Source of the DNA: Adenophora triphylla var. japonica
Taxonomy: Eukaryota; Streptophyta; Magnoliopsida; Asterales; Campanulaceae
Length of the DNA stretch: 64,000 nt
Direction of reading: 5' to 3'
Assembly (NCBI GenBank): GCA_022495995.1
Contig: JAFEMH010000976.1
Coordinates: 372,001 to 436,000, forward strand
This document shows positions 1-64,000 of this stretch, one piece after another. Under the pieces are notes generated by a model. The model ran no database searches, was not told the DNA's origin, and worked only from the letters and a program-made list of their open reading frames with translations. Position 1 is the first letter of the stretch; every line of letters begins with the position of its first letter. The translations under genes were made by a program, and so were the position numbers.

Positions 1-255
1 CCAAAGTTAATCCTTAGGTTTTTACCCAATCTGTACAAAACATTAGCATGCTCCAATGTAACAATAGGTTCATTCGTAGTAGGGAGCCAATTGAAGATGC
101 AAAGCTTGTGAAGCACATAGTACAGAGAAGTAAGCCTAGAAGTATGGAGTTTTCCTTTAAAGGCCAGGACTGAAGTTTGTTGTGTGTGAGAAGCTTGACC
201 ATTTCATCCCTATTAACCCTAATGCTCTGGTCATATGAATTTGGGAGGCCTAGAA
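1..255 (-). pseudogene. SIRE extra 3' ORF, distal fragment
   Basis: Continuation of the ORF at 17449-18603 after the array 256-17443 is removed; the duplicated TAGAA at 251-255 and 17444-17448 marks the join. Minus-strand translation resembles the putative plant transposon protein domain (PF20167-like) found in third ORFs of some plant retroelements: a segment with an N-W-L-P core followed by a hydrophobic run near bases 20-100. That core is in a different frame from the upstream part, so there is at least one frameshift here. The ORF continues past base 1. The function of this domain is not established. The family call is from memory of the motif pattern. Confidence 0.5.
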
Positions 256-1405
256 TGTAAAGCCCTGAAAATTTCAGATGCTTATATTTCCATAAATGTT
301 CAAATATTACAAGTTTAAAATCTCCAAAAATATGATACAAGGTAATTCTACTAACTCCAAAATGCTCCTAAACTGCTCTGAGCCCAAATCTGCAATTAAC
401 TGCAAAATACAAACTGGAGGGGGTTGAGCTGGGGAAAGCTCAGTAAGAGAGAGGATACGCAGTATCACAGAAGTCAAATGAAACACAAACATCAAATAAC
501 ACTGTTCATGAGATAATAAATATGGACTTGCCAAAAAGACTCTTTTCATAAATCGAATATCAATCGATTATATTTCACAGTTCAATGTCCTAATTATGTT
601 CGGGTCCAGTGGGAGAACAATAACCGAAACAAATAGTTGGCCGCCCTCAACGGAGCCGACCCAACTTGAACACAATAACCGAGCCCACTGCAACCGTCAC
701 ATAATTAGCCCCATGGAACCATTTCCTATCATTATTTTGAGAACCAAATCACATAAGCATGCTTTCAATACCATAATAATATTTACCGAGCAAATTCAAA
801 GCCAAAGCAAGTATCAAATCAGACCGAACAATAAATATACGTGTCAATAAAGAGGAGTACGACGATAATAGGGGTATAAATAAAATGACTAAACTGACAC
901 AGAATCAATACTGCGTAGTCTCCTTACCTCAAAACTGCTAAAATCGGATCACCAAACTAATCTTCAAACCAAAAGCATCTTCGGATCAAGCTTTAAAAAT
1001 ACAAGTTAACCTTCCTTTTCTCTCTCGGCAGAAGGATACCCCAATTGTAATCCAAACAACATTTTAATGCCATCAATATAATCCATCAGCTACTTGAATA
1101 TTTGATGAGTCACGAAATGCTATAGCAAACCGCATCCACTAAAGCCACGTCAAGTAGCCTAGTGTCAATTTTCCATGCAACTAATCTAAACTAATGGGTC
1201 CCACGATCCAAAGCAAGATTCAATTATTTTTCAAACAAATCCGTCCCATATATTTTTATTATTATTATTATTCCCTCCTCCTCATAATAAAATGCTACTT
1301 ACCCAAAAATTACTACTTATTATTATTATCATCTTTAAAATAATAACGATGTTTTAAAATACAAATATATATACTCAAAATAGAACAAATAATTGGGGTG
1401 TCACA
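256..1405 (-). repeat. Array LTR copy a
   Basis: Outermost left LTR. On the plus strand it starts TGTAAAGCCCTG (other copies TGTAACGCCCCG) and ends GGGGTGTCACA. It follows the TSD TAGAA. It contains a short (ATT)n run of about five units near 1258. Confidence 0.85.
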
Positions 1406-1541
1406 TTCTCCCCTCCTTAAAAAGAATTTGTCCGCGAATTCGATTTAGACTAAACCTCAAATTCATATCATACTAATACCCCAAGATCCTATACCCGGGT
1501 GAGCTCAAAAGCCATCCGTCCGGTCCCGCTCTGATACCAAC
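1406..1541 (-). promoter_or_regulatory. Array internal segment 1 (PPT and PBS)
   Basis: Non-coding bridge between LTR copies. The PPT complement lies directly after the LTR end at 1405; the PBS complement GCTCTGATACCA is at 1528-1539, two bases before the next LTR. Nothing else recognisable. Confidence 0.8.
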
Positions 1542-2552
1542 TGTAACGCCCCGAAAATTTCACATGCTTATATTTCCATAAATGTTCAAATATTACAAGT
1601 TTATAATCTCCAAAAATATGATACAAGGTAATTCTACTAACTCCAAAATGCTCCTAAACTGCTCCGAGCCCAAATCTGCAATTAACTGCAAAATACAAAC
1701 TGGAGGGGGTGAGCTGTGGAAAGCTCAGTAAGCGAGGGAATACGCAGTATCACAGAAGTCAAATGAAACACAAACATCAAATAACACTGTCCATGAGATA
1801 ATAAATATAGACTTGCCAAAAAGACCCATTTCATAAATCGAATATCAATCGATTATATTTCACAGTTCAATGTCCTAATTATGTTCGGGTCCAGTGGGAG
1901 AACAATAACCGAAACAAATAGTTGGCCGCCCTCAACGGAGCCGACCCAACTCGAACACAATAACCGAGCCCACTGCAACCGTCACATAATTAGCCCCATG
2001 GAACCATATCATATAACAAATCTCATTATTTTGAGAACCAAATCACATAAGCATGCTTTCAATACCATAATAATATTTACCGAGCAAATCTGAAGCCAAA
2101 GCAAGTATCAAATCAGACCAAACAATAAATATTCGTGTCAATAAAGAGGAGTACGACGATAATAGGGGCATAAATAAAATGACTAAACTGACACAGAATC
2201 AATACTGCGTAGTCTCCTTACCTCAAAACTGCTAAAATTGGATCACCAAACTAATCTTCAAACCAAAAGCATCTTCGGATCAAGCTTTAAAAATACAAGT
2301 TAACCTTCCTTTTATCTCTCGGCAGAAGGATACCCCAATTGTAATCCAAACAACATTTTAATGCCATCAATATAATCCATCAGCTACTTGAATATTTGAT
2401 GAGTCACGAAATGCTATAGCAAACCGCATCCACTAAAGCCACGTCAAGTAGCCTAGTGTCAATTTTCCATGCAACTAATCTAAACTAATGGGTCCCATAA
2501 TCCAAAGCCACTTCAATTATTTTTCAAACAAATCCGTCCCATATATCTTTTA

Positions 2553-2619
<67 letters not shown>

Positions 2620-2772
2620 TCCCTCCGCCTCATAATAAAATGCTACTTACCCAAAAATTACTACTTATTATTATTATCATCTTTAAAATAATAACGTATC
2701 TTTAAAATAATAACGTTGTTTTAAAACACAAATATATATACTCAAAATGGAACAAATAATTGGGGTGTCACA
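1542..2772 (-). repeat. Array LTR copy b
   Basis: Plus strand starts TGTAACGCCCCG and ends GGGGTGTCACA. It carries an expanded (TTA)n microsatellite at about 2557-2618. A Stowaway-like string CTCCCTCCGCCTC follows the microsatellite in this and most other copies. Confidence 0.85.
2557..2618. repeat. (TTA)n microsatellite, expanded in LTR copy b
   Basis: About 20 perfect trinucleotide units, against five to eight units at the same position in copies a, c, e and f. Confidence 0.9.
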
Positions 2773-2908
2773 TTCTCCACTCCTTAAAAAGAATTCGTCC
2801 GCGAATTCAATTTAGACTAAACCTCAAATTCATATCATGCTAATCCCCCAAGATCCTATACCCGGGCGAGCTCAAAAGCCTTTCGGTCGTTCCCACTCTG
2901 ATACCAAC
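2773..2908 (-). promoter_or_regulatory. Array internal segment 2 (PPT and PBS)
   Basis: Same layout as segment 1: PPT complement directly after the LTR, PBS complement just before the next LTR at 2909. The PBS complement here reads ACTCTGATACCA, one base off the consensus. Confidence 0.78.
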
Positions 2909-4072
2909 TGTAACGCCCCGAAAATTTCACATGCTTATATTTCCATAAATGTTCAAATATTACAAGTTTAAAATCTCCAAAAATATGATACAAGGTAATT
3001 CTACTAACTCCAAAATGCTCCTAAACTGCTCCGATCCAAAATCTGCAATTAACTGCAAAATACAAACTGGAGGGGGTGAGCTGGGGAAAGCTCAGTAAGA
3101 GAGGGGATACGCAGTATCACAGAAGCCAAATGAAACACAATCATCAAATAACCTTGTCCATGAGATAATAAATATGGACTTTCCAAAAAGACCCATTTCA
3201 TAAATCGAATATCAATCGATTATATTTCACAGTTCAATGTCCTAATTATGTTCAGGTTCAGTGGGAGAACAATAACCGAAACAAATAGCTGGCCGCCCTC
3301 AACGGAGCCGACCCAACTCGAACACAATAATCGAGCCCACTGCAACCGTCACATAATTAGCCCCATGAAACCATTTCATATAACAAATCTCATTATTTTG
3401 AGAACCAAATCACATAAGCATGCTTTCAATACCATAATAATATTTACCGAGCAAATCCGAAGCCAAAGCAAGTATCAAATCAGACCAAACAATAAATAAA
3501 CGTGTCAATAAAGAGGAGTACGACGATAATAGGGGTATAAATAAAACGACTAAACTGACACAGAATCAATACTGCGTAGTCTCCTTACCTCTAAACTGCT
3601 AAAATCGGATCACCAAACTAATCTTCAAACCAAAAGAATCTTCGGATCAAGCTTTAAAAATACAAGTTAACCTTCCTTTTCTCTCTCGGCAGAAGGATAC
3701 CCCAATTGTAATCCAAACAACATTTTAATGCCATCAATATAATCCATCAGCTACTTGAATATTTGATGAGTCACGAAATGCTATAGCAAACCGCTCCACT
3801 AAAGCCACGTCAAGTAGCCTAATGTCAATTTTCCATGCAACTAATCTAAACTAATGGGTCCCACAATCCAAAGCCACATTCAATTATTTTTCAAACAAAT
3901 CCGTCTCATATATCTTTTATTATTATTATTATTATTACTCCCTCCGCCTCATAATAAAATGCTACTTACTCAAAAATTACTACTTATTATTATTATCATC
4001 TTTAAAATAATAACGTTGTTTTAAAACACAAATATATATACTCAAAATGGAACAAATAATTGAGGTGTCACA
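2909..4072 (-). repeat. Array LTR copy c
   Basis: Starts TGTAACGCCCCG and ends GAGGTGTCACA. The (TTA)n run is about seven units (near 3917-3937). Confidence 0.85.
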
Positions 4073-4208
4073 TTCTCCCCTCCTTTAAAAGAATTCGTCC
4101 GCGAATTCGATTTAGACTAAACCTCAAATTCATATCATACTAATCCCCCAAGATCCTATACCCGGGCGAGCTCAAAAGCCTTCCGATCGGTCCCTCTCTG
4201 ATACCAAC
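4073..4208 (-). promoter_or_regulatory. Array internal segment 3 (PPT and PBS)
   Basis: Same layout as the other internal segments. The PBS complement precedes the LTR start at 4209 and reads TCTCTGATACCA, one base off the consensus. Confidence 0.78.
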
Positions 4209-5215
4209 TGTAACGCCCCAAAAATTTCACATGCATATATTTCCATGAATATTCAAATATTATAAGTTTAAAATCTCCAAAAATATGATACAAGGTAATT
4301 CTACTAACTCCAAAATGCTCCTAAACTGCTCCGATCCCAAATCTGCAATTAACTGCAAAATACAAACTGGAGGGGGTGAGCTGGGAAAAGCTCAGTAAGA
4401 GAGGGGATACGCAGTATCACAGAAGTCAAATGAAACACAAACATCAAATAACACTGTCCATGAGATAATAAATATGGACTTGCCAAAAAGACCCATTTCA
4501 TAAATCGAATATCAATCGATTATATTTCACAGTTCAATGTCCTAATTATGTTCGGGTCCAGTGGGAGAACAATAACCGAAACAAATAGTTGGCCGCCCTC
4601 AACGGAGCCGACCCAACTCGAACACAATAACCGAGCCCACTGCAATCGTCACATAATTAGCCCCATGGAACCATTTCATATAACAAATCTCATTATTTTG
4701 AGAACCAAATCACATAAGCATGCTTTCAATACCATAATAATATTTACCGAGCAAATTCGAAGCCAAAGCAAGTATCAAATCAGACCGAACAATAAATATA
4801 CGTGTTAATAAAGAGGAGTATGACGATAATAGAGGTATAAATAAAATGACTAAACTGACACATAATCAATAATGCGTAGTCTCCTTACCTCTAAACTTCT
4901 AAAATCGGATCACCAAACTAATCTTCAAACCAAAAGCATCTTCGGATCAAGCTTTAAAAATACAAGTTAACCTTCCTTTTCTCTCTCGGCAGAAGGATAC
5001 CCCAATTGTAATCCAAACAACATTTTAATGCCATCAATATATTCCATCAGCTACTTGAATATTTGATGAGTCACGAAATGCTATAGCAAACCGCATCCGT
5101 TAAAGCCACGTCAAGTAGCCTAGTGTCAATTTTCCATGCAACTAATCTAAACTAATGGGTCCCACAATCCAAAGCCACATTCAACTATTTTTCAAACAAA
5201 TCCGTCCCATATATC

Positions 5216-5300
<85 letters not shown>

Positions 5301-5433
5301 TCCTCCGCCTCATAATAAAATGCTACTTACCCAAAAATTACTACTTATTATTATTATCATCTTTAAAATAATAAAGTTGTTTTAAAACACAAATATATAT
5401 ACTCAAAATGGAACAAATAATTGGGGTGTCACA
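4209..5433 (-). repeat. Array LTR copy d
   Basis: Starts TGTAACGCCCCA and ends GGGGTGTCACA. It holds the longest (TTA)n run of the array. Confidence 0.85.
5220..5298. repeat. (TTA)n microsatellite, longest copy
   Basis: About 26 units of TTA without interruption in LTR copy d. Pure simple repeat; any reading frame through it is spurious. Confidence 0.9.
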
Positions 5434-5569
5434 TTCTCCCCTCCTTAAAAAGAATTCGTCCGCGAATTCGATTTAGACTAAACCTCAAATTCATATCATA
5501 CTAATCCCCCAAGATCCTATACCCGGGCGAGCTCAAAAGCCTTCCGGCCGGTCCCGCTCTGATACCAAC
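5434..5569 (-). promoter_or_regulatory. Array internal segment 4 (PPT and PBS)
   Basis: Same PPT-to-PBS layout, with the PBS complement GCTCTGATACCA near 5556-5567 and the next LTR starting at 5570. Confidence 0.8.
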
Positions 5570-5781
5570 TGTAACGCCCCGAAAATTTCACATGCTTATA
5601 TTTTCATAAATGTTCAAATATTACAAGTGTAAAATCTCCAAAAATATGATACAAGGTAATTCTACTAATTCCAAAATGCTCCTAAACTGCTCCGAGCCCA
5701 AATCTGCAATTAACTGCAAAATACAAACAGGAGGGGGTGAGCTGGGGAAAGCTCAGTAAGAGAGGGGATACGCAGTATCAC
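5570..5781 (-). repeat. Array LTR copy e, left part
   Basis: The first 212 bp of LTR copy e, cut by the Tekay element. The duplicated target ATCAC is at 5777-5781 and 15191-15195. The copy resumes at 15196. Confidence 0.85.
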
Positions 5782-8204
5782 TGTGAGGACCCCGACCCGG
5801 AACCTAACACGTGTCCCGAGCTGGAGCGTCCCCAAACTAACTCAAATCACCTAAACTTTTTAAAACTTTGATTTAACTTACAAACTTAAACATACTTAAC
5901 ATAACCATTTCAAAATAACTCTACTCCTCTCCACATTGGAGTAAGAGTTGAATAACTTTGAAAGTAACAACCTGTTTTAGTTACAAAAGATTTCGGTTAT
6001 AACGTAGAAATTAAGCTTTATATATACAAACTCCAAAAAGAAATTATACCAAAATACACTTTCTACGCCAGCCTATACATACCCCGACAATCCCCAAAAT
6101 ATCACTTCCAAACTCCTCTCCGCCCTTACTTGGCCGGTCCGCCTGTCTCGGGATCTAAAAATATTAAAGGGAGAGGGGTGAGAATAAATCTCAGCAAGCT
6201 ATTATGAATGCAGCAATATGCCAAGTAAGATGCAACACATAACAAGTTGCATATAACACATTGGAGAAACTGTAAACACTTTACATTACCTCAGTTTAGC
6301 TTTTCCCGTCTGAACAATAGTCGTACAACATTGGATATAAAATTACTGTGAACTGCTTGATCATTATACACTTCTTATAAGACCCGTGTTTCAGGGAACC
6401 ATATAAGATAGTAGCAACTCTGTAAGGCTTTTGGCTCAATACAGATGCTATAACCCCGACATGTGGCCAAAGGAGGGGACGGTCACAGGTATAACGTAAT
6501 CCGATCACATTAGGTCACACTTCCATAATTGATCGTATTATGTTATACCCCCAATCATCAGCTGATTAACACAATTCAAGCACTTAATAGTTACTTGAAA
6601 TAAAATCCACAAAAGGGATAAGCAATATAGCCACATGGTAAAATATACTCATGTTCAATAATATCATAGTGCAACATTTATATAATACACTATGCATCGC
6701 ACAATCAATGAATATGTATGCAAGTAAGGTAACAAGGTATCATCAACCACCCTACACAGTTAATATACAACAATACATGGCCTCTATAAAGACCCAAGTT
6801 CAATTTACCAAGTTTGAGTCACAATGGTTAAGTTACCAAACAAGGCTATCAAGCGTTTTCCAAGCCATTTTTCAAGTACTTCCATAATTCCATTTTTATC
6901 AATTAAGATGTTATTGTGTAGCCCAAGTATTCTACTTTAATCTAGGTTAAAGAGGATTCAATTTGGTTCTAGTTTGGATAGGTTTAAATAGCTCTAAAGT
7001 TGGTTCAAAGTCACCAGGCCAGGGCACGACTCGTGCCCCAGGGCACGACTCGTTCCCCTTTGACCTTTCCCAGATTCATGCGTCCCTCGGCAAGGCACGA
7101 CTCATTATTTCCACAGGGCACGACTCGTGCCATTTCAGCCCAAGTTGATCAGAACGAATTAACTTCTATTCCACGAGTCGTCTCCACGAGTTGGCCATGG
7201 GCACGACTCGTGCCAAGGGGCACGACTCGTGCCACGGCCAGATTCAGGTACCAACAACAGCTTTAAATCAATATTTCAAGAAACCAAAATCCAACCCAAG
7301 CTTCCTCTAAATTGTGAACACAAGAAAGTTTACTAACTTCACCAATCTCATACTAAATCATTCCTAATCACATAAGATAGATTTGACCTATTTAATACTT
7401 AGTTGTTTTACTCCTTAAACTACCCATTTCATATTTAACCTTTCTATTTCCATTTAGACCATACTCTTTCTTCTTTATCAACCTCCATGAACATCAATCT
7501 TGTATCTATTTCATTAAACAATTTCTCTACTCCAAGGAAGTGTCCTAACCTTTCAAACAACATTTATAACAACATTATTAACATCAAATATTCCATGAAC
7601 ATTTATTTGAAGGAAAGTCATAATAACTCACCTTAGAAATATGAGATGGATTAAGGATTTTCTTAGCTTGATGTGCTCTCTAGTTGCCCCAAACACGAAA
7701 GTACAATCGGATTGTCAAATGGAGAAGAATTGAATGCCCTAGGAACTTGGTAGGGGAGGTTCTCATGGAAGAGCTTCCATAGAGATTTTTGGGAGGAAGG
7801 AAGAAGAAAATGATGAGGGGAAAATGGGGAGGTATGGGAGAGTTTGAAAATAGGGGAAGTGATGAGGGAAAAAGGGGTCATGGCCCCCCATGACTTCATT
7901 AAAGGAAGTCTTCCCATAAAAGGCAATTTGGTCCTCCAAGGTTTAGGATATAACAACAATCACCTTAACTTCTCTCTTTTACACAAGACAACCTAGCTAT
8001 TTATATTTTATTTATTTCCAATTACTATATTTCAACAAAATACTTTAACTCATTCCCATTTAATCCTAAGGCCTTAAAAATTATTTCCCATCATCTTACT
8101 TAACATAAGAAATCAAAGACATAAAATGAGCACATAAGGTCAACAATAATATAAAAAGCATATAATATGATACTAAAATAGTGCCTAGGGTTAGGGTCGT
8201 TACA
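5782..8204 (-). repeat. Tekay 3' LTR
   Basis: 2423 bp. Plus strand starts TGTGAGGACCCCGACC and ends GGGTCGTTACA; it matches 12767-15190. It contains a cluster of the near-palindrome GGCACGACTCGTGCC at 7022-7233. Confidence 0.9.
7022..7233. repeat. Cluster of GGCACGACTCGTGCC near-palindromes (3' LTR)
   Basis: About six direct or slightly degenerate copies (near 7022, 7041, 7094, 7116, 7200 and 7217) plus an inverted CACGAGTCGT at about 7172. Each copy is a 7-bp inverted repeat around a single central base. The spacers are unique. Confidence 0.85.
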
Positions 8205-8219
8205 CTCACTCCCCCTTAA
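8205..8219 (-). promoter_or_regulatory. Tekay polypurine tract
   Basis: Minus strand reads CTTTAAGGGGGAGTGAG directly before the LTR start TGTAACGACCC. The polyprotein stop TAA (8218-8216) overlaps its start. Confidence 0.8.
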
Positions 8220-8676
8220 AGAAAATTTGTCCTGAATTTTAAAAGGACTTACTTGGATGCTCAAACAACCAAGGGTATTTCGCTCTCATTTCCGACTCTA
8301 GCTCCCACGTTGCTTCCTCAATGGTATGATTCTTCCATAGGATCTTCACTACCGGAATGCTCTTAGTCCTCAACTACTTAACCTGGAACTCCAAGACTCT
8401 CAATGGTTCTTCAACATAAGACATATCCGCTTAAATCTCATCGGGAGGAGAACTCAATATATGGGAGGGGTCATGACAATACTTTCTCAACATTGAAACA
8501 TGAAACACATCATGAAGCAAAGAAAAGGATGGAGGTAATGCTAACCGGTAAGCCAAATCCCCAATCTTCTCTAGAATCTCAAACGGACCAACGAACCTCG
8601 GAGCCAATTTACCCTTATTACCAAACCTTTTAATTCCCGTCCTCGGAGAGACTTTCAAAAACACGAAGTCACCCAC
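8216..8676 (-). pseudogene. Tekay integrase C-terminus and chromodomain
   Basis: Minus-strand continuation of the integrase after a frameshift near 8700. It begins with the G-D-x-V-F-L-K segment typical of the chromovirus integrase C-terminal (GPY/F-type) module, with G-P-F-E-I-L about 30 residues on. A chromodomain-like tail follows, with aromatic residues and an E-A-T-W-E-L-E motif near 8300. Two in-frame stops fall within it (8433-8431 and 8376-8374). In intact relatives this tail targets integration to heterochromatin by binding modified histone H3; here it cannot be made. Confidence 0.8.
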
Positions 8677-10001
8677 CTGAAAAGATAAGTCCCTCCTCTA
8701 TTGTCGGCGTAGCTTTTTTGCCTACTCTGAGCCGTCTTCAATCTATCACGAATCACCTTGATCTTCTCCGACGAATCTCTAACCAAATTCGGGCCCCAAA
8801 GCCTTGCTTTACCAACCTCGTCCCAACACATCATAGATCTACACTTTCTACCATACAACGCCTCATACGGAGCCATCTCGATACTAGACTGATAACTGTT
8901 GTTGTAAGCAAACTCAACTAACGGTAGGTGATCTTCCCAAGACAATTGAAAATCCATCACACAAGCCCGTAACATATCCTCAAGTATTTGAATGGTTCTC
9001 TCGGACTGACCGTCAGTTTGAGGATGAAACACCGTACTAAAACATAGCTTAGAACCCAAGGCTTCATGCAATGCTCTCCAAAATCTAGAAGTGAACCTCA
9101 GATCTCTATCAGAAACAATACTAACCGGAACCCCGTGAAGTCTAACAATCTCCTTCATGTACAACTGAGCTAACTTCTCCATCGAGAACTTGGTTGACAC
9201 CGGAAGAAAATGAGCCGACTTTGTCAATCTATCCACAATAACCCAAATAGCATCCATCTTCTTCGCGGTAAGAGGCAAACCCGAGATGAAATCCATCGAA
9301 ATCCCTTCCCATTTCCACTCCGGAATATCTAATGGTTGAAGTAGTCCCACCGGTCTCTGATGTTCTGCCTTGATTTGTTGACAAGTTAAACACTTAGACA
9401 CATAATTCGCAATTTCCCTTTTCATCCCATTCCACCAATATCCCCGTTTCAAGTCTTGATATATTTTCGTACTACCCGGATGAATCGCAAACTTGGACTT
9501 ATGACCATCCTCTAGAACACGCCTCTTGATTTCTGGTGATGAAGGAACACAAATTCTTCCTTGGAAGGTTAAAATCCCATCTCTATTCAACGCGAATTCC
9601 CCGGCTTTTCCCTCTTGCACTTGATCTAAAATTTTCTTCAACTCCGGATCACTTTGTTGAGCTTCCTTTAAATATCCATACAATGTAGGAACGGCTCGCA
9701 CATTCGCAATTATTACTTCACTCCTCAACTCTTGGGTACTCAAAGCTGTCACATAAGCCTTTCGACTAAACGCATCAGCCACTACATTGGCCTTCCCCGG
9801 ATGATACGAAATCACACAATCAAAATCCTTCAAGAACTCTAACCATCTTCTTTGTCGGTTATTCAACTCCTTTTGGGTAAACAAATACTTCAAACTCTTA
9901 TGGTCGGTGAAAATCTCAAATCTCACCCCATAAAGATAATGTTTCCACTTATGCAACGCAAACACAATCGCAGCCAATTCCATGTCATGAGTAGGGTAAT
10001 T
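8655..10001 (-). pseudogene. Tekay RNase H and integrase
   Basis: An open stretch of about 445 codons after a TAG at 10004-10002 that splits RNase H. The N-terminal part carries the RNase H glutamate segment (E-L-A-A-I-V-F-A-L) and F-T-D-H-K. An integrase follows with a zinc-binding region ending C-L-T-C, then the catalytic triad: D in M-D-F-I-S-G, D in V-S-D-R-D and E in G-Q-S-E-R, all present. The frame is lost near 8700, so the C-terminal part reads on in another frame (8676-8216). In an active element these domains remove RNA from the RNA:DNA hybrid and insert the cDNA. Confidence 0.9.
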
Positions 10002-11459
10002 CTATTCAGCCGGTGATAACTTCCTAGAGGCATACGCAATCACTTTCCCATTTTGCATTAGTACACATCCCAATCCCGCCTTCGAGGAATCACTATAGAT
10101 AACAAAATTCTCACAACCATCCGGAAGGGTAAGAATAGGAGCCGTTGTCAACCTCTTCTTCAACTCATTGAAACTTGCTTCACACTTGGAATCCCATACA
10201 AACGATACATCTTTTCGAGTCAACGTAGTCAACGGAGTAGCAATCCGAGAAAAACCCTCAATAAACCTTCGGTAATACCCCACCAAACCAAGAAAGCTAC
10301 AAACTTCAGTTACAGTCGAAGGTTGCTTCCAATTAACCACGGCTTCGATTTTTGAAGGATCCACGGAAATTCCAGAACTCGACACTACATGCCCCAAGAA
10401 AGAAATTTGTTCAAGCCAAAACTCGCACTTGCTGAACTTGGCGTACAACTGCTTCTCACGAAGAACGGATAAGACAATCCTCAAATGATTTTCATGCTCA
10501 TCTCGGGACTTAGAATAAACAAGGATGTCATCTATGAATACCACCACAAAGCTATCAAGATAAGGCTTGAAGATACAGTTCATCATATCCATGAATACGG
10601 CCGAAGCATTAGTCAAACCAAAAGGCATCATAACAAACTCATAGTGACCATATCTAGTTCTGAAAGCTGTCTTTGCAATATCATCCGGTCTAATCTTCAA
10701 CTGATGGTATCCGCTTCTCAAATCAAGCTTAGAGTAGATAACGGAACCTTGAAGTCGGTCAAACAAATCATCTATATGCGGAAGAGGATATTTATTCTTT
10801 ATGGTGGCTTGGTTCAACAAACGATAATCAATACATAATCTTAAGGTACCATCCTTCTTCCGGACAAATAAAATCGGTGCTCCCCAAGGTGACACACTTG
10901 GGCGAATAAAACCCCGGTCTAACAATTCTTGCAACTGAACCTTCAACTCTTTTAATTCAGCCGGAGCCATTCTATAGGGTGCTTTAGAAATAGGTGTGGT
11001 ACCAGGCACTAGGTCAATACAAAACTCTACCTCACGATCCGGAGGCATAGAGTACTCACTTGAAAACACATCACTAAATTCATTAACAACCGGGACATGA
11101 GCTAATTCAGGGGACTTCTTATTGGAATCTACCACATAAGCCAAGTACCCCGCACACCCCTTAGATAACATTCTTCTAGACTTTAAAGCAGAAATAACAT
11201 GCAAACCGAACATAGATTTGTCCGCATCAAATATAAAAGTAGGCACATCAGGCATAGCAAATGAGACTCGCTTTCTACGACAGTCTACCAAAGCATGACA
11301 CTGACTCAACCAATCCATCCCAAGGATCACATCAAAGTCACGGATTGGTAACTCTACCAAATCCATCGGCAACACATGCCCACATATAGTCACATCACAA
11401 CCATGATATATCAAAGAAGATGCGAGGCACTCTCCCATAGGAGTAGAAACCTCCAACAC
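10002..11459 (-). pseudogene. Tekay protease remainder, reverse transcriptase and RNase H start
   Basis: 485 codons in the same frame as gag, separated from it by one TAA at 11462-11460. It starts inside the protease (I-L-G-M-D-W-L motif), then an RT with Y-P-L-P-x-I-D-D, the L-D-L-R-S-G-Y-H-Q block, M-P-F-G-L-T-N-A and the catalytic F-I-D-D-I-L-V-Y near residue 290. It ends in RNase H (Y-S-D-S-S) where a TAG interrupts the frame at 10004-10002. All catalytic RT residues I can check are intact, so decay here is limited to point nonsense changes. Confidence 0.92.
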
Positions 11460-12686
11460 TTAAGGCATAGATTCAGGCAATTTATGTAATGAAAATGCAA
11501 AATGAGATGCCACAAAGGAATGGGAAGACCCGGGATCTATAAGAATGCGGGCCTTAACTCCTGAGACAGGGACTATACCTCTAATGACAGCATTGGGATC
11601 GACCTCTCCTCTACCCAAGGCGAACACTCGACCTTGCACTCTATCCTTGGGTTTCCCTTCAACGTCTCTTTTCACACCACCACCTTGTCCCCCTTGTCCA
11701 CTACCCGAAGCTTGCTTCTTTTGCCACCTGGGACAATTCTTACGGAAATGGCCTATTGCCCCACACTCCAAACATTTGCCTTGCTTGATCCAACACTTAT
11801 CCTCTGAATGTCCTAGCTTCTTACAATATCCACACAAAGTCCCAAACTGACCTGGAGTCGAACGATTTGTCGGAGCCGCCACATTTCCTCCTCTACCTGC
11901 TCCCGGAGCTGATGTCCTAGACTGCCCTCTATTCTGTCCAAAACCTTGACCTTGGAATCTGTTCCTACTCCCACCTTCAGAATTACTACGATGCTCTTCT
12001 ATATCATTCTCAATCCGGTACGCCATATTCACGGCTGCTTGAAAGTTGATGAAGTCATGCGTCAATAACTGTTTCCGGAACTCCACCCTTAAATCTTTCA
12101 CAAACCGGTAGATTCGTCTCTCCTCTTTCGGCACCAAATGAGGACAATATCGGGCTAATTCTGTGAACTTGGCAGAATACTGTGCTATGGTCATCGTCCC
12201 TTGCTCCAATTTCAAGAACTCGACTTCCTTCTTATCCCTTGTAACCATTGGAATGAAATGATCCCGGAACTTGCGTGTGAAATTCTCCCAAGTCTGCGGT
12301 GTAAGGTCCCGATCCCATCCATCCTTCACTACTTGCCACCAATGCTCAGTAGGTCCTTCGAATTTGAAGACAGCGCATCTCACCTTTTCTGCATCCGAAC
12401 TCTCCATTGCCGCGAAAATCTTATTCATAGCTTCAAGCCATCTCTCCGCCTTCGTCGGATCCGGATCTCCACTGAAACTAGGGGGAGACATCTTCACAAA
12501 CTTCTCTAGGCCATGGTGCCCTTGCCTACCTTCTGGTTGCTGTTGTGCCCTACCTTGATTCTGATTTGTCATATTCTGAAGAAATACTCGGAACATATCC
12601 ATCATTTCGGCATTCGGATTACCAACATTGCCCAAAGCCCGATCCTGATCGCCATCATTTCCCGCCATTAGAACAAACTCCTGCAT
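11460..12686 (-). pseudogene. Tekay gag and protease N-terminus
   Basis: 408 codons. The capsid-type region includes the W-L-E-A-M, F-E-G-P-T-E-H-W-W and F-I-P blocks of chromovirus Gag. Two zinc knuckles follow near residues 288-325 (C-G-Y-C..H..C and C-L-E-C..H..C). The protease begins with I-D-P-G-S-S-H-S-F-V, where proline replaces the usual Ser/Thr after the catalytic Asp; I recall this variant as common in Tekay elements. The frame ends in TAA at 11462-11460 and continues in frame as RT, so gag and pol were once one polyprotein. The start is uncertain: an ATG at 12667-12665 is as likely as the upstream one. Confidence 0.9.
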
Positions 12687-12752
12687 TAAACACTCGACGT
12701 CAGTTATCGCACACTCTCACTCAGCTAGACTCTACCCGAGAACTCTAACCGA

Positions 12753-12764
12753 GCTCTGATACCA
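12753..12764 (-). promoter_or_regulatory. Tekay primer binding site
   Basis: Minus strand TGGTATCAGAGC, two bases inside the 5' LTR; complementary to the 3' end of initiator Met tRNA as in many plant elements. Confidence 0.9.
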
Positions 12765-12766
12765 AC

Positions 12767-15190
12767 TGTGAGGACCTCGACCCGGAACCTAACACGTGTC
12801 CCGAGCTGGAGCGTCCCCAAACTAACTCAAATCACCTAAACTTTTTAAAACTTTGATTTAACTTACAAACTTAAACATACTTAACATAACTATTTCAAAA
12901 TAACTCTACTCCTCTCCACATTGGAGTAAGAGTTGAATAACTTTGAAAGTAACAACCTGTTTTAGTAACAAAAGATTTCGGTTATAACGTAGAAATTAAG
13001 TTTTATATATACAAACTCCATAAAGTAATTATACCAAAATACACCTTCTATGCCAGCCTATACATACCCCGACAATCCCCAAAATATCACTTCCAAACTC
13101 CTCTCCGCCCTTACTTGGTCGGTCCGCCTGTCTCGGGATCTAAAAACATTAAAGGGAGAGGGGTGAGAATAAATCTCAGCAAGCTATTATGAATGCAACA
13201 ATATGCCAAGTAAGATGCAACACATAACAAGTTGCATATAACACATTGGAGAAACAGTAAACACTTTACATTACCTCAGTTTACCTTTTCCCGTCTGAAC
13301 AATAGTCGTACAACATTGGATATAAAATTCCAGTGAACTGCTTGATCATTATACACTTCTTATAAGACCCGTGTTTCAGGGAACCATATAAGATAGTAGC
13401 AACTCTGTAAGGCTTTTGGCTCAATACAGATGCTATAACCCCGACCTGTGGCCACAGGAGGGGACGGTCACATGTATAACGTAATCCGATCACATTAGGT
13501 CACACTTCCATAATTGATCGTATTATGTTATACCCCCAATCATCAGCTGATTAACACAATTCAAGCACATAATAGTTACTTGAAATAAAATCCACAAATG
13601 GGATAAGCAATATAGCCACATGGTAAAATATACTCATGTTCAATAATATCATAGTGTAACATTTATATAATGCACTATGCATCGTACAATCAATGAATAT
13701 GTATGCAAGTAAGGTAACAAGGTATCATCAACCACCCTACATAGTTAATATACAACAATACATGGCCTCTATAAAGACCCAAGTTCAATTTACCAAGTTT
13801 GAGTCACAATGGTTAAGTTACCAAACAAGGCTATCAAGCGTTTTCCAAGCCATTTTTCAAGTACTTCCATAATTCCATTTTTATCAATTAAGATGTCATT
13901 GTGTAGCCCAAGTATTCTACTTTAATCTAGGTTAAAGAGGATTCAATTTGGTTCTAGTTTGGATAGGTTTAAACAGCTCTAAAGTTGGTTCAAAGTCACC
14001 AGGCCAGGGCACGACTCGTGCCCCTTTGACCTTTCCCAGATTCATGCGTCCCTCAGCAAGGCACGACTCGTTATTTCCACAGGGCACGACTCGTGCCTCA
14101 GGGCACGACTCGTGCCATTTCAGCCCAAGTTGATCAGAACGAATTAACCTCTATTTCACGAGTCGTCTCCACGAGTTGGCCATGGGCACGACTCGTGCCA
14201 AGGGGCACGACTCGTGCCACGGCCAGATTCAGGTACCAACAGCAGCTTTAAATCAATATTTCAAGAAACCAAAATCCAACCCAAGCTTCCTCTAAATTGT
14301 GAACACAAGAAAGTTTACTAACTTCACCAATCTCATACTAAATCATTCCTAATCACATAAGATAGATTTGACCTATTTAATACTTAGTTGTTTTAATCCT
14401 TAAACTACCCATTTCATATTTAACCTTTCTATTTCCATTTAGACCATACTCTTTCTTCTTTATCAACCTTCATGAACATCAATCTTGTATCTAGTTCATT
14501 AAACAATTTCTCTACTCCAAGGAAGTGTCCTAACCTTTCAAACAACATTTATAACAACTTTATTAACATCAAATATTCCATGAACATTTATTTGAAGGAA
14601 AGTCATAATAACTCACCTTAGAAATATGGGATGGATTAAGGATTTTCTTAGCTTGATGTGCTCTCCTAGTTGGCCCGAACACGAAAGTACAATCGGATTG
14701 TCAAATGGATAAGAATTGAATGCCCTAGGAACTTGGAAGGGGAGGTTCTCATGGAAGAGTTCCATGGAGATTTTTGGGAGGAAGGAAGAAGAAAATGATG
14801 AGGGGAAAATGGGGAGGTATGGGAGAGTTTGAAAATAGGGGAAGTGGTGAGGGAAAAAAGGGGTCATGGCCCCCCATGACTTCATTAAAGGAAGTCTTCC
14901 CACAAAAGGCAATTTGGTCCTCCAAGGTTAAGGATATAACAACAATCACCTTAACTTCTCTCTTTTACACAAGACAACCTAGCTATTTATATTTTATTTA
15001 TTTTCAATTACTATATTTCAACAAAATACTTTAACTCATTCCCATTTAATCCTAAGGCCTTAAAAATTATTTCCCATCATCTTACTTAACATAAGAAATC
15101 AAAGACATAAAATGAGCACATAAGGTCAACAATAATATAAAAAGCATATAATATGATACTAAAATAGTGCCTAGGGTTAGGGTCATTATA
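12767..15190 (-). repeat. Tekay 5' LTR
   Basis: 2424 bp; starts TGTGAGGACCTCGACC and ends GGGTCATTATA, where the other LTR ends GTTACA, so the terminal dinucleotide is mutated. Flanked by TSD ATCAC at 15191-15195. Confidence 0.9.
14006..14219. repeat. Cluster of GGCACGACTCGTGCC near-palindromes (5' LTR)
   Basis: Counterpart of 7022-7233. Copies lie near 14006, 14060, 14082, 14101, 14185 and 14202. The distribution differs: one copy instead of two at the left, and an extra one in the middle. Confidence 0.85.
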
Positions 15191-15195
15191 ATCAC

Positions 15196-16145
15196 AGAAG
15201 TCAAATGAAACACAAACATCAAATAACACTGTCCATGAGATAATAAATATGGACTTGCCAAAAAGACCCATTTCATAAATCGAATATCAATCGCTTATGT
15301 TTCACAGTTCAATTTCCTAATTATGTTCGGGTCCAGTGGGAGAACAATGACCGAAACAAATAGTTGGTCGCCCTCAACGGAGCCGACCCAACTCGAACAC
15401 AATAACTGAGACCACTGCAACCGTCACATAATTAGCCCCATAGAACCATTTCATATAACAAATCTCATTATTTTGAGAACCAAATCACATAAGCATGCTT
15501 TCAATACCATAATAATATTTACCGAGCAAATCCGAAGCCAAAGCAAGTATCAAATCAGATCGAACAATAAACAAACGTGTCAATAAAGAGGAGTACGACG
15601 ATAATAGGGGTATAAATAAAATGACTAAACTGACACAGAATCAATACTGCATAGTCTCCTTACCTCAAAACTGCTAAAATCGGATCACCAAACTAATCTT
15701 CAAACCAAAAGCATCTTCGGATCAGGCTTTAAAAATACTAGTTAACCTTCATTTTCTCTCTCGGTAGAAGGATACCCCAATTGTAATCCAAACAACATTT
15801 TAATGCCATCAATGTAATCCATCAGCTACTTGAATATTTGATGAGTCACGAAATGCTATAGCAAACCGCATCCAGTAAAGCCACGTCAAGTAGCCTAGTG
15901 TCAATTTTCCATGCAACTAATCTAAACTAATGGGTCCCACAATCCAAAGCCACATTCAACTATTTTTCAAACAAATTCGTCCCATATATCTTTTATTATT
16001 ATTATTATTATTATTCCATCCGCCTCATAATAAAATGCTACTTACCCAAAAATTACTAATTATTATTATCATCTTTAAAATAATAACGTTGTTTTAAAAC
16101 ACAAATATATATACTCAAAATGGAACAAATAATTGGGGTGTCACA
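15196..16145 (-). repeat. Array LTR copy e, right part
   Basis: LTR copy e resumes after the Tekay TSD and ends GGGGTGTCACA. (TTA)n of about eight units near 15992. Confidence 0.85.
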
Positions 16146-16281
16146 TTCTCCCCTCCTTAAAAAGAATTCGCCCGCGAATTCGATTTAGACTAAACCTCAA
16201 ATTCATATCATACTAATCCCCCAAGATCCTATAAACGGCCGAGCTCAAAAGCCTTCCGGCCGGTCCCGCTCTGATACCAAC
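16146..16281 (-). promoter_or_regulatory. Array internal segment 5 (PPT and PBS)
   Basis: Same PPT-to-PBS layout; the next LTR starts at 16282. Confidence 0.8.
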
Positions 16282-17443
16282 TGTAACGCCCCGAAAATTT
16301 CACATGCTTATATTTCCATAAATGTTCAAATATTACAAGTTTAAAATCTCCAAAAATATGATACAAGGTAATTCTACTAACTCCAAAATGCTCCTAAACT
16401 GCTCTGAGCCCAAATCTGCAATTAACTGCAAAATACAAACTGGAGGGGGTGAGCTGGGGAAAGATCAGTAAGAGAGGGGATACGCAGTATCACAGAAGTC
16501 AAATGAAACCCAAACATCAAATAACACTGTCCATGAGATAATAAATATGGACTTGCCAAATAGAACCATTTCATAAATCGAATATCAATCGATTATATTT
16601 CACAGTTCAATGTCCTAATTATGTTCGGGTCCAGTGGGAGAACAATAACCGAAACAAATAGTTGGCCGCCCTCAACGGAGCCGACCCAATTCGAACACAA
16701 TAACCGAGCCCACTGCACCCGTCACATAATTAGCCCCATTGAACCTTTTCATATAACAAATCTCATTATTTTGAAAACCAAATCACATAAGCAAGCTTTC
16801 AATACCATAATAATATTTACCGAGCAAATTCAAAGCCAAAGCAAGTATCAAATCAAACCGAACAAAAAATATACGTGCAATAAAGAGAAGTACGACGATA
16901 ATAGGGGTATAAATAAAATGACGAAACTGACACAGAATCAATACTGCATAGTCTCCTTACCTCAAAACTGCTAAAATTGGATCACCAAACTAATCTTCAA
17001 ACCAAAAGCATCTTCGGATCAAGCTTTAAAAATACAAGTTAACCTTCCTTTTCTCTCTCGACAGAAGGATACCCCAATTGTAATCCAAACAACATTTTTA
17101 TCCATCAATATAATCCATCAGCTACTTGAATATTTGATGAGTCACGAAATGCTATAGCAAACCGCATCCGCTAAAGCCACGTCAAGTAACCTAGTGTCAA
17201 TTTTCCATGCAACTAATCTAAACTAATGGGTCCCACAATCAAAGCCACATTCAACTATTTTTCAAACAAATCCATCCCATATATCTTTTATTATTATTAT
17301 TATTATTACTCCCTCCGCCTCATAATAAAATGCTACTTACCCAAAAATTACTACTTATTATTATTATCATCTTTAAAATAATAACGTTGTTTTAAAAAAC
17401 AAATATATATACTCAAAATGGAACAAATAATTGGGGTGTCACA
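16282..17443 (-). repeat. Array LTR copy f
   Basis: Outermost right LTR. It starts TGTAACGCCCCG, ends GGGGTGTCACA and is followed by the second TAGAA. Confidence 0.85.
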
Positions 17444-17448
17444 TAGAA

Positions 17449-18603
17449 CCTTGTTAATAAGAGCTGGAGTAAATGAATAAACCTTACCCCTCACAAAAAC
17501 TTTCCCAAATTTCTCAGATCCTTCATTATCCAAATGAGCATGAAGATTAGAAAAAAAGTTTATCACAACACTTTCAACAAAAAACTGAGGCATGGTTATT
17601 TGCCTTAAAAAAATTCATGTCCTTCAAAAACTGAACCATTCCTTCCTTTTTTAACTGGCCCTCATCAATATGCTTTTCTTTTAACAATTTTTTACTAGAA
17701 TTATTAAGCCAAAACTCCATGTTTTCTTTCTTATAAAATTCCAAAGTAAGAAATGATTTTGGAAAAGCTTTATCCTCTTCATTTCGAATAAACTCATCAC
17801 CAGATAATTCATTATCACTAGGAGAATATTGTGTAGGAATAGAGGAGGAGGCAGGTGTTACCTCAGATGATATCCTCTTCCTGGTAGCACCTTTGGTAGC
17901 ACTCACAGAAACTTTGGCCTTGCCTTTTCTCTTCTGAAAATCAGACAATGTTTCCTCCTCTTCAGCATCCACCCAGGCTTCAAACGAGTCCACAGAAGGT
18001 TCCTTCTCCTTTGTTGCATCAAAATTTTCGTCACTCACATGAGGTGATGACATTGCCAAGGAGCTTTCTGAGACTTCAATCGGATCAGAGGTAGTATTTG
18101 ATGCAGCTTTAGTCCTGATTGACCTGATTCGATTTGAGGACCTCCTCTTTGTAACTTGAGGAGACTATTTGGCTGAGGGAGCTTTTCTTTTCCTCTTCTC
18201 TTTTGGTTCGGCTGGAATGAGGGTGACTTTGGAAATGCCATGTTCGAATGAGGATATAGGGTCAGCAGCTGGAACTACAGCCATTATTGGAGGAGAAGAG
18301 CTTGGTGTAATCATGGGAGAAGTTTCCATGGCTACACGAGAAGCTACAGAGGGAGCAATACTTGGTGATATGTCCATTTGGTCAGTGTTTGAAGGTTCGG
18401 TGTTGGTATTGGATGGAGAGGCCTTGGACGTATTTTGGGAATTTTTGGAACGGAATTTGACCTAGAATTTTGGAGAGAAGAACGACGTTGAAGGGGGTTA
18501 AAAGGGGAAAGAGAGTAACGGTTAGAGAGAGATAAGAAGAGATTGAGTGAAAATAGGAGAGTGGTTTAAGATAGGGAACAAAAAAATTAATTTGATTTGA
18601 CAA
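17449..18603 (-). pseudogene. SIRE extra 3' ORF (PF20167-like), proximal part
   Basis: Minus-strand coding downstream of pol. It starts near 18603-18377, has a Ser/Pro/Thr-rich N-terminal region with a basic K-E-K-R-K-R-K run, then an acidic segment (D-A-E-E-E-E-T), then a C-terminal part with F-x-x-N-L..V-R-G-K-V-x-x-F-T-P-x-x-I-N, the pattern of the putative plant transposon protein family. A stop follows the basic run near 18165 and a frameshift lies near 17590. The reading resumes at 255-1 after the array. Third ORFs in this place are known from sireviruses and are sometimes called envelope-like; I see no clear signal peptide or membrane segment here, so I do not call it an envelope gene. 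Confidence 0.55.
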
Positions 18604-19200
18604 CTTAAGTCCTATCTTAACTAAACCCCTATAAACCCTCTCAATATCTCTACATTAAAAAACTCCTAATAAACCCTAACCACTCATTTTAAATAACACT
18701 TAACCACCCATTTTAATAACCCCAACAACCCAAAAAAACACACGGCTGTTTAAAAAAAAAATAATAAGTATAACGTAAATAAAAAAGAATGAGTAGACAA
18801 AGTAATTGTAACTAAGTCCGAATTTTATGAGCACAAAATCAAAACAAATATGGGTTAGTTACTCAACAATGTTTACCAAAGATAAAGGAAACTTGTTGAA
18901 GACGTTTTCAAAATCGTAAACTCTTTAATTAAAAAGACTTTCAGATTTTGAAAAATTAATTAACAAATTTCGAAAATTAGAAAAAAAATTAATATAGCAC
19001 ACACTAATGTGTTAAGGCAATGAGGGTTACACCTAGGATAACACATGTGACATAAATCCCCTTGATAAATATTTTCATTTTCAAGTATTTCAGAAATAAC
19101 AAGTTTAGCCATTTTCAAACACTTAAGGCATAACAAGCTGAGCAATTTTCATGCACTTTAGGCATTATAAGCCTATTTTTTTAAGTACATTGCTTGTTAT
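18604..19200. other. SIRE non-coding spacer, AT-rich
   Basis: Between the extra ORF and the stem-loop cluster. Low-complexity A-rich DNA; no gene, tRNA or inserted element recognised. Confidence 0.5.
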
Positions 19201-19430
19201 AAAAGATCAATACACTTCTTTAAACAAGAAAGCATCATAGTAATGAGCTCCGTGCCTCGAGTTATATTTCAAGTGTAAAGATAAAGTGATTTATGCCTTT
19301 CAAGTAGGGTACACTGTAGTAGCGAACTCCATGTCCCTAATACTAAGCATAACTCACCTCATACATTCTCATTGGCAAGAGTACATCGTTGCAGCGAACA
19401 CCGTGCCTCGAGCTCGAGAGAATAGTATGA
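19201..19430 (-). other. Three stem-loop modules in the SIRE spacer
   Basis: Three related modules A (about 19211-19277), B (19286-19357) and C (19359-19430). Each has an inverted-repeat stem around a related apical sequence (GGCACGG..GTTCGCT..ACGATG in element sense). Stems: A TACACTT/AAGTGTA; B 11 positions with one mismatch; C 12 bp with one bulged A. The stems differ in sequence but all pair. Modules C and B match, in the same order and spacing, two modules in the Athila-like element at 26607-26747. Function unknown. Confidence 0.7.
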
Positions 19431-19696
19431 AACAATTGCCTTTGTCTTTTATTTATCATTAAGAAAGATTAGTGACAAATGTCACTTTTAGCATGTGAAG
19501 GGGAATGATATCAAACATGTTAACCAAAGTAATAACCTACCATAACAAAAAGGTCAGCATGTGCCACGGTTAGAACTAAGCTAACCAGATAAAAAGAATA
19601 TAAAAGCATTTTTTTTTAAATAAAGAAAAAAATACACTAATATACAAGTGTTACCCTGAGTGATAACATCACCTGGAGTAGCACTGACAAACAGAC
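19431..19696. other. SIRE non-coding between stem-loop cluster and pol stop
   Basis: AT-rich; holds a poly-T run and one copy of the SIRE word set (GTGATAAC..AGTAGCAC) at 19651-19690. No gene. Confidence 0.4.
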
Positions 19697-21608
19697 TCAG
19701 AGATTACAAAGACCAAGAGATCTTTTCAAACTAGAAAATCTCTCGTGGTCTAAGGCCTTGGTAAAGATGTCAGCCAGTTGATACTTAGTATCAATATGAT
19801 CAATGTTAAGTAGGCCTTTATCTACCATATCTCTAAGGAAATGATGACGTATACCTATGTGCTTAGTACGGGAATGTTGAACATGGTTTTTTGAAATGTT
19901 GATAGAACTCAAGTTATCACAGTACATAGTCAAAGAATTACTCTCTAGGCCATAGTCATCTAGCATATGTTTTAGCCAAATAAGTTGTGAGCAACAACTA
20001 CCAGCTGCAACATACTCAGATTCAGCCGTGGAAAGAGAGACACAATTTTGTTTATGACTATACCATGAAACTAAATTGTTACCCAAGTAAAAGCACCCCC
20101 CACTAATACTCTTCCTATCATCCATATCCCCCGCCCAATCCAAGTCGCTAAAGCCTACCAAATTGGTGTTAGTATCCTTACTAAACCAAATCCCTAATTC
20201 ACTTGTTCCCGTAACATATTTAATTATTTTTTTGATAGAATTAAGGTGGGAGACTTTAGGATTGGCTTGATAACGTGCACAGACGCACACGCTAAACATG
20301 ATATCAGGATGACTAGAAGTGAGATAGAGAAGGCTACCTATCATAGAACGATATAAAGTAGGATCAACATCCTCACCTGCTTGGTCTCTACCAAGTTTAA
20401 GAGAAGAACACATAGGAATTTTTGAACTCTTTGCCCCCTCCAACCCAAACCGTTTCACTAGGCTTTTTGCATACTTGCTTTGTGAAATAAATATCCCTTC
20501 ACTTGATTGTTTCACCTGCAAGCCTAGGAAGAATGTTAACTCACCAATCATGCTCATTTCAAATGTTGACGTCATAGCCTCTATAAAATATTTTAAACAA
20601 GTTTGAGAAGTAGAGCCATAGACTATGTCATCAACATAGATTTGAACAATGACTGTTTCTTTTCCATGCCTTAGGATAAATAAAGTCTTACCTGCTTCAC
20701 CTCTTGTAAAACCATATTCAAGTAAGAAAGAGGTAAGGCGACCATACCACGCACGTGGAACTTGTTTCAAGCCATATAAGGCTTTATCAAGTCTATATAC
20801 AAGGTTTGGTAGATGAGGATCTTCAAATCTTTTTGGTTATTCAACATAAATTTCTTCTTTTAAATAACCATTTAAAAAGGCAGCTTTAACATCCATTTGA
20901 AACAAGGTAATTTTTAGATAATAAGCTATTGCCAAGAGGAGTCTTATGGATTCTATTCTAGCAACGGGAGCAAAGGTCTTATCAAAGTCAGCACCTTCAA
21001 TTTGGGTGTAACCTTGAGCTACGAGACGAGCTTTGTTCCTAACAATATTTTCTTGCTCGTCTGATTTATTTTTAAAAATCCATTTTGTACCAATTACATT
21101 AGTGTTAATGGGACGTGGTACTAAACACCAAACTTCATTACGAGCAAATTGTTCAAGTTCCTCTTGCATGGCATGTACCCAAAAATTATCTTTTAAAGCT
21201 TCAGAAATATTTTTGGGTTCTAAAGAGGAAACAAAACAGGAATATTTTATCTTATGGTATGTGGTGGACATGCACACATACCTCACCATTTCACGGTTAC
21301 TAAAGGGCTCATTGTTCCTTGTTCGTACCCCTTCATTTGCTTCTCCAATAATCTGAGAAGAAGGATGATCTCTTCTGATCCTAGCTGGTGGATCCCTGCT
21401 TAAATCTTCATGCACATGAGCATCATCATCAGACTGTTCGTCATTTTCAGTTGCTGAACTGGTCTCAGGTGATACCGGAGATGCTATCCCTTCAGTGGTA
21501 ACACATTGGTCAGCACCCGTGGTATCACTTGCTTTACTTTGTTCCTCCAGCTCTTTCAGCAATATCAAAGGAGATTCCTGCATTCCATCACCTGTAACAC
21601 TTGCTAAG
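19697..21608 (-). pseudogene. SIRE reverse transcriptase and RNase H
   Basis: Minus-strand copia pol C-terminal half. From 21608 down: an acidic linker, then RT with W-I-F-K-N-K, A-R-L-V-A-Q-G, V-A-R-I-E-S-I-R and D-V-K-A-A-F-L-N-G, then a TAA directly after E-E-I-Y-V-E near 20836. It continues in frame through G-L-K-Q, catalytic Y-V-D-D-I near residue 48 of the lower segment, and RNase H (S-A-E-S-E-Y, Y-C-D-N, H-S-R-T-K-H, D-I-F-T-K-A-L), stopping at 19697. The upstream end abuts the TSD CTAAG of the Athila-like insertion; the frame continues into the integrase at 28841. Apart from the stop the domain is well preserved. Confidence 0.9.
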
Positions 21609-23173
21609 TGATAAGTGACTATTATATAGTCATTTATCCTTATTTTTATATACTTTTTATTGCATAAATCATCATTTCTCATTTCATTTCATATACTTTT
21701 TAGTTCCTTTTCCTCATTTTCTAGATTTTACGCTTTTGGTATTTTTCTTGCTTTTTAAGACAGGTTTTAGGTTCATTTTTATCAAAAGGATACTTGGACA
21801 CTTCAAGGCAAAAGACTTGGGAGAGCACCAACCAAATCAAGCACACAAAGTTAAAATTCAGACAGAGCGGCCGTGCAGCAAAGATGGAGCGGCCGTGCAC
21901 TTGGCCTTTTCGGGCCATTTTTGGCCCTAAATTATAGAGTGGCCGTGTCTTGAAGAGGAGCGCCCGTGTCATCTTATGGAGCGGCCGTGCGGCTTATATA
22001 GGAGCGGCCGTGCGAAGTGTCAAGACTTAAATTCAAATACGGCGCCAAGGGTCACACGGCCGTGCAACTTCCTTGACGCGGCCGTGCAAAAGCGCTGCGA
22101 GACGTAAAGGCACCTTTTGGTTGCACCCGATTGAAGAGTTCCCTCCTTTTTATAAATAGGACCCTAGTGATCAGTCTAAGAAACGAATTATTAGAGAGAA
22201 ACTACTGATATTAGATAGATAGAAAACACAAATACTTGTGATAACAATTTCCAAGGAGATTTGAAGATCAAGTCATTATTTTGTTCTTGAAGTCACTTTG
22301 GAAGAAGAGCAATAAAAGTGAAACATTATTTCCAGCATTTGTTCATCATAAGTCTTTCTTACTCAATCTCTTATTTTAATTGCTTATATATTATAAATGG
22401 CTTGTGAGTAATCCCCCATATTCTTGGGGTTAGAAACTCAAAAGCATGCTTATTCATCATCTAAAAATGATTAGTCTTGTCTTCTTTCTTCATCTAAAAC
22501 AATCTCTTTATATTATTCTCTAAATGCCTTACTTATTGGCGATATCCAATTTGTATGATTCAGTCAATTGAGAGAAGTACCTAGCGGAGAATCTCAATTG
22601 ACGGAACCATATAAAGAAACTAGGTTTATTGATCACGAGAGTAGTTCAATGGCCTAGGGATGTTCCTTTAATGGAAAGTATGTTGACTTCCGTCCTTAAT
22701 GGATTCTTACTAATTATGGTCAGCTAGAGATAAGCCGGAATGCCCGTTTGTGACGGGCGGGGCAAACATAAACGGATTTCTCAAACGGTTAGGACATAAT
22801 TAGTGAAGAATACAAACGCTATTGTCCTAGCCCGAAATAGCGTAGGCCTAACATACCATCCTTGCTTTTTATGAAAACCTTTTATTTCTAAGACAATGAC
22901 AATTTGATGAATAAGAATATGTGTATGATTTCCAATCCCAAGAATGCTTCGTTTTATAAGATTTAAATTAAAAGTATTTTCTGTTTATGATCTCTCTATT
23001 ATTCTAAAAACAAATTTTATCTACCCCCCAATCCTTTCTATATTTTCTAAAAGACAAAAATATCCCTTAAGTAAACCCTGTCTCTGTGGGATCGACTCGT
23101 ACTTGCACCCGCTATATTACAATAGCCCGTGCGCTTGCGGATATAAAATAAACCGTTAGGTTTCGACCGAACA
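21609..23173 (+). repeat. Athila-like element 5' LTR
   Basis: Starts TGATAAGTGACTATTATA and ends TTTCGACCGAACA. It holds the GCGGCCGTGC motif cluster at 21864-22090; a TATA-like TTTTTATAAATAGG at about 22147 is a likely promoter element. Confidence 0.9.
21864..22090. repeat. Cluster of (GA)GCGGCCGTGC motifs (5' LTR)
   Basis: About eight copies or near copies of GCGGCCGTGC or CACGGCCGTGCA separated by unique spacers. The core CGGCCG is a palindrome. The cluster lies just upstream of the TATA-like sequence. Confidence 0.85.
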
Positions 23174-23179
23174 AGTTTT

Positions 23180-23197
23180 TGGCGCCGTTGCCGGGGA
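23180..23197 (+). promoter_or_regulatory. Athila-like element primer binding site
   Basis: TGGCGCCGTTGCCGGGGA, six bases after the LTR. Typical of the Athila/Tat group (usually assigned to tRNA-Asp). Confidence 0.85.
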
Positions 23198-23327
23198 CAA
23201 CGGTTTACTTTTTATTTTTGTCTTTACTACAAAATTTTTTGTTTTTTATTTTATTTTTACTATTTTGCTTTCTTGTCCTATAATCTGTTACGTTTAATTT
23301 TTCTTCAAAGTGTTTTTCTTGTAGTTT

Positions 23328-25826
23328 ATGAAACGGTCTCGGACATTCGTTGACAACTTTGATCCGGAACCCGAAAGAAGCTTTCACGAAAGATTAAGAA
23401 GATTTAGAGAAACTTTGGATAAACACATGGACGGAGAACCGCAAACACCTGCTAGGACCCTACGGGACTTTGTTAACCCAAGTACCCCGGGAACTAGATC
23501 CCCTATTGTTGTGCCGAATGCCGAAGCGACACACTTTGAGATAAAGCCGCGACTTTTGCTTATGGTTATGAATAACCAATATAGCGGCACTGCTTTCGAA
23601 GATCCTCATCTCCACATCCAAACATTCTTGGAATACTGTGATACCACACGTATTCAGAATGTTACCCCGGAAGCAATTCGGATGCGCCTTTTTCCTTTCT
23701 CTCTTAAGGATAAGGCGAAACAGTGGTTAATTTCAGTCCCACCCAACTCCTTTACAACTTGGGACCAAATTCAAGAAGCATTCCTTGGACGTTTCTTTCC
23801 TCCGAGCAAGACTGCTCAAATTCGGACGAAGATTACAAATTTTAGCCAAACAGGAAGCGAATCACTGTATGACGCTTGGGAGCGATTCAAAGAGCTCCTA
23901 AGGATGTGCCCTCACCACGGGCTTGAAAAGTGGTTAATTGTGCATACTTTCTACAATGGTCTCACACATGGAACAAGGGAGACAATTGATGCCGCCGCAA
24001 GAGGTGCACTAATGAATAAGACGGTGGATCAAGCATACGACTTGATAGAGAACATAGCCCTGAATCACTATCAATGGTTCAATGAGAGGGAACAACCGCA
24101 GGGGATTCCAGGTAAGTACAATATTGATGTCATTACTACCTTGTCTTCTAAAGTTGATATGCTTCTTAAAAAATTTGAAAACTTTAATGTAAATCCTGTG
24201 GCCAACATTAATGTTGTTTGTGAACTATGTGGGTCGAACTCACATAGTACAGAATGTTGTGAATTTCTTGACACTACTTCTAGTGATCAAGTAAATTTTG
24301 TTAATTCTTATGGGGGAAATGGTGGTATGTATTCAAACACATACAATCCCGAGTGGAGAAATCACCCTAATTTTTCCTATAAGAATAACAATATTTTAAA
24401 CCCACAACCTTCTACACAACCACCGGGATTTACACAAAAGAATTTCAATGGCAATTCTAATGCTTTCCCTCCCCCTAAGTCTAAATTGGATCTTATTATG
24501 GATTTTATGATTGAAAGTAAGAATGAGCAAGAAAAGACCAATAATGAGTTAAGGGAATCCATAAAGTCGTTGAATGCTAGGTTTGATAATTTAGCCGCCC
24601 ACAATAGAATGCTTGAAAATCAACAAGCTCAACAAACCGGTACCTCGCATAGACCACAAGGGAGTTTTCCCGGTCAATCGCAAAGGCCCGATGAGCATGT
24701 TAGTGCGGTAGAAACTAGGAGTGGAAAAGAAATTGTAGATCCCCTTCCTAAGGAAAATATCAAACCAAATAAGGAGAACGTTAGTCCGACCCCACCTATG
24801 GTTGAGACTAATGAAGATGTTGAAAATGGGACAGAATCCCCTAAGATTTCTAGAAATTTTGACCCTCCAATACCATACCCCCAAAGGTTGGTAAGAGCCA
24901 AACTTGACAAACAATTTGCAAAATTTTTAGAAGTCTTAAAATCTATTTACATCAACATACCTTTTACCGACGCCCTTCAACCAATGCCGTCCTATGCTAA
25001 GTTCTTAAAGGATATTCTTGCAAATAAGAGGAAACTTGAGGAGCATAAGACTGTCGCTTTGACAGAAGAAGTAAGTGCCATTTTACAAAGAGAACTTCCT
25101 CCTAAATTAAAAGATCCCGGCACTTTCTCTATTCCTTGCAAAATAGGTAAATATAATGTTGATAATGCTTTGTTAGATCTTGGGGCAAGTGTGAGCCTCA
25201 TTCCGCTTTCGATAGGTAAGAAACTAGGTGAAGGGGAAATGAAACCCACCACTATTTCTCTCCAACTAGCGGATCGTTCCATTAAATACCCGGTGGGTAT
25301 TATGGAAGACGTCCCTTGTCAAATTGGGAAATTGATCATCCCGGTTGACTTTGTAGTTCTTGATATGGAGGAAGATCACCAAATTCCAATCATTCTAGGA
25401 AGACCTTTTCTTGCCACCGCTGGTGCAATAATAGATGTAAAGAATGGCACTCTTTCTTTAAACATTGGAAATAAGAAAGTCGAATTTAAAGACTTAAATC
25501 TCAAGAAATCGTGCCATGAAGTTGACCCTCCTAAGAATGATAACAAGAAGAGTGAAAACTCGCAATCAAAGGACTCAAAAATATTAATTAAAAAGCCCTT
25601 AGATCATAGTGGTGAAAAAAATGTGCACCCTAAAAAGCATAATAAGGTTCAAAAATCAAAAGGTAGGGGGCCTAAGAAAAAAGGCACACCGGGATGTCGC
25701 ATGTGCATCAATTATAAGAGCTCAATCACGCCAAAGGGCAAGGAATGGCGAGTTGTCAAGGATAAGAGACCATTACAATACCACTCATCGCCCATTTTTA
25801 CTAAAAGAAAGGGGTCGAGCTTATGA
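23328..25826 (+). CDS. gag-pro: Athila-like Gag-protease polyprotein (intact)
   Basis: 832 codons, the longest intact ORF in the window. The start ATG at 23328 follows a 130-nt leader after the PBS and is the first in-frame ATG. The capsid part (residues about 70-250) has F-E-D-P-H-L-H-I..F-L-E-Y-C-D-T, K-A-K-Q-W-L, W-D-Q-I-Q-E-A-F-L-x-R-F-F-P and L-Y-D-A-W-E-R-F-K-E-L-L-R-x-C-P-H-H, typical of Athila Gag. A zinc knuckle C-x2-C-x4-H-x4-C lies near residue 300. A low-complexity linker follows, then an aspartic protease near residues 610-720 with L-D-L-G-A-S (the Athila variant of D-S/T-G) and I-L-G-R-P-F. The tail is Lys-rich. No frame damage is visible. It would build capsids and mature them in the cytoplasm. 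Confidence 0.92.
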   Translation: MKRSRTFVDNFDPEPERSFHERLRRFRETLDKHMDGEPQTPARTLRDFVNPSTPGTRSPIVVPNAEATHFEIKPRLLLMVMNNQYSGTAFEDPHLHIQTFLEYCDTTRIQNVTPEAIRMRLFPFSLKDKAKQWLISVPPNSFTTWDQIQEAFLGRFFPPSKTAQIRTKITNFSQTGSESLYDAWERFKELLRMCPHHGLEKWLIVHTFYNGLTHGTRETIDAAARGALMNKTVDQAYDLIENIALNHYQWFNEREQPQGIPGKYNIDVITTLSSKVDMLLKKFENFNVNPVANINVVCELCGSNSHSTECCEFLDTTSSDQVNFVNSYGGNGGMYSNTYNPEWRNHPNFSYKNNNILNPQPSTQPPGFTQKNFNGNSNAFPPPKSKLDLIMDFMIESKNEQEKTNNELRESIKSLNARFDNLAAHNRMLENQQAQQTGTSHRPQGSFPGQSQRPDEHVSAVETRSGKEIVDPLPKENIKPNKENVSPTPPMVETNEDVENGTESPKISRNFDPPIPYPQRLVRAKLDKQFAKFLEVLKSIYINIPFTDALQPMPSYAKFLKDILANKRKLEEHKTVALTEEVSAILQRELPPKLKDPGTFSIPCKIGKYNVDNALLDLGASVSLIPLSIGKKLGEGEMKPTTISLQLADRSIKYPVGIMEDVPCQIGKLIIPVDFVVLDMEEDHQIPIILGRPFLATAGAIIDVKNGTLSLNIGNKKVEFKDLNLKKSCHEVDPPKNDNKKSENSQSKDSKILIKKPLDHSGEKNVHPKKHNKVQKSKGRGPKKKGTPGCRMCINYKSSITPKGKEWRVVKDKRPLQYHSSPIFTKRKGSSL

Positions 25827-25954
25827 CCTTAAACAAGCATCATCGGAATAGTAAACCGATGGATTATATTACTATTTATCATAATTTTGTTTTCCATCGC
25901 ATGCTTATCTTTTTACTCTTTGTTCCTTGAAACATTGAGGACAATGTTCATTTC

Positions 25955-25970
25955 AAGTGTGGGGGGGTAA
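25955..25970 (+). promoter_or_regulatory. Internal polypurine-like tract
   Basis: AAGTGTGGGGGGGTAA, almost the same as the terminal PPT at 27256-27270. It could be a second plus-strand primer or a leftover of a deletion. Confidence 0.55.
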
Positions 25971-26606
25971 ATCTATCCTTTTATTTTTCGCTTTATTTTT
26001 CGCTTTCTAGTTTTTAAATTTTACTTGCTTTCTAGGATAGATTTAATTGCTTTCTAGTATAATTTTTCTTTTTTTTAACTTAGTTGCATTTTTTTTTCTT
26101 TTACGCATGTATAATAGTATATAAAAAAATTAAATCCCTATGATGATCAAAAATCATTATCATTATGCTTGCCATTTGCCCTAGTATGAATGCCTATTTA
26201 TCTTTCCTCTCATATTTTCTATACACTTAGAAATCTATAAAAAGGAAAAGTATAAGGGATCTTTTTAGAAAAAAAAAAATAAAAAATTGAAAGCCTCATA
26301 AGTTGGTATAGCACAATATAGAATCTCATCAAGAAAAATGCATTTGATTAGAAGGAATTCTTTTATGCTTGGTTATATATGCAAATTTTGAATATATTCT
26401 TTTAAGATTGTACATTTTTTATCTTTATTAGATATTTATTCCCTTTTTAGAAGCACCTTTTTGTTTGCATCCCTTGAATCACACCCTTTCATAAATTCCA
26501 TCCTTCCATTTTCAAATCAAGTCAAAGAAAAACACTTCTATCTTATTAATAAAAGGGTGACAATGGTCACCAAACCTTAAAAGCAAAAAGAAACCTATTA
26601 TCTCCT

Positions 26607-26747
26607 AAGTAACTCGGGGCACGGCGTTCGCTGCGACGATGCTTCCTTGCCAAAACGGAAATAATATCCAAAAGTATTCTTGATCTAAGTATTAGGAACA
26701 TGGGGCTCGCGACCACAATGTCTCCTACTTGAAAGGATCAAGAATAA
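26607..26747 (+). other. Two stem-loop modules shared with the SIRE element
   Basis: Module D (about 26585-26670, apex CTCGGGGCACGGCGTTCGCT at 26613-26632) and module E (26675-26746). E has a perfect 11-bp stem TATTCTTGATC/GATCAAGAATA (26675-26685 and 26736-26746). D resembles SIRE module C, and E resembles SIRE module B, in the same order about 80 nt apart. The stems are unrelated in sequence to those in SIRE. Confidence 0.7.
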
Positions 26748-27255
26748 CTTAGGTCTTTTGCAAAAATATAACACGTACAAAAATAAGATAAATTTGTTTG
26801 ACTTTGACGAGATTTTTCCACTACCATCACCCATTCTTCACCCTTGTGATTCAAGAATGTAATACAATTCTTCGGAACTTCTAAATTGTGAATAAAATGT
26901 CTATACATTCTCTTGTACATCTTAAAGAAATAAAATTCATCTTTTCTAAAAAATCACTCTAAAAAGTGATAGCTTTTCCTACCAAGAAGATTCTTCCTTC
27001 TAGCATGCTTTACTTGGTCAAAATTCTATATATGCTATACTAGGTTATTGTCTTGCATTTTATCTCTTTAAAATATCCCTAAAATATTTCTTCCTAAAAT
27101 AAATTTTTTAAAGGTATTCAAAATATGATTAGATAGATAAAAGGCATTATCTACAAGGCATTCAAGGGCTTGCTACTTTATTTCTGAGGGATCAATCATA
27201 TTTTTCTCCCTCTCCATATTTCATTCTAAGTTTGCTTGGGGACAAGCAAAGGTTT

Positions 27256-27270
27256 AAGTGTGGGGGAGTT
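27256..27270 (+). promoter_or_regulatory. Athila-like element polypurine tract
   Basis: AAGTGTGGGGGAGTT directly before the 3' LTR start TGATAAGTG. Confidence 0.85.
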
Positions 27271-28835
27271 TGATAAGTGACTATTATATAGTCATTTATC
27301 CTTATTTTTATATACTTTTTATTGCATAAATCATCATTTCTCATTTCATTTCATATACTTTTTAGTTCCTTTTCCTTATTTTCTAGATTTTACGCTTTTG
27401 GTATTTTTCTTGCTTTTTAAGACAGGTTTTAGGTTCATTTTTATCAAAAGGATACTTGGACACTTCAAGGCAAAAGACTTGGGAGAGCACCAACCAAATC
27501 AAGCACACAAAGTTAAAATTCAGACAGAGCGGCCGTGCAGCAAAGATGGAGCGGCCGTGCACTTGGCCTTTTCAGGCCATTTTTGGCCCTAAATTATAGA
27601 GTGGCCGTGTCTTGAAGAGGAGCGCCCGTGTCATCTTATGGAGCGGCCGTGCGGCTTATATAGGAGCGGTCGTGCGAAGTGTCAAGACTTAAATTCAAAT
27701 CTGGCGCCAAGGGTCACACGGCGGTGCAACTTCCTTGACGCGGCCGTGCAAAACGCGGCTGCGACGTAAAGGCACCTTTTGGTTGCACCCGATTGAAGAG
27801 TTCCCTCCTTTTTATAAATAGGACCCTAGTGATCGAGTCTAAGAAACGAATTATTAGAGAGAAACTACGATATTAGATAGATAGAAAACACAAATACTTG
27901 TGATAACAATTTCCAAGGAGATTTGAAGATCAAGTCATTATTTTGTTCTTGAAGTCACTTTGGAAGAAGAGCAATAAAAGTGAAGCATTATTTCCAGCAT
28001 TTGTTCATCATAAGTCTTTCTTACTCAATCTCTTATTTTAATTGCTTATATATTATAAATGGCTTGTGAGTAATCCCCATATTCTTGGGGTTGGAAACTC
28101 AAAAGCATGCTTATTCATCATCTAAAAATGATTAGTCTTGTCTTTTTTCTTCATCTAAAACAATCTCTTTATATTATTCTCTAAATGCCTTACTTATTGG
28201 CGATATCCAATTTGTATGATTCAGTCAATTGAGAGAAGTACCTAGCGGAGAATCTCAATTGACGGAACCATATAAAGAAACTAGGTTTATTGATCACGAG
28301 AGTAGTTCAATGGCCTAGGGATGTTCCTTTAATGGAAAGTATGTTGACTTCCGTCCTTAATGGATTCTTACTAATTATGGTCAGCTAGAGATAAGCCGGA
28401 ATGCCCGTTTGTGAAGGGCGGGGGCAAACATAAACGGATTTCTCAAACAGTTAGGACATAATTAGTGAAGAATACAAACGCTATTGTCCTAGCCCGAAAT
28501 AGCGTAGGCCTAACATACCATCCTTGCTTTTTATGAAAACCTTTTATTTCTAAGACAATGACAATTTGATGAATAAGAATATGTGTATGATTTCCAATCC
28601 CAAGAATGCTTCGTTTTATAAGATTTAAATTAAAAGTATTTTCTGTTTATGATCTCTCTATTATTCTAAAAACAAATTTTATCTACCCCCCAATCCTTTC
28701 TATATTTTCTAAAAGACAAAAATATCCCTTAAGTAAACCCTGTCTCTGTGGGATCGACTCGTACTTGCACCCGCTATATTACAATAGCCCGTGCGCTTGC
28801 GGATATAAAATAAACCGTTAGGTTTCGACCGAACA
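27271..28835 (+). repeat. Athila-like element 3' LTR
   Basis: 1565 bp, nearly identical to 21609-23173. It carries the matching GCGGCCGTGC cluster at about 27526-27755, with a few point differences in the motif copies. Confidence 0.9.
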
Positions 28836-28840
28836 CTAAG

Positions 28841-29782
28841 TCATCAAAAACAACGTTAACTGATTCTTGAATGGTTTTTAACCTAAGGTTATAAACCCTA
28901 TATGCTCGACTATCCTGAGCATACCCAAGAAATATAGCCTTATCACTTTTAGAGTCAAATTTAGCTAAGTAATCCCGATCATTTAGAACAAAACACACAC
29001 ACCCAAACGTATGAAAATAATGAACTTTTGGTATCCTACCATTCAAAATTTCATAAGGTGTCATTGTAGTACCGGGTCTTAGAAAAACTCTATTGGTCGT
29101 GTGCCATTTCAAGTAAGGTCCTATTTTTCCTTTCAGCCACCCCATTTTGTTGAGGTGTTTTAGGAGCAGAAAACTCATATTTAATTCCTTTTAATTCACA
29201 AAAAGTAAAAAATAATGAGTTATCAAACTCCATTCCACGATCAGACCTTATTCGTGTGATAAGAGCACAAAACATGTTTTTTATTTTAGCATGTAAGACT
29301 TTAAACTTTTCAAAAGTTTCTGATTTTTCTTTCAAAAAATATACCCAAGTAAATCTAGAAAAATCATCAACTATGATAAAAGTATATCTCTTACCTCCTA
29401 AACTGTCTACCTCAACTGGACCCATTAAATCCATATGCATAAGTTGGAAACAGTGAGTTGTCCCAGAATACTCCTCATTGTGTTGGGTAGCACTATGGGA
29501 AGCACTTGTCTGTTTACCTTTGAGACAATCTTCACATATGATTTTCTTACTTATGTCCAGACTAGGTATACCACTTATAGCTTCAGCCTTAATAAGTTTC
29601 ACAATGTTTCGAAAATGGACATGACCCAACTTTTGATGCCACAAGGTAGCATCATCAACTCTCACAGAATGACACACTTGTTTATCCTCAACAAGATAAC
29701 AGCTATTACTTGACCTAGTACCAGTCATAACACAGTTATTGGTACAATAAAAAACTTCACAAGTGTTTTTATTGAATTTCAC
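28841..29782 (-). pseudogene. SIRE integrase
   Basis: Minus-strand copia integrase. From 29782: a GAG-pre-integrase zinc segment (L-W-H-Q-K-L-G-H ... C-E-D-C), then D in H-M-D-L-M-G-P, D in R-S-D-R-G-M-E-F and E in N-G-V-A-E-R-K-N-R-T, so the D,D,E triad is present. A frameshift near 29100 moves the C-terminal part (T-P-Y-E-I-L..F-G-C..F-L-G-Y) to another frame, which runs to the Athila-like insertion at 28836-28840. The linker to RT continues at 21608. Confidence 0.88.
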
Positions 29783-30171
29783 TTCAAGATTGTCATCACA
29801 AGTTGGCTAATACTAATTAAATTAGTTACAAGTCCATCAACATGCAAAACATTTTTCAAAGCAGAAAATTCAGGTATATTTAAAATGCATTTTCCTACTA
29901 TATTACTCTTGCCACCACCACCATATGTTACACTACCACCTTAAATAGGTTCATGTTCTTTTAAAAACATTTTTGTTCCTATCATGTGACGTGAACAACC
30001 ACTATCAAAATATCATGAACCTTCAACATTAGTTTTTAAGGCAGTGTACACAACATCACACCTCAGATTAGACTTAGGTTTTCACACTTTCCTACTTTGA
30101 TAATTTCTCTTCTGACTGCCAGTGATATCTGACGTGCTAGGCAACACTTCAGGTAGCACTATCGAACTGGA
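29783..30171 (-). pseudogene. SIRE protease region
   Basis: Minus strand around 30011-29972 encodes Y-F-D-S-G-C-S-R-H-M, the copia aspartic protease active site with its Asp intact. A TGA stands two codons upstream of the active-site Phe, where relatives have Trp, so the frame is broken by a point change. A glycine run (G-G-G-G) and the link to the integrase follow at lower coordinates. Confidence 0.75.
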
Positions 30172-31911
30172 CTATTTCTTTAAAAGAGTTTTACAATCAT
30201 TTTTCAAATGTCCAGTAGAGTAACAGTAGTTACATATTTTAATTTTGTCAGAAGCCTTATCAGAAGACAATAGTTCAACATTATCTCTTTCTTTAACAAA
30301 AACTATTTTATCTTTCTTATTAGCCAAAGTAGATGTAATAGCATTTAAGGACTCTTGAAAACCCATAACTGCCTTGAGTGATTTGCTCAACCCAAGAATT
30401 TTATCCTGTTTGGAAGAACTCGTGTTGAGTTTCTTAAATATGGCCTCGGCTAGAGTAAGCTTGGCCTTGACTTTGTCCAACTCCACATCCTTCTTTGTGA
30501 GTTGAACTTCCAATCTAGTCAAGCCATCAGTCAGATCTTGAACCTCTTTGGACAAAGATACCACCTTCTTGTTCTCTTTCTTCCATTCGTCAACCAATTC
30601 TTTGCAAAGGTTCTTAAGACCGCAAATGAGTTTATTCTTGCTGAACTCCTTACTTTGTTCATCCTCTTATGAACAACCTGCATCCATGTTAACTGAACCC
30701 ACAAAACAAACAGCATTTATCAAATTAAAATCTGTATACCTGTTGGATGATATCTCAGGTGCTATCCCAATTTGGATATTACATGAGGTATCACTGACAG
30801 AGTTTGAGTCACAATTTGTGACCACCATTGCTGTTTGGTCTGAATCCTCAGATTGATTGGTCTCCTCATCTTCATTGTCACTGAGGGAAACCCATAGGTT
30901 CTTTCCCATCTTCATTAGAGTGTTAACACACTCATTTGAGTAATGACCCCACTAGAGCATGCGTGACATTGGATAGATTCAAGGTACTTCGGATCAGATC
31001 TAGATTGATCTGATGATGCTCTCCTTATGGGACCACCTTTCTGAGTAGATGGAAATGTCCTCTTCGGCATTGAATTGTACACCTTGGTATGTTTCTCTTT
31101 AGCCTTAACCTGCACATTTTCTTTGTTAAACTTTCGTAACATAGAATTATATTTCCTAGCAAGCAAGGCAACACTAGCATATTCACCTAATTTCTCAAAA
31201 ATTTTGTCATCCTCATCAGTTGATAAACTAGAGGATTGAACTTTTAAAGCAACACTCTTGCCTTTAGAAGCTTCATTTTGCTCAGCAAGGTTTGACTCAA
31301 AATATTAAATGCCCATTAAGGAATTGATGTCCATAGTAGAAAGGTTGCGTGCCTCTTCTATAGATGTAACCTTCATATTAAAATGCTCAGGGAGAGTTCT
31401 AAGAGCCTTTGAAACCAATTGTTTATTTGTAAAATGTTCACCTAAAAGTTGACACTCATTAGCAATGTCAAACAATTTTTCAAAATAAGAGGAAATTGTA
31501 TCATTTTCACCCATTCTCAATCTTTCAAATTTGCTAGTAAGACCTCTAAGTTTGTTTTCACGCACACTAGAATCACCTTCATAAAACCTTTGTAAAATAT
31601 TTCAAGCTTCTTTAGATGTGGAACTATTTTGAACAAGTTTAAAAATGTGCTTTCTCATTATAGTTAGCTAGGGTGATCTCTTCATTAGTCCACTCGGTGT
31701 CAGGTTTAACCTGGATGTCACCATCCTCATCTGGAGGTAAAAGTGGAAGAGAGTACCCATTAACTATAGATCGCCAAGCTCGAAGATCAATTGATTTGAT
31801 ATGCGAGCGAAGACGGATCTTCCAATATGCATAATTCGAACAATCTAAAACAGGAAGACTTTTTTGGTTTGGATTTGCAGGATCATAAGCCATGACACCT
31901 AGAACAAGCAC
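30172..31911 (-). pseudogene. SIRE gag
   Basis: Minus strand, split by at least two frameshifts and several stops (segments 31911-31639, 31565-31305, 31166-30667, 30597-30172). The N-terminus has L-D-x-S-N-Y-A-Y-W-K-I-R-L-R-S-H-I-K-S, typical of copia SIRE Gag. The middle has a coiled-coil-like stretch rich in K, E and L around 30597-30450. A zinc knuckle C-N-Y-C-Y-S-T-G-H-L-K-N-D-C closes the gene near 30235-30190. The start ATG is about 20 nt inside the PBS. No intact product is possible. Confidence 0.85.
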
Positions 31912-31931
31912 TTAGTATCGTCAAGTGACCT

Positions 31932-31943
31932 GCTCTGATACCA
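31932..31943 (-). promoter_or_regulatory. SIRE primer binding site
   Basis: Minus strand TGGTATCAGAGC, two bases from the LTR end (TGAAATTGTCAC on plus from 31946). Confidence 0.88.
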
Positions 31944-31945
31944 AT

Positions 31946-32084
31946 TGAAATTGTCACGGCCAGAATCACAAGTGATATCCAAGGTGATAACAGCACCAAC
32001 GATAGCACTTGGGATAGCACACACACACTTCGAAAATAAAAACAATTTTGTAAAAGAGATTGCAGCGGAATAATAACACCAAAA
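31946..32084 (-). repeat. SIRE 5' LTR, inner part
   Basis: 139 bp from the LTR 3' end to the copia insertion; the last five bases CAAAA are one TSD copy. It contains SIRE words (GTGATATCC, GATAGCAC). It continues at 38765. Confidence 0.75.
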
Positions 32085-32574
32085 TGTTGGAACATAAACA
32101 ATCCATTAACCATGAACCGACTCACAACTAGATTAAGAAGAGAAGGAGAAGAAGAAGAAGAATAATACGGAAGCGTGTACCTTGTGATTCCATGATTGTT
32201 CTTAGTTTTGTTCTTGAGTAGAAGAAGGAAGTAGGGAGATAGTACTTCGAAGTAGGGAAGAGTAGATCTTCTAAATGATAGTGCCCACACTTGATCTTCT
32301 TAGTGAATAAAGAGAAGATTTGTGACTGAATTTAGTGAATGAATAATTGTCTCTAAATGGCTGATGGATAGCCTTTATATAGATAGAGAAGGGGCACTTC
32401 ATTTAGGGACTACACCCTTTCGTAAAGAAGGCGGTGAGAAGTTACCATTATGCCCATCATTTAATGGTACTTACACCTAATGGAATTCTACATATTTGGT
32501 CTATACTTTAACATTATTAAATGATTATAACATATGGAATTAAATAACACATATTATTAATCCATGTTCTAACA
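32085..32574 (-). repeat. Copia 3' LTR
   Basis: 490 bp, TGTTGGAACAT to GTTCTAACA on plus. Contains an (AAG/GAA)n purine run near 32137-32163. Confidence 0.92.
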
Positions 32575-32585
32575 ATCTCCCACTT
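32575..32585 (-). promoter_or_regulatory. Copia polypurine tract
   Basis: Minus strand AAGTGGGAGAT directly before the LTR start TGTTAGAAC. Confidence 0.85.
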
Positions 32586-33300
32586 GGATTAATATTAATA
32601 TGTATGTTTTACTAAATAAATTCCTTAATCATTTATAACATGAATGACAAACCTTATGTGCACTTTTATTGTCATCCAACATAATCCCGTCCATTAGTCT
32701 TATAAGTATAGGGACTAAAGGGGCAGTCGTTGTAATTGATTCGCAACTAAACCCACATTAATCACATATATATATCCAACTAAATGACATAGATTAAGTA
32801 TAGATATGTAGCATGGAATATTAATGAATATATATGAAGAATGCATATATATATTCTCCAACTAGTCCTACTTAACCAAATGAGATCAATATAAATAAAA
32901 ACAACATAAAGAAATAGAAAACAACACAAACTCCCACTGATTTAAGCATTATCAAAATTGTTTCACCCATATGAGCAGTATGCTCGTGAAACATCAAAAG
33001 AGATTACGCTTTACAAAATGGATCCAATAACATGGAGTTTGATCCTATAAGTTGTATATCTATTTGTTCATTTTATACTTATTTCTCTTCAACAAGAGAT
33101 ATAACCATATGATATCTTTCGACATCTTTGCATCCACTAAAACATAATCGGAATACTTAATGATCTCAAAATGATCTGATTTTATATACATAAGCATGTA
33201 GTTTAATGTTTTATAGGTACTTCATCATTCTTTTGGATGCGACTTAATGTTCTTCTTTCCGAATTACTTTGGTATTAACCAAGCATCCCAATAATAAATA
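32586..33300 (-). other. Copia 3' non-coding or deleted RNase H region
   Basis: About 700 bp where RNase H would be expected. No D-I-F/L-T-K or other RNase H motif is readable in any minus frame; the DNA is AT-rich with no other recognisable feature. Confidence 0.5.
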
Positions 33301-34093
33301 CAAGATGCATGTACGAGTACGAGACTTGCGCATACATTAAGCTTCCTACCGCCGGTGCATAAGGGATATTTTCCATATACTTGGATTAAAAATTAATTTT
33401 AGGACATTACTTTAAACTGAATTTATCTCCCTTAGAGACAGGGGTGTCATGTGGTTTACAATTTTCCATGCTAAACCTTTGTAATACCTTCTCTATATAG
33501 CTCTTTTGTGATAATCCCAAAATACCTCGTGAATGATCACGATGAATTTAGATTCCCAATACAAAAGATGCCTTACCAAGATCTTTCATCTCAAATTTGT
33601 TTGAGAAATTTCTTAGTTTCTTTTAGAAGGTCCTTATCATTACTAGCATGAAAAATATTATCCAAATATCATCCACATATAAGACCAGAATTATAAATCT
33701 ACTCCCACTGAACTTATGGTACACACAATCTTCACCAAGATTCATTTCAAAGCCAAATGAAAGAATAATTTGGTTAAATTTTAAGTACCATTGACGAGAT
33801 GCTTGCTTAAGCCCATAAATGGATTTCTCAAGTTTACAAACCAGTTGACTAGTTTGATCCAAATTAGTCACCATTTCTGGTTTCTTCATATAGATAGTTT
33901 CCTCAATGTCACCATTGAAAAAAGCTGTTTTAACATACATTTGATGAAGCTCAAGATCATAATGTGCCACTAATGTCATAATGATCATAACAGAGGTTTT
34001 AGAAGATATCGGAAAAAATGTTTCTTTATAATCAATGCCTTCTTTTTTTTGAGTAAATCCATTAGCAACAAGACGTGTCTTATATCTTTTCAT
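33300..34093 (-). pseudogene. Copia reverse transcriptase remnant
   Basis: From 34093: K-T-R-L-V-A-N-G-F-T-Q, then a degraded D-V-K-T-A-F-L-N-G block (Tyr in place of Asp, Phe for Leu), then S-I-Y-G-L-K-Q-A-S-R-Q-W and catalytic Y-V-D-D-I near 33660. The frame ends at 33623; below it fragments of the RT connection can be followed to about 33300 across stops. No RNase H follows. Confidence 0.82.
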
Positions 34094-34225
34094 ATTACCT
34101 TGCTAATCCCTTTTGGTTTTAAATATCAATTTATAACCAATAGGTTTTACACCTTCAGGTAATGGGACAAGATCCCAAATGTCATTGTCTTTCATTGATT
34201 TTAACTCCTCATTAATGGCATTGAT

Positions 34226-35639
34226 TCACTTATGAGAATTAGGACTATTAATGGCTTCATGGAAGGTGATTAGATCATCTCCCACTAAACTTAAGGTGTC
34301 CTTATTCTCCGCAAGATACATATCATAAATATCCGGAATATTACTTCTTCTTTCTCTAGTAGATCTCCTCAAGAGCACTGGTTCATCCTCATTTTGAGGT
34401 TGTTGAATTACCTCATGTACAACATTTTCATGTTGTCCGTTATTTACGGGAGTCTCTATATTAATTTGAATTGTATGTTCTTTGTTGAATTTCAGGTACA
34501 ATTACTTGATTTCCAACAGGAACTAAAGTTTGAGAAACATAGAGTGGTTCCTCTAACTCTTCAAATTCAAAAACATTACTATTTCTCCCACTAAATTCAA
34601 CATCCTCAAGGAACCTAACATTGCCAGTCTCGAAAAATGTTCTAGTTTTCGGGTCATAAAATTTATATCCCCTAGATCTCTCGGCATACCCTACAAAATA
34701 GCTACTAACAGTATTTAGGTCCAGTTTGCCCTCATTAGACCTTATAAGGTCTAGCATCTGCTGGACACCCCCATAAATGAAGATGATTTAAGGACGGTTT
34801 CTTATTCGTCCATAACTCATAAGGGGTTTTGTCGATAGCTTTTGAAGGTGCTCTATTGAGAATATAAGCTGCGGTTTTTAATGCTTCGCCCATAATGAGT
34901 GAGGTAAAGAAGCACAAGAAAACATACTTCTTACCATATCCTTAAGGATTCTATTATGTCTCTCCAATACACTATGCTAGGTTTACCTGGCATGGTGTAG
35001 TGAGGGACAATCCTACACTCTTCAAAAAATAGCGAGTATAAAGGACCCGGACGTTATTCACCCAATACGTTATACCGTCCGTAGTTTTCACTATCATGAT
35101 CGGATTTAACATTCTTAATAGTCTTTCTTATGCCTTAAAAGACTTGAAAACGTCCAATGATTGAAACTTTTACATGAAGAAAATAATGTATCCATAACGA
35201 GAGTAATCATCCATGAACGTAATGAAATATTGTTGACCATTCCATGAAGGATTAATGAATGGTCCACAAATGTCCATATGAATTAATTCCAAGACGTTTG
35301 ATACTCTCAAAGATCCTATTTCCTTTAATGTTTGTAAATTTATTCTTTAAAACACTTAATGCAAAAGTTTTATCCGGAGTATCAAGTTGTTTTAGGATTC
35401 TCTCCGACATAAGCTTTATCAATTCTCCCTTTGGAGATATGACCCAAACGCCTATGCCATAGAATACAATAATTTTCACTTGATAACTTTTGCTTAGTGC
35501 CTTTAGTTTTGGTTTCATTATTATGGGACTCATTCATTTTCTTGACTGTGTCAAGTAAATTAAGATTATCGATATATGACAAAGTACTAGTACCGACAAA
35601 TTTGAAATTTAAAATAAAGATCACATTTATTATTCCCAA
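34226..35639 (-). pseudogene. Copia integrase remnant
   Basis: Pieces in several frames: a GAG-pre-integrase with W-H-R-R-L-G-H (about 35470), a core too decayed for the catalytic residues to be found in one frame, then A-A-Y-I-L-N-R-A-P-S-K-A..T-P-Y-E-L-W..H-L-W-G-C (34917-34735), F-V-G-Y-A-E-R-S-R-G-Y-K-F-Y and the Arg-rich S-T-R-E-R-R linker to RT (about 34350). At least three frameshifts. Confidence 0.8.
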
Positions 35640-35681
35640 AAGAACAAGAGTAACCTTCCTTGTCCAAAATTGTGATAGATA

Positions 35682-36616
35682 TTAAATTCCATCAAAAGAT
35701 GGTACAATGAATGTATTATTTAATACAAAATAATAGCCAGTACTTATCATTAATCTAAAAGTCCCTATGCCTATAACTTCAACCGGATTTCCAGCTTCCA
35801 TATAGATGTATTTCTCATCTTCACTGGGGATTCGGTAATTCAGGCAACCCTGCATACATGAACTAATGTGAGTTGTTGCACCAAATACAACCACTATGTA
35901 TATTAAGGAATTGAAACCAAATTTGTCTTAGTACAAACAAGACCAAATGACATACCATCCTGAATTCGCCATTCACGATACTTATGGTAGTCGTTCTTCA
36001 TGCGAGTAAGGTCCTTGCAAAAGAAGCATTTCTTGACTTTATGATCTTTAAATGATCCCTTATGCTTCTTACTTGCAACCGCAATTTCCTTCCCTCTTCT
36101 CTTAATCCCACGAGAAGAAGTAAATGCTGAGTGAGTACTTTCTAATTTGAGATATTTCATCCTATCTTCCTCTAATGTCATATGTGAAAGTAATCCATTA
36201 ATATTCCACTTTTTCTTTTGACATTTATAGGTCACTTCAAAAGGACCAAATTGAGGAGGAAGATAGATCAAAACTAAGTGCACGAGCAAATCTTCCGAAA
36301 TCTCTAACTTAAGTGCTTTTAGTTTGTTCGAAAGATGAAATAATTCGATAATGTACTCCCGAAGATTTTCGTCACCCTTGTACCGAATGGAAACAAGTTT
36401 CCACAAGAATTCAAGAAAAATCTCAGCATTTTCGATCTCAGAGACATTGTCCAAAAATGTCTCTGAAACTAAATTTTCCATGATCATTAGACTCACGCGG
36501 TTGGACCGTTCCCATTGCTCAACATTTTTCCATTCTATAACGGTATTTCCTTTAGTGAGAGCAGCGGGACTTGATTCCCCAAATGCGTGATCGATGTCCA
36601 TATTGCCTAAGATCAT
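35682..36616 (-). pseudogene. Copia gag and protease remnant
   Basis: 36616-35903 encodes a copia-type Gag (UBN2-like) with L-x-Y-L-P-P-x-F-x-P-F near residue 115 and a damaged zinc knuckle (C-F-F-C present, later Cys/His not in place). Below it, 35894-35682 is protease-like with G-A-T-T-H-I-S, but the catalytic D-S/T-G reads V-F-G, so the Asp is lost. The start ATG lies about 1.6 kb from the PBS. Confidence 0.8.
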
Positions 36617-37427
36617 CGTTATATTATTTTTCCAAGTTTTAAGTTTAGTCCCGGAAGCAAAGGTGCATCATTTATAGCAAGAGTTACGGATGAAGCATTA
36701 ATCAAATCTGAAGGAGAAGAACACGAATGAAACAAAACATATATAAGAAACTACATAATGATTAATTATATCAAATGAATTCCATCAAAATAAAAGATAA
36801 TCAACATGACATCAAGACTAATCTTTGGATTGCGAATTGACTCACAATTTGATTTATCTTAAGGTAAACAAATAGCTTTAACAACACACTTTAAATACTT
36901 GCCTTCCTTTGGGCCGGATCAAGTACAAAAAGTGTCCTAAAGTTTAAGGTACTTGTTCCCCGGCAATAAAGAATATAAACAATTCACTTTAAACACCCGC
37001 CTTCCTTTGGGATGGTTCACAGCATTTAAAATGACCAAAAGTTTAGTTCAATTATTACCCCATGAATGTAAATACTTAGTCAACAACAAGGTCTCCTTTG
37101 GGAAACAAGCATGTTATCACATATCAATATTTACATTCATCTTTCAACAAGTTTGAATTTAATCAACAAGGTCTCCTTTGGGAAACAAACATGTTAATTT
37201 TATCCAAAATGTTAAGGATATAATTAATCAGAAACAAAAGGGCCTTAAGGTAATTAATGAAATTTATTAATAAAAGATAGTAATCCTTTTGTTCTACCCG
37301 TCCATTCCTAAAGTTTGATAACTCTAAGAACCACCGAAGCGCGACTGGTGTCCAGATACTATAATTTATTAACAAATTTTCACAAATTCTGGGCAAAATA
37401 ACCCCAAAATCTCTCTTCCCAGCCAGA

Positions 37428-37680
37428 GCACGACTCGTGCCCACAAGCACGAATGGGGCACGAGTGGAAATGAATTGCTTGGTTTTAATCAGAACGACTT
37501 GGAAGCTTGGAAACGAGTCGTGGGCACGAATGACCAAAAGGGCACGACTCGTGCCAAAAGGCACGACTCGTGCTCAATGCCCAGAAACATGAAAAGTCAC
37601 CATTTAAACGACAGGAATCAAAGGGCACGACTCGTGCCCAATAGCACGACTCGTGCCCAATAGCACGACTCGTGCCCACT
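37428..37680. repeat. Cluster of GGCACGACTCGTGCC near-palindromes (copia leader)
   Basis: Copies near 37428, 37550, 37560, 37623, 37644 and 37662, with degenerate or inverted ones at 37456 and 37512. Same 15-mer as in the Tekay LTRs; a nearby AATCAGAACGA also resembles GATCAGAACGA of the Tekay LTR. Confidence 0.88.
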
Positions 37681-37749
37681 GTCCAGATTGGTGAAAAGTC
37701 ATCATTTTATGAACAGGTTTGAACCAAATAGAGAGAGTCATACCATACC

Positions 37750-37838
37750 GCGGGGGGCTACGCCCCCCGCACCCCCCTTTATGGTCCGATACCAGTCTAC
37801 ACGTCAGCTAGGCCCGCGCCCTCGAAGGGCGCCGGGCC
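37750..37838. other. Two GC-rich hairpins in the copia leader
   Basis: 37750-37770 is GCGGGGGGC-TAC-GCCCCCCGC, a perfect 9-bp stem with a 3-nt loop. 37811-37838 pairs GGCCC/GGGCC outside and CGCCC/GGGCG inside. They are strikingly GC-rich against the AT-rich surroundings. Confidence 0.75.
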
Positions 37839-38255
37839 CTTTGCCAGGACATCGAGTATGAACCTTGGGGTAATCTTGTATGAACCATTGTTTCCAGAAA
37901 TTGAATGAAGTTCTTAATTTAATGGTGACTCAATTTTCAACCAAAGTAAGTAGATCCGCATACTCACAACACATTTAAAAAATGCGTGGCTATGCATATG
38001 AACAAACTCACAACGCATCCAAGGATGGTGGCTATGTTCAAAAAATGGGATAATCTTACATTAAGGGTTGAAAGCCTTTTGAGTAAAACCAAAAAATCAG
38101 AAATAGAATGAAGTTATGAATATGATACTCTTAGACAAGATGAGTATCATGAACAAGAACAAAACCAAATGAAATCATACAAGGATTACAAATATGAAAT
38201 AAATTAAAGCACAAGGCTCTATAATAATTTCAAACTCAATCTAGTATATGAGCAG

Positions 38256-38267
38256 GCTCTGATACCA
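38256..38267 (-). promoter_or_regulatory. Copia primer binding site
   Basis: Minus strand TGGTATCAGAGC, two bases from the 5' LTR. Confidence 0.9.
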
Positions 38268-38269
38268 AT

Positions 38270-38759
38270 TGTTGGAACATAAACGATCCATTAACCATGA
38301 ACCGACTCACAACTAGATTAAGAAGAGAAGGAGAAGAAGAAGAAGAATAATACGGAAGCGTGTACCTTGTGATTCCATGATTGTTCTTAGTTTTGTTCTT
38401 GAGTAGAAGAAGGAAGTAGGGAGATAGTACTTCGAAGTAGGGAAGAGTAGATCTTCTAAATGATAGTGCCCACACTTGATCTTCTTAGTTAATAAAGAGA
38501 AGATTTGTGACTGAATTTAGTGAATGAATAATTGTCTCTAAATGGCTGATGGATAGCCTTTATATAGATAGAGAAGGGGCACTTCATTTAGGGACTACAC
38601 CCTTTCGTAAAGAAGGCGGTGAGAAGTTACCATTATGCCCATCATTTAATGGTACTTACACCTAATGGAATTCTACATATTTGGTCTATACTTTAACATT
38701 ATTAAATGATTATAACATATGGAATTAAATAACACATATTATTAATCCATGTTCTAACA
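38270..38759 (-). repeat. Copia 5' LTR
   Basis: 490 bp; two differences from 32085-32574 (A/G near position 16 and G/T near position 223 of the LTR). Confidence 0.92.
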
Positions 38760-38764
38760 CAAAA

Positions 38765-39607
38765 TTGTTTTTCTCAAGTTATATAAATATAACTTGAGGA
38801 TGCCTCTTAGGCAAGACTTTATAATCACTATGAACAATGAATTTACAAAGCCGAAATGTTCCCTATGGCTATAACAATATGAGCTCTATGGAACAAGAGA
38901 TAAAGAACGAAATCCAATCCTAGCCTTCACACAACTTGATACCAATGTAATCAAGTGTGAAATTACAAGGGAGGATGGATGAAAAGAACTAAACAAAGAA
39001 CTCTATCTCTAATGCTTCGAAGGTGTGTATGAAATGGCGTATCTTGGTGTGTCTTCAAATGCATCCTTCCAAGCATATTTATAGTCTTCAATTACTTGAA
39101 GGCTACTCAAATAAACAGCCTTGGGGCTGTCTTGCACGTTGAGGGAGAGTAGGGAGAGTGGTTGAGTTTGTTCCTCACTTCTAGCGCCCACTTCCTCAAT
39201 TGTAGCAACCGTGTTGATTATTCTCCAAGTTCATACTTCAACGCCTTTACTCCCAAGCATTCTCAGCCTTGTACTCTTTATTAAGTCAGCAACAACTCCT
39301 TGACCAAGTTTCAGCACGTTTTTCTTTGTTGTCAAAGTAATTCTTGTAAAGATTTTATGCATAAAATATCATTTATGCATAAATCTTTTTCTTCCAAATT
39401 CCCCACGTTTCTAGCTCTTTCTTTAATCATATTGCAACCTGAAATGTGGACATACATCATAGACTATACAGATTATATTAGCACATTGGTCCATTAATTA
39501 ATAAATAAGAAATGTAAACTATGTAAATTCCAGCACAGGAAATCATCTGCGATATCATCTGGAATCTGGGAAATCATCTACGATATCATCTGCAGTTTAC
39601 ACTAACA
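38765..39607 (-). repeat. SIRE 5' LTR, outer part
   Basis: Continuation of 31946-32084 after the copia element. The end at 39607 is inferred from ACTAACA on plus (TGTTAGT as LTR start on minus) and is not confirmed by a TSD, because the other end is off the window. It has repeated GATATCATCTG words at 39544-39597. Confidence 0.55.
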
Positions 39608-40159
39608 GAAACCATTGTACATGGCCTTATATGTGATTCAATGACGTCAGTAATAATGATGTAATAATGATACGAGGACATTAGCTCTAATAACTTATAG
39701 AAAATTTTACCTATATTTGGAACAAATAAGTTTTTCATTAAATTAATTGTTACACAAATTCTTGTACAGTAATTTATTATACTTTATTATACAGTATTTA
39801 AAAATAAGGATACAACATTATCAAAACTGCATTCTGCCACCGCCGCCTGTCACCATAAGGTCATCAGAAATCGGTCTGGTCGTCGGTCGACACATAATGC
39901 TGTATTATATTTAATATGAAGTATTATATTCAGTATTCACTATTATCTATTGTTATGTAGTATTTTTGTAAAATAATATAACATGATAATTAATTATGAA
40001 AATAAACTTATTAGATATTATAATACTTTTTTAAAACTTATTATGAGGCACTCTCCCTAACTTATAACCATTTGATTATCGTGGTAGACAAAATAATACA
40101 CAAAAGTAACTGAACGATATAAACCGAATTACGACCATTATCCATAAATCGGGCAAGAC
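39608..40159. other. AT-rich stretch, nothing recognised
   Basis: Flank between the SIRE LTR and the Tat-type LTR; some of it may belong to that LTR, whose start I could not locate. One GC-rich patch near 39836-39895. No ORF or RNA gene. Confidence 0.4.
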
Positions 40160-40872
40160 CCAATAGATTGGGGCCAAAATATAATTTATACAAGTTTCAA
40201 ATACGACATAGGGAGTGCGCTTCCCTACCTATGCTCTTCACGCCTTCTCGTCATTTCCCACTATTTCGACCTAGACATATTAGAGCAAATAATATGACTA
40301 ATGCCCCAATACTGATACATGCCGACGAGGCATCCCTTGTATACCGATGAAGGCAACTACAAAGGCCGACCTAGACCTTACCAAAAGAAGACCAGCGCCT
40401 CCTCGTCCAACATTAAGACAAGGGGAATGGGCCTCCCTACCCTTGCTCTCCACTTCCTCGGCATTCATACATGTCGTCCAACATCATATGTCGGGGAGCA
40501 TGCCTGCTAGGCATACGTACAGAAGGCAATTATCTAATGTTACTCAAGCAAGGACTGTAGGAAACTATAATCCAACTAGGATTTTAACCCTCTTCTCACA
40601 CAACTTCCTATTCCAGGATGGACTCTACATCCTATACCTATAAATACAAGCCATAATTCACACAATTTTGGGAACGCATCCTTTTACTCTCAAATCTTTT
40701 CAATTGATTTGCTCTTTATATCACACGAATACTTATTCTCACGTCAGAGGGCCTTCGCCGGTGAAGCCCCAGCTTAGTTTACGTGTTTGTTCCTATTTTT
40801 CAGGCTATTCAAACATCCAGGATACAACCTGCTGCTGGATTTGGGCTGATCCAAACGTTTTTAGAATCATCA
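40160..40872 (+). repeat. Tat-type element 5' LTR (left end uncertain)
   Basis: The right end is set by CA at 40871-40872 just before a Tat/Athila-type PBS. A TATA-like CCTATAAATACAAG lies near 40637. A segment is duplicated inside (about 40205-40260 and 40418-40470, imperfect). Two hairpin motifs ATGCC-N5-GGCAT are at 40319-40333 and 40500-40514. The left boundary is a guess. Confidence 0.5.
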
Positions 40873-40874
40873 TT

Positions 40875-40895
40875 TTGGTTACATTGTCGGGAAAC
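40875..40895 (+). promoter_or_regulatory. Tat-type primer binding site, decayed
   Basis: TTGGTTACATTGTCGGGAAA, readable as TTGGCGCCGTTG(T/C)CGGGAA after C-to-T and G-to-A changes, as expected from methylated-cytosine decay. Confidence 0.6.
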
Positions 40896-41001
40896 GATCG
40901 TATTATCTGTTGAATAGCTTGAAAAATTATGCTTCGTTCTCCTAATCCTAATAGAAGAAAGATGCACTGCTAGCGTCACTACAGATCAGGATAACCCTCT
41001 T

Positions 41002-42835
41002 TTGGAGGAGGCTCATGGTAACGTTGGAACTACTAATCCTCTTACCAATAGGAGACTGCCACCTCCTCCACCATTAAACGAGGGGCTGCCCCTACTAGAA
41101 ATGAACCTACGTTCTAGTGCACAGCCAATAACCGAGGTGATACTAACAAACCCTCCCCGTCGTCGACGACTAAGAATACCTGCTGGTAGTTAGACGGGGA
41201 GGAATGCCGCTCTGGGGGGCACTGGAGCTTCTCCCCCCCCCACAAATTGATCGCAGAACTCTCTTGCATCAGCAGATGGAAACCTTGCAACGCATTTATG
41301 AAACACAAAATGCTTTGCTGCAGTTAGACCCAGAGCACTCTCTAGCTGAATTCATAAGACCTACGAGTACTGGAAATTCCCTTGTAGGGGAAAGTCATTT
41401 TGATAGGTGTGGTAGTCGATGGAATAGAGAAAATCTTCCTCCTGGCCAAAATCCCCCTCATCATGATCATGCTGGTAGATCCTAGCAAAACCCCCCAAGA
41501 TGTCCCTCCTCGTCATAAGGTCCCTGGACATGGAAATACACGAAATAATGAAGATTTGAGAAATCATCTTAACAATAAGATGGACCAGGAGGTTAATTCT
41601 GCTGACTTAATAGCAAGGCTCAGTCATTCAAGGCAAAAAACCCTTCCTCATCATAACCCCTATCCTCGGCATAAGAGCCATGTTCGAACTAGGAGCCCTC
41701 ATCGGCATAAGGGCTCTCCTCGTCACAGTACTCCTCCCTGTCCAGAGATGGCTCCTAGTAAGGACAGAACCCCTCCTCATCATTTCAGGCCAGTAAATGA
41801 CAGAGCACCATCTGGATACGGGGATAATCACCAGCAGCATGAGTAACAAAGCCGAATAAATGGGCGTAGAGAAAAAAAAAGGACCCATCGTAGTTCCCCC
41901 TTTAGCTTGGGAATCGATGAGCAGGATATTGTCCTCTTGAAAAAGAGAATTGATGAAATGGAAATGGGGAGGAAGAAGTGGATGATGATGATACCAGTGC
42001 CAGTTGTCCTTTCTCCCAACAAATTAATGATCTACCTCCCAATCCTGCTCTCAAAATTCCCAGTTTTGAAAAATATGTGGGGACCACAGATGTACGAGAT
42101 CATGTGCAAAGTTTTCAATCTACTATGGCCCTCCTGACCAAGGTAGATGATATTCTCTGCAAGGCTTTTGCAAGTACCTTCTCCGAAACAGTCATGTCCT
42201 GGTTTTGTGAGCAAAAGAAGTGAAGCATTGACAGCTGGAAAATCATGAGTAGGAGGTTCCTGTACCACTTTGAAACGGCTGGAAAGAGAAAGAAAACACT
42301 GACAGACCTTGCTAACATTGAGCAAGGAAAAAATGAAAACACTCTTGAGTTATTAAAATCGTTTCAGAGCCATGACTGAATAGGTAGAGGAAAGCCTAAC
42401 TGACCGGGAGGTGATCGTTAGCTTCAACTCCGGACTAAGATCCGACCAATTAATCTATGAACTCTCTGCCAGGGAGCCTAAGTCGAAATATGATCTATAT
42501 AATGTGGCTTACGCTATAGCTATGGTAGATGAAAAAAAGTAAGAAGAGGTCTGAAAAACCAGAAGCAGATGCAGCTGGCACCAAATAGGCTTCAAATGGA
42601 AGTAACTACAAAGGGAAGAAAAGGACTCTAGCTACTGAAAAAGCCGAGGTCTTTACCCCACTCACCAAACCTATCATGGAGATCATGCAATTGGTAAACC
42701 TACCGAATCCCCGACCACTCGACAAAAGAACAAAGTATACCCGTGACAGCTCCAAGTATTGTGCCTTCAACAAATACCATGGACACAACACGTAAAATTG
42801 TATCTCCCTTAAAAGAATGATCCAGAGATGGGTAG
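41002..42835 (+). pseudogene. Tat-type gag
   Basis: Spread over several frames. A Pro-rich N-terminus (P-P-P-P-P), an Arg/His-rich segment near 41640-41790 (repeated R-H-K-x-x-P), then a capsid with P-x-F-E-K-Y-V-G-T-T-D-V-R-D-H-V-Q-S-F near 42060 and T-L-T-D-L-A-N-I-E-Q-G-K near 42300, and a terminal C-A-F-N-K-Y-H-G-H-N-T motif near 42760 (decayed C-x-x-H-x4-H/C knuckle). The order matches Tat Gag. Many stops. Confidence 0.78.
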
Positions 42836-43190
42836 ATGAGGGAAAACTCGATCTTTATGTTATGTGAAAAGATAAAAAGCAAAAAAGAGAATGATGATGA
42901 CAAAGATGATGAAAGGGAAGACATGCCTCTTAGGGCTAAACTCCATGTTATAAGGGAGGAGATTGTTTACAATAAAAAGCTGAAAGACCAGATACACGAG
43001 CTAAGTAAAGTCTACCACATCCCTGCCTGGATGCACAAGGAGGAAGAAGTCATCAGCATCCCCCTTAATGAGCTGGCTGGAAGTCGCGCAGCTCGTGAAC
43101 AACCCCTTGTAATCAAAGGGAGGATTGATAACTGTGAATCCGAAAGACTCCTCACAGACTCAGGGGCCTCCATTGACATTCTATACTACT
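42836..43190 (+). pseudogene. Tat-type protease, N-terminal half
   Basis: Open for about 118 codons up to the insertion. Lys/Glu-rich linker, then L-T-D-S-G-A-S-I-D-I-L at 43150-43185, the aspartic protease active site with Asp intact. It is cut four codons later by the Athila-like LTR. The continuation is at 60459; about 20 residues seem to be missing at the join. Confidence 0.8.
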
Positions 43191-44090
43191 TGATGAGATA
43201 TTTTTCAATACCCACTTCTTGTTATAAAAACCCTCACAAGTACGAGTGCCAACTTGTAGCAATATACTTTTGTAGGGGTCGAACCACAGGGACTCGGGTT
43301 GCTTATTTTAGAACAAAGATGCACGATTAAACAAATAAAAGACTAAAAAGGGGGGGTTTGAAAATAACAAACAACTACATGGATCAAGATTTAAAGCTAG
43401 GAATAACAAGTAAACAAAGAGAGCAATTTCAAATAGAGATTAAAACAATAATAAGAAAGGATTTCATGGATTGGATTTCATTCAATCACAAAATACTATG
43501 CCATCAATTTAGAAAAATATATTAATTTCAATCTTGGGTTCAATCACTATTGCAAAGATTGGGACGGTAAGGCGGCCGAATTTCAATCTATTATTTCCAA
43601 ATCAATTACTTTTCGCAAATCAAGTCCAAGCAAATAAAAAGGAAAGCTTTGAGCTTTAAAGATTTTATGAACCAAAACCCATGTAGTTTCAATCAAGAAA
43701 ACCAATAGATTTCATCATCTAGCAAAGGTCTAAATCAAAATTCACAAATCAATATAAGAAATTGACACCCAAAAAGTTAAAAGGAAGAAATTAGGAATCA
43801 ACCACAATTTAATCCAAGAAACTTTCATGAAAAGAGCAAAGATTAACAAGACATCAATTAATTAGGTAAAAATAATCAATGGCAAAGCATAAGTGACTAA
43901 ATTACCATCCAATCCATGAAATTAAGAAATTAGCTACACATATTAAGCATTAAATAAACAAAACTAAATAAGAAAAGCATTAAAAATCTTATCTTGGATG
44001 AAGAAATAACATTCCTAATTTTCTCTCTAAGTAGCCTCCACTTTGTCCAAGGGATAAAACATAACCCTAAAAAATGATAACATGCTACTA
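43191..44090 (-). repeat. Athila-like 2: 3' LTR part 1
   Basis: 900 bp starting TGATGAGATATTTTTC, matching 59384 onward with scattered differences. It ends at the A of the Helitron target. Confidence 0.85.
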
Positions 44091-44422
44091 TCTATATATA
44101 TATAAAAAGAGAATAGTGTCTTTTGGTATGCTTAACATTTAAAAATAAGATTTTCCCTTCAAAATAGTGATAATTCTAGAAGCTATTATTGAGACTCTTT
44201 TTAATGTTGTCCTAATAAATGTTTGAAAATAAAAGAATTAAAATATCTTGCAAAATAATTGAGCTTATATTCAATTCAACAAGATCCTTTTTATCAATTA
44301 TTTATCCTTATCGTCAACCATTTTTTTATTTTTAACATCAATATGGATTTTTTCACAAAAAAAAAAAAAACAAACATCAATATGGATACTTTTGACATTA
44401 TTTATTTAATTAAAAAAATATA

Positions 44423-44953
44423 CTCATTCTGTCTCACTACAAACTACACACTTTTTTCAAAGGGTATCCCACTACAAACTACTCCCTACGTCTAATCCGA
44501 TTTAGAATTTTCTCTTTCAACACAGGAATTAAAAAATATTAATATAATAAAAGGAGAGAATGAGTGAAGCAGGTATTGTGAGTATGAAAAGTAAAATATG
44601 AGGGAGAATGAGTGAGGGGCATAGTAAGAAGATTGTTGTTATTAGTATGACAAATGAGTATTTTTGAATATAAGAATAATATAAATTTGCCATTTTGAGA
44701 TGTCATAAGTCGAGTGGGACGCCCAAAATGAAAATTGGTCCTAAGTCGGGTGGGACTGAGGGAGTATATATTTTCTAAAATGAAAATATTTTATTATTTT
44801 TATATTAATGGAACTCGCATTTCATACTCGAAACAACAACTCATTTTCTCTCTTCAACCTCATTTTTCATACTCGCAACACTCAATCCACTAATATTTTT
44901 CCTTAATTTCTGAACAAATAGTAAGTGTGTATTTTATAATAGGATGGAGGGAG
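44423..44953. mobile_element. Stowaway MITE (outer) inside the Helitron
   Basis: Left end CTCATTCTGTCTCACTAC, right end complement CTCCCTCCATCCTATTAT; TA at 44421-44422 and 44954-44955. The two ends become adjacent after removing the inner MITE 44482-44764. Confidence 0.7.
44482..44764. mobile_element. Stowaway MITE (inner)
   Basis: 283 bp with ends CTCCCTACGTCTAATCCG and, complementing, CTCCCTCAGTCCCACCCG; flanked by TA at 44480-44481 and 44765-44766. Confidence 0.82.
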
Positions 44954-46021
44954 TATAATCTAACTGAACTTTTTTGTTGATACCCCACATTATATAGATG
45001 AAATTTTATTATTCTATGTTTATTTTATTTCTTATTAATTTATTTACTATTTTACAGGTTTTATTGATCCCCCACGTTATATAGATAAAAGTATTAATAC
45101 ATAAAAGACATTGCTAACTTTTCGGTGTCATGCACTTTTCGACGAAGGAGCCATTATTTCGTGTTGATTTAAGATTTATTTTTTTGGAGAGTTTATTTCA
45201 CTAAAAATTTGGATAAATGGTTACATTAGTTTTAACTGTAGTTGTTAATTTTGATTTTTGTTTATTTAATTATATCGAAATTATACAAATTATAAAAAGA
45301 ATCAAAAGTCGATACAATTGTTATCATAATAAGGCTACTAAATACGTTGACTAAGTAGATGATTTTGTTTTAATCATTATTACTTTGTCTCTTAATAAAC
45401 TCCAATGTAAGAAATTTTTGTTTTTATAAAAAGTTTTGTTCTAAACGTTTTTACTAAATTCTTTCACTATTTTTTTATTATCATAAATTAAATGTTTAAA
45501 AGTGAATAATAAGAATATTTATCTTCTTTTCCAAAGTGAATACTTCAAATTCAAATAAATTGTCCTTTTAGAATAAAAAATAAATGAATATTAAACTTTT
45601 GATTTAGGGATATTTTAAAAATATTTATTTTAGCAAAGATGCATAAATACGCTTGCTATTCCAAATTTTCAATTTTACAATTATATAATGAATGATAAAA
45701 TAACAAAGTAGTAAAATAAATCATTTAAGGAAAATATTATAAAATAACAAATTTTATTGGAATAATCACTGAAGTTCCTCACATCACGAAATATGTGTAT
45801 ACAAAAAGCTTCCAAAATTTATAATATTCATTGTGTTGGTTAAATAATTATAACCTGTGTATACTTTCATTATTTTTAACTTTTTATTATAAATTATTTT
45901 CAATGTAAAATTATTTTGAACTCATAATTAATATATTATAATTATATAACATTATTTAAACAAAATATGTTAATATAACAAAATTTTGCTTATACCATGC
46001 AACGCATGGGTGCAATACTAG

Positions 46022-46401
46022 TTTATACTAAAGTGAGGCAAGGCTGATTAAGGCTTAGTAAATGGGATTAAGGCCCAAAAATGACCAAGGGAGGGCCCAA
46101 ATAGCATCAAGTCAGTTGCTGAAAAAAATGGCCTTGGCGTGAAGATGGGCGGCCGCACAAGCTGCAAGGGTGGCCGCTGAAGAGGGGCCGAGACTCTTGG
46201 GCGGACGCTGAAGCTAGGAAGGGCGGCTGGGCAAAAGGGGCCAAGGCACTTGGGCGATCACACAAGGCATGCCAGACATCTTTGGCGGCCGCACAAGGCT
46301 TGGAGGCTGGCCAATGTTTTCCTTTCTTCAGTAACTCTCAGCAAGTCCATGCCACTGAAATTCCCAAAAGGTCCTTTGCAGCTCCAAAATAATCCTAGAA
46401 A
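46022..46401 (-). repeat. Athila-like 2: 3' LTR part 2, with GGGCGGCCGC-type motifs
   Basis: LTR sequence between the Helitron and the CACTA element. 46148-46310 is a cluster of GGGCGGCCGCAC-like motifs (palindromic core GCGGCCGC) with unique spacers. The first part matches 60303-60456. It ends with AAA, the CACTA target. Confidence 0.8.
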
Positions 46402-46424
46402 CACTACCAGAAAAAGGTCATTTA

Positions 46425-47110
46425 GCGACGGAAATTTCCGCCGCTAAAATTAAATTTCCGTCGCTAAAAATAATTACCGGCGGAATAATTAATTCCAGTG
46501 GTCATGGTCGCTACCAGCCCGTCGCAGTGCTCCAACGGGTCAATTTCCGCCGGTATTTTTTTACTTTACCGACGGAATTTATTTCCGCCGGTGAATTAAT
46601 GGTTACAGCGACGGAAAATTCCGCTGCTAAATTAATTTAATTTAATTAAATTTTCATTTCAGCGGCGGAAATTTTCGTCGCTGTAATAAAAATTAATTTA
46701 ATTAAATTAATTTATTGCGGAAATTTTTAAGGTCGTAATAAAAATTAAATTAAAATGAATTAATTATTGGCGGAAATTACCGTATTTGTAATAAAAATTA
46801 AATTAAAATGAATTAATTTATTGAGCGGAAATTACTGTCATTGAAATTATTTAATTTTAATTTAAATTTTATTACAGCGACGGAAATTTCCGTCGCTGAA
46901 ATCAAAAATTAAAGAAAAATTAAATGATTATAGCGGCGGAAATTCCGCCATTTGAAATAAAAATTAACTAAAAATAAATTAATTTCGAGAGACGGAAAAT
47001 TCCCGCCGAAATTAATTTATTTTAATTAATTTTATTTGGCGGCAGAAATTTCCGCTATAATCAATAATTAAATTATTTGAAATTAATTTCAGCGACGGAA
47101 TTTCCGTCGT
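46425..47110. repeat. CACTA left subterminal palindromes
   Basis: Repeated AGCGACGGAAATT and TTTCCGTCGCT units in both orientations, alternating with AT-rich spacers (AATTAAATTAA). Mirrored at 49105-49600. Confidence 0.85.
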
Positions 47111-47265
47111 TTGATTACAAAATAAATTAAAAAATAATTTAAAATATCAATAAACCAAAATTTTTTGTACCTGATATAACATTTCAATTTATAAAACTAA
47201 AACTATAAAAACTAAAAATCAAAAATCAACGTACCAAATAAATCTAAATATCACCGTACCAAATC

Positions 47266-47348
47266 GGGAGGGGGGGAGAGGGGGGAGAGGGGGGGAGGGG
47301 GGGAGAGGGCGGGGGTGAGGGGGGAGGGGGGGAGAGGGCGGGGAGGGG
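47266..47348. repeat. G-rich low-complexity tract
   Basis: About 83 bases almost only G with single A, C or T interruptions; strong G-quadruplex potential on the plus strand. Confidence 0.9.
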
Positions 47349-47399
47349 CTCCCGCGGGTATCAAATGTCTCAAATGTTTACAAACGAGTAAAAAATAGT

Positions 47400-47655
47400 A
47401 CAAACAAGTCTAAAATAGTCCGTAATCAACTCGGGCGGCGGGTATTACCACCAGGTCCTGCGCCGATATGAGCCATCAACGGGCGCCAATTGTCTTTGAG
47501 TCTCCGCATGAGCCTCCCGCAAGCTTTGCCGCTCGCGTCTCTCCTCCACCCAGCCTGCCGGCCTCCAGAGTGTCGACCCTCGGATCATGAAACGTGGGCA
47601 GGCCAACATTTCGCCGACGGCTGGTCGACGGGCATTGCCGCCCGTAATCCCCCAT
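47400..47655 (-). pseudogene. Possible En/Spm ORF1-type fragment
   Basis: A 250-bp GC-rich island. Minus strand reads short stretches such as R-E-A-H-A-E-T-Q-R-Q-L, similar in style to the C-terminal helical tail of plant En/Spm (Ptta) proteins. Too short and broken for certainty; it may be only GC-rich filler. Confidence 0.3.
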
Positions 47656-47664
47656 CCCTAACAC

Positions 47665-48915
47665 TAGGGTATAGTGTATAGTGTATAGGGTATAGGGTAT
47701 AGGGTATAGGGTATAGGGTATAGGGTATAGGGTATAGGGTATAGGGTATAGGGTATAGTGTATAGTGTATAGGGTGTAGTGTATAGTGTATAGTGTATAG
47801 GGTGTAGTGTATAGTATATAGGGTGTAGTGTATAGTGTATAGGGTATATGGTATAGGGTATAGTGTATAGGATATAGGGTATAGGGTATAGGGTATAGGG
47901 TATAGTGTATAGTGTATAGGGTATAGTGTATAGGGTGTAGTGTATAGTGTATAGGGTATAGGGTATAGGGTATAGGGTATAGGGTATAGGGTATAGGGTA
48001 TAGGGTATAGGGTATAGGGTATAGGGTATAGTGTATAGGGTATAGTGTATAGTGTATAGTGTATAGGGTGTAGTGTATAGTGTATAGTGTATAGTGTATA
48101 GGGTATAGGGTATAGGGTATAGGGTATAGTGTATAGTGTATAGTGTATAGGGTATAGGGTATAGGGTATAGGGTATAGGGTATAGGGTATAGGGTATAGT
48201 GTATAGTGTATAGGGTATAGTGTATAGGGTGTAGGGTCTAGGGTGTAGGGTGTAGTGTATAGTGTATAGTGTATAGTGTATAGTGTATAGGGTATAGGGT
48301 ATAGGGTATAGGGTATAGTGTATAGTGTATAGGGTATAGGGTATAGGGTATAGGGTATAGTGTATAGTGTATAGGGTATAGTGTATAGGGTATAGTGTAT
48401 AGGGTATAGTGTATAGGGTATAGTGTATAGTGTATAGGGTATAGTGTATAGTGCATAGTGTATAGGGTATAGGGTATAGGGTGTAGGGTATAGGGTGTAG
48501 GGTATAGGGTATAGGGTATAGGGTATAGGGTATAGGGTATAGGGTATAGGGTATAGGGTATAGTGTATAGGGTATAGTGTATAGGGTATAGTGTATAGGG
48601 TGTAGTGTATAGGGTGTAGTGTAGGGTATAGGGTATAGGGTATAGGGTATAGGGTATAGTGTATAGGGTATAGTGTATAGGGTATAGTGTATAGGGTGTA
48701 GTGTATAGGGTGTAGTGTATAGGGTATAGTGTATAGTGTATAGGGTGTAGGGTATAGGGTGTAGGGTATAGGGTATAGGGTATAGGGTATAGGGTATAGT
48801 ATATAGGGTATAGGGTATAGTGTATAGGGTGTAGTGTATAGGGTATAGGGTATAGTGTATAGGGTATAGGGTATAGGGTATAGGGTATAGGGTATAGTGT
48901 ATAGGGTGTAGGGTA
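47665..48915. repeat. Telomere-like heptamer array (TATAGKG)n
   Basis: About 1.25 kb of unbroken 7-bp units, mainly TATAGGG and TATAGTG with TGTAGTG and TGTAGGG variants. It resembles the plant telomere repeat TTTAGGG with one or two changes. Because 7 is not a multiple of 3, the minus strand is open in all frames with the same seven-residue peptide; that is not a gene. Confidence 0.93.
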
Positions 48916-49104
48916 ATATAAAATAACTTTCATATTTTATATAAATAAAAATAATGATATTTATTAAATTAAAATTAATAAATATTTATGATTTATTTAT
49001 TTTTTCAAAAATATCATAAATATTTATGATATTTTAATGTTTTTTAGTTTGTTATTTTGTTAATTAGTTCTAAAAATAAACAAAAATTACATTTTATTAT
49101 CAGC

Positions 49105-49600
49105 AACGGAATATTTCCGTCGCTGATAAATAAAAAAATATTAAATTATCAGCGGCGGAATTATTCCGTCGGTGTTTAATCAAAAAAAAAAAAAAACATT
49201 TAATTTCACCGTCGGAATTATTCCGACGCTAATAAATTAAAAAAAATTAATTATTCAGCGGCGGAAATATTCCGTCGGTGTAATATTTCAAAAAAAAATA
49301 AATTATTTTCACCGTCGGAATATTTCCGACGCTGATTAATAAAAAAATAAAAAAATGATATATTTTCACCGGCGGAATAATTCTGTCGCTGATAATTATT
49401 TAGCGGCGGAATATTCCGTCGGTAAATCAACCGCAAAAATAGTGGCGGTAATTAAACGAATATTCGAGGAATATTCGTTTTAGCAGCGGAATTAAATTCC
49501 GTCGCTAAATTTGACGCCAAAATAATTCCGACGCTAAAGCCTATATTCCGCCGCTATTTAGCGACGGAATAAGTCCGTCACTGATAATTCCGTCGCTAAA
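49105..49600. repeat. CACTA right subterminal palindromes
   Basis: Repeated CAGCGACGGAATATTTCCGTCGCTG-type motifs up to the right terminal repeat. Confidence 0.85.
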
Positions 49601-49622
49601 ACATCTTTTTCTGGTAGTGAAA

Positions 49623-49803
49623 CCTCACAATTTGCTCCACTCCATATTTTCATCTTTTCTTCACTTTCAACCACCCATTTTCCACATTTTCAACCTGAAA
49701 ATAAAACAACACTAACAAAGCAATTAAACTACCATTTTACTCAGAAATTTTACAATAAATAGAGTTTAGAACATATAAATTGGATATGTAAACATATCCA
49801 TCA
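49623..49803 (-). repeat. Athila-like 2: 3' LTR part 3
   Basis: Remainder of the LTR. It ends CATATCCATCA, followed by the PPT complement. This outer part has no counterpart at 59384-60458 because the 5' LTR is truncated. Confidence 0.7.
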
Positions 49804-49818
49804 ATTACCCTCAAACCT
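49804..49818 (-). promoter_or_regulatory. Athila-like 2 polypurine tract
   Basis: Minus strand AGGTTTGAGGGTAAT next to the LTR start TGATGGATATG. A similar purine run (TTTAGGTTTGGGGATGG) lies at about 50942-50959, again giving two tracts as in 21609-28835. Confidence 0.6.
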
Positions 49819-51308
49819 ATCTTTTGCTCGTTCCCGAGTAAAATAAATCACAAATATAACTAAATACTAACCCAAATTCTAAAACTAAGATGACCAAGCA
49901 AAGCAAATAAAAACATATTTTTGGGTGTAATTCACAATATAAAAAGTTTGCCACCTTCGGTCTCAAAATTCTTTCCAATATTGCAATCAATCATGTGCCA
50001 TCATAAACATAAACTTATCATTGCACTAACACATACCAATTATGATTCTTTTCACCGTGAAGAGATGTGAGGGGGGATCATTGCCAACAAAGTAAGATAC
50101 TTTATGGGTTCACTAAAGAAATATCTTAAATCAAGAATGATGATGCAAAAAGCATAGAAGAGTATCCATAAGCACTTTCACACAATTGTCAACCCGCTTA
50201 ATCCATATTGGGAGCATGGCTTAGGAAGTTATCTAGTTTACATTAGAACCTCACTACAAGTAAGCTTTTCACTCTAAATGTAGCTTCACCACCTTCCTTT
50301 CATGGCCATTCAAACTTTGACATATTAAGGGGCAAGTTGAACAAATAAGCACAAATTAGTGTCTTCGTAGGTACAAGAAAGTTAACTCAATCTTGGAGTA
50401 GGAATCGGTATCAAGGATTTCATGATTCAATACTTGACATTTCTTTGTGCATTGATCCTTGTCATTCCATGACTCTTCTTTACGAAGACACTTTTATTTT
50501 CCTTTTTTTTTAACAATGAATAATATATAAAGATACTTGCCCCTTTTCAACATTACATTCCCCAATTTCTTATGTTGACCGCTTAAGCCATGCCCAATAT
50601 CTCATAATCTATTGACTTGTTATTGACAATTGTGCAATCATGTTCTAGCTACCCGGATATGTAAAGTAATCCCATAACGGTCACTTAAATTGGTGACCAT
50701 GACCCCATGCAAGCAAAGTGTTGTGGTGACAAGAAAAGCAAAGTTGGTATGTTTTAATGCAACTCTACTTTTATAACTATGATGGCACATAAGATGCGAG
50801 AACCAAAAACAAACTAATCACAACATCACAAACCATGGGTGGCAACCCAACTATAAAGTGAGCTACACAATTTTCAATAATTTTTTTTTTTAAAAGAAAC
50901 AACTAAACAAGACATCCTACACAAACATGATAAATATACTACCATCCCCAAACCTAAATAGTGATATGTCCTCATGGCATGAATATCAAAAGAAAGCAAA
51001 ACTCACATTCGGGAGGGGAGGAGATGAAAAGCAAAAGACGTAAAATAAAATAAAAACGGGAGTTAAAAACGGAAAGCAAGTAAAGTCATACCATGTTGGG
51101 GTGCCTCCCAACTAGCGCTTTGGTTAAGGTCGATTCCCGCTTCAATGGGGATCAAAGATGGCTATCTTCTCTTAGGCTTTCGCTTTTCTTCCTTTATCCC
51201 ATCTTGCACACTCACGGGCACAAATGCCCACCGCTTTCCACACAAATTCACCCTTCGTGATGAGCTCGGGGGGAGCCCAAGGGATTTTTGTGGCCTTTTT
51301 CTTGGCCT
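49819..51308 (-). other. Athila-like 2: 3' non-coding region with long foldback
   Basis: No pol coding. Contains a nested imperfect inverted repeat (50181-50634) and, near 51095-51150, the phrase GGTGCCTCCCAACTAGCGCT, which I recall from many Athila-type elements. Confidence 0.6.
50181..50634. repeat. Long imperfect inverted repeat (foldback)
   Basis: Nested complementary pairs: CACAATTGTCAA/TTGACAATTGTG (50181, 50623), GCATGGCTTA/TAAGCCATGC (50214, 50584), AAGGGGCAAGT/ACTTGCCCCTT (50327, 50534), AGTGTCTTCGTA/TACGAAGACACT (50358, 50481). All are in register for one hairpin about 454 nt long. Confidence 0.75.
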
Positions 51309-52390
51309 TTATCTTTTTTTCTTTTTCTTGGGGCCCTCTCCCCCACACTCATTCGAAGTCTTGGGCTTATCAACCTCAATCACCTCCTCTTCCTCAACAC
51401 AATCAAAAGAACTGTTATCCTGATCACACATCTTAGCAAAGAACGAATCAGATATATCAAGGAAAAAACATTCTTCAATTTTATCACATGAGTCCATATT
51501 ACTCCCTCCGTCCCAATCGAAATGTCCAAAAATGGGTCCGGCGCGGGAATTAAGGAAAGTGAGGTAGGAAAGAGAAAAAGTGAGGTAGGAAAGAGAAAAA
51601 GTTTAAATGTTGTGAGTATGAAAAATTAAATATGAGAGAGAATGAGTGGGAGGAATAGTTAGGAGAGAGAATATTGTGAGTGTAAAAGTAAAGTAGGAGA
51701 GAGAATGAGTGGGTGGAATAGTGAAAAAAACTTTCCTTTTTTGGAAATAAGACATTTTAAATGGGACGCCCAAAATGGAAAGTTGAGACATTTAGATTGG
51801 GATGGAGGGAGTATTAGATTTTAGAGAGAAGAAATATTTTACTGAAGACACCGAACCCTTGTGGGATTGGCCTAGAGGGTGATATGGGTCATCACAAGAA
51901 CAAAGATTGTCGGCCTTGTTTGTCACGGCACACGAGTGGGAACCCGCACTATCCCTAGAGTTCTCACCGTCATTCAACAATTTCTCAATCTCATCACACT
52001 CTCTTTCAAAGCTCCAAGTCTCATTTACACACTCCTCAATTTCATCCACAAAATTACAAGAATTCTCATCATCTAGGGACCCATGCATGGCGTTAAATAC
52101 GGAAATTTCTATCTTCTCACTAGCCACGGTCATGGACAAGGTCCCATTTTCCACATTGTGTTGGTTGTAGCCATAAAGGGACGCCCAAGCAAGATGGGTG
52201 AGTCTCGGCTACCACCCTCACTTTTTGGCATTTCTAGAACCACAAAATCTATGGGGACAATGAGTGAGTCCACCTGAACTAGAACATTCTCCACAATGCC
52301 CAAAGGTCGTTTTATGGACCAAATCCGCCAATTGAAGGGCCATTGTGGTGGGTTTAAGCTCGGGCAAACCCATCTCCTCATACATATAAT
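51309..52390 (-). pseudogene. Athila-like 2 protease and C-terminal tail
   Basis: Minus strand. Below the active site (D-L-G-A-S at about 52420) come V-P-I-D-F-V-V-L-E-M and P-I-L-L-G-R-P-F-M-A (about 52160-52260), then an acidic tail (52150-51820), a Stowaway MITE (51502-51811) and a tail end rich in D/E followed by K (51497-51309). Several frameshifts. The order is as in the intact Gag-protease at 23328-25826. Confidence 0.8.
51502..51811. mobile_element. Stowaway MITE
   Basis: 310 bp with ends CTCCCTCCGTCCCAATCG and, complementing, CTCCCTCCATCCCAATCT; TA duplications at 51500-51501 and 51812-51813. Confidence 0.9.
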
Positions 52391-54371
52391 AAGGCAAAAG
52401 ATTAATACTAGCTCCGAGTAATACTAGCTCCGAGGTCCAACATGGCCTTCACCTTACTTGAATTATCCAAAGTAATAGAGATTAAGAAACTCCCGGGGTC
52501 TTTCAACTTCGGTGGAAGGGTACGTTGTACCACGGCACTCGCATTTTCTCCCATGAACACTTTTTCATCTTTCCCATACTTATGTTTCTGAGAATTGATT
52601 TCTTTAAAGAACTTGGCATATGTCGTCACATTTTTTATGACATTCAACAATGGAAGGTTGATGTTTACTTTTGAAAACATTTCCATCAACTCTTTCATTT
52701 GTTGGTCCAACTTGTGTCTTAGAAATCAACCGAGAAATGGTACGGGAGGTACATAAGGTTTGGGGGAAGGAGATTTAGCACTAGATGACTCCCCCAATTC
52801 CTTTGTAATCTTTTCAAAAATAACCACATCCTCATCAATATGAGCATCAACATGAGAATCAACAATAACATCATCATTTACACTAGGAGGTAAGGGGGAA
52901 GAAGAAGGAGAAAGTACCTCCTCACCTATTTGCTTTCCATTGCGAAGAGTCATAATGGCCTTAGCTTGGTGAGCTTGGCTTGGGAAGGTCCCCGGTTTGT
53001 GCCCTTGGAGGGACTCCGCAATTTGCCCAAGTTGGACTTTCAACTTCTTATAATCCGCCTCACTATTTTTGGATGCTTGTTATTGCTCCGCTCTTAATTG
53101 TTGATTTTCAGCCCTCAACGCCTCCATAGAAACCTCCAATGGTTCTTTCTTTTGATCTTGATGGGCGGGAGGACCTTGGGGATGAAGGGGCCAATGTTGT
53201 TGTTGTTGATTGCCTCCCCAAGAGAAGTTGGGATGGTTCCTCCACCCCGGATTATAATTGTTCCTAAATGGATTATTTTGAGGGGGCCTTTGCCCATATC
53301 CTTGATTTCCATGGTTGAATTGAGGAGGTCTTTGCCTATCCTTGATTGCCTTGCACATACCCTTGATTTTCTTGTCCATAACCACCTTGCATGGCATTCA
53401 CCTGTTCATTACCAAACATTGGACCATTTGGACAATCATGAGTAGCATGGGAATTTACACAACCATAAGCACAATGATCATTAATCACATTAGCACTTGA
53501 AGAAGAAGCACCTTGCATAGACAATTTATCAATTTTTTGTGTCAAAATGGCCATTTGCCTAGCCATATCATCATTAGCATTCAACTTATGCATGCCCCTA
53601 TCCCTTGTACCCTTTTGTTGAGAATTCGCTCCCAACATTTCAAAAAGCGATTGAGTCTCATCCGGGGTCTTAAAACCTAGATTGCCCTCGATCGCATTAT
53701 CCACCATAGTTTGATTCGTGGGATTCAAACCATCATAAAAAGTTTGGTGAGAAATTGGCAAGGGAAAGTTATGATGGGGGCATTGCATAAGGAGCATCTT
53801 AAATCTATCACAAGCCTCATGAAAGGCCTCTCCCGGGTCTTGTTGAAATGTGATAATCTTTTGTCTAATGCTACCTAAGAGGGAATGAGGGAGATATTTC
53901 CTAAGGAAAGCATCATGCAATTGAACCTATGTTGTTATGCTAGTAGGGGGAAGTTACATCAACCAATTCTTTGCCGCCCCTTTCAAGGCAAATGGAAAGC
54001 ACTTGAGCCTTAATTGCTCTTCGGCGACACCCGCTCGTCCCGGAAAGCCTGAAACGGTCATGAGATATTATTTTAAAAAGCTTAGGGCATCCTCGGAAGG
54101 AAGCCCATAGAAGATAGGCAACATGTTAAAATATGGCCCTTTTATCTCATGATTCTTTGCCGCCTCGGTGAGGACAATGCACGAGATGGCGGTGTCAACC
54201 TTTAGTCTAAGAAAGTCATTCATGGTTGGGGGTATCTCTTCCGCCATTTCAAAATTTACTTCTTCTTCCCCGGTGGAAGAATTACTCACTTCACAAGAAT
54301 TGATACCTTCACTAAGTTCCTCAAAAGCCCGAAAATTGAAGTATCCGACTCCATTCCGGAACCACGAGTAG
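52391..54371 (-). pseudogene. Athila-like 2 gag
   Basis: Minus strand from the solo-LTR insertion down. L-P-I-F-Y-G-L-P-S-E-D-A-L-S-F (about 54110), F-P-F-A-L-K-G-A-A-K-N-W-L (about 53980), then 53920-53336: F-L-R-K-Y-L-P, E-A-F-H-E-A-C-D-R-F-K, C-P-H-H, a divergent knuckle C-A-Y-G-C-x3-H-x4-C, then a Gln/Gly/Asn-rich linker and W-R-N-H-P-N-F. The frame is broken at several places. The N-terminus continues across the insertion at 59248-59345 in the same frame. Confidence 0.85.
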
Positions 54372-54436
54372 TGAAATTACCCGGATCGCGAGGGAGGCGA
54401 GCGGTTTTTGATTTCACAGAAAAGAGGAGTCGCCAT

Positions 54437-54640
54437 GCCATTTTGATTATGAGCCAAAACTTTGAAAAAGACTATTTGAAAGGGGATCGTTTTGATTAGG
54501 AGCCAAAACTTAGGAAAAAGCTATTTGAAAAAGAGGTCATTTTTATTAGGAGTAAAAACATAGGAAAAGGCTGTTTGAAAAAGAGGTCATTTTTATTAGG
54601 AGCAAAAACTTAGGAAAAGTCTATTTGAACAGAGATTGTT
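54437..54640. repeat. ~50-bp minisatellite
   Basis: About four units with core GATTAGGAGCAAAAACTTAG followed by a TATTTGAAAAAGAGGTCAT segment. Confidence 0.75.
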
Positions 54641-55019
54641 AGGTTCGGAGGTCAGGTTACGTTTCGGGAAGAGTAAAATTGAGATCACCCGAAATGCCTC
54701 GTATTGACGAGTCTTTCTACCTTTCTCGAAAATTGTGTGTGTGCGTGTGTTTGTGTGTTACTTTGAAAATGAGTTTGAATGACAAACTTTTGATTGAAAG
54801 GAAATTTGAATGACAAACTTTGATTTTGAAAAGGAGTTTGAATGGCGGGTTTTGAAAATGAGTCAGGCATTATAACGTTACCCTTTTTTGACAAAACGAC
54901 GGTAAAGGAAAGAGTTTGATTTTTGAAACGGACATTATAACGTTACCCTTTTTTTGATAAAATGATGAAAAGGAAAAGGCCTTCAAAGTAAATGATTGTA
55001 TTGAAATGACAATCAACAA

Positions 55020-55340
55020 GCCAATTTCTTGACTCGGACGTTAAAGGTAAATACGATCAAAAAACCAAACGGTTTGGACGGTAAATGACAGTATTGAATT
55101 GACGGTATCAACGAACCAAACGGTTCGGACGGTAAAAGTGACAATCAACGAACCTAACGGTTCGGATGGTAAAAGTGACAATCAACGAAACCTAACGGTT
55201 TGGACGGTAAAGAGCGATATGTAATTGACAATATCAACGGATCAAACGATCTGGATGATAAATAACGATCAACAAACCAAACGGTTCGGACGATGAAAAT
55301 GACGATCGACGAACCAAACGGTTCGGACGGTAAATGACAT
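55020..55340. repeat. Degenerate repeat ACGAACCAAACGGTTCGGACGG
   Basis: Seven or so units of irregular length, each with the near-palindrome CCAAACGGTTCGG or CCTAACGGTTCGG. Confidence 0.75.
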
Positions 55341-55507
55341 AATAGATAAAAACGGGTCAAGATCTCAGTTTTAACCCTAAATCACTTTTCTCGAAGGAGA
55401 AAAGTGATAGATAGAGGATCACTTCGAGATCCGTAGAGAGCGTTTTGTCTACATTTTGAAGATTTTGATCGGATCAGAAATAGCGTAGGACGCGTAAAAA
55501 GAGATGA

Positions 55508-56246
55508 GACGGAAGGTTGAGAATGAGAGTGTTACCAATGGCTCGGTTTTGGCTCTATCTTCCTAGGGTACATGTTTGAAAGGTGTTTAAAGAGGAGATA
55601 AATTTTGCTCTCACGTAGGCAGAATCTCCCCTAGTTAACTCTCATTCACACTCGAGTTTTCGTCGATTCGACGGCGTTTTGGCAGCATTTCGGGAGTTTT
55701 TTTTGGGGCTGAGAGGACTGGGATGTCGAATGGGGGCTTGAGGTAAGAAATCTTGGTCATCAAAATGAAGTAGGAGGCTACTATTTATAGCCAATTCCAT
55801 GGTGCAAAACAGGCCGGCCGGCCAGTCCTTCAATTTGGAGGGCTTTTTGGGTATTTGAAGATTTGCTGAGACTGATGGGCGATCATGCAGAACAGGCCGG
55901 CCTTCAGTTTGAGGGTATTTTGGTCTTTTCCAGCCTTGGATTGGATTGATGTGACTCGAGGGCTCGTACATGTGTGCCATGTGTCCAGCTTAGTCACTAA
56001 GCAAAGCCATTTTATTCCGTTGAGTCGGGTTTTGACTGTTTTTTTAATAACTGTCTGAATAAATGTCGAAACAGTCTCGAAAAGTCATTGAAATTGCGTA
56101 TTTTTGGAAAAGTAATACTTTCACGTGTTTGAACGTGTGTTGAATACACTTCGATGTTTTGAATGCGCGGGGCAGTCCTGGAAAGTCTCGTTAACTTGGA
56201 AAGTGTGAGTGAATGGATTATAACGATCCGAATTTGGGTACTTACA
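55508..56246. repeat. 739-bp direct repeat, left copy
   Basis: Matches 58504-59242 closely from GACGGAAGGTTGAG to GGGTACTTACA. On the minus strand it has a TATA-like GGCTATAAATAGTAGCC near 55777-55793. GGCCGGCCGGCC motifs at 55811 and 55892. Confidence 0.88.
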
Positions 56247-56477
56247 GTAGGACCTCGGTGACATTACTTACGGAGAAAGTGGGGTTGTCGAAAAAAGAAA
56301 AGGATCCAAATCGGGGGGATGACTTATGGAGAGACCTGAACGGTCAAATGGCTGGACCCATAGAGAAAGGATTCCCACGTATCCCGAGTGGGAATCAAGC
56401 CGATCGTAGTTCACGTCCGTTAAAGACTTAACAAACTGACCCTGGGTCACGAGATCTTACGCTGGGGATCTGACGGA

Positions 56478-56806
56478 ATGATATGAAAAAGTTTCCGACT
56501 TTGACGGATTTTTTTAAATGACATGAGAAAGTTTCCGGCTTTGGAGGATTTTTCTGAAAGGACATGAGAAAGTTTCCGACTTTGACGGATTTTTCTGAAA
56601 TGACATGAGAAAGTTTCCGGCTTTGACGAATTTTTCTGAAATGACATGAGAAAGTTTCCGGCTTTGACGGATTTTTCTGAAAGGACATGAGAAAGTTTCC
56701 GGCTTTGACGAATTTTTCTGAAAGGACATGAGAAAGTTTCCGACTTTGACGGATTTTTCTGAAAGGACATGTGAAAGTTTCCGGCTTTGACGAATTTTTC
56801 TGAAAT
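56478..56806. repeat. 41-bp minisatellite, array 1
   Basis: Eight units built on GAGAAAGTTTCCGGCTTTGA followed by CGGATTTTTCTGAAATGACAT. Same family as 57907-58280. Open frames on the minus strand here are only a consequence of the repeat. Confidence 0.9.
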
Positions 56807-57147
56807 ACGGAGGAAGTGGGATTTCATGCTGGGGATTTGGCAGAAATGAAAGGAATGGTTGAGATAAACAGATATTTATGACAACACGGTCCAAGTCTTT
56901 TGAAGTTCTAAAGATTTGGCTAGAAACGAAGAAGAAAGGCTCGACGTTCTAACAATTTGGTTAGAAACGGAGAAGAAACGCTCGATGTTCTAACAATTCG
57001 GTTAGAAAAGGCTCGACGTTCTAACAATTCGGAACAGAGAAGAAAGGTTTAATTCCTGTTAAAGGGACGGGCCTACGATGATGGCCACAGAAGATTGTTT
57101 GCCTGCTGGGGAAAAAGATACTCGGGCTTACGATGACGGCCGGAATT

Positions 57148-57262
57148 TAACCTCGGGAGAGGGGACGTTAGTGAAAACTAACGAGAAATTTAACCTCGGG
57201 AGAGGGGACGTTAGTGATGTCTAACGGGAAATTTAACCTCGGGAGAGGGGACGTTAGTGATT
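57148..57262. repeat. ~43-bp repeat
   Basis: Three units with core TTTAACCTCGGGAGAGGGGA then CGTTAGTGA. Confidence 0.8.
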
Positions 57263-57519
57263 GCTAATGGGGGAACATTTGAGCAATAGCATCAATTTTG
57301 AAAAGATGAGGGACTGAATGGTCATTTGGGCCAAAATGGCCCATCTTGTAAAACAGGTCGTCCGGCCACTTCTTCATTTTGGACTGATTTAAAGCTGGCG
57401 TCGGACAGAAGTTGGAGAAGAAAGAAATTTGGTGTTCTTGCGAGAGAGAAGAGATATAATTCAGAAAATTGTTCAATTCTACCTCATCCCTTGTCTAAAT
57501 CTCGAGAGATTAACGCTAT

Positions 57520-57675
57520 GGAAGGGAGATTAGCACGACGAGGTCGCCTTAGGAGGACCGACAACGAGAGGAAGAAGCTCAAGAGGACGGTGTGAGCGAC
57601 CGAGCTTCCTTTGGATCCGTTCGAGTTTTACAAAGCTCGGGATAATCACAAATCCAAGAAGGGGATTGCGAGGAA
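57520..57675 (+). other. Possible exon 1 of a small spliced transcript
   Basis: A GC-richer segment ending GCGAGGAAG, followed by the donor-like GTAAGCAATTTTTT at 57676. An ATG at 57611 opens D-P-F-E-F-Y-K-A-R-D-N-H-K-S-K-K. A polypyrimidine stretch and TACCTACAG at 58383-58391 would be the acceptor. The frame stays open across the inferred junction (phase 0). No known protein recognised; a captured host fragment or an LTR leader is possible. Confidence 0.4.
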
Positions 57676-57906
57676 GGTAAGCAATTTTTTGAATTCCTTG
57701 ATTAATTTCAAATTTAGATTTGATTTTGATGGATTTAGGGTTCTTGTTGCCCGATTTAGGGCTTTTGATCTTATTATGCCCCTTTGTTTAAATTGATTTT
57801 TGTTTAATGCAATTGAGGGTATGGGTAGACATTGTAGAAAATTTGCTGAAAAAATTCCATGCCTAGCTATGTTTTTCAATATTAAAGTGTGTTAATTCGG
57901 GACGGA

Positions 57907-58280
57907 TGAAATGATATGAGAAAGTTTCCGGATTTGACGAATTTTTCTGAAACGATACGAGAAAGTTTTCGGATTTGACGGATTTTTTAGAAATGTTATG
58001 AAAAGTGTCCGGATTTGACGGATTTTTCTGAAATGATATGAAAAGTTTCCAGATTTGACGGATTTTTTTTTGAAATGATATGAGAAAGTTTCCGGATCTG
58101 ACGGATTTTTCTGAAATGATATGAAAAGTTTTCGGATTTGACGGATTTTTTTGAAATGATATGAGAAAGTTACCGGATTTTACGGATTTTTCTGAAATGA
58201 TATGAAAAGTTTCCGGATTTGACGGATTTTTCTGAAATGATATGAAAAGTTTCAGGATTTGACGGATTTTTTTCGAAATG
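57907..58280. repeat. 41-bp minisatellite, array 2
   Basis: About nine units of the same family as 56478-56806, here with TTTCCGGATTTGACGGATTT as core; it lies in the inferred intron. Confidence 0.88.
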
Positions 58281-58391
58281 ATGAATTACATTTCTTTGTG
58301 ATGATATATTTATGTGGTTTTGTTTTATGACATGTACATTTCGCGTACGTTATTTGGGTATTAACATACCTTTGTTGTGTCTTACCTACAG

Positions 58392-58511
58392 GGGCGAGGG
58401 CCGATAGATTTGTCCACTACCAAGAGTAGGGGGAACGTCGAGGCGGCGAGCGAGTTGTGGGGAATGCTCCCAGACGTAACTCGGGGTGAGGAGAGAAGTC
58501 CTCGACGGAAG
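58392..58511 (+). other. Possible exon 2
   Basis: After CTACAG. Open frame G-R-G-P-I-D-L-S-T-T-K ... continuing into the 739-bp repeat, with a possible donor at GAAG-GTTGAG (58512). Confidence 0.35.
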
Positions 58512-59242
58512 GTTGAGAGTGAGAGTGTTACCAATGGCTCGATTTCGGCTCTATCTTCCTAGGGTACGTGTTTGAAAGGTGTTTAAATAGGAGAGAAATT
58601 TTGCTCTCACGTAGGCAGAACCTCCCCTAGTTAACTCTCATTCACACTCGAGTTTTCGTCGATTCGGCGGCATTTCGAGAGTTTTTTTTGGGCCTGAGAA
58701 GGGTTGGGATGTTGAATGGGGGGTTGAGGTAAGAAATCTTGGTCATCGAAATGAAGGAGGAGGCTGCTATTTATAGCCAATTCCATGGTGCAAAACAGGC
58801 CGGGTGGCCAGTCCTTCAATTTGGAGGGCTTTTTGGGTATTTGAAGATTTGCTGAGACTGATGGGCGATCATGTAGAACAGGTCGGCCGGCCAGTCCTTC
58901 AGTTTGAGGGTACTTTGGTCTTTTCCAGCCTTGGATGGATTGATGTGACTCGAGGGCTCGTGCATGTGTGTCATGTGTCCAGCTTAGTCACTAAGCAAAT
59001 TCCATTTTGTTCCGTTAAGCCGGGTTTTGACTTTTTTTTTAAATAATTGTTCGAATAAATGTCGAAACAGTCCCGAAAAGTCCCGAAAATTGCGTATTTT
59101 TGGAAAAGTGATATTTTCACGTGTTTGAACGTGTGTTGAATACACTTCGATTTTTTGAATGCGCGGGGCAGTCCTGGAAAGTCTCGTTAACTTGGAAAGT
59201 GTGAGTTAACGAATTATAAAGATCCGAATTTGGGTACTTACA
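58504..59242. repeat. 739-bp direct repeat, right copy
   Basis: Counterpart of 55508-56246; TATA-like on minus near 58764-58780. It ends the LTR-like insertion. Confidence 0.88.
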
Positions 59243-59247
59243 AGTAG

Positions 59248-59359
59248 GAGTTAAGCTCCTCTCGAACCTATCGATGGCGTTGTTCGCTTGAGCCAACAGG
59301 GGTTCAAGGAACGTTGCCCAAACGTACACCAAATAAACTAAAACAAACAAACACCCAAG
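59248..59359 (-). pseudogene. Athila-like 2 gag N-terminus and leader
   Basis: Minus strand reads L-A-Q-A-N-N-A-I-D-R-F-E-R-S just upstream of the LTR-like insertion, and joins in frame to 54366 and below. The true start is not clear. Confidence 0.55.
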
Positions 59360-59377
59360 TTCCCGGCAACGGCGCCA
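59360..59377 (-). promoter_or_regulatory. Athila-like 2 primer binding site
   Basis: Minus strand TGGCGCCGTTGCCGGGAA, six bases from the 5' LTR. Confidence 0.88.
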
Positions 59378-59383
59378 AAAACA

Positions 59384-60458
59384 TGATGAAATATTTTTCA
59401 ATACCCACTTCTTGTTATAAAAACTCTCGCAAGTACGAGTGCCAACTTGTAGCAATATACTTTTGTAGGGGTCGAACTACAGGGACTCGGGTTGCTTGTT
59501 TTAGAACAAAGATGCACGATTAAACAAATAAAAGACTAAAAAGGGAGGGGGTTTGGTTTTGAAAATAACAAACAACTACAACGATCAATATTTAAAATTA
59601 AAGCTAGGAATAGCAAATAAACAAAGAGAGCAATTGCAAATAGAGATTAAAAACAATAATAAGAAAGGATTCCATGGATTGGATCTCCATTTAATCACAA
59701 AATACTATGCCATTAATTTAGAAAAATATATTAATTCAATCTTGGGTTCAATCACTATTGCAAAGATTGGGACGGTAAGGCGGCTGAATTTCAATCTATT
59801 ATTTCAAAATCAATTACTTTTCGCAAATCAATTCCAAGCAATTAAAAAGGAAAGCTTTGAGCTTTAAATATTTTATGAACCAAAACCCATGTAGTTTCAA
59901 TCAAGAAAACCAATAAATTTCATCATCTAGCAAAGGTCTAAATCAAAATCCCCAAATTAATATAAGAAATTGACACCCAAAAAGTTAAAAGGAAGAAATT
60001 AGGAATCAACCACAATTTAATCCAAAAATCTTTCATGAAAAGAGCAAAGATGAACATGACATCAATTAATTAGATAAAAATAATCAATGGCAAAGCATAA
60101 GTGACTAAATTACCATCCAATACATGAAATTAAGAAATTAGCTACACATATTAAGCATTAAATAAACAAAACTAAATAAGAAAAGCATTAAAAATCTTAT
60201 CTTGGATGAAGAAATAAAATCCCTAATTTTCTTTCTCTAAGTAGCCTCCACTTTGTCCAAGGGATAAAACATAACCCTAAAAAATGATAACATCCTACTA
60301 TTTATACTAAAGTGAGCCAAGGCAGATTAAGGCTTAGTAAATGGGATTAAGGCCCAAAAATGACCAATGGAGGCCCAAATTGCATCAAGTCAGCTGCTGA
60401 AAAAAATGGCCTTGGCGTGAAGATGGGCGGCCGTACAAGCTGCAAGGGTGGCCGCTAA
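59384..60458 (-). repeat. Athila-like 2: 5' LTR, truncated
   Basis: Starts TGATGAAATATTTTTC like 43191 and shows the empty site of the Helitron. It breaks off after GGTGGCCGCTAAA, without the portion equivalent to about 46175-49803 (minus the CACTA). Confidence 0.85.
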
Positions 60459-61290
60459 AAGACTAGAAGGCTTCACCAACCACAAAGTCAGCGCCATGGG
60501 GACAATTGACTTACTACTGGAAGTTGGGGAGCATCCCTTCTGAGCTGAGACCACAATAACATTCATGGTAATGGAATTGGCATGTGACTAACACGCCATC
60601 CTAGGCATTCCAAGTCAAGGCAACTTGGGTTGGTCGCCTCCCTCCCCTACCAAGGAGTTAAATTTCATAATCGCGTTGGAATCGGTTGCGTTAGGGTGAC
60701 CCCCAAAGACTTATTGGAGCATGTGATGAGGAGTAGAAAAACTACCTGAAAGGTGAAGGTAGACACGTCAGAGAAAAATCTGAAAATCTCTAAGTCTGTA
60801 AAGACTACCAACACCAGTTATAGGCTCAATCTGATTTTTGAAATAGAAGTTGAGGAACACATGATAATAGATATCTATGAGAATGACAGTGATGACACAG
60901 TTCTTTCCATCCCAGATCTATCCCCTCATCTCGTCAGCGGCCAGAACTCGGAGGCCAACCCTGACTTGAGACAAGGAGAGATGTAGGACGTAAACGAATT
61001 GGTTGACATGTAAGACATAGACATAAACGGTGATGAAGGTAGAAGACTTAGAGAAATAATAATTGAAACTTTGCAGTTTCGGGACGTTCCGAAAATGGAG
61101 CCCGTAGATGAACCGGAGGAAATCATACTCAATCCCGACTAACTAGAGCAGAAAATAAAAATCGGGGGCCAGCTCTCCCCAAAATAAAGGGAGGAAATCA
61201 TCACCCTTCTTAAAAACAGTCTAGATGTATTAGCCTGTAAGGTCTAGGATATGAGAGGAATAAAAGAAGAGGTGACTGTCCACAAGTTGG
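60459..61290 (+). pseudogene. Tat-type protease end and linker to RT
   Basis: L-E-G-F-T-N-H-K-V-S-A-M-G-T-I-D-L (60464-60515) and A-I-L-G-I-P (about 60595-60613) belong to the protease C-terminal half. Then a linker with acidic stretches. Stops throughout. Confidence 0.7.
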
Positions 61291-62111
61291 AAGTTGACCC
61301 GTCTGCTAAACCTATCAAGCAGACAAGAAGAATTTTTGCAAACGATAAAAAAATGCAATCAAGGAGGAAGTACAGAAACTGCTGAGTTCAGGAATTATGA
61401 GGGAAGCAACCTACCCTGTTTGGTTGGACAATGTTGTGATGGTCAAAAAACAAAACAGGAAGTGGCGAATGTGTGTGTAGACTTCACAGATATCAACAAA
61501 GCCTGCACTAAGGACAGTTACCCTCTCCCCATAATTGACAAGTTGGTAGACTCCATTGCCGGACATATGACTCTTAGCTTTCTAGACGCCTACTCTGGTT
61601 ATCACCAGATAAAAACGGCCAAGTAAGATATTGAGAAAACAACCTTACAGGCGGCTGGAGGAATCTATTGTTATACTATGATGCCTTACGGGCTCAAAAA
61701 TGCAGGTGCAACCTACCAGCGCATGGTCAACAAAGTATTTGAGAGAAGATATGCTGTAAAATGGAAGCCTACATTGATGACATGGTCATTAAAACTAGGA
61801 CTGGCAGTCATGGCCCAGACCTGGAAGAAACCTTTGGCAACCTACGAGCAAACAACAAGAAGCTGAATCCAAGTAAATGTGTGTTCAGGGTGACAGCCGG
61901 AAAGTTCCTAGGTTTTATGGTATCACAGAGACGGATCGAGGCGAATACGGAGAAAATCAAAGTCTTGATCGACATGAAAGAACCTACCAACATCAAGGAG
62001 GTTCAAAGGCTGAACGGAAAAATAGCAGCCCTTGGTAGGTTTATTGCAAAGTTTGCGGAGAAATCACTGCCTTTCTTTAAAGTTCTGAAAGGGACCAAGA
62101 GCTTCTACTAG
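61291..62111 (+). pseudogene. Tat-type reverse transcriptase
   Basis: V-D-F-T-D-I-N-K-A-C-T-K-D-S-Y-P-L-P-x-I-D at about 61478-61545, L-S-F-L-D-A-Y-S-G-Y-H-Q-I near 61575-61612, M-P-Y-G-L-K-N-A-G-A-T-Y-Q-R at 61681 and catalytic Y-I-D-D-M at about 61770, followed by the K-C-V-F thumb region. Frameshifts near 61380-61470 and 61755, and stops at 61624 and 62109. Confidence 0.88.
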
Positions 62112-62640
62112 ACATCTAAATGCTTAGAATGTTTCAAACAGTTGAAGGAGTACTTGGGATCTCCTCATTTGTTGAGCAGCCCTGTAATGGGAGAAATGCT
62201 ATACGTCTTCCTAGCAGCTACAAACAATGATATAGTTGCGGTACTAGTCCGGAATGAAGGAACCACTCAAAAACCTATCTATTATGTCAGCAAGGCATTA
62301 TCAGACGTGGAGATCAGATATTTCAATGCAGAAAAAATAGCCTACGCCCTAGTTATAGCGACAAAAAAGCTACAAGCATACTTTTCTGCACATCCCATAA
62401 TTGTGTATACGAATGTACCCCTGAAGAAAATATTTTGCATAAGTTGGACAGCTTAGGACGTCTCCTTAATTGGTCTATTGAGCTCACCGAGTTTGATATC
62501 AGATACCAACCGAGGAAGACGCTCCTAGCACAGCCTCTGGTCGATTTTATGGTTGAAACCGCCTTTATAGGTGAGCACGACCCCACCTCCCTTAAACGCA
62601 AAAAACCTGTGGGGGAAGAATCGACCATCGAGCTTCCATG
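62112..62640 (+). pseudogene. Tat-type RNase H (first)
   Basis: L-Y-V-F-L-A-A-T where the first catalytic Asp of Y-x-D would be; I-Y-Y-V-S-K-A-L, A-E-K-I-A-Y-A-L with Glu, then I-I-V-Y-T-N where the active-site Asp (T-D) reads Asn. Ends with W-S-I-E-L-T-E-F-D-I near 62480. At least one key acid is lost. Confidence 0.78.
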
Positions 62641-63000
62641 TCACTGATGGGTCATATAAACAGATGGGTCAGCCACTAAGGAAAGAAGCGGAGCTGGAGT
62701 TGTGATAGCAAGTCCCGATGGGGAGCGTACCATCCTAGACATAATCAGATTCAAGTTCCCCGCTTCCAACAATCAAGCCGAGTATGAAGCTTTAATATTT
62801 GGCATAGAATTGGCATCCTTTTACGGAGCAACCAAAATCGCCGCCTTCTGTGACTCTCAACTCGTAGTCAAGCAAATAAAAGGGGAATACAACACTCAGC
62901 ACCCTATACTCACGAAGTATAAAGACATTGTCCCAGACATAATGAAAAAAATTGGAATTTTTAGAAATAAGTCAAATAGGTTGGGAGCATAACCAAGTAG
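62641..63000 (+). pseudogene. Tat-type second RNase H (aRNH)
   Basis: T-D-G-S at about 62645, N-N-Q-A-E-Y-E-A-L at 62768-62794 and C-D-S-Q-L-V-V-K-Q-I at 62849-62878: all three catalytic acids are still visible, though a frameshift near 62690 splits the first from the others. Confidence 0.85.
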
Positions 63001-64000
63001 CAGACGTTTTATCTAAACTGGTAACTATTGACGTGGCAGATCCTGATTCTAACCCACTCATAGTCTTGGCCGAGGAACCTGCGTACGAAAGACTATGAGT
63101 AATGCTCCTAGACGGGGAGGAGAAGTGATAGATAGATGAATACATAGACTTCCTAGAAAGGAACCAACTACCAGATGATGAAGCACATACTAGGCTCATC
63201 AAGAAGAAATCAATAAGGTTCACAGTGTGGAACGGAGCCCTTTACAGAAGATCATTCACAAAGCCCCTGCTGAGATATGTCTACCCCAAAGAAATAGAAA
63301 ATCTCTTAGCATAAGTCCACGAAGGCATCTGTGGTGGTCAACCGGGGGCCAGAACCCTAGCAGACAAAATCATCACGCTAGGTTATTATTGGCCAAACTT
63401 GAGAGATGACGCACAAGCCTACGTAAGAAAGTGTGACAAATGCCAGAGATACGCTGACATTCCCATACTCCCATCAATGGAACAGACACCCATAATCCCT
63501 ACTTAGCCATTTGACATGTGGGGAATCGATATCATCGGACCCTTTCCCCCGCCCGAGTTAATTGCAAGTATGTGATCGTGGCAGTCGACTACTTCTCCAA
63601 ATGGATAGAAGCAAAAGCCTTAGCCAAAATCACGGAAGAGAACGCAATCAACTTCGTCCATGACTTCATTTGGTGTCGCTTCGGGGTTCCACACACTATC
63701 ATCTCAGATCACGGTCTCTAGTTCTCCAAGGCTTTTACAGCAGAATTGAACAGATTGGGAGTCAGACGCATCAAATCATCTGCAAGCAGACCTCAATTCA
63801 ACGGACAAGCGGGAGCAGCCAACAAGTTGGTACTTAGTACTTACAGCTTTAACCAAAAACCTAGAAGGAAGTGATGGTAGATGGTTGGATGAACTTCCCT
63901 CAGCCTTGTGGGCAGTTCGCACAACCACCCGGGGGCCAACCAGGGAAACCCCATTCGTACTAACCTTCGGATCTGAGGCAATGGCGCCAGCTGAGATGGC
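63001..64000 (+). pseudogene. Tat-type integrase, partial
   Basis: Zinc region H-E-G-I-C-G-G ... C-D-K-C-Q-R (63318-63450). Core with W-G-I-D-I-I-G-P (63519), V-D-Y-F-S-K-W-I-E-A-K, I-I-S-D-H-G-L (63700) then a TAG, and N-G-Q-A-G-A-A-N-K (63800-63826). The catalytic Glu codon (63812-63814) is GGA, giving Gly. Continues off the window. Confidence 0.85.

Follow-up and report, generated by a model that had tools for sequence, protein, structure and literature searches.

The window, the whole 64-kb stretch of DNA that was analysed, contains two LTR retrotransposons of unrelated kinds, a gag-only Athila-like Ty3/gypsy element lodged within a SIRE-like Ty1/copia element (Table 1). The Athila-like insertion interrupts the SIRE-like pol, which overlaps the start of the LTR at 21609, and a copia integrase fragment lies on the other side of the insertion, at 29090-29782. 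Between the Athila-like LTRs the 832-aa gag-protease is the sole ORF of at least 150 aa, and no reverse transcriptase or integrase domain was recognized in it by Pfam. The Ty3-type gag and protease, the LTRs and the 5-bp duplication are features general to Ty3/gypsy; we take the lineage of this element to be Athila. The G-rich tract just before its 3' LTR is probably the polypurine tract (PPT).

Table 1. Features of the window. R1 is a model built from the five hairpin modules, which therefore match it by construction.
Feature	Position	Strand	Details
SIRE-like module A, type 3 hairpin	19211..19277	-	core 19225-19263; R1 52.3 bits; outer stem 7 bp
SIRE-like module B, type 2 hairpin	19286..19357	-	core 19301-19344; R1 48.3 bits; outer stem 10/11 bp
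SIRE-like module C, type 1 hairpin	19360..19429	-	core 19376-19414; R1 55.1 bits; outer stem 11 bp and one bulge, further U-A pair at 19359/19430
SIRE-like pol, 3' part	19697..21682	-	ORFs 19697-20770 and 20837-21682; Pfam RVT_2
Target duplication (5 bp, CTAAG) of Athila-like element	21604-21608 and 28836-28840		
Athila-like gag-only element	21609..28835	+	LTRs 21609-23173 and 27271-28835, 98.8% identical
gag-protease ORF, 832 aa	23328..25826	+	Pfam Retrotrans_gag, Asp_protease_2
Athila-like module D, type 1 hairpin	26596..26666	+	core 26611-26649; R1 59.1 bits; outer stem 9/10 bp
Athila-like module E, type 2 hairpin	26675..26746	+	core 26688-26731; R1 47.2 bits; outer stem 11 bp, perfect
G-rich tract before Athila-like 3' LTR	27260..27269	+	from sequence

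Both kinds of element carry the same tandem row of hairpins near the tail, with tips that are alike and stems that have changed yet still pair. The sequences and coordinates of the five modules were as reported in the first-pass annotation, and the same order and similar spacing that it described were upheld; the distance between core starts is 72 nt from C to B (SIRE) and 79 nt from D to E (Athila). The apices that it had described as shared on differing stems are indeed shared, but the likeness is not only apical, as ~50 nt, including bulges and an internal loop, are common to the SIRE and Athila modules. Its list of outer stems (11 perfect pairs in E, 12 with one bulge in C, 10 of 11 in B and 7 in A) agreed with both sequence and folds but was incomplete; module D also has an outer stem with one mismatch (26596-26605 with 26657-26666), which at -7.1 kcal/mol was the weakest among nine stems compared and did not form in the lowest-energy structure predicted for both Athila modules together. 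The inner helix of module A was absent from its lowest-energy fold.

The five modules are best explained as copies of one RNA hairpin, consisting of an outer stem, an internal loop, an inner helix and a 5-nt loop. The outer stem is variable in sequence and the internal loop asymmetric, such as UAAGUAUU / GAAAG; the inner helix is interrupted by a G.A mismatch and by one bulged base, most often a purine; the terminal loop is usually UCGCU. The first apex, GGCACGGNGTTCGCTGC, searched with up to three mismatches, matched three times in the window against 0.02 expected, whereas the second, GTATTAGGNACATGGNG, matched twice against 1.51 expected and is thus, taken alone, not beyond chance. A scan of the 64 kb with R1 at E up to 10 returned the five modules only (E 1e-12 to 1e-16). 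The GGCACGGNGTTCGCTGC count, the R1 scan and genome-wide pattern counts together ruled out a chance origin of whole modules.

In the 2.48-Gb host genome, the core pattern was matched 7,599 times and its reversed form not once; the similarity is thus far from confined to two copies, whereas such confinement was an outcome that the first-pass annotation had named as counting against a functional structure. Twenty-one places fetched from among these matches held arrays of one to three hairpins, and belonged to SIRE-like Ty1/copia elements (13), elements related to the gag-only Athila-like one of the window (7) and an autonomous Athila-like element (1). The hairpins stood in tandem, in the sense orientation, downstream of pol in SIRE-like elements, of an extra ORF in the autonomous Athila-like element and of gag in the gag-only elements, a 3' LTR having been placed only in those of Athila type. 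Pol lay upstream on the same strand in all 12 SIRE-like places having pol within the 3-kb locus. Every sense frame was interrupted by stops in each of the seven arrays translated, which ruled out a coding repeat. Outside the host genome, 20 short-pattern stretches from IMG/VR look like chance hits (best R1 score 14.5 bits). Of two longer patterns, one had no match there and the other a single one (L086), which scored 24.4 bits with R1, fell within an ORF of 670 aa on a viral contig of 13.6 kb and was also taken as chance; three protein scans of IMG/VR produced no relative, and one pattern found 0 stretches in the genome_contigs prokaryote collection.

The autonomous Athila-like relative (L083) encodes RVT_1, RNase H and integrase domains, plus the extra ORF with Transposase_32. 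The SIRE lineage is marked by a large gag, with CCHC motif and coiled coil, and by an RVT_2 pol. Among SIRE-like elements, RVT_2 pol was found in the window and in L082, and L085 has a gag frame of 638 aa with a TAG before pol, a CCHC motif being seen in it by eye and the coiled coil likewise judged by eye. The Gags match different Pfam families, Retrotrans_gag in the window Athila-like element and L083 versus Retrotran_gag_2 in the SIRE-like L085. In the SIRE lineage the PPT octamer AGGGGGAG is repeated before the 3' LTR, according to one survey (PMC2829016). When the 1.3-1.6 kb downstream of 13 SIRE-like arrays was searched (14 rows, L082 repeating L056; 3' LTR ends not placed), this octamer occurred in one (L066), so that it does not assign these elements to SIRE; CAAGGGGA occurred downstream in seven other arrays.

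Covariation was assessed by counting cells changed on both sides of a pair, in comparison with shuffled alignments. Such cells numbered 10 in the five window modules (4.3 shuffled), 57 in 36 distinct cores (18.4 shuffled) and 44 in 15 type 2 modules with outer stems (16.8 shuffled); in the latter two counts 0 of 500 shuffles were as high, a significance that shuffling overstates because the rows are related, coming from one plant genome and about four families. Covariation scores were 0.392 for the 36 cores and 0.311 for the 15 type 2 modules, against at most 0.186 and 0.092, respectively, in slid controls. Three of five measures exceeded both shuffles and slides in each of the three counts, the structures having been proposed from these same sequences; pairs with both-side change and further pair types were not above shuffles in any of the three. 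Three of 18 type 2 rows, which carried indels (L062, L068 and L071), were left out of that alignment; 89% of its outer-stem cells pair, and both sides have changed at 8 of 11 outer pairs. Covariation, seen in the core alone as well as when the outer stem is added, thus supports a functional RNA structure in two superfamilies, as first proposed; its absence had been the other outcome named as speaking against it.

Pairing was also evident at the level of individual stems and base pairs. Outer arms folded with their own partners at a mean of -14.6 kcal/mol, versus -5.3 for 72 swapped pairs; 18 of the 72 equalled or surpassed the weakest own pair in stability, and the own partner was best in its row for seven of nine. 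At the top pair, where both letters are free, 98 of the first 100 matches listed pair (63 A-U, 14 U-A, 20 C-G and 1 U.G), versus 51% expected from independent letters. Variation at the second top pair is slight, and pairing is kept in 10 of the 19 places where both letters depart, making this an uninformative test. In lowest-energy single-sequence folds of 82 modules, the outer stem formed in 68, the inner helix in 42 and both in 39. In view of these folds, we slightly lowered our confidence in a conserved RNA structure, which we still regard as very probable, and slightly raised the small weight given to inert DNA.

If the stretch were inert homologous DNA, shared by gene conversion or descent, pairing would be a leftover; the near identity of Athila and SIRE family 2 type 1 cores and the modest folding of the inner helix are in keeping with this. 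The outer stems, however, differ between families and still pair, with changes on both sides, a pattern that conversion of inert DNA would not produce; moreover, between families type 2 outer stems are 36-62% identical and flanks 17-43%, whereas cores stay at 77-93%, making inert DNA extremely unlikely. We give equally little credence to an element acting as DNA, a duplex-binding site comparable to the CGG-CCG repeats in Sirevirus LTRs; in its favour, the repetition of the units and their inverted symmetry could be cited. Against it, arms change on both sides while the core is conserved, and one strand keeps G.U with A.C rare, at 19 to 1 at one pair where both are allowed (among the first 100 matches listed) and 29 to 7 when ten pairs are summed across the 36 cores, with the first and loop-closing pairs excluded. 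The 19 to 1 excess points to sense RNA. At the loop-closing pair, which among the first 100 matches listed was U.G, C.A or U-A and never C-G, this strand test fails, since C.A (43) is as frequent as U.G (41).

The hairpins point to a functional RNA signal, possibly passed between the two kinds of element; recombination and convergence had both been offered as its origin. Type 1 identity was 0.92 between the Athila gag-only family and SIRE family 2 but 0.68 between SIRE families 1 and 2 (only type 1 numbers were used from this comparison, types 2 and 3 coming out mixed). Type 1 identity therefore does not follow superfamily, and it favours exchange between superfamilies; type 2 is less clear, as the SIRE families are 0.93 identical to each other and 0.79 to the gag-only family, a pattern that would be expected of descent within superfamilies. 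Independent evolution of hairpins in both superfamilies to bind the same factor would suit stems that are unlike between most families. It accounts poorly for ~50 nt alike with types 1 and 2 in the same order at spacings of 72 and 79 nt, and for the type 1 value of 0.92 across superfamilies, although identity might also be raised by strong constraint acting on so short a stretch; we consider convergence very unlikely.

How such an array might function is suggested by analogy with the RNA transport elements of mouse retrotransposons. We tentatively favour, at nearly even weight, the reading that the array was exchanged between superfamilies, perhaps via template switching when RNAs of both were copied within the same particle, and kept as a cis-acting site at which each hairpin would bind a host RNA-binding protein, most likely one that helps the long genomic RNA to leave the nucleus, stabilizes it, or both. 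Its retention by a gag-only element suggests action in cis. Alternatively, Gag could bind the hairpins as a packaging signal, sharing of which would admit RNA of the other superfamily or let gag-only elements ride on helpers; the tandem hairpins are kept in the gag-only element and its relatives and are common to co-resident superfamilies, but packaging needs two unrelated proteins from different Pfam families to read one hairpin. A host partner is preferred for this reason, and we judge packaging unlikely. Just as unlikely, in our estimate, is a 3' element that recruits a translation factor, on the model of the 3' cap-independent enhancers of plant viruses, or that blocks decay. The position of the array downstream of the last ORF fits such a role, and the ENE shows a plant LTR element using a structure of this sort (PMC12501189, as far as its available text goes); the arrays, however, lack the U-rich internal loop that the ENE needs, and hold no Rfam family at the gathering threshold, with weak matches only at E up to 10. 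The fullest form of the host-protein reading, a mobile RNA cassette of tandem hairpins bound by one plant protein, handed between Ty1/copia and Ty3/gypsy, with stems rewritten by compensatory change and the protein-contact apex fixed, would be an export element of a kind so far not known from plant LTR retrotransposons; we regard it as rather unlikely as a whole.

No earlier description of such hairpins was found in the literature searched, in line with the first-pass annotation, which knew of none. Known Rfam families were rejected, as no hit within the arrays passed gathering and the best ones, with E of 0.9 and 0.41, were far from the cut-offs; for H/ACA snoRNA the best scores were 17.4 bits (opposite strand) and 21.8 bits against cut-offs of 85 and 80, boxes H and ACA being judged by eye. 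RTE, MTE and the constitutive transport element (CTE) of simian retroviruses raise the amount of unspliced RNA in the cytoplasm through an export receptor, NXF1/NXT1 being the route, and they occupy 3' non-coding positions and present repeated binding sites. The window Athila-like array lies in such a position, in sense, and SIRE-like arrays lie downstream of pol. The review PMC12786077 describes RTE (mouse IAP) and MTE (MusD) as cis-acting RNA structures of LTR elements, as is proposed for the arrays; it also says that plants do not take the NXF1/NXT1 route of these mouse elements, and that direct RNA-export studies of plant LTR elements are lacking. The ENE of Evade/Copia93 likewise belongs to a plant LTR retrotransposon and is an RNA structure that aids mobility (PMC12501189), but its U-rich internal loops form a triple helix with poly(A), and none were seen in the hairpin arrays. 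The conserved short motifs of Sireviruses (repeated PPT octamer, PPT inverted repeat and CGG-CCG palindromes), some of them in the linker between pol and 3' LTR, differ from the hairpins in sequence and structure; in the part of that survey at hand, a Ty1/copia motif search with 21 Sireviruses tabulated, such hairpins are unreported (PMC2829016), so the array may not be general.

The window Athila-like element, with its gag-protease and no pol, resembles TR-GAG and other gag-only elements, for none of which, to our knowledge, has a hairpin array been described. A compact, repeated and constrained hairpin in thousands of copies offers a handle on a host protein on which these elements may depend. 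If true, the exchange of a functional RNA would mean that elements commonly regarded as distinct lineages have recombined, and could be part of the reason why gag-only elements stay mobile.

The five hairpin modules of the window, C, B and A in the SIRE-like Ty1/copia element and D and E in the Athila-like gag-only Ty3/gypsy element, were compared in the sense orientation of their elements, and one predicted fold was open to each, in which an outer stem leads through an internal loop to an inner helix and a 5-nt loop. The inner helix, which contains a G.A mismatch and a bulged base, follows with exceptions the consensus [GAG or AGGG][RCA][YG] G [NGY] UCGCU [RCN] A [YR] purine [UGY] n [CUC or CCCU]. 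Three hairpin types were distinguishable; type 1 (C, D) usually ends 3' in CUUGCCAA, type 2 (B, E) starts with UUAGG and ends in CCUACUUGAA, and type 3 (A) usually ends in CUUGUUUA or CUUGUAAA. Wherever all three were present in the arrays displayed, their order was 1-2-3. Of the two shared apical sequences reported in the first-pass annotation, one lay far above chance in the window, but the second alone did not. The covariance model suggested there was built from the five cores, the inner parts of the hairpins (R1; 39 positions, 12 pairs), and matched only modules A-E in the 64 kb.

Covariation, the question posed by that annotation, was assessed in three counts, and cells changed on both sides exceeded shuffles in each: 10 versus 4.3 in the five modules (91.7% of cells paired); 57 versus 18.4 in 36 distinct cores, aligned by fitting to the model, with 0 of 500 shuffles as high; and 44 versus 16.8 in 15 type 2 modules aligned with their outer stems and without structure (91.9% paired). 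When the partner was slid, the score of the cores fell from 0.392 to no more than 0.186, and that of the type 2 modules from 0.311 to no more than 0.092. Two other measures, pairs that changed on both sides and further pair types, were no higher than in shuffles in all three counts. Among the 15 type 2 modules, 8 of 11 outer pairs changed on both sides, one of them reading A-U in 6, G-C in 5 and U-A in 4. Outer arms, the two sides of the outer stem, averaged -14.6 kcal/mol in their own combinations versus -5.3 in 72 swapped ones, the best of which (-11.9) joined two similar type 3 arms; the own arm was best of its row in 7 of 9. The top pair, which the core pattern did not constrain, was paired in 98 of the first 100 host-genome matches listed, versus 51% if letters were independent. 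A conserved RNA structure common to the Ty1/copia and Ty3/gypsy superfamilies is very probable, as drawn from one genome and about four element families.

Across 40 arrays, the outer stem was part of the lowest-energy fold in 68 of 82 modules and the inner helix in 42, with 39 showing both; another inner pairing was favoured in many modules of type 3 and in several of type 1. Support for the inner helix therefore comes more from covariation than from folding energy. G.U is tolerated in RNA and reads as A.C on the opposite strand. At the outermost R/Y pair, where the pattern permitted all four equally, the first 100 matches listed gave G-C 48, A-U 32, G.U 19 and A.C 1. Ten pairs of the 36 cores, the first and loop-closing pairs being left out, held 29 G.U and 7 A.C; all 12 held 43 and 25, because the loop-closing pair is frequently C.A. 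Given this excess of the acceptable G.U, selection seems to act on the sense RNA. The loop-closing pair was C.A in 43, U.G in 41, U-A in 16 and never C-G, which the pattern permitted, among those 100 matches; since U.G and C.A can adopt the same wobble shape, it may be a specific non-canonical pair.

The core pattern matched the 2.48 Gb host genome 3,822 + 3,777 times, a measure of abundance and not independent proof since the pattern derives from the modules, and the likeness is not confined to two copies, such confinement being an outcome that the first-pass annotation had named against itself. The reversed pattern gave 0 + 0 matches in the same genome and a narrower one 341 + 315; the Athila pair was identical at 40 places, the window's own included, over 181 nt, the search's maximum scored length. 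Thirty fetched loci represented 21 separate places: 13 SIRE-like (three modules in 9, two in 4), 7 relatives of the window's Athila-like element with two modules each, assigned by 3' region or LTR likeness and not by gag-only status, and one autonomous Athila-like element, L083, with one module. L083 encodes gag and protease as well as RVT_1, RNase H and integrase; its hairpin lies downstream of an additional ORF that carries Transposase_32. Twelve further loci, placed in the L083 family from their flanks by eye, held two modules in 5 and one in 7. L083 and its autonomous Athila-like relatives (L097-L105, L114, L115, L089) carry type 2 with or without type 1, so that type 1 looks to have been lost or gained inside an apparent single family. 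R1 matched nothing outside the arrays in the window or in five 9.9-kb loci.

Between families, type 2 cores were 77-93% identical versus 36-62% for outer arms, bearing out the earlier description of conserved loops on changing stems; flanks were 17-43% identical, and identity inside families was 95, 90 and 82%. Recombination and convergence had both been proposed. Type 1 of SIRE family 2 was closer to the Athila gag-only (0.92) and autonomous Athila (0.86) families than to SIRE family 1 (0.68), so that type 1 likeness, judged by identity, does not track superfamily, which favours exchange. Type 2 gave a mixed picture, in which the SIRE families shared 0.93 mutually and 0.79 with the gag-only family, as descent would predict, and the autonomous Athila was nearer SIRE (0.87-0.90) than the gag-only family (0.77). 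On the thin base of some 50 nt under constraint, exchange, perhaps repeated and by a route that we infer, fits better than convergence.

Located 3' of the last ORF, the array is common to elements with unlike Gags and is retained by a gag-only element. Most simply, its reader would be a host RNA-binding protein, and export or stability of element RNA would be its first-choice role, a mechanism that we advance tentatively and rate slightly below an even chance; packaging and translation are the less probable roles. According to one review (PMC12786077), export of plant LTR element RNA lacks direct study, and the primary export route in plants is TREX, not TAP/NXF1. The first-pass annotation knew of no description of these hairpins, and none appeared among the literature matches listed, most subscription journals lying outside their scope.

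The SIRE-like pol is interrupted by the Athila-like element, whose single long ORF encodes gag and protease. For a SIRE-like RT, 7,968 protein relatives were counted, and many among the 120 listed bear plant names. The SIRE label is based on the gag of a relative, L085 (638-aa frame, CCHC, TAG ahead of pol). Sireviruses possess an octamer PPT (PMC2829016); it was present in the stretch downstream of 1 of 13 SIRE-like arrays, and the assignment is hence tentative. Elsewhere in the window, two snoR71 matches are both antisense to Athila-type gag, so RF00097 may describe gag antisense.

Coordinates of elements, repeats and Rfam matches in the window
Feature	Position	Strand	Remarks
Long direct duplications	256-8209 and 12765-17444		mostly 94-97% identical
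Ty3/gypsy gag-pol	8655-12686	minus	between 5780-8209 and 12765-15195, which may be its LTRs
Athila-like element	21609-28835		LTRs 98.8% identical, duplication CTAAG
Rfam snoR71 (RF00097)	23818-23923	minus	above gathering score; antisense to Athila-type gag
Second Ty1/copia element	32078-38759		497-bp LTRs 99.2% identical; no R1 match
GCACGACTCGTGCC repeats	37542-37717		within second Ty1/copia element
1.25 kb array	47665-48915		7-bp unit TAGGGTA, 179 copies, 90% matches; like degenerate telomere repeats
Rfam snoR71 (RF00097)	53766-53872	plus	above gathering score; antisense to diverged gag match 54028-53375
Two tandem-repeat arrays	56483-56805 and 57907-58282		40-41 bp repeat
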